The notes under the pieces were generated by a model. The model worked only from the letters and a program-made list of their open reading frames with translations. It was not told where the DNA came from and searched no databases. The position numbers were made by a program, and so were the translations under genes. Below, in pieces: positions 1-64,000 of a DNA stretch of 64,000 bases. Position 1 is the stretch's first letter, and every line of letters begins with the position of its first letter. Source of the DNA: Antedon bifida (taxonomy: Eukaryota; Echinodermata; Crinoidea; Comatulida; Antedonidae); the NCBI GenBank assembly GCA_963402885.1, contig OY727098.1:15982717-16046716 (forward strand). Direction: 5' to 3'.

Positions 1-1306
1 TGCATCAGATTCCAATAATATAAACAGCATCATACAACAATGTTTACAACATATGTTGGAATTTTATGTAGTGGTAAAAATGTTTATTATGAAATAATAC
101 TTGTTATTATGAAACTAATTTTTAAACAAGCTCTCAACAATATTTTTTTTTAATTACTGTAGGAAACCAGTTAAAAAACGGTTTCCTGGGCGGTCTGGAT
201 TGGAATCAATTGGTTTCTTTGAAACGCTTTTTTGTTTTTTGTAGATTAGCTAACTCCTACTAGCAAGAAAAAACCTGTACTTTCAAGAATGTGTTGTTGA
301 ACACATTCTCAATCAATACAAATAGAAGCAATTAACATGAAGTCACTGAAAATGGAAATTCCATAAAACCATAAATAACATCTGACCTTGTTAACTACCC
401 TGGGAAAAATACCCTGGATCATTATTATTTCTGAAACATGATAAATAAAATGCTGCCCTGGGAAATTAACCATGGATCTTGTTATTTGTAGCTTGTATTG
501 AATTTAATTATTAATTACCATGCACACTAGCTAAACTTGTACTATGAATTAATATGATATTCACACGTTTTTTTCACACGTTTTTTTTAATTTTGTTTTT
601 ACTGTTTGTATACAGGATTACCTATATCTCAGACTTTTGTCTGTATGTACTTTCTGATTCTTTAGTATTTATTCAAAGTATAGTGTGTGTCCTACACTTT
701 GGTAGAAATACAATAAAAAAAAACCTTTAGGTCTCTACAAATGCCCTTAGGCCCCAAAACTGTAGTTCTAGTATGTAGTTTGTAAACAAAAGATTTCCGT
801 CTTTTTATGAGTGCATATGGAAGTACATTTTTTGTTAGTTTTAAGAACAAATTTAAATTCATACTTTCATTTCGTTAATTTTTGGTTTTTACATAACCAC
901 ATAATTAATAGAAAGATTGAATGGTATTGTATACTTCTTTTTATTGTTTGGATAATAACCTAGATTATTAGGTAACCTTATAATTCAATGTGTACATTCT
1001 AATCTTTATTGTGAATACAGTACTTAATGCACTATTAGAGGTTGTGCTCACTTTGTTTGATTTCTCTGTAGTAATTGTAGCCTACATGTATATGGTTCTC
1101 AGAAGCTTTATTAATACTAGTACCTTTTTAATTTATTTTAATTTCAAAATTCACATGTTTGCTGATTGATTGTGTATTACATTTTTATCTATTTCTAAGA
1201 TAAGTAGACACAATGCAAAAACATTTGTGTACACATATTTAGATTGATACCAGTTTTAAGTACTCTTGCTTAAGTATACATTAATTTCTGTTTTCTTTTA
1301 ACATAG
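1..1306. other. Intronic/upstream non-coding DNA of the CEP55-like gene
   Basis: AT-rich sequence with no convincing exon on either strand. It ends at a polypyrimidine tract and AG acceptor at 1305-1306, so at least its right part is intron of the CEP55-like gene, whose 5' exons must lie farther left. No recognisable repeat family was seen. Confidence 0.6.
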
Positions 1307-1468
1307 GAAGATGAAGAAAGAAAAGTACTAATAACTCAACTAGAGAGGTCTAATTCTGAACTTAAGAGTCAGATAAGAAAATTAGATAAAGATTTACAAG
1401 ATGTTACAAATATAATTAAAAGTGACCCTAGCAGTAACCAATCAAAGGTTTTAGATTTTTCACAACAG
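1307..1468 (+). CDS. CEP55-like gene, first visible coding exon
   Basis: 54 in-frame codons between a tttaacatag acceptor and a CAG|gtaagt donor. Highly charged heptad-like sequence beginning EDEERKVLITQLERSN, predicted coiled coil. Phase 0 at both ends, so an upstream exon must supply the start. Confidence 0.7.
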
Positions 1469-4400
1469 GTAAGTGACCCAATACTTATTGGATACTTTTA
1501 AGTCAAGCATTGTACCGATGTATCTCTCAATATTAGAAGATAAAACATGTCTCTGTTATGAATAATGGTAAACCTCCAGTAGCTGAAACTTCTTCAGAAT
1601 AAAATAAAAATTACAGAATACAGCCTAGTCTATGCTAGCAATTTAGGAGTAGTCTGCTAGAGTCTACACTAAACAACAGAAAACTGGAAAACGTTTCTTT
1701 ATAAATGAATACAACAAAAATATAGATGGGGTTTTTCATTGTTTTCGGTTCTTGATAGAAATGCTTTTTCATGATTGCTTATTTCTTTTTGAGAATTCAA
1801 AATCATTAACAATTATCAGGATATGGATGTGTCCAGTTGCTTTATTCCCTTTCAAGTGAATGTTTTATTTTGTTTATATTTTATTTCAGTTAAAATCTTT
1901 AGAAGATAAATATAAAAGGCAAGAAATTCTATTACATTGTATGGAAGACAAATGTCAGGATTTAGCTACTAAGTTATTAGAGTTAAAAGAATCAAGAAAA
2001 GATGATGTAACACCTAAAAAAATAGAACATTCTGGCGCAGCCTTTTCTCCCGCAGTGGCCAAGGTAGGATTGTCTAAATGCAATTTACTTTCACCTTTCT
2101 ATATATATTTACATTATATTGTTTGAAGTTTTGCAGGGTGAAAACATTGATACCCATAAATCAATATATATACATTATTTTTATAACATCTATGAAATAA
2201 AAAGAAAGAAAAATAATGTATTAATAATAATAATGGTAGTCTTATATAGCCAATGGCAATGTTTCTGAGTGCTTTACACACAAAAATAATCCATAAAATA
2301 TCATAAGAAAAAAAGAAGAAAAGCAGATGAACTATTGAAGATGGGAATCGATTTCCTGAAACATGTTTGTATGTATTGTCTCTGATTAAACATGAGATTA
2401 CTACTAAAACGTGTAGAATTATTTATTAAATGTTCCTCAGTACTGCTGACCCTGCTGAAACAATTTTTTCTTTTATTATGTAGTCTGATAATTCTGCATC
2501 AACGGTAACCGTAGATCAGGAAGTTAGAGATTTGAGAGTTAGCAACAGTGCACTCCAGTCAAGTCTTGAAAAAAGTCATCAAAAGCAAAAACTGTTGACT
2601 GAAAAACTGAAATCTGCTGAAATAAAATCACAGGTAATCAAAGTACCGCAGCAGTATAATAATATTATTATAGTTTCCACGTCTTTATAAGCCCTTGCAG
2701 GTGTCTATGGAATAATTTATGTATATTTTGTTTATTATCAGAAAAAAAAAGGAATAAAGTATTATTATTATATACTGGTCAAGTTAACTGGCCAGTCCAT
2801 CTTTCAACTTAAGAAAATATTATATTCATTCCACTAACGTTCATTATTTGTACACTGAATACTGTACAAACACCATGTAAGTCCCTTTTAGTTAAAGACG
2901 AAAAAATATTAAACACAAATTTGCATAAGGTTGTGCTTCGAAAGCACTTGGTTTACTATGCTGATTTTTTTTAATAGAAATATATATATATAGATATATT
3001 TTAATGCACATTACTACTCTCACATGCATATACTTTTATTTGGGACCTCACGACATTTATTTTAGGCTATTGTCTGCCAAATATATTTCTAAAATTTGAA
3101 ATTTAAACTTTGTTATTGTAACAGATTTTGGAACAGCAGTATCAATCGCTATTAAGAGTTCCGAAAAAAAATAAACAAGTTGTTGACATGTGTGAAAAAT
3201 GCTCTGATATGGAAAAAAAAATTGAAGAATTAAAAAAGGAAAGTGAAGAACAGAAACAAATTAATGGACACCAAAGTGCACAGGTATTTATCTTAATTTT
3301 TTTATACAATTTGTTTTTGTTTCATACGCATCCAACAGCAAGAAAGTTGGCAATTAAATAATGGGTAAACAATAATTCATCATGTTATAAAGTCCATGTA
3401 GTAGAAAGAGTTACTTACAACCCTGGCACTAGGTCAGGATTGAACCTCGGACATTGGGATTGTGAGGCGAGCATGTTAACCACCAAGCTACTTTTCCAAT
3501 ACTTTTCTAAGTGTGTATAGAGTCAAGCGGTTAAGGCTGATAAACTGGCAAATAGCATTCACATTTCCATGGGTTTCAAAGACAAGTTTCCTGCTAGAAC
3601 TTATGTTGTATAAATTCTAACAGCTGCTTTTGTAAAAGTAAAGTATAAAATTTTATTTCAATTTGTTACAGTTAACTGTTTATATTGAAGACTATAACCA
3701 ATCAAGACTGGAAATAACAAATTTGAAGAAAAGAAATGAATCTGAAGTGTCACAATGGAAATTAAATTACACCAAATTGAGTGAAGAAGTAAGTTCAAAT
3801 GTTTTTAATGTTGTGTTCAATTCTTTATTATTTATTAATGTTTTCCATTTCTATACTATTTCTATATTAGAAAACTGGTAAGGATAATCATAAGCAAATT
3901 CATTCACTGTCCTTCTTAAAGGTGACAATTCTGTTCAGACAAAAACATATACAAGATGCGCTACATAAACAAAGTCTTAAGTTTTTTGGAAGTGGATTTG
4001 TGGAATAAATCCTGGCATTTGGAACACGGGCTAAGGATGTTAACCACCAAGTCCAAACATTTTTATAGTCAGTAGCATAACGGCTATGAGCAGTCACTGG
4101 CTAAACCCAGGTGGCCCCTGAGCATTAAAATATGTCAAAAGAGGCTAAGAACGGCCGGCCTCCGGCGTTGGAGGGCCACTTAGGATTCCTAAACATCAGC
4201 GTTACGCCACTGATTACAATACTGTATATATGTACGTAGGAAGATACGTTGACAACCGCAGTTTGTTTTGTTTTATTACAACTGAAATTATGAATAAATA
4301 ATAATAAATGTAAATACATTTTTTGCAGTTGGAAAAAATGAAAAAGGCTTTAGAATCACAACAGCAGGTAAATTCAAGGCTCAGAGATGAAAATGCAAGA

Positions 4401-4649
4401 AGACGGGCTCCTACAGTCCCTGAGCCATATCAACAAAGAAGCTGGGCTGACTCGTCCTACCAACGACCAATTGTAGATGTTTGTGATGAAACACAAAACT
4501 CTTCTTCTAATCGCACTCGTCGTGAAGGTCCTACAGCTCCTTACCACAGCGCCGTCACCGAGCTTGTATGCCCGCGCTGTAAACGGGAATTCCCACAATC
4601 TCAAGCGACAGAGTTTAATATACATATGGGGCGTTGTTTACACGATTGA
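1307..4649 (+). CDS. CEP55-like coiled-coil protein with C-terminal CCHC zinc finger (3' part of gene)
   Basis: Six exons (1307-1468, 1890-2063, 2484-2633, 3125-3283, 3672-3788, 4329-4649), all bounded by AG/GT and all phase 0, give 360 residues ending at TGA 4647-4649. Exons 1-5 are almost pure coiled coil. Exon 2 holds a segment resembling the ALIX/TSG101-binding (EABR) region of CEP55, and exon 5 resembles the UBAN-type coiled coil shared by CEP55, NEMO and optineurin. The last exon adds a Pro/Ser/Arg-rich linker and a terminal zinc finger, CPRC..H...C, with 14 residues between the second Cys and the His. From memory that is the CEP55 spacing; NEMO and optineurin have about two fewer. In vertebrates CEP55 recruits ESCRT to the midbody in cytokinesis. 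Exon structure is solid, the family is likely, and exact orthology is inference. The N-terminus is outside the window. Confidence 0.65.
1890..2063 (+). CDS. CEP55-like gene, EABR-like coiled-coil exon
   Basis: 58 codons, acceptor ttatttcag and donor AAG|gtagga. The stretch starting LKSLEDKYKRQE and ending KLLELKES resembles, from memory, the ALIX/TSG101-binding coiled coil of CEP55. The similarity is weak and position-based. Confidence 0.65.
2219..2282 (-). repeat. 3' tail of a SINE/LINE with TATTATT-type terminus
   Basis: On the minus strand this reads GTAAAGCACT, then GGCTATATAAG, then a run of ATT triplets. This is the usual 3' end of a dispersed retroposon family; related tails occur at 57905-57990 (plus) and 59420-59470 (minus). 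It lies in intron 2 of the CEP55-like gene. Confidence 0.5.
2484..2633 (+). CDS. CEP55-like gene, coiled-coil exon
   Basis: 50 codons, acceptor ttattatgtag and donor CAG|gtaatc. A short Ser/Thr/Val-rich start is followed by a heptad-like segment (EVRDLRVSNSALQSSLEKS). Phase 0 at both ends. Confidence 0.68.
3125..3283 (+). CDS. CEP55-like gene, coiled-coil exon with Cys pair
   Basis: 53 codons, acceptor ttgtaacag and donor CAG|gtattt. Begins ILEQQYQSLLR; a CEKC sequence sits mid-exon within a Lys/Glu-rich helix. Phase 0 at both ends. Confidence 0.68.
3425..3500 (-). repeat. tRNA-derived SINE (family 1)
   Basis: On the minus strand the sequence has a box-A-like TAGCTTGGTGGTTAACATG and, about 35 bases on, a box-B-like GGTTCAATCC. 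This is the RNA polymerase III promoter pair of a tRNA-derived SINE. Copies of the same head occur near 4010, 43802 and 49613, so it is not a functional tRNA gene. Confidence 0.55.
3672..3788 (+). CDS. CEP55-like gene, UBAN-like coiled-coil exon
   Basis: 39 codons, acceptor tttgttacag and donor GAA|gtaagt. The pattern starting VYIEDYNQSRLEI is reminiscent of the coiled-coil ubiquitin-binding segment of NEMO/optineurin and the matching region of CEP55, but the canonical ERxxRE core is not preserved. Confidence 0.68.
4010..4062 (-). repeat. Fragment of tRNA-derived SINE family 1
   Basis: Minus-strand GGACTTGGTGGTTAACATCC matches the box-A head of the SINE at 3425-3500, followed by a degraded region. 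Intron 5 of the CEP55-like gene. Confidence 0.4.
4329..4649 (+). CDS. CEP55-like gene, terminal exon with CCHC zinc finger
   Basis: 106 codons plus TGA; acceptor ttttttgcag. Starts in coiled coil (LEKMKKALESQQQV), passes through a Pro/Ser/Arg-rich linker and ends in a zinc finger with VCPRCKREFP, then NIHMGRCLHD. Ending the protein two or three residues after the last zinc-binding Cys is typical of CEP55, NEMO and optineurin. Confidence 0.75.
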   Translation: MEKMKKALESQQQVNSRLRDENARRRAPTVPEPYQQRSWADSSYQRPIVDVCDETQNSSSNRTRREGPTAPYHSAVTELVCPRCKREFPQSQATEFNIHMGRCLHD

Positions 4650-7148
4650 TCAGATATGAAATTAGTATGTACATTAACTTTTAAATGTATATTATGTTCT
4701 ATGCTACTGTAATTATCATTGTACTTCATGTTTGATAAGTCAAGAACTCACATCTGAACCTGAATATTCTATGTATTATAGCTTTGTACACAATACTGTA
4801 TTTTTCTTAGGGCCTATAGCAAAATATAAATTGCGTTTATTATTTTATGCGCTTATCTGATATCTAAAATTTGTCATTTTAGACTGTAATCTCTGTAGTA
4901 TTGTAATTGTAATGTTTAAATTAAATTATTTTAGACAATAATTTTCCTTAAATGTAAGTAAAATTTTGAATTTGTTATGATTATTATCAACAATTTGTTA
5001 TTTCTTTAATTTTATTTTCAGAATCATGAATTAAAATAGTATAGTTCTAAGTGTATTTCAGTTTGGCTCTTGCTTTTTATTTTTGTTGGCTACGCATGAT
5101 ACTAAAATGTGTATACAGTATATGAACAAAGTGTATGCGAACACACTATATACTTTAATTTGCCTCTTATATAGAAACTGTATTATCCAGTTATGTTGCA
5201 CATGTGTTTGAATAATTTATATAGGCTTAAGATAAAATGGTGATGTCAAAATTAAAATATTAAATGTAACATTTTGTGAAATTGTTTGCCTTTTACTGCC
5301 TTTTACAACATTCTTGTATACTAGGTTATTGTAAAGTTTTATAATCTCTTTGTATACTAATGTATTTTTTTTGTATGCCTACTGTAACCTATTTGTATCT
5401 ATTGTATTTTTATGTAGGCCTACTGAAGCTACGTTTATCAAAATGGCACTCTCTAATATACGACATATAGATATAGTCATCCAAGACATAAAGAAACATT
5501 AATGCAACATATTTACTGTACTTTTTATCATTTATTAATTATTTAACAATAATGTTTTTATAATCGTCAGTATAACACACAAAGAGACACGCATTTTCAG
5601 CTGAGTTTAACACGTGTGCCACGTTTCCATTTTCTCCATGTGGGTTGCTGACAACATTGAACGAATCTTATTAAAAATACTATTTATTCTAAGTTAACAG
5701 TAAAGTAAGCATAAAGCAATAGGTTATGTGATTACAGTATCTTCGCACGATTTGACTGAATGATAATCATTAGTATCGAAGCATCCGGGTTGTCCCTTTC
5801 CATTTTCCCCCTGTGTCTCAGGCAGACTAGGGAAGAGTGAAAGTATTGTAATTTCACTCTGGGGAGACCGACTCAAGATCTAGCAACTCTCTGGAATCCT
5901 GCTTTTTTTATTCAGTCAACTCTTCCAATACCGGACACCTTTGGGCTGGCCAAATATGTCTGTTTCCATAAAGTTTGGTAGTCGGAATGTATTTGAATGG
6001 TAAAAATGAATTTGGAACTATTTGGAGTTCAAGAAAAGTCTGGTATTGGAAGAATGTCCAGTGTTCAGAGAGTCCGGTATTGGGAGTTGACTGATTATTT
6101 ATATTATCTTGAATTGAATATCCATTGTCAATACTGGCATGTATTAAGTTAACATTGAGTAGCATGCCTTTCTTACCACCATTATTGAAGTGACTAAACA
6201 GTGCAAAGCGGAGCGTAGATGTATTATTTAAGCAAGTTTAATGCTGTATTTTACAAGCCAATATTTTGTATTCTTAAAATTATTGCAAATTTATTATTCC
6301 TAGCAGCCTACATCGATTGTTCTCACACATTAATAATTGAATGCTTTAATGACATTGACAAACAAGGCACTGGAAATAAATAATTTACAGAAAAAATGAA
6401 CATAACATTTAACAATATGTTATTATTACAACTTTACTTTTACTTAGTTCAAAACACCTTCGCACCAAAAATGTATATGTATAATTTGAAGTCACCTATA
6501 ATGTGTCGTACAAAAATAATGCGTTACATAATTTTACAAAATTACGAAAAATATAATTAGGCCTACGAATTATAAAAACATATTTTACATAAATACAAAT
6601 GTATTCATCATGTTACGTTGCATAAACGTGGTAGAAATAAATTTAAAATGTAGCCTAATTCTAACGTTTAATAACAAGAAAATAATACTGTGTAATTTGG
6701 ACGCGCTGTAGGGTGTTTTTCTTTTGTGAAATTGCTCCTCTTTGTATCTAATGCCGATTGTTTGAAAGTGTTTTTGTTTTTCGTTGACGGAAACCTAGCG
6801 GCGTAAATGATGGGCTGAGTAAAGTTTCATTGAACCAAGAGTTGCATAAAATACAATGTTATGCAAATTCAAACTCATTTTTTATTTTAGTGGAATCACG
6901 CTGTTTAAAAGTAGGCGCACATAAACTTCGACTTACACCTGATTTGCTCTGATTATTTTTTTTTGTGATCAAGCTCAGGCCTATTCCACATCTTACCGTA
7001 TATTGTTTATCTTCCTTATTGCTAACCCGTATATGAGTATAAATTAGGTATAAATTCACAACCATAAGCCCTATTTACATGTTTTTACAAGCCATCATAT
7101 GGCACAATGTCCACGATTTTCTAAAACACCACTCTACTGAGAACACTC
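4650..7148. other. Convergent intergenic/3' UTR region
   Basis: AT-rich DNA between the stop codons of two converging genes, so it should hold both 3' UTRs and polyadenylation sites; several ATTAAA/AATAAA-like hexamers are present on each strand and none can be chosen. It also contains the short inverted-repeat element at 5913-6093 and three exact TAGGCCTA palindromes just before or within it. Confidence 0.5.
5913..6093. mobile_element. Short inverted-repeat element (MITE)
   Basis: 181 bp bounded by about 22-bp imperfect terminal inverted repeats: CAGTCAACTCTTCCAATACC on the left, and GGTATTGGGAGTTGACTG on the right. ATT flanks both ends, a possible 3-bp target duplication. No transposase frame, so it is non-autonomous. 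CAGT...ACTG termini recall pogo/Tigger elements, but a TA target site is not seen. Confidence 0.6.
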
Positions 7149-8078
7149 TTAGCAGAAACTCACGGGTTGAATAACATTTCCATGTTTTATTGTTTGAACA
7201 TCACAATGAATTTTTTGTGTTCTGGTGTCGAGGATGTATAGATTTTCTTCTAGTGGTATTGCTAAGTAACCGTCTAATAAACCGTCGCTAACAACTTTTC
7301 GATTATGCTCGTTATGTGGCCAGTCATTTGCATTTATTGGTTTCCCATTGACTGTGATTACTTTAAGACCCCCTGTTTTTAGATCGACAAATAAAGCTTC
7401 AATATCTTCTCGTGGACTTAAAAGCATGTCATACGAATCCCGTGTTACAGACGGGAAAAATGCTACATCGCTGATAATGATATTTGCACGAATTTCAAAG
7501 TGTTGTTCAATCTTTCCGAAATCAGAAACAGTCTGAACAAAAACAGCGCCTTTTTTGTAATCGATACTAACAAGAAATTCTCCATTTGGTGATATTTTGG
7601 GAACACCATGAATATTTTCATTTACTGAGACAACTGTTTCTGTAATATAATCAATTATTATCTGCTTTCCCGTTTCAGAATTTCCACAGTTAACGACAAG
7701 ATATCCGCCAAATGATACGTATGCAAGCGAATCGGGAACACAGCCATGACTCACAAGTTCTAAGGTACTAACTTTCTTCATAGATTTCAAATCTATCTTA
7801 TCCAAGCCCAATTCCTTATCATGGTGAGCAAACCCATACTCAAAGTACCCCTGTCCAGGGATTTGTTCAGGAGGGATATAAAGGCTTCGGACACTATCGT
7901 AATGATGATTTGATGGCTCCATGTGAATTGGATGATGGGCCTGGAATTTACTTGCGTCTGGTATGATTTGAACTATACGAGCATTTGGTTGGTCATCTTT
8001 TTCCCAATTTACAATCCATACTTGGTCTAAATGCTCCACGTACTGTAGCGATACAGGTCCCGATTTCATCTCTATATA
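7149..8078 (-). CDS. FSTL4/5: FSTL4/5-like, terminal exon (C-terminal domain)
   Basis: 310 codons including TAA; minus-strand acceptor ttttattacag at 8079-8080. Encodes about 309 residues rich in beta-strand-like repeats (SLQYVEHLDQVWIVNWEKDD near the start), as in the large uncharacterised C-terminal half of FSTL4/5, which looks propeller-like. Ends QPVSFC. Confidence 0.9.
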   Translation of the reverse strand, partial: YIEMKSGPVSLQYVEHLDQVWIVNWEKDDQPNARIVQIIPDASKFQAHHPIHMEPSNHHYDSVRSLYIPPEQIPGQGYFEYGFAHHDKELGLDKIDLKSMKKVSTLELVSHGCVPDSLAYVSFGGYLVVNCGNSETGKQIIIDYITETVVSVNENIHGVPKISPNGEFLVSIDYKKGAVFVQTVSDFGKIEQHFEIRANIIISDVAFFPSVTRDSYDMLLSPREDIEALFVDLKTGGLKVITVNGKPINANDWPHNEHNRKVVSDGLLDGYLAIPLEENLYILDTRTQKIHCDVQTIKHGNVIQPVSFC

Positions 8079-11000
8079 CTGTAATAAAAAACATTAATTT
8101 CAGAGAAATGCAATCACAGGTTTCTATATTTCAACTATTTCTAAACATCGGTAGACGTTTACATCTTTCTTTGCTTTACTTTGTGTTTGTTTTTTAATTG
8201 AAACCTACCTCAACAATTTGTTCGTTGCCGATAGCCAGAACTAATATTCTGTTTTCTACTGGTTGTGTGACGTATATAAACCTGTTTCGAACACGAACTG
8301 CTCCTCCCCATATGCAAGTCTGTTCGGCGGTTTTATTTTTCACGTTGCAGAGTTTCTCGTTTGTATTTGGAATCATGTCATTTGAACTCTTGGTGATTTG
8401 GCTGTCGCAGCTAACTGGATCAATTGCTGTAATGCCATGCTTATGGAAGGCATAGAATAGGCTTCGAATTGGATCATGGGATACTAAAGAAGAGACGAAT
8501 TATGATAATTAAGAACAAATACATTTATCAATATTCATTCATTCATTTCATTTATTTCGGATAGTACATCCATATACAAAACAGAGACAAAATTTCATCA
8601 GGAAATTAACAATAGCATCTTCCACATAAATAACCTCAAATATCGATTTGCACCAACGCTGATGCAGGTTGGATGAAGAAGTACATTAAAAAAGCTACTT
8701 TAAAGTAACTTTGCATCATGGCGCTAATTTAATTGATCAGATAGTATGACGTAAGTGTACCTTAATCTAAAGTATAATTCGTCAAACATCTAACCAACCG
8801 AAACAACTTTGGCATCGATATCTCTTATAAAAATACAAAATGGAAGATGGAGGGGACAATGATAGAAGGTTATAATTTATTCCTCCAGTTCACGTTGTTA
8901 TTGTATGTCTTTTGTAAGATGAAATATCATAAAATAATATAATTAAAACCATTCAGTGTCATTGTTTGGGAATTGCACTCACTTATTGCTTCTTCTTCAA
9001 CAAGTACTGCGTTGACTTCTTTTGTACCGATATCGTTCATTACACTGCAGATAAATCTTCCGGTATTTTCTATCTTTGCATCATTTATCGATAATGTTCT
9101 GTTGTTTAGTGCTTAAATGTAAATATAAATATTTTACATAGTTTAGACCACTTATATTGTATACATCGTATGGTTTTACCTTCCACAATATAGGCCTAGA
9201 ATAACCATTTTTATTCTACAAAATCATACATGAGAAAAGAATCAGTAAATAAGGTAGAAGTATAGTTTGTTATATACACATTGGCTTGTTTATACAAAAT
9301 TTATAGCTATTATTGGTCAAATTAAACTTAAAGGTATATCATTAATATTAGTATAACTAAGTATTAAGGTGAGCTTGGTCAAGTTGTTACAATGCTGTAG
9401 TCATACCTGTAACTTCATTTTCCTTTAGACGTAGGCCATTCCGTTGCCAGGAGATAGTAGGCTGTGGCACTCCCCAAGCATTGCAATAAAATGTAGCTGT
9501 TTTCCCTGTCGCCATGAGTTGGTTTTCAGGGCAGACACGAATTGTTGGTGCAACTGAAAATAACAATATAAATAATATATAAACATTAATTAATGTTAAT
9601 GTAAGTTAATACATTATACAATTGTGATACCGAATGTATATGTTTAGTAACATGTATGGGTGTTTCGATACATAAACTGCAATTGTTTGGAAAGGAGAAA
9701 GTTCTATATTTCAAGAATCTTTTGCTTTTACTAGTTTACTGCCGCAAAATTTGCTTTTATTATTACCTTTCACTCGTATTGTGTATGTTTGAGTTGGTAG
9801 TACACGATTACGAATACGACATGTATAATTCCCAGCATGCATTGTTGTTACAGGCGTAAAATATAAATGACCATCTCCAAACATCTATAAAAAGAAAAGA
9901 CATGGATTATTAAGACAGAAACAGAAAAAAAAGTAGAAACACCAGCAAATAGATTGATGATCATTTCAAAATGGAAGCTTTAGCAATGCTATACACAGGA
10001 GTTTGGTTTTAATAAACCAGAAAAATAAATTGAAATCACAAGAGGGACAGATGCAATGCATAGAGAACCTATTTAGAGGTTTCACAAAGATATTGAACCT
10101 TACACCATAATAAACGATAAGATACAAAAAAGACTTTCGGTAGGGCTTGGTAGAGAACGAGAACTTAGTTTAGAAAACTTTAGTATGCCTGAGGTGAGGT
10201 GACTTATGCGGAAAGCATTGAAATCACAAGCGATAGCTTCAAATGTAAGCAACATGGAAGCAGAGAGAACTTATCCAGTTTTACTAAACTGTCTAGCCTT
10301 ACACCATAAAAAAGTAAGACATTCATATTGGTTTGATGCAGAGTATGCCTAAGTGTAGCATATTCGGTAGAAGGGGCATGCATTCTACAATTAAATATAC
10401 CTGAATGCCATCTAGATAGTTAATTGTGTCAAGCGCTACGCCATTCCTCATCCATACTATATCTGGTGTTACTGCTTCGTCTCCTTGGATATCACATCCC
10501 AATACTAGTCTGTCACCACCTATTGCTAAGGTTTCTTTGTTTCGAAGACCCTCGTCAAGATTGTATCCACCGACACCTGGGAAAACCATAGTGAAATATT
10601 TGATTAATACAAAACTTAAATGATACTTTGATAAGGCGAAAGAGAGATGACACTAATTCAAGTTCATTCAAACGTTTTTTTTTCATGTCTAATTTTCTGT
10701 CCCGTAAACGTCGTCGTTAAAACGTTAATGTATCAATAATAGATAAATAAATAAAAGCAATAATTGCGTCCTAATGAACAGCACTGCATAGCTTATATTA
10801 TACCTTCATGGTCAGATCCAAATCGTTGGATAACCGATGGAAGAGGACCAGACAGAACTACTGAGTGATGGTGACTGACAATGACCACGTATACAGCAAT
10901 TATCGAGCTTAATGATAACTTACCAAATGTTTCAAAGAATTCATCATTTAACCACACCCCGTCCCCATTCGCGTCATGTTCTTCCAATACATCAGTCATT

Positions 11001-14000
11001 GTACAATGAGTTGAGATTGGCAACAAACTATCTCTTGTCATAGAAACGAGCACTTCATCTTTGCTGATGACGTCATCTTGGTCTAAATCGTAGTGGTTGA
11101 ATATCAGACCCAGTAACAGATTCGTGGACACTGAAAAACAATGATGTCATTCGCTAATTGGTTTGTACAGTATAGGCTATTTGTTTTTAGGAGGGCTTAC
11201 TAAATCTAAATTTCAGAAGTTGTTGTAATAAGCGTCACATAAATTTCCCAAAAACAATAAAACGAGATGTAAGTTTTCACTCTTTTTTTCTGGTTGAATA
11301 TAAATGATAAATGATATGTTATAATAAATGTACTCATTTAAACACTGCTGTTGTCTGACCAAATTGTATTTTTAAGCCCACTTTTGATGTGCCGTTTCTC
11401 ATGTGATGTAGACTGGTTAGGCTCTGTCATGATATAATCAGGAGAAAGGTTGATATACGAATTCGGTTATTTTTGTTTAATATAAAATAATTCGATATTA
11501 GCATTAGGCATAACCCGTTAATTTACCTGTATTATCAGTTGCAATATACGTATGTTGCGGATGCTTAAATTGCGTAGTGTAATGCTCAATAACTCGTTTT
11601 TTAAATGTTTGCTTGTTGATACCTGAACAGGTCATACCTGAAAACAAAAATAGATTAAAATTTATAGATTAAACAAACATTCGCCAATACCCTTTATCTG
11701 CTGTGTATTGTAAGCATTAACTATAGCACTGGTACTACCACAATTATTATTAGTATTGCCATAATCTTAAACGTCGCCAATATATAATGTAGGATACACG
11801 CTAAAAAATCATTTTGAAATCGATAGTTATCAATGTTTTTGTCTGTATACTCAGCGTGACTTTAATTTCTAGTCAAGTCACTAAATGACGGACTTCTGAA
11901 AAACTCTAAAAGCCGAAAAATGTTAGACATAGGCCTATGATACCGTAGTTATGTAATGATTATAAAATTAAAGATAATTATAATACAAATATAATTATGT
12001 ATATTGACCGTTAATATATTAGGCAGACGTTAATTTAAACGAAATAAATTATGCGCTACTAAAGTAAAGATAATGTACGCGACTGAATGTTAGTCGATAA
12101 CTAACCATTTGCTCGTATAATGCCAGAGCGCCATTCATTCGCTATGGAAACTATTAAGAATACATTATTAACGAAGGTCAATAATATAAAACCTTTTCAG
12201 ATAATAAAAAATAATCATAAATTGTCATAAATTACTATTAAAATGTCATTCCAAACTACCTGATGATGGGCTATGCCCGAAACATGTCGTACAAATAAAC
12301 TTAGGCCTATATTGAGGCAGTTTTAACTTATTTGATCTTGATCTTTTATTTATACCGTGTTATAAATGTACAGTTACACGTTCAACACTGTGTGCGCATT
12401 CAAAATGAGTGTACGGTATCGTTTTGCCAAAGCGACAATAATACTTTTCTTTCTTCTTGCGTCTTTCTATGCATACACAATTAAAGATAATTTCGAAATT
12501 GGCCTAATTTTATCAGTGTACCTATTATTACAAAGCAGATATATATACACTAATTCAAATTCACATTTGTTTCCTATGATTGACTTAAAAGCGAAGAAAA
12601 ACATAGTTCCTTACCTCTGCTAAAACATTCATTTGTATGATGTACCGATATTTTTGTATTACTAATACAAGCCGTCTGATGCAAGTGGCAATGGCTTTCG
12701 TACCACTCGCCGTCTGAACCGCACGTTGGTTTCAATCGATCCGGTGGACAAGTCTTCACACACGTACATTCTGGCAACCCAAAATCATTGGTTGTACACG
12801 TTGAACCTGGTTGGCATGTCACCCTACGACAATCATCTGAGGAGTAGTAATATGGGACGGATATTTTAACTCAAAATTAGGAAAGTAGAATATACAGTAG
12901 AATCCCTATTTAAGGGAAAGCTTTTGGAACCCAACAAAGTAAACCTATTAAGGCATGTGAACCTGAGGCATAGGTTCACGAGGGAGTTTCTCGTAATATT
13001 ATCCATAGGTTCGTGTATCTAAAGGTTGATCAAATATGATACAAATATTGAATGTTTATGGGTGCAATAGTATAAATAATGTTATGATGTGACAAATATA
13101 AAATATACCAAATGTTCATCCTTCTTTGAAACAAAATTGCAGAACTCGCGCGCATTTAACAACATTACACTCTCGATGACGTCATTAAGAGTGCAATAGA
13201 ACTTTTAAAAAAAAATATGTTACCCACAATCCTCCAATCAAATGACAAGCATCTACTTGTTTTATAAAGTTGTTTATACGCGTAGAATCTATACGCGCAT
13301 ACTTAGAGCTACTTTTTTTACATAATTGAATAATATTATTCATAAACACAAATTATTTATAATCAAATAACTCCAGTGATCTTGAAGGTAACGATTTTTG
13401 TAACTAATAAAGACAAAACTTAATTAGAATTCAAATCAAAAGTTTAATTGGGGTAATTATTCATTGGAGAGAGAAAAAGTAAAATGAGTGACGGTGGATG
13501 CGTTATTTTGTGCATGAAAGCTCTTCATCAAGGCAATTTTCACGCAGCACTCTTTCATAATGCACGAGTTGAGGAAAGACTAGCTTTAATAAATTATGTT
13601 ATGACTCTGTAACAAATGTATAATGCATCAGGGTAGCAGAACTGATTATAGTAATATTCCATTGTCCAATTGAAATAAAGGCCGAAGGCCTCGATAATTC
13701 AACATCTCATTGCGTATAGTAATCGAGCATATCGTTTTGTTACAGTATATCAAGTTTGTTTTATAAACATTCATTTATGATTTTATTATCAATTTTGCTA
13801 ATAACATTTTAATCTTTAAACATTAGTTTATAATGTGTAGGAAATCTATTAAAATAATAGTAATAAGAGATGATTATAAGTTGAGGACAACGATAATAAC
13901 TATGATGAAAGATGGCGGTAGAGATGATGAGGATTGTATCAATGACACTATCGTTGTGATAATAATGATATATTACCATGATGAGGAAAATAATTAAGGA

Positions 14001-16350
14001 AGATTATGAAGAAGGGAAAGATGATGAAAATAATGAAGATGTGGAGAAAAAATAACTAAACTATGACATTTTTATTTTGATGATTTTTATACAAATGACA
14101 TCGTGATGATGATTAGTAAATCATCATTTTGATTAGATGAAGATGATATTATGAAACGCCTATAACTTGTTTGTACATTATTCACAAATGTTGACATATT
14201 CGTTCTTACCTGCTCCCTTTGGAACACTATGTTTGCGTGCGTGGCCCTGAAAGAGGAATTTGTACGAATTATGCAAATTAATTCAAACCAAACAAAACTT
14301 AAATTTCCTACCTAATCGATCAAAGTCTATGCGTTTAACGCATCGTATTTTGTCGACTTTCTTCCGGCCGTGTGTGTTCTTGCCATAGGCATGCGTAATT
14401 ACGTATCGTATCACGCATGAATTATTGACTTCAAAAGTCAGAAAATTAATGACTTTGAATATATTCGATCCCACAAGTCTGACATTAAGACACATCGATG
14501 CATATATATGGATTAATATGAGTACTCCGACATTAAATGAGATTTTGTGACCTTACCGTAAGGTCTTATCTTTATAATTTAAGCGAGTTTGTACAACTGT
14601 GAAATGGAGAACAAATCAATGTTAAGCTCTGTCAAACTATTTTTACAAAAAACGTGTGATGTGCCCAAACATTGTAGTGATATGCCTAAATATGGTAGTG
14701 ATATGACATCATCATGTCCATGGTCACATCACATTTTTTTGTCACATAAAGTTTGATAATGTATACAGCTCCAGAGCTTAAGTGAGGTAGGTGTCTCTCC
14801 TCGTCTGTTGGAAAAATTTTTTGCTTATGGGTTTTTTCAGTTACTAAATTCTTTCTCACATAAACTTAAAATATTACCAAATTCACTTCTACTACTATAC
14901 TACCTTTTCGAAACTCACCTTAGACATTTAATTACTTCACAGACATAAATTAAAGTTATCTATTGTTTCAGAATTTATGGCTATCTGCTTTCTGTCAACT
15001 CAATGGTTTATTACAGTCATTCACCATGTATTATGCATTAATATCCTCGCAGCTACAACATTTAAGTCATTAGCTTCGTTTTCAAACTAAATTATTGTCG
15101 TTTTCAGTGACCTTAGTTACATTTGCTTACGTAAACCAATCAGTTTAATTCTCCTCGAATGACATTCTTTAAGTGTCTTCGCTACTTATACATCAAAATG
15201 AATAATGAAATGTGGCTAACTATATGCTCTCTCTTTCACACACACGAAGTAAAAGAAACAATTATTTCTATACTGTGTAATATTCGCTTAGAGCTTTTGG
15301 CAACACTACTTTTTCTACAACGTTTGCACAAACTTCGAATTACAAATATAATTTCTTCAGTGAAATGCATCTATTTATAATCAATAAACAATAATTATTT
15401 ATATATGAAAGCCAAATTATTTCAAATCCTTTCTTTCTCCCAAATGTATTGCTTTTATGTATTTAGGCCGCAATACTTTTTGCTAGAGATCTCTTTTGGA
15501 GGACTTTATTATTCCTTTCTGCATGTTTAGACTTTAGACAGTGTTTCTTCAGCGTATCAAAAGGAAGAAAGTACAGACTATAAGTACTCACTCGAATCCC
15601 GCTGCTTTTTTGATCATTTTTAAGTAATCAGGCCGTAGCCAATAAGCCCTCTAAAGAATCATAGCAATATTTCTACAGTGAAATTAATCATCTCACGCAA
15701 ATACAACGAACTTGTTTTCTATGTGAAATACAGTCATCTTGAATTTCAAGAAGTAATCTGTCCGCAATAATTTTTGTTCTAGATTTGTTAGTCTTTTCAA
15801 GAATTGTAATTACATGCACTTGATTTGGAAACATACATCTGTTTTCAATTTTGTTAATTCGATTGGATTTGTACGGTTTCACAAGCATCATCTTCAAACC
15901 AATGTTAATAATAGGCCTACTGTGTTTGTACATTATTTTTCCTAATATTTGCACGTCAGCATCCCTATCTTTTCAAAGATAAGAACACAACAATGTGTAT
16001 ATTGTATTGCTACCGTATCGAAAAAATAAAACAATCGGCCAACAGAAGGAACCAAAAACATTATGTAACCTTTTTTGAAAATAGTGGAATAATATTGAGA
16101 AAAGGTCTACATACATTTACAGAATTGTAAAATCTAAAAATAACAAATAATAACAAATACTTTTTCCTAAGTTGCAAATTACACAGAAGACGTATGTAAA
16201 ATTCAAAGGAGGTCAAAACTAAGAAGAAATTGCTGGCCTATGTAGGCCTAAACTAACAAAATTTAACTTTACCCCAGAAAAACGCCTAGCGTCTGTGAGC
16301 ACAGCTAACGTAACCAGAATGGTCACACAGAAAGCGTTAACGTCTCTCAT
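7149..16350 (-). CDS. FSTL4/5: FSTL4/FSTL5-like follistatin-related secreted protein (complete coding sequence)
   Basis: Eleven coding exons on the minus strand join with consistent phases into 809 residues (vertebrate FSTL4/5 are about 840). Order: signal peptide (1-21), basic linker, follistatin/Kazal module (about 40-111), EF-hand pair with loops DLDQDDVISKDE and DANGDGVWLNDE (about 160-215), two Ig domains (about 220-317 and 318-405), and the long C-terminal domain (about 405-809). Exons in transcript order: 16273-16350, 14210-14246, 12615-12836, 11527-11637, 10924-11130, 10401-10576, 9767-9884, 9407-9553, 8983-9111, 8209-8483, 7149-8078. ATG is at 16350, TAA at 7149-7151. The family is extracellular and calcium-binding, with FSTL5 mainly neural in vertebrates; ligands are poorly known. 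A single pre-duplication gene is likely, so 4 versus 5 cannot be assigned. Confidence 0.92.
8209..8483 (-). CDS. FSTL4/5: FSTL4/5-like, coding exon 10
   Basis: 275 nt; acceptor cttctttag, donor GAG|gtaggt. Enters with two bases of a split codon and reads SHDPIRSLFYAFHKHG, very like the post-Ig segment of FSTL5 recalled from memory. Confidence 0.9.
8525..8640 (-). repeat. Probable non-LTR retrotransposon 3' tail with ATGA repeats
   Basis: On the minus strand, AT-rich sequence ends GTACTATCCGAAATAAATGA followed by repeated ATGA units, a common LINE 3' terminus. It lies in the intron between FSTL coding exons 9 and 10. Only the tail is recognisable. Confidence 0.35.
8983..9111 (-). CDS. FSTL4/5: FSTL4/5-like, coding exon 9 (second half of Ig2)
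   Basis: 129 nt; acceptor tttacatttaag, donor AATAA|gtgagt. Encodes RTLSINDAKIENTGRFICSV, the F-strand Cys motif of an Ig domain, ending in an acidic VEEEA linker. Confidence 0.88.
9407..9553 (-). CDS. FSTL4/5: FSTL4/5-like, coding exon 8 (first half of Ig2)
   Basis: 147 nt; acceptor ttattttcag, donor ACAG|gtatga. Contains the B-strand Cys (TATFYCNAWG) and C-strand Trp (PTISWQRNG) of an Ig domain. Confidence 0.9.
9767..9884 (-). CDS. FSTL4/5: FSTL4/5-like, coding exon 7 (second half of Ig1)
   Basis: 118 nt; acceptor ctttttatag, donor AAAG|gtaata. Contains HAGNYTCRIRN, the Ig F-strand motif, with an N-glycosylation sequon NYT. Confidence 0.9.
10401..10576 (-). CDS. FSTL4/5: FSTL4/5-like, coding exon 6 (first half of Ig1)
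   Basis: 176 nt; acceptor ttttcccag, donor CAG|gtatat. Contains the Ig B-strand Cys (RLVLGCDIQG) and Trp (DIVWMRNG). Confidence 0.9.
10924..11130 (-). CDS. FSTL4/5: FSTL4/5-like, coding exon 5 (EF-hand pair)
   Basis: 207 nt; acceptor gtttttcag, donor TTTG|gtaagt. Carries two 12-residue loops, DLDQDDVISKDE and DANGDGVWLNDE. Both keep Asp at 1, Asp or Asn at 3, Asp at 5 and Glu at 12, so calcium binding is likely retained. Confidence 0.92.
11527..11637 (-). CDS. FSTL4/5: FSTL4/5-like, coding exon 4 (linker helix before EF-hands)
   Basis: 111 nt; acceptor tgttttcag, donor ACAG|gtaaat. Encodes a basic helical linker (INKQTFKKRVIEHYTTQF) between the Kazal module and the EF-hand pair, with phases that fit both neighbours. 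Confidence 0.85.
12615..12836 (-). CDS. FSTL4/5: FSTL4/5-like, coding exon 3 (follistatin/Kazal module)
   Basis: 222 nt; acceptor ctactcctcag, donor AGAG|gtaagg. A Cys-rich FOLN-like start (DCRRVTCQPGSTC) runs into a Kazal core (PTCGSDGEWYESHCHLH) and ends at NECFSRG. Confidence 0.93.
14210..14246 (-). CDS. FSTL4/5: FSTL4/5-like, micro-exon 2 (basic linker)
   Basis: A 37-nt exon; acceptor cctctttcag, donor GCAG|gtaaga. Encodes GHARKHSVPKGA plus the first base of the next codon. Its phases fit both the signal-peptide exon and the Kazal exon, which supports a real micro-exon although it is short. Confidence 0.78.
14625..14778. mobile_element. TWA-target MITE, copy 1
   Basis: 154 bp; right terminus agagct preceded by tttgataatgtatacagct, left terminus agctctgtcaaact; flanked by TTA and TAA. 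Internal GTGATGTGCCCAAA and GGTAGTGATATG motifs match the other four copies (18075, 42623, 48830, 49437). It lies in intron 1 of the FSTL coding region. Confidence 0.75.
16273..16350 (-). CDS. FSTL4/5: FSTL4/5-like, first coding exon (signal peptide)
   Basis: 26 codons from ATG at 16350 to a TCTGGG|gtaaag donor. Encodes a classic signal peptide: short N-region MRDVNA, hydrophobic core VTILVTLAVL, then a probable cleavage site after TDA, before RRFSG. The ATG is chosen because it is in frame with the micro-exon and gives the expected secretory leader. Confidence 0.82.
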
Positions 16351-16388
16351 GCCTCTGTATCATACGCTCTCCACTGTATGCTGTAAAC
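16351..16388 (-). other. 5' UTR part of the FSTL signal-peptide exon
   Basis: 38 non-coding bases between a cttcaacag acceptor at 16389-16390 and the ATG. The acceptor implies at least one further 5' non-coding exon upstream (higher coordinates). Confidence 0.6.
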
Positions 16389-18074
16389 CTGTTGAAGAAA
16401 CAAAACACAGAATTCAGTGTTAATATGTATAGTCTATTCATATGGAAATATTTGTTAAATATTGTTATTAGATTCGACATATTGCAGCAGGCTACCTGTG
16501 TATTGTTAATAACCAACCCGTGTTGTATTAATCTAACATAATTAATAACTTCCTCCTGTTTTGAAATAATCAATATTCCTAAGTAAGAAAGTGTAATTCT
16601 TTTCACTAAGCAATAAAACATACGATATCAATGGCCCGCAGTATTTATTATATGATTTGGATGTGTGTGACGCAGTGTGTGCATTCAATGTATTTAAATA
16701 AGAGACTTATCTAGTAACGTTGGAAAACAATCTTTACCAGAAATGTACTAGATCGCCTTTATGTTTTTGTATTTGGTGAAGCATTCATTACTATTATAAA
16801 TCCATGTACACATTTATGAGCCTGCAAATATCAAATATGTCCTGGTCGCAAGAGGCGACTATAATAATGATAATTTATTTGGAAGCTACACTTATGAAAT
16901 AGTGACACACTTCTTGAATGAATTGCGTCCAGAGTAAGCAAAATAAAAGAAAGAGAACAATAATGAGAACCACACTATCACGTGATACTTCATTAACATA
17001 ACAGTATGACATTCATTGAATGACTAATGGTAATTATTATTTCATGTAAAATTCATCATAAAGTCTTTATCGACATACATTAGTACAAAACCTAGGAATG
17101 GCATCGTAATTGTTATGAATAAGTTATCATAACAAGGAAAAGACTTGAGAATTAGATGTAAACGAAGGTGAACTTAAAAAATCGAACAACAGGTTAAAAT
17201 ACACATAATGATATACCATTAATATTCAGGTAAACTCTTATGTACTTTCATAATGCATTCAAACCAACATTGTTTGTTCCGTTCAATATTAGTCATCACA
17301 TTGATATTTACCTTTTCATTTATTATTGTATAATAAAACCGTGTGCTTCTCTATTACAACAATAGATACTGCCGTTACTTTAATCAAGAGGAAGTTGAAT
17401 ATTTTACTTTATACTATAGTAGTATATAAAAAACAGTCCGATTGTCGAAATTTCGTTCTTAAATAGGCCTGTTTTTATACGTTAGTAGACAATGTATTGT
17501 GAGCAGAAGATGCTCTCCAGATGGAATAGCATTCTGAGATGAGAGTGTCTCATATTGTATTCAGTCACTTATATACTTTTATATAAATGTTTAAATAAGT
17601 AAAATCCTTACTGAATTGTTGTTAAGGAAACCTTACACGATAAATTGCATGACATTTCGATAATATTGATGATTGACGTCGTTTAAAAATATTCAGGGAA
17701 TTGAACCATGTCCATCCGATTGTTCGTTCCGTGACAACAAATTTCATATCGTTTTGTTCTAAAACCACACAGTCACGTACCAAAGTGACAGGTAAGTCAC
17801 TCAAAATTAAAAATAAATAAACAACAAAAATGTGGTTACTTTACGCAAGGACATTTTAGGCGACACTTTGGAGTTGAAAAACCGTGGATTTATATTGTGT
17901 ATTCTTCAAATAATTACCCATAGCACAATGTAATATTTGAGTGTGGGAAAATATTAAGGTCATAACCAATTATAGGTATACACGTTTATTACAGAATTAT
18001 GTGTCTTAAATTTTGAGGTTCTGGTAAGAAAGACAGTGAAATGTCATCAAATGTTGCTGTAGTCACACATCTAA

Positions 18075-18234
18075 AGTTCTGTCTACACTATCAAACTTTA
18101 TGTGACAACACAATTTGATGTGCCCATATATGTACATGATAGTGTCATATCACTACCAATTTGGGAATATCGCTACCATATTTGGGGACATCACACTTTT
18201 TTTTTCAAAATAGTTTAGTAGTATAGACAGCGCT
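18075..18234. mobile_element. TWA-target MITE, copy 2
   Basis: 160 bp flanked by TAA on both sides, a matching 3-bp target duplication. Left end agttctgtctacactatcaa; the right end mirrors it as tagtatagacagcgct. Same internal motifs as the other copies. Confidence 0.8.
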
Positions 18235-18364
18235 TAAGAAAATGAAATTAGGAAGAATTCAGAATTTTAGAAAGAGTGAAGAGAAATATTAAGATGGTAA
18301 TAGTATATAGAGACAGGATTATTCCTCAGACGCCTCTTAACGCCACTTCGTAAATTAATCATTT

Positions 18365-18616
18365 ACATTAAAACAAACTATTAATTGGGGAAATGGGATT
18401 GAGTCGGAGAATAACGTTCATTATAATAACTTACATTTTATAGAAATATTCAAATGTACATAAGTAATTCAATTCAAATGTATGCATATTACATTAAAAC
18501 AAACTATTAATTGGGGAAATGGGATTGAGTCGGAGAATAACGTTCATTATAATAACTTACATTTTATAGAAATATTCAAATGTACATAAGTAATTCAATT
18601 CAAATGTATGCATATT
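18365..18616. repeat. Perfect 126-bp tandem duplication
   Basis: 18365-18490 and 18491-18616 read as the same 126 bases, each starting acattaaaacaaactatt and ending tgtatgcatatt. I see no difference between the copies, so the duplication is recent or an assembly artefact. Confidence 0.9.
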
Positions 18617-19214
18617 TTAAGAGATAGAATTCTATATTTGTGCTTATTATTCGAATATTCTCCGTACAATCCACCAGAATATAAAACCACATTGAAATCA
18701 TCTAAAATTGATTTCCACAGAAATAAAAGCAGGTAAATATAATGTATTATAAATCTGACGTATTAGAATATCTTTCGGCTATAGTTCAATATTTAATGAC
18801 ACATTTTGCATAATCCTATACTCTATTGTAATGGTGTAGTGTTGATAATGGTTTAAACATGGCAGTCAAAATTCATAAGTCTAACTGTGGATAGAAAGAA
18901 CATACGCAGTATATATATTCATGGTATGAACACTGAGGTAAATAACACATGTTATGCCTCCGTGTATCAGCCTCACTCCCAGTCTCATTACAAAGATAGA
19001 TACATAAAAAGATAAATATTTACTTTTAATTCCTGTGATAATAACATTTACACATGCAATTCTTTTCGTATTGATTTCTGTATCCTGAACCACCCTTCTC
19101 TAGTGCTTACGGTCTTCCTGAACGATTATCGGTGTAACGGTACCGAGTCAGCGATTTTTCTGACGGTATTCTTGAATTAACGTGATACAATATCCCTGAA
19201 TCAACGTTTTTGTT

Positions 19215-19680
19215 TCGGTATTTCTTCGGTATTCCAGTTAACGTTCCACTCTTCGGTATTCCAGTTAACGTTCAACTCTTTCGGTATTCCAGTTAACGTT
19301 CAACTCTTCGATATTCCAGTTAACGTGCAACTCTTCAGTATTCCAGTGAACGTTCAACTCTTCGGAATTCCAGTTAACGTTCAACTCTTCGGTATTCCAG
19401 TTAACGTTCAACTCTTCGGTATTCCAGTTAACGTTCAACTCTTCGGTATTCCAGTGAACGTTCAACTCTTCGGTATTCCAGTTAACGTTCAACTCTTCGG
19501 TATTCCAGTTAACGTTCAACTCTTCGGTATTCCAGTTAACGTTCAACTCTTCGGTATTCCAGTTAACGTTCAACTCTTCGGTATTCCAGTGAACGTTCAA
19601 CTCTTCGGTATTCCAGTTAACGTTCAACTCTTCGGTATTCCAGTGAACGTTCAACTCTTCGGAATTCCAGTTAACGTTTA
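19215..19680. repeat. 27-bp minisatellite, about 17 units
   Basis: Tandem units of ttcggtattccagttaacgt plus tcaactc (27 bp), with variants gtgaacg for gttaacg and ggaattc for ggtattc. Because 27 is a multiple of three, both strands stay open and give spurious 9-residue repeat proteins. Flanks at 19100-19210 and 19681-19790 hold looser relatives (gtgcttacggtattc). Confidence 0.95.
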
Positions 19681-21149
19681 ATGCTTACGGTTCTTAAAGA
19701 ACGTTTAGTGCTTACGGTATTCTTAAAGAACGATCAGTGCTTATACGGTATTCCTGAATAATCTACGTTTTTTGCTTATTAGGAATTCCTGAACCACCGC
19801 TGTGTGCTTGTCTATTATCTCTGAACTGTATTCTACTGTCAACCACAGCAAATCTCAATGATCTATCACAAACCTACAAGCCCTGCAGCAGCGATTGGCA
19901 GAACACAATCAGTTCGTTTCAAGTGCTTTGAAAGAGTTTCTTTTGTGCCAGATGAAATGGAGTTTTGTTGTTGAACAACACACTTCATTAGACGATTACA
20001 ATGCCATGTACAGGTAGCTAACGATAACAACATACAGAAGAAAATGATGCGATTACACTTTCATAAAGGTGTTTAGAAATCAGAACAGCAGTCGGTAAAC
20101 TAACAAACAACCTGTGTTCTTCGGTTACTCAAGTCTCAATACTGAAAACTGAATTCTACCGAATAACTTGGATTCAATACAATAGGCCTACTTGTATTGA
20201 AAAAATCTAAAGCGCAATTATAGATGTTAAATTAAGATTACCGATTTGAATCAAATTCATCAAACAATTTGTTATGTGTTTAGTCAAATTACACCACATC
20301 CGTCGAAGCAGCTACATCTGTTCAAATAATACATTTCAAAATCCTATTTATTTTTATACTTAAAAGTACAATATGCGCTAGGCCAGTTTTCCGAAACCAA
20401 CTTCCGAATCGAGTTTACCAAACACGTTGTGTGTCAGAGTAAGCATTTGCCACTGGATTCTTGTATGGTAGGCCTATCATTTCCCACTAGATTCTTATTA
20501 TTGTATTATGTCGAGCGACAAAAAAGACAGTCCCAGTATCATGACTGTTGACGACCACCTTTTCTCACGTTTTTTTAGACCGAGTCTTTATGGTTCCAAT
20601 AGGAGGGGAATCCTATCAGCATCAAATAATAATCTGAAAACAATTTGGGGTAGAGGGAATGGATCACATCACATACAAAAATATTAATATAATAAACGAT
20701 ACCATATTATATGTATTATCTCAATATGCTCAATGTTATATGTTATGTAAATGTTGAATCTCTATCTTTCAAAAATGACAACTACGTTACCAGTACAGAT
20801 TAGAAATTCAATATTACATTTGAATAGTTGAACATATTTAAACTATTTTTAGACTATATATCAAATTCTGAAGATATGTTCACATAATGTAGCATTAGAC
20901 CTCATAAAATGTCGCTGGAGAGATGATGAAATATTTGCGCAGATGACAGCCGATATAAATTGCGAAGATGCAATAAAAGTTAAACTGTGTAAGACTATTA
21001 AACTAGAATACCTATACAGCTCTATATATTTAATAAATTACAAAAATGAGAAGAAAAGAGCATTAAGATGTTTATGATATAAGCAAAAACTGAATCATGC
21101 ATATAAATGCATAAATGTATTGCCTTCTTCATATATATATTTAAAAAGA

Positions 21150-21240
21150 AGTGAGTCCCGGCGTATTTATTCTAAGAGCTGTTACGAACTCATTGTACTA
21201 AGACTCGATATTTATATGTAGCATGCCTTATACTCCCTAG
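21150..21240 (-). repeat. SINE fragment (family 2)
   Basis: Shares GTGAGTCC, then a block ending GAACTCATTGTACTAAGACT, with the copy at 60515-60657. There the minus strand carries a tRNA-like head (GGTAGCCGAGTAGTTAGGAC). Only the body is preserved here. Confidence 0.45.
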
Positions 21241-24200
21241 TGTTATTTAAAAACCCTCATTTACATAAAGTCATTTTTATCGGAAGTTGAATCCGGGTCT
21301 TTCTGCTACCGCAAACTTTGTACACAAATATTTTGTTATAAAAAAATCAAAATAACAATTATTTTGAACATAAATAAAGCTCTCATTATTATCGTAATAC
21401 CGTGAATTTAATTTCCTAGGTTTTATTGCAGTTTTGAAAAAGCCATCTATTTACAATCTGATCCGCTAATGCCGACTTCTTAATTCAGACGAGTTTCGTT
21501 CAAACCCATAACATCACATGTGACCTAAATAGTTTATCCGCCCTGATCTTCTAAGCTTAGATTTTGCAATACGAAAATTAAAAGGTCTTACGGTAAGAAT
21601 GGAAAAGCGGATTTTAGTGGTTTTTATAATCACACTTAAATACTGTTGTTAGGCCTACAACTGAACTAAAAGCCCTCCAATTTACAATAAATGGGAAAAT
21701 GAATTTATATTTTAACTTTAGAAGAAAGAAATAACACTTTCCCTTGGTAAATAAGTAAATAATGACGTGAACATTATCTATCTAAATAGAAACGCCATTA
21801 TGTTTCAGTATAGTTCACGCTTAAGTGGGCGTACTGAGCAGTTTCTGTGATGGACAGTGAGTGCATTAGATATTGACACAATCGATCTGAATGTAAACAT
21901 TCACTTTTCCAAACACAATTTATAATATTGATATCAACGCCACATTAATAATTGTCAATGCTCGTTAAAAGCTTCAAACAACCTTCACCTTTATACAAAT
22001 AGAATAATATTATTAAAATTTTTATTAATACAGTAGAGTAATATTGATACAGTATATAGATGAGTTGCGTATATTATTACTTTAAAGTACATTCAGTGTC
22101 ATAGCTGTTTGTCGAAAGTTATTAAACAGAGAAATCCTGATATATGGTTTTTACGTTTCAGTTCTCTTTCCTGATATATATTTCATATAGGCTTATATTT
22201 TTACATTTACACTTTCATTTCTATTGTGTGCGTAATAAAATGCGTCTTTAGTAATAATAATACACTATTTCCGACAATATCAGAACGAGAGTGCTGTTTT
22301 AAAAGTGATGCTAAAATATAAGAAGCCGCTGTTATAAAAAAATGTATTCAACCAATTCTGTCATTAGGTAGATTGTAACTGACAATTGAGAGTCATCTAG
22401 ATACGCGTATATCAAGGCTATTGTTATTCCTTTCACAAAAGCTTAGTTCCCGCTTGGACACAACACAAGAACGTTAGTCGCAACGTATTCCAACTGTCAC
22501 TTGTGATTGGTAAATTCGCAAATATAATGATGCTGTATACCATTCATTAATGAATATTACCGTATCTAAACGTAATATCTTTGATCTTGTTTCTAAATAA
22601 TGCATCTGTATTTACCATTTAATACGACACACACTTCAGCATTGATCTCGTTTCTAAACATAATCGGTTTACTTGTTTAATGTGTGACTAACGAGGTGTT
22701 AAACCCTAATCCGTTAACATAGTTGTATAATGAGTAGGCTACTTGTGAAAAGTCAAGAAAGGTTTTTTTTTTTCTTTTCTGTGTCATGTGTTAGAAGCTA
22801 GACATAGCTTACTCAAGTAACTGAATACAGAGATAATTGACCTGGATTGAGCGGGCTAGATTTAGATTACAATTAAATTTAAATTTAAAGAATTACAGAA
22901 TTAAATCTAGGCCTAGATGATTAAGATTTCTTCTTCATCATTGTAGCCAGAAACTAGAGTTATTCTTTAATAATAAGCAGTTTGGCCGACCACCTACTCC
23001 CCCATGTTGTATTAACGTAGTCTTGTAAACATCTATGTCTCACTTATTATTTTATTATGATTTTTTCGATATAAATGAATCAACCATAGAATAAATAAAT
23101 AATAAAATAACAAAGTAATTTGAAAAATGGTAAAAAAAAAAATTGATATTCAACTCTCCGACTCCTGCACTAGTGAAATCGAAATTCGTTGAATATATAA
23201 AGATGTAATATATAATTCCAATAAGAAAAATGAGGTTATCTATCAAAAAAATCGACAGGAAGATAATGAGATTTCCGCTGTGAATGCCTTGTATAAGCAG
23301 AAATATTTTATGAATAAAAAATCTATACAAATTCTAGCTTACTGTCAAGATAATTCAGGCAAAAAAAAGATGGATAAAAAAAGTTAAAATATTGTTTTGT
23401 TAAGAAGATACCGGTATATCGTAATCAAGTCGAACTGGTTTAAAATATATAAGTTTGATTACTTTCTCTTTCAGATTTTATTTTCAAAAGGAATATTAAC
23501 TATGTAGTCTTAACGATATTAAATTATTAAGTTGTGGGGGAAGGGTGGGGGAGACTAAAATATTTTCTTCCTCTACAATTAATTAGAAAGGTTGATGTTA
23601 ACATAATGGTTGGAACACCCCACTACTTTAGAATGTGAACTATGCAGGCCTAAACTTTCATTCATGACTCAGAAGTCTATCAAAATAACAACTTAAGATC
23701 CACATAGAAAAAAGGGGGACGGGGTTCTCTTACTAATTTCAAAATTACATTTGAAAAATATAATTTTCCGGTTTGTGCACAACGTGTCAGCAAATACACC
23801 TTGTATGCAACTGAATAAACGACAATGTGACAGTTTAATATATTGTAATCAATTCCATTTAAATATTGGGAGTATTTGTAAGGATATAAGTGATAGATGA
23901 TAGATTATTTTCCATAGTTCCGCAATTCATTTCCTCGGCGTGTAAGTGTGCTTTGTAAAATTTGCTCACGTAATGTACACGATACAAAGCTCGATCAAGC
24001 AATCAGAAGATGCTCAAAATCGCTATCAAAACAATAGGCCTACTCTTTTAGGCCAATTAACAATTTACCATTTTGTGGTTTGTTAAACTTTAATGTGAAT
24101 TTGCAAGGCGCAAATGATTTCCAAACAAGGGAAACTCAAATAAACAATATTGTACAACACTATAATTCAAAAGTACTATATAAATTACTTTTTTAATTTC

Positions 24201-26950
24201 AGTTTCATTTTTATTTATGGGATACGCTCTGTGATGGTAAGGCATAGATAGCGGATTGATATTGCTGCACTAACAGTAAAAATACTCAACAAAACGGAAA
24301 ACCAATTGCATGTAACTTCACAGTACTTGATGGAAACCTTCGGAGTTTGATTTATCAAGTGTGTTTTCTGATTGCAAAGTTAATAAGAAATAATATACGA
24401 TGTTGCAAAAAACAAAATCCATTAGATTGCTTTCACAAATTCATATTGTATAACCCAGTTCCGAGTTAGAAGCAATTTATGAAACTATCCAGTTTCTTTT
24501 TATGTTGAAATTCTACCATGTGAAAATTGTTATTTTCGTTTATTCAACTTAGTCATATCATCATGGTGATTTTTTCCTGTATGATTGTATTCGCTCGAAA
24601 TTTGCATTTGAATTAAAAAGTTAGCTTTGACTAGGCTATAGGCCTAGTTGTTTGTCAAAATCATGACGGTTGTAATTAGGCCTAAGCATAACTATAATTT
24701 TAACTATATTGCGCATTGAGCACCTAGTCGTGCCTATATTAACTACTTTGTTGCATTATACAACCTTAAATTTAAATTGTTTTAGCCATAAATCATACTT
24801 AACGACTTGCTCATATTAGGCACTCGTGAAATCCGAAATTCGTTATTTACGATCTATACGGCAAGTGCTCTGTTAAACACTCGTCGGTGTGAACTTCACT
24901 AACACATTCAAGGTACTACGGATATTGTCTTATGAAAAGATTATTTAGAATTCTCTGATTAAAAGCCATCTTTCAAGCGCCTACAAAACATGTCGGCTTC
25001 GGCCTGAGGTAGAAGTAAGCGGTCGACTTTGAAAAACGAATTGATGTGATAAATGAAATTCAAATTTAGCTGTTGAACGACTATACTTAGTGCTGCACGT
25101 GTTAACTTATAAAACGGATGCTTTTAGCACAAACACGTCAAACATACATTTTAAAGCAATCTATAAATTACGTCTAATACTATTGTTGCAAATGGCAGGA
25201 TTGATGAATAATTTCAATGTACGATGTATACCGGGTACTGCACGTTAACCGATTGTACGATTTATACTGTACGATTGTATACATAACTGACTGTACACAA
25301 TTTGTCATACATTTTAAGATTGTATTTGATTAATTTCAACATCATCCAAAAGCGACCAAAATCCATCTAAATTGAAGTCAAGGACACTTTATAAAATATA
25401 ATTAACTTCAAATCTATACAAGAGAAAACTTTTTTTGATAGAAAGAGACTGTAGTTTGCTATAAAGCATGTATGACAGACAGAAATTATTCACCGAGAAC
25501 TAACAAGTTCTTTTATATCGATGAGAAAGTGTAGATTAAAGATGTATTGTCCCTTTGACTAATTCCAAAAAAATAAAAAATAACAGATTTCGAAAAAAGG
25601 TGGGTCATTTTGAAGTATCATAATAGTTATTAACTTTCACCAAAAATTTGTCGAAAAAAAAAATCATTTAACTGAAATACAGACGTTTTTTTGTTAAAAA
25701 TATAACTTTGACTTCCAGTCAAAGTTTTCGATCAAAACATATCCCATAATGAAACGCGCTTGTTTGGCTACTCTGTATGCATAATCATAAAACTTTCTCA
25801 CGATCTGTGTGAAAATACCTTCTCCACCGTGACGAGTTGTAAACAATCATAATTAGCATATGCATAATGCGTACTCGTGGTTTGAAATCTTTGTTTACTT
25901 TCGCTCAGGAGGATTTTCCGGACGAAATGTAATCAAACTAATTTACCTGTTAATTACGTAATCTTGTTGCTTTTGGCTCGAATTTTCAACTTAAAGTGAA
26001 TAACTTTAATATTACTTTGATATGGCCAATTTAAATTAAAATTATTTTGACCTTCATTTTTTTGTGTTTCAAGGGACAATACATCTTTAACTTTTGAAGG
26101 ATTAAAATATTTTGTGGACAAAACTCAATCACTTAGAACGTGTAATAAAAGGCTATATCTAAACACTTTTTTTCGATTGAAATATAATATTCACTATACT
26201 TGTGTTGCATTATGTGACCAACTTTCTGTAATAATTCTGTAATAATTTATTCAATCAATTAAACTAAATATATGTAATGCACTAATCAAAATCCAATCCT
26301 GTTTGCTATCATTATAAACTTTCCGTCGCCAGTTATCTTACAACAACATCTGAATACAGATTAATATATCGATATCGTATATTAGTGAACAAACGTCACC
26401 TCATTTGTGTATGGTTCCTTAGCTATATCGAAAATAGAATATTTAATTAGGCGATCAAATCCTAGTCGTGATACTAAATTATGGATGTTATTAACTGTCT
26501 GCACAGAACAGACGCATTCTAATTTGATTTTACAACAAAACAAATAAATAAAAAATATTTAATCACACAAAATTGTGTTCTGTCTCTTAGGCTAGTGTAT
26601 AATGATTATTCAGTATGTTACAGAACCGATACAACCACCTCATTAACATGTCCAATAAATTCGTACTGCATATTATTATTGTCTATAATGCAATTATATT
26701 CAAAGTACATTCAAATCAATATAAAACTCATTAACTAATCATTTTCTTCACAAGTATCAACGTCAATATAATTACATCAACATAATCGATATGAACAAAC
26801 AACTCAGACAATGCAAAATCGATGTATGTAAAATATATGTGTGACGGTTGAATATTCAGAATCTGCAATGTATCAAGTCGTCAATTGAATAACTAGTTGG
26901 TTTCAATCCTTAGAGTAGACAATACAAAGAGAAAAATATTCTTTCACCTT

Positions 26951-27183
26951 CACACCACCACAACAACAGCAACAACAACAACACCACCAACAGCAACAAT
27001 AACAACAACAACAACAATACCAACACCAACAACAACAACAGCAACAACAGCACCACCAACAACAACAACAACAACAGAACCACCAACAACAACAACAACA
27101 ACACCAACAACAGCACCACCAACAATAACAATAACAGCAGCAGCAACAACAGCAACAACAATAACAGCAACAACAACAATAAA
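26951..27183. repeat. Compound CAA/CCA trinucleotide microsatellite
   Basis: About 230 bp of interrupted CAA, CCA, CAG and ATA triplets. All frames on both strands are open, giving Thr-, Cys-, Leu- or Val-rich frames; none is a gene. Confidence 0.95.
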
Positions 27184-28239
27184 AACATTGACCGATACCG
27201 TCATAGTTTTGGCCTACTATCAACACATCTTTGTCATTAAGTTGAAGTTGATTGAGACAACGCATCTCAGTGACATTTGAGTTCCAGATGTGTAATCCAA
27301 CAATTAACGTATTCATTAAAATAGAATTACAATCATAACGATTCGGCTAACAAGCAATCAAGACTGTAACAGTGCTAGAGATTACAAACTACATAAATAG
27401 GTTATTGTAGAACTAATATGTTCATGAATAATGATTATGGAATCGCGCCTAGCATATTACAAAAGAAATATTTTTCCAAATAGACCATTCTTGAAACTTA
27501 TGCTTCTTAATTAGCGATCTTCATTTTATATCAATTAAATTCAGGTTTTTCAAGTTGTAGACAATACCATTGCCTTCTTCATCATTTCCTTATGTTAGTG
27601 TCATTATTGACTTCTCCTTTTCATACCAAGTAGGCCTTACCACTATGAGAAATGAGTGCTAAAAATTGACCTAAAATGATTTATAGGAGGCCGTGTTTGG
27701 TCTATCGGCATAATTATGTGATAATATTTCATACTATGTTGTGGTAATGCTCAGAATGATGTAGTATGTCGTGTTTGCATCCTGCACATTCCTCCACGAC
27801 TCGTGTCTGCAATGATAAACGATTTACAATCCAGTCTAATCTTGACAAGTCTATTTGCAATTGATTTACACCCATCGTATTTAATATTGTATGAGCATCT
27901 ATATTTTATTCACTTCAAAACACTCTTTATATTTGTTTTAAATATTGTAAACATTTATTTCTTTCAAAACACTATGTATCTGTTTTTTGTCTCGATGGAG
28001 TAAAGAGTACGGAACTATGTCCATCCACGACACCCCTACCACCCCCACCCATAATTTCGGCAACAATATTGAGGTAGGTTATGTTCAGCACTTGGCCCCG
28101 GTATCCATCCGGCCGTCACTGGGTTGGAACTTTTTGTATAGATAGATTTTTATTTTTTTTTTTCATTTCAGAGGTAAACATTTTGCGATCTATGCTTGAG
28201 AGACCTTCGATATTAAAAGTTGACGGTGTCTATTAATGA

Positions 28240-28584
28240 ACTTTATATTACTATTATTGTTCAAGGTTGGAGGAGGTGGCAGACATAGATAGATATGATG
28301 TGCTTGTAGTCTTCACCCGATTCATCTCTTTCCTTCCCGCTTTCATGTATGCCGGTATTGTATTGGTACTTTTGTCTACTACAATCAAGGTAGAAGCTGA
28401 AATGTTTAGTTCGTACACTCAACTTATTAAAGAGCACCCGGCTGTCGTTCCTCTTCCATCTTTAGCGCCTGCTGTAATTATAGGATGTTTATACCTAAAG
28501 TATGTGGAAAGATATCTTTGTATCATGGACCTAGTACAGGGGTCTTGTCCATGGATCAGTCTCTATCGTGAAACATTCGCATGA
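28240..28584 (+). other. Unassigned 115-codon open frame
   Basis: Open from 28240 to TGA at 28582-28584, with no ATG near its start (first Met is MYAGIVLV at about 28345). The predicted peptide has two hydrophobic stretches (FISFLPAFMYAGIVLVLL; LAPAVIIGCLY), and local GC looks higher than the flanks. I recognise no family. It could be a decayed mobile-element fragment, an orphan exon or chance. Confidence 0.15.
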
Positions 28585-29079
28585 TTTAACGTCGGCACGA
28601 TTATTTGTTTTCAATATTAAAACGTTTCCATTGTATACAGTACAATTATTTGTTTTTCATTTATCATTTAGGTTATTAAATTACGTTTTTATTATGCATT
28701 ATGTGGAATAAAATATAACATCACCGTATCATACCGTTTCTTCGTTCTCCATACAACCTATATATAATATAGGCCTACTAAACAGTCCTATATAATTATA
28801 ATACATCATCTTCTCGTATTATTTGTAAATAATAGAATTATCACAACTGTATACATTACAATAGGCTACGACCAAGGAGTGGCGGAATATAGACATTATT
28901 GCCGCTTAACGACCTATCTATCCGTAGCAACATCATACAATAAAATGTCTTGAATTTCAATCATAAACCCGGGATTTATCGATGAAAAAAAATATAAGCA
29001 CACAATGAATCATAAGAAATAAAACATATATGAAGAAATGCATTATACAAAATACAATATTGCAATGATAGATTCTTAC

Positions 29080-29180
29080 CTTTAATGGAAGAGCACGGCT
29101 ATCCTTTCTGTCTATTGATGCGAGGCCTACTCAGTATCTTATGATGTTTAAGACGCTCTCTGATCTATACTAAAGCTCTA
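29080..29180 (-). other. Possible 5' non-coding first exon of the FSTL gene
   Basis: On the minus strand there is a strong donor, CATTAAAG|gtaagaat (donor GT at 29078-29079), and the FSTL coding exon at 16273-16388 needs an upstream non-coding exon. Nothing else ties them together. The upstream boundary is arbitrary and no core promoter can be assigned. Confidence 0.25.
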
Positions 29181-30676
29181 CATCAGCCTTCATGAACCCA
29201 GATCAATTATTATAATTTACTTGGACATCCTTGGCTAGAGATGCCAGCCGTAATCACTAAGGTTCTTATTCGGTTCTCTGATAGTATAACGGTGTGATCA
29301 TCAGTGAATATCTTATTAACATAAGTTCATGAATATTAATATTACGTCATCAGCACAAAGAGAATGACTCGCAAGAAGAAGAGACGAGATTAAATGACGT
29401 CACCTGATGGAATAATTTAACATTTATTATGGTTTGCTATAATTACTGCGATGCTACATAATATACACTTATAATTTGATGTGTGTTTCTTATCATGCAG
29501 ATGCACGTAATTAATTGTTGTATCATGACGTCATAATCGATAATTATGAGAATGATAGAGCAGATATAATTATCAACTTATCATCACCATCCTAGAACAT
29601 GCAAGATATAATCAGGGAAGAGTGAAATTACAATTACATTCTTCCCTGATATAATGTATTCTCTCCACAACACTATTACCTCCAACAATTAGGGGCGGAG
29701 ATACTCCTTTGGACCACTTATTATAACTCTCCTCAACTTAAGCGGTGAGATTCATTCTCACAACTTAAATATCAATTTTTCCATCGTGGTTAGGTGACTC
29801 GTTGTTTAAGTTATAAAAGATTCCATGTTCATTTAAAATGGTTATCATTAGATCTACTATAAATAGACATTTCCGAGCTTTTTTGAATTCTGCCGTCGTC
29901 CAACTTTACATTCAATTCTGAAGTTGTCCGTCTGAATTGAATTGAAATTGCCATCACACACAAGAGCATTGATTTGTCAGTTTAGGATTTAAGAATGTGT
30001 TTTTTTATTTTTTTAGAAGAAGAAGAAAGTAAATAATTAATTTGTTTTACTTTATTTTGCTATCAATTTTAAAAAAAACTAATATAAATAGGCGTACCAC
30101 ACGAATTATATTGTGATTTGAGAAATTTTATAAATAGTGCCCTCTAAATATGAATAAACATAAACGTCTGGCTTATAATAGTCTATACACCTACTTATAT
30201 TAAATTGGGGGCGTTTCAATAACATGGAAAAATCTGACTTTAGAATGTAAATTGATAAGAATTACCTTGATTTAATTGTAATTCTCTGGATATTTTAATG
30301 ACAAGATATCTTTAAAATGAATGATTTATAAGGTAAGAAGAAAATGTTTATAAATACTTAATTTTTTTACTTATGTAAGCTGTTTTTATGGCATAAAATC
30401 CAACCAAATGGTGATGGGAATCGAGGCGTGAACGTAACCTATTTTCATCATCACTACACTGAGAGAATGTTATTATTCCTGACAGTAAGTGAGTTCGGAA
30501 GGCTCCATTGGTTGCACAAGCCTAATTAGTAGGCCTACATTTATTAGTTGTAGCATATACCGATGCTTAATGCGAACTAAGATTGTGTGGTAAAAGTTAT
30601 AGTTAAATTTAATTAGTTTGAGAATATCGGAAAAAAATAAGCCTAGGGCCTAGTTGGTTGAATGAATGGAAATCTC

Positions 30677-30771
30677 GCCTCTTTCCCCGTCCCTCCCCCT
30701 TCTCCCCTCTCCTTCTCCCATTCTCCCCTTCTCCTTCTCCCATTCTCCCCTTCTCCCCTCCCCCTTCTCTC
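30677..30771 (+). repeat. Pyrimidine-only CT tract
   Basis: About 95 bases almost entirely C and T, built of CTCCCCTT/CTTCTCC units (CTCCTTCTCCCATTCTCCCC repeats). Long homopyrimidine tracts can adopt triplex structure; no gene is implied. Confidence 0.85.
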
Positions 30772-32737
30772 CATAAGTTTCCTGACATAAATAGCTAGCC
30801 AGTAAAGTAAGCTTCAAAAGAATAGATCCACGGACATGGAGGAATTTTATACCTCCATGCACAGAATAATTTCAGATAAAAAAAGAAAAAGAAAACTCCA
30901 AATAAGACTCAAAAGCAATTTTGAGAATTCAACGCATTGCACTATTAAAAAATGGTTTTTGAAAATATTCAAATGGAAAATTTATTTCTTCTTTTTCTTC
31001 AATAATTTGAAGTTTCTTTTTCTCATTTTACTTGCCAGTTTAATAACATTGTTATCATTCAACTCACTTATTATATTTCCTTTCACCTGAGCCTTGATGT
31101 TATCTCACTATTTTAGTACCTTTTTAGACCACGCAATAATCCAATTTTGACCTGTTACTATTATTAATAGTATTACTGAATTTAAAAGGCAAGTGGCAGT
31201 TGGCAATGTACGGTGTACTGCTGCACCTCAATTATAGGGGCGAGGACCATGATAAACCAAATTATTGTCTGATTGCTTCTGGTCCTAACCATGTTGACTG
31301 AATGTTTCGGCCCCTGAAACATTTAAGCCCATTCAATCATGTTTTAAAGAGAGGAGAAAAAGTAAAAGAATACTAACAAAGCAAAAACAATAATGAAAGT
31401 TAAAGTTAAATTAATATTTTATTGTCTGATTGAATTGTTTTCACTGTGAAATTTGGCAAAATTCCTGACATACAAAACTAAATGACTTTTCCTTTATTGT
31501 TAAAATACTGTACATCACATGTGTTCAACATCACTTTTTGTATATTAAAAATGTTAATAAAAAATTATAGGTGTGCTACAAATTGCACTACATTCAGGGG
31601 TGCTGTACGTGTGCTGTTTGTATTTTGGTGTGTAGAAGTTTACCAAATTTAAGCGTGTTATAAATCGCACACCTCAAGGGCTGTTTAGGAGTGTGTTAGG
31701 TGAGTGATCGCACTCGCTCGCCCTAAAAGACAAGGCCTGGTAATGGTGAATTATTTTAATCAACAAACTGTCAGTTATTTTATAGCCAAAATATAAAACA
31801 TTAACATTGAACAAGAAAAGTGGATTAATCCTTGTTGATTGTCTTCATTGTAATTGTACATTTAATACCTTTTCTAAAAATTGTGCCTCAAAACAGTACT
31901 ACATGACCAAACATAGTCTGTGACTGGGAACAAAGTTGAGCCAAAATGAGTAGATGGTACTGTATATATTGTAATCCTATTGCATTGACAATAGACTTGA
32001 CTAAAGTCTTGTGTCCGAATTTAGCCAATATGGAGGTAGGTGGATACTCAAGCATACTGTAGGATTACAGTATATTAAGACTGAAATATTGTTTTAATAT
32101 ACTTCCGATTCACATAATTTTCACGCTTCATTGTCTTGTCCTGCATAAAGCATTGATTTTCCTATGGGAGTCTCTTATTTTAAGTATTGATTAACCAACT
32201 GTCTAGATTTTCCCATTCACTGACCAAGGCAGCTACTTCTCAGATTCAACGCTTGTATTAATATGATTTAGCATAATTTGTCTTATGCGATTTGGCTGGC
32301 ACTAGGCTGATTATAAAGTTCAATTAATTAGCTACAGTGTCCACATGGGTATTGGCACGAGATATGAATGACACGGTTTACAATGTGTAATATTTAATAT
32401 GCAGAATACTACAGTGTACCTACAATACAATGACTCCCTCCCAGTTATGTATACTTACTATATTAACTTTTTATCTGGTTTTGTGTTTTACAAATTTACC
32501 TTGAATTTATGATTCTGAAGTTTTGTCAAAAATAGATTGTGAAATAGTGGCCAATAATTTTTTGTTTAATATCATTTTTGAAATATTTATTTTAATGTAA
32601 ATTCCTTTTCAGTACATTTTACCATGGCCTATTGTTTAAATAATGAACATGAACATATTATTATTAATTAATGTGCCCTTCATACCAGCACCATTACCTC
32701 AAACCCATCCTCTCTCATTCCTATACTTTCTAGTAAT

Positions 32738-33305
32738 TTACCTCTGCCAAGAACGTACTGTATATGTAACCGATCGTGTGTGTGTGTCTGTTAGCAGGAC
32801 TACTCAAAAAGTTATTGGAAGATCTTTACGAAAACGAAAATACAGATAGATATGTGGTCAAGGACCACTCCATTAAATTTTGGAGGCAAACCGTACCACA
32901 GTCCCAATTTTGGATCACTTTTTAGTATTATTTTCAGACCTGCTAGTGTTAAAAGATTGGACAGAATTTTCAATAGCCGGCGAGCGGTCTTAGCCTAAAG
33001 TAACCTGAAATTGCATTTTCTCAAGAACTACTGTACTTGCCCAAAAAACTAATTTTCAGTTATAATGTGTGATTTGTATTTGTAAAATATAATTTGATTT
33101 AATGTACAGGGTTTTTGATACGATTAGTTTAATTTTACTATTGTTAGTTGAAAGGCTGGTTACATACACATGCTTGTAGTGAAATTAGCCTAAATCACAC
33201 ACAACATTAAGACACACACAAATATATATATTTTCCGGAGAAATCTTATAAGAGAATTTTACAGTAGTAGGCGGAGGTATGCACTCTCGGAGTGGTTTTC
33301 TAGTT
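32738..33305 (+). repeat. Old dispersed repeat with cctctgccaag...ggcggaggt ends
   Basis: Begins acctctgccaagaacg, continues gttagcaggactactcaaaa and ccattaaattttggaggc, and ends ggcggaggtatgcactctcg. I recognise this order of motifs from repeats found in many metazoan genomes. A decayed open frame (SVSRTTQKVIGRSLRK) overlaps the first part. The ends are roughly inverted (acctctgcca/ggcggaggt). Class unknown. Confidence 0.45.
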
Positions 33306-35313
33306 TCAAAATGTTATTGTCTGAAATTATTCTGTGGGACTAGACTCAATTTGAATTAATTTTTCTTTTACTAATGATACTGTACAGTTACTTAAATTGT
33401 GTTTATATTACGCACTTTACTTCAATAGATTACAGATATAGACACTACAGCAGCACATTCATTAACGCTAAATCTTGAAACGCAATTTATTTAATCAGGT
33501 TACACGCAACCCAGAATCTAGAAATTACAATGACCTTTTGACGATTAATTCGAAACAGGATTTTTGTTTTCTTTACTTATTGATGATGACAATGAAAATA
33601 ATATTAACACACACAGTACAATACATTCTGTACTGTATGAAAAGCGTAGTTAAACACATCGGTAGTGATACAGTACATAATGATACATAAAAATGTAATT
33701 TTTAAAGTTTAGTAGTCAATGGAAAATTAATATTACAATATTTGTTGTGTTTCTTTTATAAGTTGCTTATTTGATTTAAAAACTCCCATTACTGATTACA
33801 TTGGTTGTAAATTAGATATTGAACCATTATCCGATTTGCATCCGGCATGTAGTCCATTCATTTATTCAATACAAAAATGAAAATACTGTATTTTATAATA
33901 TAATGATAATACGGTGTACCCACTTCTGTGTTGGGCCATTGGACGATGGTTTACTCTTGGGCTATTTGCCAAATGTTTAAAAATAAATAAAAATTGGAAA
34001 AATTCAAATCGCATAATAAAATTTCAATTCATTTGCATAACACACTTTAAGGGTGCAATGAAGTACAGTATTTTCTTTAATATCATGTGACACACAATCC
34101 TCCAAACAAATGGCAAGAATCTACTTACTGTTGATGTGTTATATTTTTAGTAAATGATGTATAAATTGGAAAAATATACTGTGGAACATAATTTTAATTA
34201 TGAAAAAGGTAAAGACATTTAACTTGCCATCAATTGTAAATCTATAAATTTATGCTACAGAATTTTATTAATTAAATCTTAATAATAATTAATATAATTC
34301 TTATAATTAATAAAATATTGTTTATAATAAAAATTGTCATTGATAATGATAATAATTTGTAGTGGTTATGGTTGAGTGCTCATGGGGTCAATTTCTATAC
34401 TTGAGTTCACAATACAATGTAACTTTTTAATTGGTTAATACAGTCAGTGAATGGTGCTTACATTTTTTTGATGTCATCGCCATTTCCTTCCATTCTTTCC
34501 ATTGGGCACTATTGTGTTTTCTTTTTATTTGTGAGATTCGAGAAGACAAAATTGTAGCTAGAACTAAGTAATATCAATAAATTAAGGTTTTAATTAATCA
34601 GTAACAGATTTATGAAATAAGCAATAACATTTTTAATAGTATCGTCCCAACTTCCTTATTATTTTTGTAAAAAATTATATTTAATTTTGGCCATGTACTA
34701 TTATTAATAATACTAACTGTATTATAATGAAATGTAATGCATTTGTTTTGTTTATTGATTGTTCTGTAATTACTACTATAGATATTTCCTTCATTTTATC
34801 ATTTTAATTAACATTTACTAACCAATTTAATCGCAACACACAACACAGTGGCTTGTAAATTAACACTCTAAATGGGTGTACAAGCTATCATGTTTTAAAT
34901 ATAAATTATATTATATAGACCAGGGAGTTGATAATTACAACTCCCTGTTTAGACTAATGTTCATAGCGTGCTTTAACAAGCGGATTGTGATGCTAAATGT
35001 TGTACAATTACCAACATAATGTGCATTCATTATTTTGTTTCCCATGTGATTGTAGGCCTACTTTCCAGTACATTATTTTAATATAAAACATGCAACATTT
35101 TAGTAACTGTATATTAGGTTGCAATGTAATTTTTGCATTGGAAATTTGTTAACGCTTTTGAAAGAGCATGGGTACCCTCCCTCATCTAGGTGGATGTATA
35201 GAGACTACAGAGAAAAAACATGAAATTAGATGGAATGATATACTTTGCATGGAAAATATTTTCTGAAGATCTTTTTGTACATTTAATGAAAAAGACAAGT
35301 CTATATCGTGCCT

Positions 35314-35470
35314 GCTTACCTGGATAAACACGACATAAGCCCTTTTCCACGAAGTGCGAAACAATTACGAAAAGAAGAATTTAGCGGTAGCTCACCTCCG
35401 TGATAAATGGGACAGTCCGCTATAGCGCCCTCTAGTGGGACCACTCCCACGTAATACCGTCATCATTTCT
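35314..35470 (+). repeat. DIRS left inverted terminal repeat
   Basis: 157 bp beginning gcttacctggataaacacga and ending gtcatcatttct, identical to the reverse complement of 40584-40740. Outside it, 35299-35313 (gtctatatcgtgcct) is the unique left tip copied in the ICR. Confidence 0.95.
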
Positions 35471-35859
35471 TTTCGTATCGTCGTACTGACAACACGAAGT
35501 TTTTTCGAAGAGAAGATTTCGAATTCCAAGGAATTCTACAGACTCAAGCTAGCCGAGGCTAAGTTTATCTTTTCATTATTTGATACGTTGGAATACGTTG
35601 CCGTTGTTTGTTTAAACAAGGCTGAAATTTCGTTTCTTATCGTTTATTTTGAAATTTGATACGTTGCAAACCGTTGACTCGCCTAGCAAGCGAGTCAGAA
35701 ATAGCTTTAGAGTTCACCGGAGTTCACCGGCTGAGTGTAGGCAACGCAATACAATAGAATCAGTCAGGCGTATCGTAAACAACAAACCACTTACGCTAGG
35801 TTAAGAGACTGTTTGTTAGAGGGTATTGTGTGTCTGTTAGACAGGTGTTTGGCACCATC

Positions 35860-37311
35860 ATGCCTAAGCAAGAGTGTGTCCAGTGTAGGGGCCCGCGGTC
35901 GACGGTGAAGTGGGATCGCCACATGCGATGTATTAAGTGCCGTACGTGCAATCAGGATAACCCGTGTGACGTTTGTGTACGCTGGACTCCAGCCAAGTTT
36001 GCATCGCTTCCGCGGCCCGTGGAACGCACTGTTGAGGTCGGTGTTCCGGAGGAGACCGCGCCTGTGGCGGCTCCAGTGGTAACGCACGATGTCGTGCCAC
36101 GCGAGGAAGAGCCTGTGGCTTCCGTTCCACTTGCGAAGGAGGTTATTCTCGGCGCCGCGCCTGTTCCCGCTGCGGCCTCTGCGGTCCCGGACCCCAATGA
36201 GTTGTCTCCGGCGATTCTGCATGCCATTGCGGCGGCGGTTAGGGCATTACCAAGGGACGAGCCTGCGGTAGCCCCAGTTCAACGTCCTCCGATTCCGTAC
36301 TATCCGGTGCCCCCTCCTCAGACACCACTACCACCCTTTTCTGAGGGTGCTTCGATGGAAGACGGCTATTCATCTGATCGGACTATGGTCACGCTCTCGG
36401 ATGAGGAGAGAGCCGCGTCGCTTAGGGGGCCCGGCGAGGAGGGATTACAGGCGCTCGTGAACAGAGTTCTTCCGGCGGTACTGGCCTATCTTGGAATCGA
36501 CTACTCGCTCCGCGAGCCTAAGCCGACGCCTTCTACTAAGCGGTTTTCTACATTCGGCGTGCGTACGCCACTTAGAAAAAGCACTACCTGTCCGGTGGTG
36601 CCTCTCGACCCAGAACTGGTCGACCGTTTAGACACGTTTGCTCGCGATTCAACGACGACACGTAGAGCCGCACCGTACATCCTCTCGTCGGCTTTTCCGG
36701 TGCCGTCAGCACAATTTGATAAGTACATCATTGCACCGGGAGTGCCTGATGCAGCCAAAGACCGCGTCCGAGAGGACCAGGGCGTAGAGGCTGGCAAGAC
36801 CAACTACTTGGCTCCGAAGGCTGCTAAGACAGAAGAGACGCTTCTTGCAGTGGATAGAGCGGCCCGCGAGACGGTACGCGTCACGTCTATTTCGGGCTAT
36901 CTCTTGTCGTTCTTGGCTGACCCGGAACACCCTAGAGAGCGCGACGACGAGGTCATCGCCTTGCTGCAGCAAATAACTGGTCTTATCGCTGATCAGCAAG
37001 CATTTATATCTGTTACTTCGGCCGCTGCTCGCCGGGTCAACGTCCTCCAGGGGACAGATATCGCGCCAGCGCAATATCGTAGATTCACTACATCGGAATC
37101 TTTCGGCGCTAAAGATCTTTTCTTCGGGAGTTTCTCCCACAAGGAAGATAAGTGGGCGCGTGAGCGGGAGGCACGTCGTGAAACTCGATCGAGATTCCCG
37201 CAAAAACGTCGGGCTAGCCGTGGACGTTCGGGACCATCCAGACCGCCTCCCCCTCTTCCGGCTCCAGTACCGCCAACGCAACCGCCAGTACCGACACCGG
37301 CGCGTTCCTGA
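35860..37311 (+). CDS. DIRS ORF1, gag-like protein with N-terminal Cys/His cluster
   Basis: 483 residues from the first in-frame ATG; the frame also opens ten codons earlier without an ATG. Residues 6-39 hold C6, C9, H21, C24, C27, C30, C36 and C39, a zinc-binding-like cluster. The middle is Ala/Pro/Val-rich and probably disordered (about 60-170), residues 190-440 look globular, and the C-terminus is Arg-rich then Pro-rich (SGPSRPPPPLPAPVPP). Position before RT and the basic tail suggest a nucleic-acid-binding structural role; DIRS ORF1 proteins are poorly conserved, so that function is inferred. It stops 38 nt before the RT ORF. Confidence 0.85.
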   Translation: MPKQECVQCRGPRSTVKWDRHMRCIKCRTCNQDNPCDVCVRWTPAKFASLPRPVERTVEVGVPEETAPVAAPVVTHDVVPREEEPVASVPLAKEVILGAAPVPAAASAVPDPNELSPAILHAIAAAVRALPRDEPAVAPVQRPPIPYYPVPPPQTPLPPFSEGASMEDGYSSDRTMVTLSDEERAASLRGPGEEGLQALVNRVLPAVLAYLGIDYSLREPKPTPSTKRFSTFGVRTPLRKSTTCPVVPLDPELVDRLDTFARDSTTTRRAAPYILSSAFPVPSAQFDKYIIAPGVPDAAKDRVREDQGVEAGKTNYLAPKAAKTEETLLAVDRAARETVRVTSISGYLLSFLADPEHPRERDDEVIALLQQITGLIADQQAFISVTSAAARRVNVLQGTDIAPAQYRRFTTSESFGAKDLFFGSFSHKEDKWAREREARRETRSRFPQKRRASRGRSGPSRPPPPLPAPVPPTQPPVPTPARS

Positions 37312-37349
37312 TACGCAGGCTTCTACTTCTTCCCGCGTTCGCACCCCAT

Positions 37350-39464
37350 ATGACAACAACAGATATCCCCGACCTGCACGAGGCAGGCCCGGAAGATATG
37401 ACGCCAGCCATAAGAGCGGCAGGCGTCCGGGTGCGTTCGCGCGTCGCCGGTGACGCGATCGGTACGCCCGTCCCCTACATCGACGGGCAGGTGGGGGGTC
37501 ACCTAAGACGGTTCGCCCGAGTGTGGGAGACCCTGTCGGAGGACAGGTGGATTCTCGCCACCATAAAAAACGGCTACAGCATCGAATTTACGAGCCCCCC
37601 GGTGAGCGGGGGCGCTCGATCGACAAGAATACCGCCAGAGCCTCTAAAGAGATGTGCGCTTCTGGACGGCCTCAATTCTCTACTCCAGAAAGGAGCAGTA
37701 GAACCAGTCGACGAACGATGCGCCGTCTCGGGACACGAGTCGACCGTCTTCCTCACAGAAAAAAAGACAGGCGATTGGCGACCTATTTTAAACCTGAGGA
37801 GTCTAAACAAGCGGTTTATTCGGCCCCAAAGGTTTCGGATGGAGACAGTCTCATCCATCCTTCTGGGGCTAAGACGAGGAGACTGGGCAGCCTCGATAGA
37901 CCTGAAAGATGCGTACTTTCACGTTCCTATCGCAGAGGCAGATCGACGTTGGCTACGTTTCAGAATCCTCGACCAATTGTACCAATTCGTCGCTTTGCCG
38001 TTCGGCCTATCGACGGCTCCACGCGTGTTTACACGCATAGTCAGAACGCTGGCGTCGTTCTTCCACAAACATGGAATAAGAGTATTCATGTACCTCGACG
38101 ATTGGTTGGTCGTGGCCCAGTCCAAGGACAGGCTGATGAGCAGTCTACAATATGTCCTTCTCGTAACGGAACAGGCAGGTTTCATTGTCAATCGGGAGAA
38201 GTCGTGCCTGGTGCCGACACAATCCCCGTTATACCTCGGAGCACAGATAAATCTCGTGACGGGCTTGGCGTGTCCATCCCAACAACGCATCGCGTCTGCA
38301 ATGAGTGCAGAACGCAATCTAATATCTGCTCGTGCTCCGACGGCTTACGAATGGCTCAGAGCACTGGGTTGTCTGGCCAGCTTTGTTGCCTTAGTTCCGT
38401 ATTGCCGGCTACGTATGAGACCTTTACAGCTGCATCTGCTGGCTCATTACCGACCGCACATAGACTCCCTACACAAAGTGGTTCCGTCGAATGCATTCAT
38501 TCAGACGCATCTCGAATGGTGGCTGGTAGAAGGCAGGTTGACTGTGGGAATGCCAATTCAAAAATCTTTGCCGGACGTCCGTATAGAGACAGACGCATCC
38601 GAGACAGGCTGGGGCGGTTGCTCCAAGGCACTCCGCGCCTCCGGCCTTTGGACGGTCGAGGAGGCACGCTCCCACATCAACCTTCTAGAACTCTGGGCAG
38701 TCGACAGGACCTTGAAGGCCCTTCGACCTCACGTGACCGGTCGTCACGTCCTCATCCATTCCGACAACACAACAGTGGTAGCATATATAAATCGTCAGGG
38801 AGGCACGAGGTCACCGACGTTATGCTTCCACCTCTGGACACTGATGTTGTGGTGCATAGGCAACAACATCAGACTCTCGGCTGCCCACATTGCGGGCAGC
38901 CTCAACATTGTGGCGGACGCTCTGTCCCGACAAACACTTTGTCCCACGGAATGGCGCCTTCTACCCAGCATTGCCACACTGATATTCGACCACTTCGGGC
39001 GGCCTCATGTAGATCTGTTTGCGACGTCAGACAACACACAGCTCCCGACCTTCTGCACAAGGTTTCGGGATGCACGTGCGTGGGCGGTGGATGCCCTATC
39101 CATACCGTGGGACGGACTATGGGCTTATGCGTTTCCACCGATCTCACTTATACCAACTGTTCTGACGCACATTCAGCGCCATCCTTGCCGGGTCCTTCTG
39201 ATCGCCCCGGGCTGGGCTCGACAAGCATGGTATCCACTGCTTCTCGACCTGCTCTACGATCATCCCCTGCGTCTTCCAGTTCGAGAGGATCTGCTGACGC
39301 AGGACCGAGCTGTGTTCTCACTACAGAACCTACAATCCCTGCGCCTGACTGTATGGCCATTGTCAGGGATCAGCTCCGAGACTCAGGCATTCCAGATGGC
39401 CCTGCCGCCCTCGCGGCGAAATCTCGTCGGGAATCTACTCTTACCGTCTACAATAGCCGATTAA
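37350..39464 (+). CDS. DIRS reverse transcriptase / RNase H / methyltransferase-like polyprotein
   Basis: 704 residues. RT motifs: SIDLKDAYF with catalytic Asp184, LPFGLSTAP near 216, and YLDD at 248-251. RNase H acidic residues: ETDASETGWGG (D415), LLELWAV (E447), HSDNTTVVAYI (D472), HIAGSLNIVADALSR (D523). Residues 550-660 (HVDLFATSDN; DALSIPWDGLWAYAFPP) match the domain that follows RNase H in DIRS elements and has been described as DNA N6-adenine-methyltransferase-like. All key residues are present, so the enzyme looks intact. The frame overlaps the recombinase ORF at its 3' end. Confidence 0.95.
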   Translation: MTTTDIPDLHEAGPEDMTPAIRAAGVRVRSRVAGDAIGTPVPYIDGQVGGHLRRFARVWETLSEDRWILATIKNGYSIEFTSPPVSGGARSTRIPPEPLKRCALLDGLNSLLQKGAVEPVDERCAVSGHESTVFLTEKKTGDWRPILNLRSLNKRFIRPQRFRMETVSSILLGLRRGDWAASIDLKDAYFHVPIAEADRRWLRFRILDQLYQFVALPFGLSTAPRVFTRIVRTLASFFHKHGIRVFMYLDDWLVVAQSKDRLMSSLQYVLLVTEQAGFIVNREKSCLVPTQSPLYLGAQINLVTGLACPSQQRIASAMSAERNLISARAPTAYEWLRALGCLASFVALVPYCRLRMRPLQLHLLAHYRPHIDSLHKVVPSNAFIQTHLEWWLVEGRLTVGMPIQKSLPDVRIETDASETGWGGCSKALRASGLWTVEEARSHINLLELWAVDRTLKALRPHVTGRHVLIHSDNTTVVAYINRQGGTRSPTLCFHLWTLMLWCIGNNIRLSAAHIAGSLNIVADALSRQTLCPTEWRLLPSIATLIFDHFGRPHVDLFATSDNTQLPTFCTRFRDARAWAVDALSIPWDGLWAYAFPPISLIPTVLTHIQRHPCRVLLIAPGWARQAWYPLLLDLLYDHPLRLPVREDLLTQDRAVFSLQNLQSLRLTVWPLSGISSETQAFQMALPPSRRNLVGNLLLPSTIAD

Positions 39465-40381
39465 AGCATTTCTTTACATGGTGCAGGCGCCAACAAATAA
39501 CACCAGGGTTGGTTACCCTTGGTCAAGTATGTGCCTTCCTGCATTACCTATTTGAGTCAGGTCTTCAGGTCCGCACCATTTCAGGCTATAGGTCCGCCAT
39601 TGGGGCGGTGACACCAACACTTAAAGACGGTTCTACGATTTCGTCATCCTCCGTTATCACTCAGCTGATACGGGGGATGTTCAGACAACGACCTCCAGTC
39701 AAGGTCTTGATTCCTCGATGGGATGTCAACGTCGTTCTAGCCGCTCTTACACGCCCGCCATTTGAGCCTATGAGTAAGGCTTCTCTTTACAATCTCTCGC
39801 TGAAGACGGCGTTCCTGCTCGCATTGTCATCGTGCAAACGCCGAGGCGAGCTGCACGCTCTTACCTTAGAACCAGGGCATGTGAGGTTCGAGCGAGGCGG
39901 CGTGAGGCTAGTGTTTAGGAAAGATTTCCTAGCAAAGACTCAGACGTTGAAATATTCGCCGCCGGCTGTGTTCGTCCCCACCATCACATCTTACTCGGCG
40001 GTTGACGGAGACAAACTTTGGTGCCCAGTGAGGGCCCTCAAGTGGTATATCCACCGCACAAAGACAATTAGAGACGGAGTGTCTCACCTATTTGTCACCT
40101 CTGTTCCACCACACCGCGCCGCCGCTAAATCGACCATAGCGAGGTGGGTCGTATCTACAATTCAAAACGCTTACACGTCATCGGACACACCGCCGCCGGC
40201 ACACATGCATCAATTGCGCGCGGTTGCCACTTCGTGGGCGTTGTTCGCGGGTGTCCCTGTAGCTGACATTATGGAAGCGGCATGGTGGCGAACACAGTCT
40301 ACATTCACCTCTTACTATCTTTCGGATGTGTCCGCTAACCTAGCTCCAGTGGCGACAGCAGTGCTGAAGCCTCGTCTATAG
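39353..40381 (+). CDS. DIRS tyrosine recombinase (integrase)
   Basis: 342 residues from ATG 39353, overlapping the RT ORF by 112 nt in another frame. An N-terminal SAM-like region (about 25-115; LTVYNSRLKHFFTWCRR) precedes the catalytic domain, with Arg in SSCKRRGELHAL (163/164), HxxR at H286-R289 (HQLR), a following WW pair (311-312) and candidate nucleophile Tyr321/322 (TSYYLSDV). This R-H-R-Y set is expected for DIRS recombinases that integrate circular DNA. The same frame stays open upstream to 37523; the ATG was chosen because conserved recombinase sequence starts just after it, and a longer product cannot be excluded. Confidence 0.9.
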   Translation: MAIVRDQLRDSGIPDGPAALAAKSRRESTLTVYNSRLKHFFTWCRRQQITPGLVTLGQVCAFLHYLFESGLQVRTISGYRSAIGAVTPTLKDGSTISSSSVITQLIRGMFRQRPPVKVLIPRWDVNVVLAALTRPPFEPMSKASLYNLSLKTAFLLALSSCKRRGELHALTLEPGHVRFERGGVRLVFRKDFLAKTQTLKYSPPAVFVPTITSYSAVDGDKLWCPVRALKWYIHRTKTIRDGVSHLFVTSVPPHRAAAKSTIARWVVSTIQNAYTSSDTPPPAHMHQLRAVATSWALFAGVPVADIMEAAWWRTQSTFTSYYLSDVSANLAPVATAVLKPRL

Positions 40382-40453
40382 GTATGTACTGGTAAAATCT
40401 TTGTTTTCTTGTCACCCACCGCCGACTAGATATCTAGTCCGGTGCTACACTGG

Positions 40454-40549
40454 CTTATGTCGTGTTTATCCAGGTAAGCAGGCACGATATAGACTACACA
40501 AACCAGAAATGGTGTTGGTAGTCTATGAGTGCCGCTTACCTGGATAAAC
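40454..40549 (+). repeat. DIRS internal complementary region (ICR)
   Basis: 40454-40495 is complementary to the left outer end (35299-35340) and 40493-40549 to the right outer end (about 40724-40779), joined at agactacacaaacc. The two ends are thus copied head to tail, as needed for templated circularisation in the DIRS1 model. The join defines the tips of the element: left gtctatatcg, right tttgtgta. Confidence 0.9.
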
Positions 40550-40583
40550 GCCCGCCCGCCGTCCCCTCAGACAAGAGGTCTTG

Positions 40584-40740
40584 AGAAATGATGACGGTAT
40601 TACGTGGGAGTGGTCCCACTAGAGGGCGCTATAGCGGACTGTCCCATTTATCACGGAGGTGAGCTACCGCTAAATTCTTCTTTTCGTAATTGTTTCGCAC
40701 TTCGTGGAAAAGGGCTTATGTCGTGTTTATCCAGGTAAGC
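40584..40740 (-). repeat. DIRS right inverted terminal repeat
   Basis: 157 bp, reverse complement of the left repeat without a visible mismatch, followed by a unique right tip (40741-40779, ggcactcatagactaccaac...). Confidence 0.95.
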
Positions 40741-42358
40741 GGCACTCATAGACTACCAACACCATTTCTGGTTTGTGTATTTTTCTACATGTTATACTTA
40801 CTATACAATTTACAATGATTCACAAGAACTCCAAACTTAAAACAAATGAATCAACCATAGAATTACCAGTATGAAGTCTACTCATTGCCATTACTGCAAA
40901 TACTCTATCTGTGTACACGTACGTACGGTATCCTGACATTTTCCGTAACCCTTGGAAAACCATTTAGTGTTGCATGAAAAATTCCAGATTGCTTTTTCTG
41001 AATTTTTGATTATGATTTTTAGTGTTCCAATTATACAGTAATTGTAATAAATAAATGTAGTATGATTGATGCAAACTGTACAAAAAAAAAATTAAAATTG
41101 CAGTATATTTATTTAATTCAGCAACATTTACCACAAGTTGACTGCATGCTTGAAGCCAATATTAATAAACTTCCAGTAAATTCTGTAATATAGCTAATTA
41201 CCTCTCCATACAACTCAAGTTTCATTGACGACGGTAAAAAAACATCTTCATTTTATGATTAATGTCAGTTTGCTAAATTCAGGAACGCTATAATAAGCGG
41301 GAAAGATGTATAGTTTTGAGTGAATTTGATTGGCTATTGAGAACTATCATACTTCGAACGATGATGGTTGATACTTGATATCCAGTTAATTTATCGACAT
41401 TATGTGCGATTTTTCATCACTTATGGTTTTTACTCTTTTTAAAATCTAATTGCGTACAGAATGTGTAGGTATTGGTTACATGGATTTTTAGTCGTGATTG
41501 TAGAGTTTCCATTCCCACATAAATTATTACAGATTTTGAGAATTTTTTTTGTACTATACTTTGCTGTAGTGTTCAATCAATTTTAGTAAATTAATTAATA
41601 TAAATATAGTACAACAGTTCTCAAATAATTAATCTGAAAATATTTTATGTGAGTGAAAGTAAAAAATAGACTGTTCCCAATTAAGTGTAAGCCTATTTTT
41701 TTACTTGATAATATGCGTGTGGCCTCGTTATGAAAATGCGCTAATTCTGTATGCGCCATCTAAGGCGAAACCGGACCGAGTGTGAAATACACTTTAAACT
41801 TTTACTTTGTAAACTGTCATTTTATAAATACCTCAAAATATTTGTATTCAATTCTGTTCTGATGAACATATTAAAACATAACACAACATGATGTGTCATA
41901 TTTATGTAGTGAAATATGCCTTGCAGTATATTATATGATACACAACTACCTCATGTGAAGTGTTTTCTATATATAGCATCTAACTCAACTGGTTATTGAA
42001 CGTCATTCACTTCCTACTCTTAACCCATCGAAACAGAAACATACTGTATAAATGTAACTGTAAAATACAACATTGTAAGTAAACAAATACTGTATTACTA
42101 CGGAAATGCTGTACATGGTATTATATTTTACTTTTAGCCGGTATGAATTTTAAAATCTGTATGTAATAATTTCATTAAATTTTCATTTGCCAATGTAGAG
42201 TAGCAAATTGCTACACACACTCAACTTCCCTACACATTATTAATTAACAATTGATATGAATAGCAAAACTGTAGAATACTATGTTTTCTAAACTCAGATT
42301 CAGATTAATTATCCTATCAAACTTTCCAAATGAACATTTGCACAGAATGAAATTGATA

Positions 42359-42559
42359 GTCTATTACGTGACTAGCTTACCTGGATGAACCGACATAGGC
42401 CTTTTCCCCTTCAAGGGGAGAACATAACCGAAAAGTAAAATTTTATTCAAGAACTCCCCTCCAAGACAGTGGTATCGCCCATGCGCCACGCCCTCAGGTG
42501 GGCGGCAACGCCCATGCATACCGCACCATTTCTTTTCGAGACGTCGAAACGTTAACACG
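42359..42559 (+). mobile_element. Diverged solo left end of a second DIRS-type element
   Basis: Starts gtctattacgtgactagctt, then acctggatgaaccgacata and ggccttttccc, and later caccatttcttttcgagacgtcg and gttaacacg. The order and spacing match the left end of the element at 35299 (gtctatatcgtgcctgctt; acctggataaac; catcatttcttttcg; gacaacacg) with many differences between. No coding part follows, so it is a remnant of another subfamily. Confidence 0.7.
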
Positions 42560-42622
42560 TTTACAATAGAGGAGAACAATAGAACCTATTGTGTTTGGAT
42601 TGGTTTGTGTAAATAACACTAA

Positions 42623-42759
42623 AGCCTTGTATATACTATTATTTTACTATCAAACTTTATGTAACAAAAAAAATGTGATGTGCCCATATATAGACATGAT
42701 AATTATTTTGGGACATCAAACTTTTTTTGTCAAACTAGTTTGATAGTATAGATAGAGCT
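42623..42759. mobile_element. TWA-target MITE, copy 3
   Basis: 137 bp flanked by TAA on both sides. The right end, tttgatagtatagatagagct, is well preserved; the left end (agccttgtatatacta) carries a small change. Internal gtgatgtgcccatata is shared with copy 2. Confidence 0.78.
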
Positions 42760-43182
42760 TAAGTCTGTAAATTTATTGTGCATTTCCTAGAAGAAGGATG
42801 TGAGGTTTGTTACTTCTAGTAAGTCAGGGAAAATGATGACAATAGGTAATTCAGTTTTAAACAAACATTCCTGTTGGTGGTGGCACAATAGTATTTTTTT
42901 AGTATTTTCTTGATAAATATTGCTTTCATCCAATGGAATGAAAGGAAAACAATTATTGTATTATTATTAATATTGGCTATTATCAGGAAAGAATTCAGGA
43001 AGTGACTATTGTTTAGTTCTAATACTAAAAGTATAAAGACAAATAACATTCGTTATGGAGGAAATATTTCTCTGTGATTGAATCAAGCAGAGGATTTTAT
43101 TCCAAGAGAAACAAAAGAATACAAGACCCAAAAAAAGTATAATATTTATGTTCCATTGCAGAGTTGAATCAAACAAATAGTC

Positions 43183-43368
43183 ATGAATACATTAAAGGGC
43201 TTTTGGAGAGTGTCGACTCGACGCTCATCTTCCAGTTCCACTCAAGATAACTCCTTGGGTCTGATGCACCTGAGGAAGCTCTATGTTGAACTATGCTGCT
43301 CAGTTCAACCTTTGACCCAAAAGGAACAGGAAGATAAACTGTATGTCATGCTGCCTCTATTTTGCAAG
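43183..43368 (+). CDS. WDFY3: WDFY3 coding exon 1
   Basis: Residues 1-62 from ATG 43183, 21 bases after the acceptor at 43160-43161, so a 5' non-coding exon lies upstream. Contains DNSLGLMHLRKLYVELC and LTQKEQEDKLYVMLP, closely matching the conserved WDFY3 start. Donor AAG|gtatgt. Confidence 0.92.
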
Positions 43369-45174
43369 GTATGTGAATGAATTGTCTCTAATTAGAGACC
43401 AGTGGCCATATTCACCTTTTACACTAATGCTTGGTTCCCACTAAAGACGCAACACAAAGACGTAATGAAACGTAAGTGATTTGACCAATTACAAGCGATG
43501 ATTATTCGGACTGTCGCTATTCGGACTGTCGCGTGTGATTAGTCAACTTGCTTGCGGTGCGCTTACGTCCTTGCGTTGCGTCCAAGTGGGAACCAAGCTT
43601 TAGGCTAAAAGGGAAACCCTTAAAAATAAGAATTTAGTGAATACAACTTTAATAAATATAAAATAATAATATATGAAATATATAAATATTTATTTAGTTA
43701 AGTGAAATAATATTATTAAATATTTTTAAGGGAAATATCTTACTTAAGTGTGATTGGTGAATATGGCCTCAGATTTCTGTGATTTCATTTAAACCAGTTG
43801 CACTGTTGCTTGGTGGTTAACATGTTCTGTTCCTAATGCTGCCAAGTTCAAAACCTGGTTACAGTGACAAGATTTTTACAAAAAATCTTTACAACAAAAA
43901 TATACTTAGCAATACTTTATGTTGCAGGTATTTGAAACCAGCCCAGCGTCTGACATGAAGGATAAGTTTGGAGATGTACATCCATTTACAGGTCATATAT
44001 CAAGATTATTTGTTACAGAAGTTAGACGAAGAGCATCAAACCCATCTCCAGGTATTGATTGTTCATCCTTACTATTCTTTTGCTAGGCTTACCAAACACA
44101 AGCTTTTGCTTTTTTGGTCCTTTGCCCTCTTCCTTATTGAATTTATTACTAATATTATTACTGTATTTATTAAGAAGAAAATATAGATATACTTGAAATA
44201 AAATCATTTCTTTATATTAAAATATCCAGATACAATTTTTGATTATATTTATCACCATGAGAGATTCTTTTTTACAAAAGATAATCATTCCGTCATGGTG
44301 TGGTGAAATATTATTTTCTTCGATCTTGGATATTATTACCTTAATATCATCAGTAAAGGCATCTTCTATACAGTAGCTATAATTATACAGTTCATCTAAT
44401 GATATTTCAAATTATCTGCTTTCCGAGAATTCATAATAAGTTATTTTTTTCATCATTATTTTATTATGAAAGTCCGTGTCGACATCATCACATCAATCTA
44501 TAATATTAACCATGATTAATATTAATGAAAAAAATCAGTACAGTAATTCAGCATACATTGCCAAGTATAAATGACGAAATGCACAATCTATAAAACTGTG
44601 AATATTATGCATACAAAATTACGTTCTTTTCTTTCCATAAACGATAGACTAGCAGACCTACGGAATAAATCATTGAGTTAATATCAACAGCAAATGCACA
44701 AATTTAAAACATACTAATCAGAGATGTTGCTGAGCTATTACACCCATGTATTTACAGGGATTAGGTCATTTGATGGGTTTTGCAGTATTCATTTATAAAG
44801 GCTTGCATGCATCATGATATGTTTTTTTACTGCAATTATGAAGATATTTTGTCAGCAAATGAGTAGTATAACGATAAAGCATCGTCTATATTACTTTAAT
44901 GGCTGAATAGTTTTGAAATAATCTGTATTAATATAAATATTTTATTTTTACATACTGTAGTATAGTAATGTATTACCAGACTATTGAAATGTTATGAGCA
45001 ATTCTACTTCATAGATGTTCTATTTTGCTTTAGGCTACACATTACACATTTACGCACTTCATTTGAGATAGACTGTCTCTCTTGAGATATGAAAAATATT
45101 GATACATTTTCACAAATAATTTGAATTTCTTATAAATACAATTTTTAAAAATTTGTTGAATATTATTTTATTTT

Positions 45175-45218
<44 letters not shown>

Positions 45219-48200
45219 TTTAAAACAGTTGCTTAGCTTATTAGATTTTACGATGATGAGTCCAATAGAAAAATTAGAAGTGATAATAGACCGACATTTA
45301 ATTTTGTAGGCTATTAAAAAATACTGTTTTATGAATATTTGAAATTGTTTTTAATAACAAAGCATATATTTTTTTGATACAGTGATTTGATACTAATACT
45401 ATATTAAATATAGATACAAAAATCACCTAATCAACTACCTACAGTAGGTTAAAATGATTTGTAATACTGATATGTTGAGAGATGATTTTATTTTGTTTTA
45501 AAATGCACACGTTATTTAGTAGCTGTAAATAAATATCACTGAACAAGAACTATTATGAAAGCACTCAGAAACTGAGTGAAGTACTTTGCAAAATATGACT
45601 ACATGTTGATATTTCGGCCCATGTTCAATTTTCTTCTTTTTATCAATGAACCAATTGCATGTTCTGTTTAAAGTACAGTATATACCTACAGTATTTACAC
45701 TGAAATATTTCATTTAGGCGCTATCGTGCTAACAAACAAAGAAAGTAATACTTTTACTTACAAAATTCTATTTTGCCAAGTAAAAATAGAATAATTGACT
45801 AATTTGAAAGCCTTTTAGGGCACATTAGTTGAGGGAATTTACTACCAATTGAGATTATCTCTGTTCTTAGTATGAAAACATTTTAAGACTACCCTAAGCA
45901 ATGAAAGGTCAATTACCAAAATGTTCAAGTAAGTACAGTATAGTGTGAAAACACGTTGGAACAGGATCCCACAAAGTTGTAGAAGGATCTCGCTAAGATT
46001 TTTGCATCTCACTACAATTTTAATTTGATTTTATTTTATCTAATTTTAGAGAAAGCAAGTCGAGATATAGCTGAATATATTGAAATACAAGGTAATGGAT
46101 TAGAGGAAAGAAGTCGTGGATGGATGCTTCTACGAACTCTGACCTTGTTGAGCTCTGGGGGTCAAAGCATTGTTGATGTTATGACCTCATGTTCGCTACC
46201 ATCTACTTTGGTCAAGTGTCTGTACTTATTTTTTGACCTACCACCAATTGAGAAGGAGGAAAAAGCTGTAGAACAGAAAGATGGTCAAAGAAGTGATTTC
46301 TCGCCATATGAGAGACGAGTTCTTCTACAAAAGGTGTTTTTGCAGGTAAAGTATTGGCTACTATTGTAAAATAACATGCTTCCAATCTAATTTAGCCCTA
46401 CTGTTACCATAATTGTGCAAAAACTACTACTTTTGAATGTGTAGGGCTTGATTGATAATACTGTTAGACTTCATTGATATTAAGCGGGTAATGTAAACGT
46501 AACAATCAACCACTGCGTAACATTACATTAGTGGTTGATTGTTACGTTAGTGGGTGATACAGGGTGGGGATGAAGCATATGATGTTGTTTTAGATGAGTT
46601 TTTTTAATCAAAATGTTCCAACAATTCATTCTGTTGTTTAAGAAATCATATGTTTCTTTGTCATTTACTTTGACATAGGGTTTACAGAAGTCCTTATATA
46701 AGAATATACCATTACATTCAGATAGTGTACAGCAAGTATTAATATGAACAAACGCAATGATACAACAGATTGTACAAATGCCATTATAGTACGTACTGTA
46801 CACTAAGTGCATTTATTACAAATATTGCAATACTTAAACACAGTATTCACTCTTCCCTGAGTATATGTTATTCTCTTCTTTTTGTCATGCAATTAATATT
46901 TATGAAAACAAGTCTAGACTTTTACATTAGAAATAATACCATTCTAGTTTTTTGTGGTATTTGTTAATGTAGTACTTAAAACTGATTAAATTACGTTAAC
47001 AACTTAACAATGTATTCTTATTTGTTCTTGAGCCTGAGGCCAGTAAATGTAACTCAGTGTTTTTCTCTAATGTAGTGATGAAGGTATTATTAAAAATGAG
47101 AATCAGTATATACCAAATTTTTATTTCAAACTGCACATGTCGTCACAAGCTTATTGCTTCAGTAGGAAGTTTATTGACAGTAAATCTTCCATAGATACTT
47201 CGCATAAAACACTATGATAAACATAATGTACTCAAAATGATTCAATTACCCTGTGTCGTACCATATTCACTTCGTTTGCGTTTGCACTGTGCTAAATAGC
47301 ATTCTATTAAACAGAAACGCCCACTTTTTTGTAACCATTATTTTTAGGCTTCCATAAACTAATTGTTTCTGCTGGCAAGAAACTTGGTGTAATTTATTAT
47401 TAATCAGTTATTTTTTCACCGCAGAAACGTAACAAGACCTAAGAATAGTAAATAATCGTCATCCACAATGACACATCAAGACACACATACAGTACTGTAG
47501 ATTTCCATGTTTTTATTCACTCACTGACAAAAAATCAATAAACAACAACTCATTAGAGATAATTCATTTTCAAGGAATTCCGTCATTAACAGTGATTGGA
47601 TTTACTTGCAGCTGAACGTGTGTTTAAGACCTCGTAAAAACCAACAAAATTTTAACAATAGATCAGTTCTGCTACACGAGTAATATTTAAGATTTAATTG
47701 TTACATTGAAATGTTCTCGTTTAAAATTCCCTGGCTTGGTAATGGGCTAGACTAAATGTCAACAACATAAATTAAATATGTGAAACATGCTTTAACGATA
47801 TAGAGACAACGTCTACGTTATACAGTGAGTATTGAATTGAATAAAATGAAATACCTATTCCAGATATGTTAATGTTACTAGTATTCCAAATGCCAATGGT
47901 ACATTTAATAGCAATAAAAGTACTTTTTTTGTATTAGACTTCTATACTGTAGGTTAAATTTTATCAGTCTTATTTTAATGGAAATATTATTTAGTTTTAC
48001 AATGAATCCTGGTTCACAGTATGATGATATAACTTTAAAGTTACATTTTCTCAAAATATAGTAAAACATTTATAGATGATCGAGATAGATATCACTGAAA
48101 CAATGGTTACATAGTAGATCATAATACTAATAGTATACTAATTATGTTGAGTTAATTGTGCAATTAGCATGCATTTATTATCAGACCGTACACTGTTGAA

Positions 48201-51200
48201 CCCTGACATGAAGTTCTTGAATTATGCCTATGTTGCTCTCATTGTGTGTGTTATTCTTGTGTCAAAAATGGAATATTGCTGTACAATATAGATATTAGAG
48301 GACCTGCAATCAGATATGCATACCAATGAAAAGCTTATTTCTATGGGGTACTTATTTTGATAATGAGAGAGTATGTTCGGACATTGTATAATAATAATAG
48401 TTCATTCTTACATACAGTAGCGCAAGCAAGCTCTCAATACGCTGTACATTATTACCCTGGTCATTTTTTAGATCAAACATGTATGGAAAGATACTCCCAT
48501 AATAATGTAACTAGTAATCAGCGCAAAGTTGTGTCTTGATCTAACCGATAGCCATTTTATACAAATGGGTGGAGAGAAGCAAATGTAAGTAAAGTGTCTT
48601 GCCTAAGGATACAGGAAATGCGGCGAGAGTAGGGTTCGAACCACGATCTCATGATCAGTAATCCAACGTCCAACACACTGCGCCACACACCCTCTAGTCT
48701 AAATGATATTAAATCTGTGAATTTTATTTTATCAAATATAACTGCTTTTAATGAGGACCATTCCCAAAAAAAAAAAAACCCAAATAATAATAAACGGTAT
48801 ACTGTATGATCATCTCAGGATCTCCATTAAGCTTTGTCTACACTATCAAACTAGTTTGACAAAAAAGTATGATGTGCCCAAATATGGTAGTGATGTGCCC
48901 AAATATAGTAGTAGTGATATGACATCATGTCCATATATGCGCACATCACATAAAGTTTGATAGTGTAGACAGAGCTTTACTTTGTAATGAAGCTTGGATT
49001 GTACAATTCTCAGCATTATTGCAAGGGCAGTATTTTGGATTATTTCATGTCACTATTCCTATACACTATTGTTAAACGTACCATAGCTTACACTGCAGTG
49101 GCGTTAAGAACACTGTTTAACTGTCAGTGTATTTACATTGAAAGGAAATGATCAATTGTAGTCAAGGAAATTGATGAATCTTAATGCACCTGATGGGAGC
49201 GAGTAGGGTGAATCAGGGAACTGATCATTACAGGAAATGATCTGATGATTAATAAACCACACATCATCATGGCTTATATAAACATTTACATAATTTTTTA
49301 AAATTATGATTTTTAAAAATGTTTGTTATGGAGTATTTTTTTAATGACTTTTGTTTAGTTTTTATATTATTCACATTCAATATTAATAATATTATACTAT
49401 ACCATGCTTATAATAATAAGTATAATGGTATGCTAAAGCTTTGTCTATATTATCAAACTTTATGTGACAAAAAATGATGTGCTCATAGACATGATGATGT
49501 CATATTACTACCATATTTGAGCATATCACTACCATATTTGGGCACATCACACTTTTTTTGTCAAACTAATTTGATAGTGTAGACAGAGCTTTAAGGAGTG
49601 GAGTAAAAAAGATTGAACCCTGGATCTTATGCTTTAATTAGTAGGCAAGCACATTAACCACCAAGCTACAGTCTCCATTTTTTTCTAATGATGAGTTAAT
49701 GTATTTAGTTTGCCCTTTAAAAAAATGTGTTGTTCAAATATAAATTTACAGTGAATTTATATATTTTTAAATGGAGATTCACACGCGTTACTTATACAGT
49801 ACTTTGTAAGACAACCCAATCCAGTATTACTTGCTCCACCTCCCTCCCTCCAAAGCTCATGCATATTCAACAAGTTGATTGATCACATGATGCTTCAGAA
49901 AGAAACTCATTATATTTGACTTTTAATATCAGTCAGTTTTCAATATCAAATTTTTGAATAAATTACAATTGTATTCCCATGTATTCATATTTGAAAATGT
50001 ATGTAGACTCCATGTCTGTAGCTTGCCGGAACAACAATGATACTGATATGAAATGATGGTATCTATTTCTTCTATAAATACAAATGCTTGTTTTAATGAT
50101 AAAATAAACATTTTTTCTGTTCTAGACAAGTGTAGTAAGTCAAATGTTGTCTGTATATATTTTCTGCATAATATTTGATGACTGCTGCTTGTTGAATTAA
50201 ATTTGATAATTCAAAGATATTCTCAAATTATGTGAATAAGAAGTAATTGGATTTCTACAGTAGAAACATAAACAGAGAACGTAATAAGTAATGTTATTTT
50301 AAAATGATTCGCTTTTGAGAAGTTTGACAAAATGCAATTTATTTCATAGAGTTTTATTATTGTTTGTTTTATTGTTTTACACACAAATCTAAAAATAACA
50401 ATAGTAAATTAAAGATTAAACATAATTCAGATAAATAACAAGTTAAATGCCTCAAATAGATTGTAGAGAAATGTGTGGAAAGGGACCAAAATCTTTGAAA
50501 CTTTAAGGCATGGCCTATCATTTGTAAACACGTACAGTAGTAATATATAATGTTAATTTATGCATCTTCCTTAACATATCATTTGATTAAAACGATAGAT
50601 CATCCTTTATTTTACAGTTATTGACACGTTTGTGTAACCACCAATCTCCAGCTGATGAGCTAGTCAGACGTGACGATCTAACTTTGTTGTTCAGCGCTAT
50701 CACAAGCTGTTGTCCCCCTCACAATTTACCATGGAGGAAAGGTGCTGCGGAAGTGCTTGTCACGATCTCACGAATGGGCCTAGATCAAGACGTAGTACAA
50801 TATATTCACAGTAAGTGAAAACTGCCAGTATTTTTACATTTTGTTTTTTATTAAAACCACAATTCCAAACGATGAAAATTCTGTCCTACTATCGAAATAG
50901 AATTCCTAAAACCATACTCACTTTAAAAAAAAAACATTTTGGGCCACCTGAGGGTTTTCAAAAGAGGTAATTTTACTGTACACTCTCTGGGGTTTTAAAT
51001 GTCGACACATTTTAAAGTTATCAATTTAAAAGCCGACCACATACATTTTGGTTCTTTAATATATCGTCGTGAGGTAATTTCCCGATTGATCGTAATCAAA
51101 ACGGTACTGGGTATGGTCTACTAGTTTTTCTGCTCCCAACCAGTACATCCATTCATAGAAGCCTTGATGAAGTAAGCCTACCTGGTGAGATAACGACTAT

Positions 51201-54200
51201 ACTTCGGCTTTAGTCGATAGAAGATTGATGTTTGATTATGTGTAGATGTGTGATTTGTTCTTTTATTCAAATGATGTTCTGCATAAGGAAACGGAGATAG
51301 TAGTTGGGTATAATGATTTTTTATATCAATTAATTAAATTATCGTAGATTGTATATTATGCGATAAATATTATTTAAATATTTGATATATTATTATTATT
51401 ATTATAATATTAATAAAAAGATATTTGTTAGTATAAATTAAAAAAATATTGTTTCAATATAATTCAAAACTGTATATTATAATTTTGTTGTCGTCCCTAT
51501 ATTTTGAATTTCATGTAAGAAGTTTATACTATATATTTCACATCATTTTGAGCATTTTTAACCATGAATGGTAAATGAAAATGAAAGTTAAGTTATTATT
51601 GTAAGAAAGTACATTGCCCCGCTTCAGTCATAATTATAGTATTGATTTCTTAAATCCATTTACAATTATTGTTTCTATGGACAAAAATAATAATAGATTG
51701 GTTTTTGTAGGCATTATATTATTGTTGCTGATTACTTTGTATAAGTATGGAATATAATCAACACAATAAAGTCTATCTACTTAATATTACAGTTAATAAA
51801 ATGAAAAGAAATTGTGCTAATACCTTTGTGAATGATGATTGATGATTTTAAAGTATAACTCAATTGTTATCATAGTGCCCTCGTTGTGCTTCCAAAAACA
51901 AAAGAAATACCGTAATTCTAATTCTAAGGCACTATTATTTAATATTGATAGATAACAGAATGTGTATTAGATAAAATCATCTTTAAACTAGGTGAAAGAA
52001 CTTATTTAACCTTTTTAATAATTGTGTTCCATTCTATTATTATTGCAATAGATAAAGGCTGTCTGGCATTATGTATTGAGAACATCAAAAGACCACAGGA
52101 GCTAAGCCCGCTTGACATGGTTGAAATGTGTTTCACTGTCTTTCACTTCCTTAAGGATTCCAGTGAGGTTTCCCATATACTGTTGGATGATTTTAGGACA
52201 TGTCAAGGATACATATTTCTAGCTGATTTTGTGCTTAGGTAAGTTCTCAATCTTTCATCCATTGTTAATGAGGAAGCGATGGATTTAACACATACAAAAA
52301 TACCCATGTAACAATAGACTGTTCCAGACCTGGGCCAGCAGTTCCCCACTCTAGCGTCATAATCCAACCTCCTAATTCTTATCAAATTGTGTGGCTGACT
52401 ATACTGTTCTATCAAAATGAAGCATGGTATCCGTTTATACAGTATGTTATATTTAATATAATATACTGTATAAACGCATACCATGCTTGATTTGATTGTC
52501 AAGACAATATCCAAGTATAATCCCAACAAACTCCTCCAAATGGAATTATGGTAACAATGTCAACAATCCCTTTTTTCAGACTAGAAAAGATGGAATCTCA
52601 AGAAGCTTGTGAAGCGCTACGCAATCTTGTGTTCCTAATCTCTTCTCTGAGCTTATGTGGATTCAATGAACTTCGACCTAGCAGTGCTATTCAGGACGCT
52701 CCATTTCAGCAGCATGGGTTTACTGTGCCCACACCAATTGGAAATGGTGTCAGCGTACGAAATCTACAGTCGTTTCAAGTTCTTCAAACTGTCTTCCTTA
52801 AAGTAAGTATTAATCTCTATTGATTATTTTGTTTTATCATAATAAGTTCTTTAATCAATGCTTTGTGTCCATCAGTGCAAGCTGAACGCAACCTGGAATA
52901 TTTTAAAATAAAAATAAACAAATTATTTTCTTTCTTTTACATTTGTTGGAATTCTTTTTGTTAAATCAATAATAATTACTATAAACACCTTCATACCTAT
53001 TGCATCTCTGTACTATATTTAGTTTGACATAACAATTCTAGACTCCTTGATTTACCAATCAAGGCAACAAAGTGTAATGACTGTCTGTACATGCTCACAT
53101 GCCAATCTGTTCTGTGGTAGCTCTTGGAATCTACCCCATTTTCAGAATTGTGCACAAATTGATTTCTGATCAAGTACAGATTTTATTCTGTACTTGATTA
53201 ATTGAATAACCAATTACTTAATTTATTCTTTATATTTAGGCTGAGACAAGTCACCTATGTAACACAATCCTAGATGTTGTATCATCTATATACAACTCCG
53301 ACCCAGCTAACTACTTTATCTTAGAGCCTCAACACACGCTATCACAATTCATTGACCGTATGTACTTGAAGCCACAAGAAGTTCAGGAGAAGATATTTGA
53401 ACAGTTGGAGTTTGTTGTTTTCAATTTAAACTTTGTGCCATGTAAAGAGCTCATTAGTGTTAGCCTGTTAATGAAGTCAGAAGAGTAAGTTTTTTTTTCG
53501 CATGAAAGCTTGTACAGTAGAACCTTCATTTTACGTACGGTACAGGACCGAAAGGCATGCGTAAAACAAGGGATTCGTAAAATCCAAGTTGACCTTAAAT
53601 TGACCCCCAAATACGTAGATCGTAGCTAAAAAGGCTGCCGTGTTTGCCTATTTGTACAGCATGTAGGTGGTCACTAGCTTAGCTAGGCCCTTCCTAGACT
53701 AATCTAGGCCAGGCTAGCAGGCCTAGCAAGATGTGAGGCCTAGAAAAGTACAGTATATACAGGCTGTACGATGTTTAAATAAAGTGTTATAAATAAAATA
53801 TCAATATTCTTGTATTTTCTATCAATAAAAACAGTCGCTGCTGTAGGGGAATGCACATGAGTTCCTCACACAGCCATGGGTTTGTGCTTTGTTGTTGTTA
53901 AATTGCGCCCTCAATGTAAGAAAATTATGACGTCATTGGTCATTTTAAGCTTACGTAAAATCAAGGGAACGTAAAATCAGGGTACGTAAAACAAAGGTTC
54001 TACTGTAATTGTTCTCTAAACCGAGTTATAGCTGTTGATTTGCTCTTGACTTAAGAACTACTTAGATACTGTTAATTTGCATGCAAGGACATTGGAACAT
54101 GCTTTCTCACTCCAAGTGACTACCAATTACACAATATCCATAGGTCATCACAAATTTAAAGCTCCCTATTATCTGTCAACTTTTTTAAAACTGGAAATCC

Positions 54201-57200
54201 CTTGAACTGGCCCAAAATATCTTGTGTCAGATAGCATTTTGAATAGTTGGTGTCGCTGTCTGTTTTGTTTCGGATTCGTGACTTTGGGAGCATAAACAGT
54301 ATTTTCATTCTCATTATGAGTATTGGAGCATTGTTGAGAATGGTACCGACAGTTGTCTCCACAAATCTCTGTCTTACCATAGTAGTTAGGGCCCTCATGG
54401 AAGTTATCAGACTATATGTTTTTCAGTTCATATTCTTTTTTCGAGCTTCTGTCTTTACCATGTAGAATAGTTTTAAATAAATCAAAATCAAAGTAGATGA
54501 TTATAAATGTTTTTGGAAAGGTGAAGAAAGGGAGAATGTACATTCTTGATGTATTAGAGTTAGGCCAAGACAAAGACATTATTTTCTAAACAAGATCTTA
54601 GAATGGTTTCCTAGTCAATTGATTACCGCTATATGATTTTTTTTTGTATACATATCAATAAAATGTAGTATTATAGCCACTCGCTACTTGCTAAATGATT
54701 TTTTTTTGTATACAGATCAATAAAATGTAGTATTATAGCCACTCGCTACTTGCTAAAGATACTACGTCACAGTGCAATATATCAAGATGTTTATAGAGAA
54801 GTAGGAATATTAGAAGTAATGGTAAAGTGCTTAAGACGTTATGCTACCGATCTAAAAGATAGTCAAAATGGCAATAATAAAGAAATCTGTGAGTAGTCAA
54901 ATTATCATACTTTACTTATGGAAGGCAAAAATTGCCAAAATACAATTAAGAAACATGCAACATATTCCCAACACACAGTGTATTATTACAAACACAAACC
55001 TACTATTTCCATGATATATTTACCAACTCTTACTTCATCTCTGTATAATGTGTGTATCTAGCATAAAATGCATATTGAAGCACAAAACAATTAGGCTTTA
55101 ATATTATGAACTTAATTTATATGTTAATGTACCATGCATTAATGTAGTATTTGTATTAATGTATTATAGGCTCTTGATTGAATGATTTTGATTGATTTAA
55201 AACATGCAATCACAAAACTGTCATGGTTGATCTGACATTTAATAAACTCGTTTGTTGATTTAGGTTCAGTTCCTAAAGTAGAAGTAGAAGAAACACAAGA
55301 AACTCTAGCTTTTCTCATGATGGAGGCCCTCACCCTTCTACTCAACAACAACACAAAAAATGCCAGTGAGTATTAGTATTGGATGACAGCTTATTTTTGG
55401 AACATGAATGACTCTTAGTAAAGAATCATTGTATATTTGGCTACAAAATATCATGCCTGTCATGACATATTGCCAAAGAATTAAAAATTTATTTTTCACT
55501 TCCTACATGATCACCAAAACAATTTTAAAATCACTGAAAAATATTTTCCGCCGAGTTTTTTAAGTTTCTGTAGATAGTTTTATTGTTTAATCACTTATTA
55601 GGCTTTCAGTGGTATTTTGAAAAGCTTTACCACTCGGGTGAGAAACACACCTAAATCTTCTCTAATTTTAAACCTGTTTAGGTGTGTTTGGTGAGTGTGG
55701 AGGGGCAAGACGAGTACATAACCTGGTGCCATACCTTCAGTGTCGTTCACAAGCCCTAGCGGTGGTACAGCAGTTAATCCTAGGTAGTAATGGAGATGAT
55801 GATATGGGCACCCTTCTAGCATTGATGCACTCAGCACCAGTAACAGAGCTTGGATTAAAGGCAGATATTTTAAGAGTGAGTCATGTTATTTAGTAATATA
55901 TTATTCAAAATTATGTTCCATGTGACAGGGGTTATTCGAGGGGCCTTTATTCAAAGCGGGGCATTTATTCGAATAAATATAGTAATATGTAGCACTTTAG
56001 GTTGGTAGCTTGCTTACCAGTTGTATTTGGTTTAAATCCGTGCCAAAGTACAGTAGATTTTTTACCACTGCATCAGAATGTTCCTTCATTAACTCAAGAA
56101 TGGTCTTCCTTTTTTCATGATAAATATTTTTGTTTTCAGTCACTCTTGTTTGTTCTTCGAGACAGCCATAAAGCAAGGATAGCCTTTCGTAAAGTTGGTG
56201 GTTTTGTGTATGTCATGTCAGTGTTAGTTTCCATGGAGGGCTGTTTAGCAGACAATCCATCAGCCATGTGGAGTTCAGGTAAAAAGGAATAATGCATTAC
56301 ATAAAATGGCAGTTCTCTATCTCAATTTTATCCAACATTTTTATCTACAATTACAATTCCAAGAACGAAATACACAAAATGAATGCAAACTTATTTCCAT
56401 TGTGGCCTTTAAAATGTATTATTACTACAAAGTATGATTTCAGAAACTGCGTAATACACTTCAGGCTCTCTAATCTAATCGCTCTATAATTAATAATACA
56501 TAACAGTTGTTTACTCTGGCTGATAACATTCTGTCCTGGCCATTTGAAATGTTTCAGTCAAATAAATCTCTTGATATCAATAAAGATCATTGAGTTATTG
56601 GGCCTGGAAATGCCATTTTCAATGTCAATTTCCTAAAGTTTTCAGATATTTTACCCTTCACTAACACCAAATAAAAGGCTAAAACAAAAGGCTGTGTTGC
56701 ACTGCTCTGGAGCAGATTAATGCAAGACAAGACAGTTTGAGTTCACTGTTAGGATTGAACACTTTTTGATGTATTATCCTGTCAGGGACAGCCAGCCTAG
56801 AGCTTATTTAAATCTTCGTCCTGGTTTAATAATTCTTTATATATTTAAAAATATTGCCAATAGGCCTTAGTGTTTTAGACCTTTGTAGCTATATCTTTCG
56901 GTTTACAAGGTTAAATAAAACAATACATAAAATGCTACATAGATCATTATAAATAATTATTTTACAATTTGAACTACTTTGTTTATATAGTATCTGTGGA
57001 GCAGATATTCTTATTGTTTCATATGGTATTTCAAACCATAAGTGCAGCTATGCGCCAGGAGCCTGCCAATGCCAAATTCTTTGTCACAGAGGTGAGATAC
57101 ATGTTGCTGTTTACCTATTTACTCTTAACACAATGACTAGATGTGAAAGTTCACTCTTAATAGTTTTGATGTATAATACATACTCCAAACATTGAAATAC

Positions 57201-60200
57201 ATGTCATGTTAAGATTTATTGTTTGAAGATTATATCACTGTTAGAAGTGAAATATGGTGTTTATAGAATTTTTTTTTGTATGAAAATTTTAAATAATATA
57301 GTAGTAAAAGAAAATGATCCATTTTGCTAGTCTAAGCTGTGTAAATTGTATACACTTGGGGAAAGATATAAGAATACCTTTATAATACCTAGTCAAATCC
57401 AAGGGAATCCTGTATATTTTGAATATTAAAATACAAAAGATATTAAAAGATATTATCTTAAATAGTCCCCCCCCCCCTCCCCCTCCCTATTTCAAAATAC
57501 TGAATCCTCCACTGTTAATTAATGTTATCATTTCTAATTTCAGATTCGTTTTGACAGTTTGAAGGATGCCATAAGGTTACTAGGCTGTTTTAGTAAAGGT
57601 CATGAAATCATGTCTCCTTTGCATCAAGCTAACGGCACTCCTTCACCGGAAGAAGTGGCTAGTTTATCAACATTCTATAATTTATTTGACATTACCAATG
57701 GGTAAGATACATAAGTATACTTTGGAAATGTCATGTTTTTCAGCCAAAGTAGAATTGAGGGCTTTATATTAGTATAGTATATTTGGAAATATTTTTCTCA
57801 TACAATATATGTTATATATTTTAGGAATTTTACATATTTACTTATTTGATACATTGTTATACTCTTTGTAATTAGTGATTTTATCCATTCTTTTTTGTAT
57901 TAATTTGTAAAGCACCTTTAAACATGTTCAGTCATGAAATAAATGTGGTATAGAAAGGCGCTACTGTATATAAATGTGGTATTATTATTAATATATTATA
58001 GCTATTTTTAACGTTTTTTCATATCTACCGCAATATATAAATAAATAGTGCCAAATTGTATTACAATTATTTAAAGATTATCTTTAACTTTGCAATTTTC
58101 AACTTTTACTGAGGCCACCCCAAAGTGTTTGGTACACTCCCATTTCATAAAGAAGGTGTCATCAACACCAATTGACAATCTGGCAAACTCTGCTAAAGGT
58201 AATTTTCAAACAATATTATGATAAATTTACTTCTCTTTTGACAGTTGTAAAGGAAATGTTGCTCGTAGTCTTCAGTCTGTGTGCTTGTTGCTAAGATGCT
58301 TGTATGACTTAGCAGTTGATGCCTATGAAAGGTACACATTTTAATTTTTTTTTTCAAGATAGATTTATCCAGCCACTGATACCCACAGCATTTCCACAGT
58401 CATTTTTTCAGTAATTTGCCTTTAGATTTATATATAGATATATTTTTTCACTACCCAACTAAGCTGTGGATTTTACTACCACACATGTCATTTCACAATT
58501 ATATAAAATACAAAACTACACATTTATTTGGTATAAAACAACATCACAACAATCCCAGAGGGCAAATCTGTGATATTGTTAAGTAAGCCTGGTGCTAAAT
58601 TTTTACTTGCCAACATCTCCTATGAAGATGTTTAGCTTGCCCGGAATGCTATTTCACTAGGCATTGTTTTTTAGGCTAGTACAAAAAGTCCCGTATATAG
58701 TTCTTGTCAAAAGTTGTGATGTTCTCAAATACAATCTTAACTTGATGTTCTTAAATACAACATTAACTTGATTAACATTTTGATTTCCATAGCAAATCAG
58801 CTGAGATGCCAATTAATTCTCCATCCATGAGCCATCATGTACATGATGCTTTTACTCCTCTCCCAACACCACCTAACTCCCCTTCAAGATCACCAGAATT
58901 ACGTAAGCAATCAAGGACACTTGAAAATAACCTGAGGAAGAACTCACTGTCGCCACAACCACTAAAAGCAACGTTATCTCTCTCATCCACCAAGACGTCA
59001 ATCTCCTCTGGGCATCACCAGCCTCCTCCACACCCAACGATTGTTCACCCAGGAGCTGTCATATCTCTGCTGGATCTCTTGCCTGCCATTAACAATACAG
59101 ATTCAAAGAAGGTATGCTTTTATGCACTGCACTACTACTTTGTAATTCACATGTAAACAAAATAGCTGGAGTGAAGACATTCTAAAATTAGAACTCTTCT
59201 GCCTGATAAGCAGATATCCCACAATTAGACAACTGCATTCATTGTACATATGTTGAACCTAAAAAAATAAACATATTTAATTTCTTTTTATAATTTTTAT
59301 TTTCCTCCTTGTCATATATTATACCAGAAGGTCACTGAAAAAGCATACATAACATACATACATTTCGATCATGGTAACTCCTATTGGAATAAACCTTTTT
59401 CATTTTATCTGAGTAATATTAATAATAATAATAATAAATTAGGCTTGTATAGCGCATTATCAATGAGTTTAACAAAAGAAATAAAAAGCAGAAAACTAAG
59501 AGTTAAAAAGGTGAGTACAGTACATTTTTATAATAATGTTTGATTATGATTATATAGTTGGGACTTGCATTACAAATACATACAACAACCGTGATTCAAG
59601 ACCTGGTGAAAAGTGAGCGAAATCAGCAAGTGATGTGTGAAGCTGGACTTCCACAACGTCTTCTATACATCTGTAATGTAGCATTAGCTGATGAAGAACA
59701 CCCTCTACATATGAACCTACAACACACATTAGAACGTCTTGCATCACAGTCTCTAGAACCTAAAGACTTACGGTAAAAAAATATAAAGCATTCATTGTCT
59801 ATAAATTAATTGAATAGAAATAATATGCAGTAAACTCCTCAAAAACTACTGTGGACAACTAAAGTAACTAGAAACTGTATCTAAACCACAATGTTGAAAA
59901 ATTCCTATTTTATAAAATACATTATTAAAACCACAATTGCTGGCAACTAATGCTGTTCTGCTGGTGTACAATATAATAGTTACACTGATTGAACATTTTA
60001 AAATAATATTTCTTTATTTTTGTCTACTTTAGGGATTTTCTTCGACTTGGATCGCCACTAAACTGTAAAACATGGGATGACCAATACAAAACAGTTACTG
60101 ATAACAATAGTAGTAATAGCAGTTCACCACTAGACATGCTTAATAGCCTTATAGACTCGCCAGAGCGAAAGAACTCAATAAACGAAACAACTCCTCCTCC

Positions 60201-63200
60201 TGCTAAGTGTGCTTGCAATATTTGTTCAACCGAAGGATCAACTGTTCCTCTCACTCGTGTAAAATGTCTTGTCTCAATGACGACGCCACGCGATGTGCGT
60301 TTGAATAGTTCGTCTGTTACTCCTGCTTTCGTTGAGTTTGATATGAGTGCAAAAGGTTATGGCTGTTTGTATTTGCCAAGCATCTCGCCTCAAGCAACAC
60401 CGACACAAGGGGTAGTAGGAGCTGTTGGAATAACAAGTGGATCTGATCCATCAATTATCAGCGGAGTGGGTTCTGGTTAGTACATGAATATTTTTTGTCT
60501 TTAGGTAAAAAAGGTGAGTCCTGTGTTCATTATGAACGTAGGGGAATGAGCTATTTGGAGCTCATTGTACTAAGCCTCAACATTATGTGGTAGGGTGGCC
60601 AGTTTCCATGCCGCCTATGACAGTCAAGTGTCCTAACTACTCGGCTACCAAACTCCATTATCATCATGTCTTTAGGTATTTAAAACAAAAGTCTTATTCA
60701 ATTAAAGTTTATTAAAAAGTACAGTTTGTTTTCTACATTTTTTCCTATATGCTTGTAAACTTTGTCCCATCGAAGTAGTAACTTTTTTATTCTTCCATGA
60801 TTGTCCTTTAGGAATAATTTATTTTTTATATCTGAATCACAGTGTTTTGTTTTTCGGAGAAAATTAAAGTGTTAACTGTTACTAAACTTTTTGCTGCATC
60901 CCTGCTAATATATGTTAATTTTAAAATTATTAAAAAGTCTTGCTTTTTTATTAGGTGAAAGACCATTTCCACCTCAGTCTGGTCTCACTTACTCTGTATG
61001 GTTCTGTGTTGATCGGTATGGTACCGCAGATTTTGACAACCACCAAACTCGACTCCTGACACTTGTGCGTAATGTTGTGGGTACCGAACACAACTATGTA
61101 TGTCTGTCCATCAACATAACTGCTCATGATCGGTTTCTGGTAATCAGTAGTTTGGAGAGGCCGTTCTCAAAAGCTGTAGCAGATGAGGCGTCCAGCAATG
61201 ATTATACTGTCAAGGTGTGGTGTCCCGAACTTTCCCAGGAAGGTCAATGGCACCATCTTGTTGTGGTCTTAAACAGAGCAGTTATGAAAAGTAGTTCGGT
61301 TTCCATTTATGTTGATGGGGTCTCTCGACACACTCAGAGGGTAATATTTTCAGATTATTTATTTATATGTGGTGAACAATATAGACAATGAGGCATTTAA
61401 TTAATGATTATTTTTATGATATAAATATTTATTAATTATTATTAGTTTCAATACAAATATTGAACAGTGTAACATTGCTCCAATGAAACAAAATTTTCCA
61501 ATTAATTTGTTCTTGTATCATGCATTTATTTATCAACTTATTGAATAGATACGGAAAACATGTTATTCTATGTCAAAATGAAAATCTTTTATATTATATA
61601 AATATTGATTTAACAATCATTTGTACGGTTTATTTATGATTCCCTTTTTAATAATTGGAAAATTATGTTTTATTTAGATGCATTATATCCAGCCAGTTCC
61701 AGGTGGCAATGCTAATAATCCAGGTGGTCTAGTCTCAATGTATGCATTCATTGGTACTCCTATCTCCTATCAAAGTTCATCACGTTTACTATGGAGGCTA
61801 GGCCCTGCTCATTTGTTTGAGGATGCTATGAATGGTGCCACTATTGCAGCTGTTTACAACCTTGGCCCTACATATGTTGGCAGCTTTCAAGCACCCAAGT
61901 CAGAAGGTAACATCAATTGATCATACTTCTACATATTTTATGAAACTGTTTTATATTAGTTAACAACCATGCAAAGTTTTGAGTGAATTTCATACAATTT
62001 TTTTTCTTCAGATTTTCAGCATACAACAAAATATTTAAACAAATAAACAAACAGTGAGTTGATATTTGAATTGCCCCGTGTGGGATGATTGAAGAATTTT
62101 GAATTGAATTTGAATTGAATTGAATTGAATTGATATTAGACCTGTGTACTTTCCATACAAACCCTCCACATGATAGTTACTTATGAACTCAAGACATACT
62201 GTACCATTATATTCTTCACATATAAACATAACATTGACACTGCAATAGGTGTAATTGCTATAGCAGCCATTTTAGGACAAAAACTTGAAGACATTGTCTG
62301 ATATAAAACATTTTTTCTTTTAGCCATCTTATCTCGTAATGATTTGTACAACCTCCAAATAGCTGAAGAACGGATTATATTTGGCATCCACGCACACGCA
62401 CTGAGCACACTCACAATCTCAAAGATTAGAAAGATATTCAATAAAGTTGACAGTAAAACAATCTCTAAGCAATTGTCATTGTCATCACATGACAATGCTA
62501 CACCAATCAGAATCTTACACAACTCAGCTGGACACCTAACTGGGCCTGGCCGTTCATTAGGGGCAGTTCTGTTTGGAAATATGGGTAGGTATTTCTTTCT
62601 AAATGTCACTGTATTAGGTTGTTAGTGATAAGAGTGATTAACTTTATCATTACGTAATGCTGTTTTTTAAAATTATTCATAAGTTAACACCAGTGTATCT
62701 TTACTCCTTGTTTAATTTTTCTGACAATATTGAAGTTTATAACTTGCGTAACATCCGAAATATAATAATTCCATTTTGTAAGACCACATCATATCGTTTA
62801 TCTTTTGTCCCATCTATTATAACACATTGGAACGAGTTAAATAATGAAATAAAAAATTCCTCATCTCTTGTTGAGTTTAAAAATTTGCTACTGAAAACCA
62901 ATTTGTTTAAACAAAAAAACATTCTTATTATGATACAGGTGATAAGAAGATTAACCAAATTCACACTAGAATCCGACTTGGTTTCAGCTGTCTCAATTCG
63001 CATTTATTCTTACATGGACTTGGGGACAATCCAAATTGTACTTGTGGCTTTAATGTTGAGAATCCGCTTCATTTCTTATGTTACTGCCCTAATTATAATA
63101 CACAAAGAGATATTCTACTTGTAAGCGCTAACTCAATTATTGAGAATATCTTAGCCAAGGATTTTTCTTTAGCGTATAATTTGAAATTTTTAAGTGAAAT

Positions 63201-63768
63201 TTTTATTTTTGGTTCAGATCTTCTTTCGAATTGTGAAAATGCTTTATTGTTTTTATTATGTACAATAATTTCTTGTTAATTCTGGAAGATTTGATTGATG
63301 TTTCTGTTTTTTGTTTTAAAATATTGTATTTTTTAATCTGAGGCGCCTTGAAGCTAAGGTGGTTCCATCTTGTAAGGCGCCTCTGTGTAATATACTGAAT
63401 AAAAAAAAAAAAAAAAAAAAAAATCATCATATGAGCAAAATATGAATTTCAATAGGATCAAAAGGGTGTTTCTAACTCTGATTGATTTACATATAATCAT
63501 GGAGCATCTTCCTTCAATATATTATACTATATTATGTATTTAATAATACTAATACTTTCTATCAATATTTTAAACAGGTATTAGAACATTCTGTCCAAAA
63601 CCAGTGGCCAGTACACTTGAAAATGTAGGTGGGTCTGCTTGTCTGTTAGGGCTTGTTGCCATGGCTACAGATGTTGAAGGTCTGTATGCAGCAGTGAAAG
63701 CACTAGTGTGTGTTGTCAAGAACAACGGACCAGCCATGCAGGAGATGGAACGGACACACGGTTACCAA
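43183..63768 (+). CDS. WDFY3: WDFY3 (ALFY) BEACH-family autophagy scaffold, N-terminal 1,484 residues
   Basis: Twenty-one coding exons with consistent GT/AG sites and phases join to 4,452 nt (1,484 codons) and continue beyond the window: 43183-43368, 43928-44051, 46050-46345, 50618-50810, 52052-52238, 52580-52802, 53240-53484, 54716-54888, 55264-55365, 55682-55875, 56140-56278, 56991-57091, 57544-57701, 58245-58331, 58793-59111, 59558-59772, 60033-60475, 60955-61340, 61678-61906, 62324-62584, 63578-63768. Near-identical blocks to vertebrate WDFY3, from memory, include STLVKCLYLFFDLP, CPPHNLPWRK and NGDDDMGTLLALMHSAP. This part is a helical-repeat region (1-980) followed by a concanavalin-like domain (about 1128-1340). 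PH-BEACH, WD40 and FYVE domains would be encoded downstream. ALFY scaffolds selective autophagy of protein aggregates. The orthologue may be the single WDFY3/4 (blue cheese-like) gene. Confidence 0.95.
43802..43862 (+). repeat. tRNA-derived SINE (family 1)
   Basis: tgcttggtggttaacatgtt (box A) followed by aagttcaaaacc (degraded box B); same head as the copies at 3425, 4010 and 49613. WDFY3 intron 1. Confidence 0.5.
43928..44051 (+). CDS. WDFY3: WDFY3 coding exon 2
   Basis: 124 nt; acceptor ttatgttgcag, donor CCAG|gtattg. Encodes DKFGDVHPFTGHISRLFVTE and VRRRASN, aligned with WDFY3 from memory. Leaves one base of a split Glu codon. Confidence 0.92.
45178..45218. repeat. TAA microsatellite
   Basis: About 13 uninterrupted TAA triplets in WDFY3 intron 2 (44052-46049). 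Apart from this and AT-rich DNA I see nothing in that intron. Confidence 0.95.
46050..46345 (+). CDS. WDFY3: WDFY3 coding exon 3
   Basis: 296 nt; acceptor ctaattttag, donor CAG|gtaaag. Encodes SRGWMLLRTLTLLSSGGQ and STLVKCLYLFFDLP; a Lys/Glu-rich insert (EKEEKAVEQKDGQ) is less conserved. Confidence 0.94.
46496..46548. repeat. Perfect inverted repeat, 19-bp arms
   Basis: Left arm aacgtaacaatcaaccact (46496-46514) and its exact reverse complement at 46530-46548 with a 15-base loop. It could be the core of a tiny MITE. Confidence 0.85.
48585..48692 (-). repeat. tRNA-derived SINE (family 3)
   Basis: Minus strand: GTGGCGCAGTGTGTTGGACG (box A region), GGTTCGAACCC (near-perfect box B), then a CCTTAGGCAAGACACTTTAC-type block that recurs at the 3' part of many animal SINEs. 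Not a functional tRNA. Confidence 0.65.
48830..48976. mobile_element. TWA-target MITE, copy 4 (best preserved)
   Basis: 147 bp with 24-bp terminal inverted repeats (agctttgtctacactatcaa... / ...ttgatagtgtagacagagct) and a TTA target duplication on both sides. Internal repeats gatgtgcccaaatatggtag occur twice. Confidence 0.88.
49437..49590. mobile_element. TWA-target MITE, copy 5
   Basis: 154 bp; left end agctttgtctatattatcaa, right end tttgatagtgtagacagagct, flanked by TAA and TTA. It runs in the opposite internal orientation to copy 4. Confidence 0.82.
49613..49677 (-). repeat. tRNA-derived SINE fragment (family 1)
   Basis: Minus strand GTAGCTTGGTGGTTAATGTG followed by a box-B remnant (atccagggttca). 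It starts 23 bp after MITE copy 5. Confidence 0.5.
50618..50810 (+). CDS. WDFY3: WDFY3 coding exon 4
   Basis: 193 nt; acceptor ttttacag, donor CACA|gtaagt. Encodes LLFSAITSCCPPHNLPWRK, one of the most conserved WDFY3 blocks. Confidence 0.94.
50811..52051. other. WDFY3 intron 4
   Basis: 1.2 kb AT-rich intron with donor gtaagt and acceptor attgcaatag. I see no repeat family or exon in it. Confidence 0.85.
52052..52238 (+). CDS. WDFY3: WDFY3 coding exon 5
   Basis: 187 nt; acceptor tattgcaatag, donor TTAG|gtaagt. Encodes ELSPLDMVEMCFTVFHFLKD and LLDDFRTCQGYIFLADFVL. Confidence 0.94.
52420..52488. repeat. 69-bp near-perfect palindrome
   Basis: 34-bp arms (52420-52453, 52455-52488) starting aagcatggtat, separated by one base, with two mismatches. 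It lies in WDFY3 intron 5 and would extrude as a long hairpin. Confidence 0.88.
52580..52802 (+). CDS. WDFY3: WDFY3 coding exon 6
   Basis: 223 nt; acceptor cttttttcag, donor AAA|gtaagt. Encodes EALRNLVFLISSLSLCG and SVRNLQSFQVLQTVFLK. Confidence 0.94.
53240..53484 (+). CDS. WDFY3: WDFY3 coding exon 7
   Basis: 245 nt; acceptor tatatttag, donor AAGA|gtaagt. Encodes DPANYFILEPQHTLSQFIDR and LEFVVFNLNFVPCKELISV. Confidence 0.95.
53515..54005. mobile_element. pogo/Tigger-like MITE with TA target duplication
   Basis: 491 bp with terminal inverted repeats cagtagaaccttcattttac / gtaaaacaaaggttctactg, directly flanked by TA on both sides. No transposase frame. The termini resemble Tc1/mariner-superfamily pogo elements. 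WDFY3 intron 7. Confidence 0.8.
54633..54756 (+). repeat. 62-bp tandem duplication over the exon 8 acceptor
   Basis: Units 54633-54694 and 54695-54756 are identical except at one base: the splice acceptor reads AT (54652-54653) in the upstream unit and AG (54714-54715) in the downstream one. Each unit holds a T9 tract, the acceptor and the first 41 bases of exon 8. Confidence 0.93.
54716..54888 (+). CDS. WDFY3: WDFY3 coding exon 8
   Basis: 173 nt; acceptor tttgtatacag, donor ATCT|gtgagt. Encodes CSIIATRYLLKILRHSAIYQ and VYREVGILEVMVKCL. Its first 41 bases are duplicated upstream (54633-54756); the downstream copy is used because it has the only AG. Confidence 0.93.
55264..55365 (+). CDS. WDFY3: WDFY3 coding exon 9
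   Basis: 102 nt; acceptor gttgatttag, donor GCCA|gtgagt. Encodes ETLAFLMMEALTLLLNNNTK. Confidence 0.9.
55682..55875 (+). CDS. WDFY3: WDFY3 coding exon 10
   Basis: 194 nt; acceptor aacctgtttag, donor AAGA|gtgagt. Encodes FGECGGARRVHNLVPYLQCR and NGDDDMGTLLALMHSAP, strongly conserved. Confidence 0.95.
56140..56278 (+). CDS. WDFY3: WDFY3 coding exon 11
   Basis: 139 nt; acceptor ttgttttcag, donor TCAG|gtaaaa. Encodes LLFVLRDSHKARIAFRKVGG and FVYVMSVLVSMEG. Confidence 0.94.
56279..56990. other. WDFY3 intron 11
   Basis: 0.7 kb AT-rich intron; I see no repeat family or exon in it. Confidence 0.85.
56991..57091 (+). CDS. WDFY3: WDFY3 coding exon 12
   Basis: 101 nt; acceptor gtttatatag, donor GAG|gtgaga. 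Encodes VFQTISAAMRQEPANAKFF. Confidence 0.92.
57467..57488. repeat. Poly-C tract
   Basis: A run of about ten C followed by TCCCCCTCCC in WDFY3 intron 12. Prone to slippage and sequencing error. Confidence 0.8.
57544..57701 (+). CDS. WDFY3: WDFY3 coding exon 13
   Basis: 158 nt; acceptor tctaatttcag, donor ATGG|gtaaga. Encodes DSLKDAIRLLGCFSKG, then a Ser/Pro linker. Confidence 0.92.
57905..57990 (+). repeat. 3' tail of a SINE/LINE with TATTATT terminus
   Basis: tgtaaagcacctttaaacat, then tagaaaggcgctactgtata and taaatgtggtattattatta. It pairs GTAAAGCNCCTTT with AGAAAGGCGCT and ends in ATT triplets, as in the copies at 2219 and 59420. Confidence 0.55.
58245..58331 (+). CDS. WDFY3: WDFY3 coding exon 14
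   Basis: 87 nt; acceptor cttttgacag, donor AAAG|gtacac. Encodes CLLLRCLYDLAVDAYE, matching the conserved helix before the Ser/Pro linker. Confidence 0.9.
58793..59111 (+). CDS. WDFY3: WDFY3 coding exon 15 (Ser/Pro linker)
   Basis: 319 nt; acceptor tttccatag, donor AAG|gtatgc. Largely disordered, rich in Ser and Pro (FTPLPTPPNSPSRSPELR), then PTIVHPGAVISLLDLLPAI rejoins the conserved solenoid. Confidence 0.9.
59420..59470 (-). repeat. 3' tail of a SINE/LINE (TAATAAT start on plus strand)
   Basis: Seven TAA-type triplets followed by ttaggcttgtatagcgcatt, the reverse complement of the family tail seen at 57905. WDFY3 intron 15. Confidence 0.5.
59558..59772 (+). CDS. WDFY3: WDFY3 coding exon 16
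   Basis: 215 nt; acceptor gattatatag, donor TACG|gtaaaa. Encodes SERNQQVMCEAGLPQRLL and LERLASQSLEPKDLR. Confidence 0.94.
60033..60475 (+). CDS. WDFY3: WDFY3 coding exon 17
   Basis: 443 nt; acceptor tctactttag, donor TCTG|gttagt. Encodes LRLGSPLNCKTWD, a variable Asn/Ser stretch, then GSTVPLTRVKCLVSMTTPRD and SSVTPAFVEFDMSAKGYGCL. The GTTAGT donor is non-consensus but keeps phase. Confidence 0.93.
60515..60657 (-). repeat. tRNA-derived SINE (family 2)
   Basis: Minus strand starts GGTAGCCGAGTAGTTAGGAC, a Ser/Leu-tRNA-like head, and continues to a body shared with 21150-21240 (on the plus strand, gctcattgtactaagcctca). WDFY3 intron 17. Confidence 0.6.
60955..61340 (+). CDS. WDFY3: WDFY3 coding exon 18 (concanavalin-like domain)
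   Basis: 386 nt; acceptor tttttattag, donor AGG|gtaata. Encodes GLTYSVWFCVDRYG and EGQWHHLVVVLNRAVMKSSS plus YVDGVSR, the classic W..HLVVV and IDG motifs of the lectin-like fold. Confidence 0.94.
61678..61906 (+). CDS. WDFY3: WDFY3 coding exon 19 (concanavalin-like domain)
   Basis: 229 nt; acceptor tttatttag, donor GAAG|gtaaca. Encodes SMYAFIGTPISYQSSSRLLW and YNLGPTYVGSFQAPKSE. Confidence 0.94.
62040..62135 (+). repeat. Non-LTR retrotransposon 3' tail with TTGAA repeats
   Basis: attgccccgtgtgggatgat, then repeated TTGAA units. This is a common 3' terminus of LINEs with short tandem tails. WDFY3 intron 19. Confidence 0.5.
62324..62584 (+). CDS. WDFY3: WDFY3 coding exon 20
   Basis: 261 nt; acceptor ttcttttag, donor ATGG|gtaggt. 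Encodes FGIHAHALSTLTISKIRK and DNATPIRILHNSAGHLTGPG. Confidence 0.94.
62640..63423 (+). mobile_element. 5'-truncated non-LTR retrotransposon with poly-A tail
   Basis: Codes for the region after the reverse transcriptase of a LINE: KIIHKLTPVYLYSL, YNLRNIRNIIIPFCKTTSYR, ITHWNELNNEIKNSSSL, then after a frameshift near 62935 IHTRIRLGFSCLNSHLFLHG and a CTC..HFLCYCP zinc-knuckle-like motif. A 3' UTR hairpin (gaggcgcct ... aggcgcctc, 63340-63382) is followed by about 23 A. The rest of the 5' part is missing. It lies in WDFY3 intron 20, same orientation as the gene. Confidence 0.82.
63578..63768 (+). CDS. WDFY3: WDFY3 coding exon 21 (last in window)
   Basis: 191 nt; acceptor ttttaaacag, donor CAA|gtaagt. 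Encodes LLGLVAMATDVEGLYAAVKA and LVCVVKNNGPAMQEMERTHG. The gene continues to the right with the PH-BEACH, WD40 and FYVE parts expected. Confidence 0.95.
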
Positions 63769-63941
63769 GTAAGTGAAATTAAAATTATAGTGTGGCCAAA
63801 CAGCATATTATTCTCTATCAATAATTAATTTCCTGATGTGCCAATTTTAAAAAACTCTGCAATAACTATACTTGAGACACATCTGCTATCTTTATGTTAT
63901 TAGGTTTTCTATTGATATACTTTGTGTCATACAAGCCAATT

Positions 63942-64000
63942 AGTCTATTTCGTGAGATCGCTAGACAGGTAGGTATCTCACTCATAGACTACAAACAACA
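63942..64000. repeat. Palindromic sequence with DIRS-end similarity at the window edge
   Basis: agtctatttcgtgagat (63942-63958) and atctcactcatagact (63975-63990) are near-inverted. The second resembles the DIRS right tip (cactcatagactac) and the first the left tip (gtctatatcgtg). It may be a diverged DIRS terminus cut by the window end. Confidence 0.3.

What the first reader, a model, noticed from the sequence alone, without database searches (positions are those of the whole stretch)
35299..40779. Apparently intact DIRS-type retrotransposon upstream of WDFY3
The 157-bp inverted terminal repeats match at every base I compared, all three ORFs are open, and catalytic residues of RT (YLDD), RNase H and recombinase (R, HxxR, Y) are present. 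Most genomic DIRS copies are broken; this one could still be mobile or have inserted very recently.
Basis: partly seen in the sequence, partly recalled or inferred. Interest (0 to 1): 0.8.

Follow-up and report, generated by a model that had tools for sequence, protein, structure and literature searches.

The report
Echinoderm DIRS retrotransposon with recoding junction
The window carries a young DIRS-type jumping gene of a known kind; its relatives in the same genome suggest that such elements make their recombinase by reading through a leaky stop codon, which would explain why two of their genes lie on top of each other.

Summary
Confirmed: a DIRS1-like retrotransposon at 35299-40779 (5481 bp), 2.4 kb before WDFY3's first recognised coding exon. 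Its 157-bp inverted repeats match at every base, both internal complementary regions are perfect, and there is no target duplication. A sister copy on another chromosome is 99.3% identical, with coding differences mostly synonymous, so the copy is young.

"Intact" is only partly right: relative to the sister copy and to families B, E and F, this copy's GAG leaves its frame near the 3' end and stops about 47 codons early.

The unexpected result concerns expression. In five divergent DIRS families of this genome (A, B, E, F, G) the recombinase (YR) frame is almost free of stops through about 1.9 kb of pol, where reshuffling synonymous pol codons gives 13-20 stops on average. Its amino acids are poorly conserved (49%, A against B). 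In A (sister copy), B, E and F it follows GAG in the same frame across a single UGA, with a hairpin 9-12 nt downstream; G is similar (15 nt). Pol lies in the +1 frame. I infer UGA readthrough to a GAG-YR fusion and a +1 shift to pol; nothing here measures expression.

Family C, without long ORFs, has also spread recently.

Class: new member of a known kind.

The parts
35299..40779 (+). DIRS1-like retrotransposon, whole element (family A)
   Evidence: ends defined by the internal complementary regions and shared with the sister copy
35299..35470 (+). left inverted terminal repeat: 15 nt divergent outer part, then 157 nt conserved part (35314-35470)
   Evidence: 157/157 with 40584-40740
35860..37311 (+). 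GAG ORF as it stands in this copy; leaves the family frame near its 3' end and stops about 47 codons early
   Evidence: no Pfam match; gag A/B omega 0.14
37350..39464 (+). pol ORF: reverse transcriptase (YLDD), RNase H, C-terminal region that corresponds in place to the DIRS methyltransferase-like domain
   Evidence: C-terminal region without profile match
37451..37453 (+). UGA that in the sister copy ends GAG and is followed in frame by the YR frame
37466..37488 (+). predicted hairpin beginning 12 nt after the UGA (7 bp stem)
   Evidence: same sequence in the sister copy; rank test
37454..39352 (+). stop-free extension of the YR frame, overlapping pol (633 codons)
39353..40381 (+). tyrosine recombinase core
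   Evidence: weak Pfam matches; invariant R, HxxR, Y in five families
40452..40495 (+). left internal complementary region, reverse complement of 35298-35341 (44/44)
40495..40549 (+). right internal complementary region, reverse complement of 40725-40779 (55/55)
40584..40779 (+). right inverted terminal repeat with outer right extension (about 26 nt)

Best explanation
The feature is a recently inserted copy of a DIRS1-like tyrosine-recombinase retrotransposon (family A) in an echinoderm-like genome that holds at least five related DIRS families. Shown: anatomy of termini and internal complementary regions, other copies, low divergence, purifying selection on GAG, pol and YR, insertion without target duplication, preference for ATTT on the right flank, and selection that keeps the YR frame free of stops through pol. 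Inferred from established DIRS models: the RNA is copied, the internal complementary regions template the ends so that a circle forms, and the recombinase inserts the circle. Inferred here: ribosomes that finish GAG meet a UGA followed by a hairpin; most stop, some read through and continue in frame for about 975 codons to give a GAG-YR fusion, and some enter the +1 frame at or near the same UGA to give pol. The middle of the fusion is overprinted on pol, so only stops are strongly selected against there. In the window copy GAG is out of that frame near its end, so this copy would be expected to make neither fusion from GAG in the family's way.
For: Element. Youth: 157/157 ITR; sister copy 34 substitutions and 6 gap columns in 5486, synonymous:non-synonymous 12:3 in gag, 7:4 in pol, 4:1 in YR against about 28% synonymous expected by chance; flanks unrelated. 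Stop-free frame: tested over 636-667 pol codons with 0-2 stops in A, B, E, F, G against permuted means 13.2-19.7, 0 of 3000 permutations as low in each; the third frame shows no deficit (A and B also, 5000 permutations). Third-base T before AA/AG/GA is 0 of 45 (A) and 0 of 42 (B) against 35 of 98 and 34 of 95 before other A/G, while gag and YR core show no such deficit; E 1 of 38, F 0 of 47, G 2 of 35. From the UGA to the first in-frame ATG, pooled over five families (602 codons): 0:37 against 27:74, p 1.4e-4; in E that ATG comes only at codon 354. YR core starts with Leu, not Met, in F and G. Junction: 24 of 37 sequences examined have one stop in that frame and it is UGA at the homologous place. 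Hairpin 9-16 nt after the UGA: as stable elsewhere in the same element at only 1.8% (A), 0.16% (B), 0 of 3269 (E), 0 of 3179 (F), 1.9% (G) of positions; starts 12, 12, 11, 9, 15 nt after the UGA. Pol of B opens 8 nt before the UGA, and B and E have no Met before the conserved GGRL motif.
Against: No transcript, ribosome or protein data. Hairpin: the search window was chosen after seeing the hairpins; shuffled z-scores of the 60 nt are unremarkable in A (0.2), B (-0.9) and G (-0.9) and only E (-2.0) and F (-4.4) stand out; GC-matched ranks are weak for A (0.14) and G (0.06), combined p 2e-4 with overlapping windows. Of 37 junctions, 13 do not show the clean pattern: 3 of family G have the UGA plus further stops (L052, L074, L081), 3 have no stop (L062, L076, L077), 5 are relics, 2 (family H) gave no match. 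L052, the G representative, has a second stop 177 nt after the UGA. The five families are related, so they are not five independent origins. Family A has Met codons in the pol frame before the conserved motif, and so does G, so pol could start there. Four-fold sites in the overlap are slightly more conserved than in gag and YR (p 0.012), so the extension may carry some amino-acid constraint.
Confidence: 0.68

Rival explanations
1. YR is translated from its own AUG near the start of the core (re-initiation or leaky scanning), and the long open frame over pol has no role.
For: A, B and the E representative L048 have Met at the start of the YR core; internal initiation is common in compact elements (recalled).
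Against: F and G have Leu there. The overlap is stop-free far beyond chance in all five families and all three thirds of the extension, which this does not predict; relic families C and D have 12, 18 and 3 stops in the matched pol stretches of L014, L025 and L029.
Confidence: 0.12
2. Non-AUG initiation just after GAG, or re-initiation, rather than readthrough, opens the YR frame.
For: Would also demand a stop-free extension; the UGA and hairpin could serve re-initiation.
Against: Does not by itself explain why GAG and YR share one frame in A (sister copy), B, E and F, or why the stop is UGA in each family.
Confidence: 0.12
3. Spliced mRNAs express YR and pol separately.
For: Not testable here; no RNA data.
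Against: Removing the pol part by splicing would leave no reason to keep the YR frame open there.
Confidence: 0.06
4. The open overlap is a by-product of base composition or codon usage.
For: The elements are G+C-rich.
Against: The permutations keep the protein and the exact codon counts; the avoidance is limited to the three contexts that make stops in one frame; the H element shows 65 stops where 60.2 are expected. H is less G+C-rich by eye, so it is not a composition-matched control.
Confidence: 0.02

Closest known systems
DIRS1-like retrotransposons (DIRS superfamily; Piednoel 2011, PMC3266345)
   Same: GAG, pol with RT and RNase H, YR; inverted terminal repeats with a divergent outer part, right extension, two internal complementary regions of 40-60 nt, no target duplication, long overlap of the YR ORF with pol (found in half of 28 elements there).
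   Different: The two internal complementary regions here abut with at most one shared base instead of a 3-bp circular junction, and the element's two ends share no trinucleotide; target-like ATTT lies outside the right end. GAG-UGA-YR in one frame and the hairpin are not mentioned in the sections and passages of that paper that I read.
DIRS elements of sea urchins (Strongylocentrotus, Lytechinus, Arbacia; listed in Table 1 of PMC3266345)
   Same: Echinoderm-type host; same superfamily.
   Different: No sequence comparison was possible with the collections at hand.
Gammaretroviral gag-pol readthrough and antizyme-type +1 frameshifting at UGA (recalled)
   Same: What the junction is proposed to work like: leaky stop plus 3' structure; +1 shift at a UGA.
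   Different: Here readthrough would lead to the recombinase and the shift to pol; not a relative.
SIRE, the truncated partner of VIPER in trypanosomes (PMC6681497, passage)
   Same: A non-autonomous derivative of a YR retrotransposon, as family C here.
   Different: SIRE is a short terminal-sequence element; family C keeps about 5.4 kb with decayed coding regions.

Membership tests
DIRS1-like retrotransposons | Reverse transcriptase with YLDD and RNase H | tested here: met
   RVT_1 E 4e-23 over cut-off; RNase H E 7e-5 under cut-off in the window, RVT_3 over cut-off in family E
DIRS1-like retrotransposons | Tyrosine recombinase with R, HxxR, Y | tested here: met
   Pfam integrase domains weak, N-terminal SAM domain over cut-off in B, E, F; R163, H286, R289, Y322 invariant in five families; no PDB sequence match; fold model too poor to use
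DIRS1-like retrotransposons | Inverted terminal repeats | tested here: met
   157/157
DIRS1-like retrotransposons | Left and right internal complementary regions matching the element's own ends | tested here: met
   44/44 and 55/55; lICR perfect in 18 of 19 copies and rICR in 19 of 19; in 5 of 6 family representatives own termini match own ICR exactly although the left ends differ between families
DIRS1-like retrotransposons | 3-bp circular junction shared by both ends | tested here: not met
   ICRs overlap by 1 nt at most; left end GTC, right end GTA in the 17 copies printed. Published elements vary here (2-bp junctions and unequal ends in Table 3 of PMC3266345), so I do not treat it as excluding membership
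DIRS1-like retrotransposons | No target-site duplication | tested here: met
   no flanking direct repeat of 3 or more bases in 16 of 16 copies tested; one copy has 2
DIRS1-like retrotransposons | Methyltransferase-like domain after RNase H | tested here: inconclusive
   conserved C-terminal pol region in five families but no Pfam or NCBIfam match and an unusable fold model
PAT-like and Ngaro elements | Split direct repeats | tested here: not met
   terminal repeats are inverted
Programmed stop-codon readthrough | Measured readthrough product | not testable with these tools
   sequence evidence only

The most novel reading that the evidence does not exclude
One leaky UGA at the end of GAG is a three-way switch: termination gives GAG, readthrough gives a GAG-YR fusion of about 1,500 residues whose middle 630 codons are overprinted on pol and selected chiefly to lack stops, and a +1 shift at the same UGA gives pol. 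This would explain the long ORF overlap seen in about half of described DIRS1-like elements.
Probability: 0.42. Interest if true: 0.7.

Novelty: new member of a known kind. Interest (0 to 1): 0.48.

Why it matters
DIRS elements have been known since the 1980s, but in the papers and passages I could read the large overlap of their YR and pol genes is described and not explained. If the frame is kept open because ribosomes come through it from GAG, the overlap becomes a testable expression strategy, comparable to gag-pol recoding in retroviruses but delivering the recombinase. The same genome also offers related families of graded age and a multi-copy family with decayed genes and perfect termini, which separates what is needed in cis (termini and internal complementary regions) from what can be supplied in trans.

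Tried and rejected
Host guess: I first guessed an ascidian (Styela) from genome size and contig number. Mitochondrial genes lie on both strands and COX1, CYTB and ND5 score best under code 9, that of echinoderms and flatworms (COX1 492 against 486 and 488 bits), so that guess was dropped; a feather star (11 large contigs) is recalled only, and two paper searches found nothing.

Family E was first taken for a pol-less family from L030 alone; one search shows copies with intact RT frames, and only L030 is a deletion derivative. As a result the four left-end stretches fetched for E were misplaced and unused, and the four left ends sought for family D were not located, so the left-flank preference (A at -8 and -1) has no validation set.

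First count of synonymous changes for YR used a wrong frame and was redone. Structure prediction gave unusable models (pLDDT 43 and 37). A relative search in viral contigs found none (28 pattern matches, none confirmed). L050, a G copy, was rearranged and uninformative. An alignment of the junctions put family G out of register, so no covariation count was made.

Considered and rejected: assembly duplication (flanks unrelated); age from ITR identity alone (used only together with the sister copy).

Full report
What is there. The element spans 35299-40779. Its conserved inverted repeat is 157/157, and two adjoining internal stretches are perfect reverse complements of its own ends: 44/44 for the left end and 55/55 for the right. 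Pfam finds the reverse transcriptase clearly and RNase H and integrase domains weakly. The recombinase core has R163, H286-x-x-R289 and Y322 invariant in five families. By the terms of Piednoel 2011 (PMC3266345; I read the abstract, sections 3, 9 and 10 and search passages) this is a DIRS1-like element: divergent outer ITR of about 15 nt, conserved ITR of 157, right extension of about 26 nt, internal complementary regions of 43-55 nt and a long ORF overlap. One listed feature is absent: the two complementary regions share at most one base, not a 3-bp circular junction, and left and right ends are GTC and GTA in the 17 copies printed.

Where it is. The genome held has 315.6 Mb in 27 contigs; the 11 contigs whose lengths I saw printed at 19 Mb or more add up to about 314.7 Mb. 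Mitochondrial COX1, CYTB and ND5 score best under code 9, so the host is probably an echinoderm.

How young. A full copy on C1 differs by 34 substitutions and 6 gap columns in 5486 (99.27% by blastn), with unrelated flanks. Both copies have the same perfect ITR. The coding differences are 23 synonymous to 8 non-synonymous in gag, pol and YR, where about 28% synonymous is expected, so most of the divergence built up while the genes were under selection. Against family B, omega is 0.14 in gag, 0.18 in pol and 0.10 in YR.

The neighbours. Family B has six full copies, 0-12 substitutions apart, with gag, pol and YR frames open. Family C has eight full copies examined, 0-58 substitutions apart, two of them (L014, L020) identical over 5396 bp with unrelated flanks; none has an ORF of 250 codons or more, yet lICR and rICR are perfect in all eight and their rICR and right end equal those of B. 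I take C to be mobilised in trans, probably by B. The phrase 'non-autonomous DIRS' or 'nonautonomous DIRS' is in no paper of the open library, which is not proof of novelty; SIRE is a known partner of VIPER (PMC6681497, passage). Copy searches scored only the best candidates (40 of 202, 40 of 430, 150 of 750), so all counts are lower bounds.

Termini. Across 19 copies the left ICR is perfect in 18 and the right in 19. In five of six representatives (A, B, C, D, E) the ICR equals the copy's own ends at 43/43 and 55/55, although left ends differ between these families by 1-16 of 43; the exception, L012, a 1064-bp deletion derivative, has 5 mismatches on the left. ICR and ends thus change together, as the templating model requires. 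The ITR itself is free of mismatches and gaps in 14 of 19. No copy of 16 has a flanking direct repeat of 3 bases or more. Right flanks favour T at +2 to +4 (16, 15 and 15 of 19); eight further right flanks give 21 of 24 (p 2e-7).

The GAG end of this copy. In the sister copy GAG runs 551 codons to a UGA and the YR frame follows in the same frame; B, E and F have the same layout. In the window copy GAG is shifted near its 3' end and stops at 37309-37311, about 47 codons early. The window copy is therefore not an intact representative of its family, unless the assembly is wrong there.

The overlap. In A, B, E, F and G, 636-667 pol codons were tested. The YR frame has 0-2 stops there; in A, B and E the single one is the GAG-end UGA itself, in F there is none, and in G there are the UGA and one more. 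Permuting synonymous codons gives 13.2-19.7 on average and never as few in 3000 trials each. The other frame shows no deficit. The mechanism of avoidance is visible: a third-base T never precedes AA, AG or GA in A (0 of 45) or B (0 of 42), against about 36% before other A/G, and gag and YR core show nothing of the kind. Controls: the H element (39% identical RT) has 65 stops where 60.2 are expected; decayed C and D copies have 12, 18 and 3 stops in matched pol stretches, while the deletion copy L030 has none in its 111 codons. The extension's amino acids are 49% identical between A and B against 76% for pol, though slightly raised conservation at four-fold sites (p 0.012) leaves room for some constraint.

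Why I think of readthrough. The frame is open right from the UGA: pooled over five families, the 602 codons between the UGA and the first in-frame ATG show 0:37 in stop contexts against 27:74 (p 1.4e-4), and in E that ATG comes only at codon 354. The YR core begins with Leu in F and G. Of 37 junctions examined, 24 have exactly one stop in this frame, UGA, in the homologous place (A 2 including the window, B 2, E 7, F 10, G 3); 3 of family G have it with further stops; 3 have no stop; 5 are relics; 2 of family H gave no match. Contexts are CGG UGA CGN in A, B and E, CGA or CGT UGA UGC in F, AAG UGA CAU in G. A hairpin follows at 12, 12, 11, 9 and 15 nt with different stem sequences, ranking among the most stable 2% of positions in each element, but shuffled z-scores are notable only in E and F and the window was chosen after seeing it. 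Pol is always +1 to GAG in the family representatives; in B its frame opens only 8 nt before the UGA, and B and E have no Met before the conserved GGRL motif, so pol must be entered by a shift or a non-AUG start there. A and G do have such a Met.

What is in print. Passages of PMC3266345, PMC2685390, PMC6681497 and PMC3783388 on overlap, frameshift, splicing and translation give no account of how YR is expressed. Searches for DIRS with readthrough, gag and tyrosine recombinase and for DIRS with overlapping, frameshifting, tyrosine recombinase and stop codon each returned one paper; from the listing both looked off-topic, and neither was opened. Subscription papers were not searchable.

Verdict. 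A real, young DIRS1-like element; a new member of a known kind. The copy is less intact than claimed. The lasting interest is the junction and the overlap, which give a testable account of DIRS gene expression.

Noticed in passing
L014, L015, L020, L021, L023, L024, L025, L028 (family C): Eight near-identical full-length DIRS copies with no ORF of 250 codons or more but perfect internal complementary regions; apparently amplified in trans.
   Followed up: partly
L076, L077: Two copies of a G-like type in which the GAG and YR frames run together without any stop in the 451 nt read, apparently because the UGA region is missing.
   Followed up: partly
L012 and L026: A 1064-bp internal-deletion derivative with both ends, and a rearranged or nested pair of DIRS copies.
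   Followed up: partly
flanks of 19 copies: A at -8 (16 of 19) and -1 (14 of 19), T at +2 to +4: a loose palindrome-like target preference; only the right side was validated.
   Followed up: partly
window 19181-19684: Tandem repeat open on both strands (repeated FGIPVNVQL on one strand), seen in the ORF list.
   Followed up: no
window 62642-63279: ORF pieces that look like the C-terminal end of a LINE-type retrotransposon; judged by eye; the first piece had no Pfam match, the second was not searched.
   Followed up: no
window 7149-8093, minus strand: ORF that resembles follistatin-related protein 5 by recall; no Pfam match.
   Followed up: no
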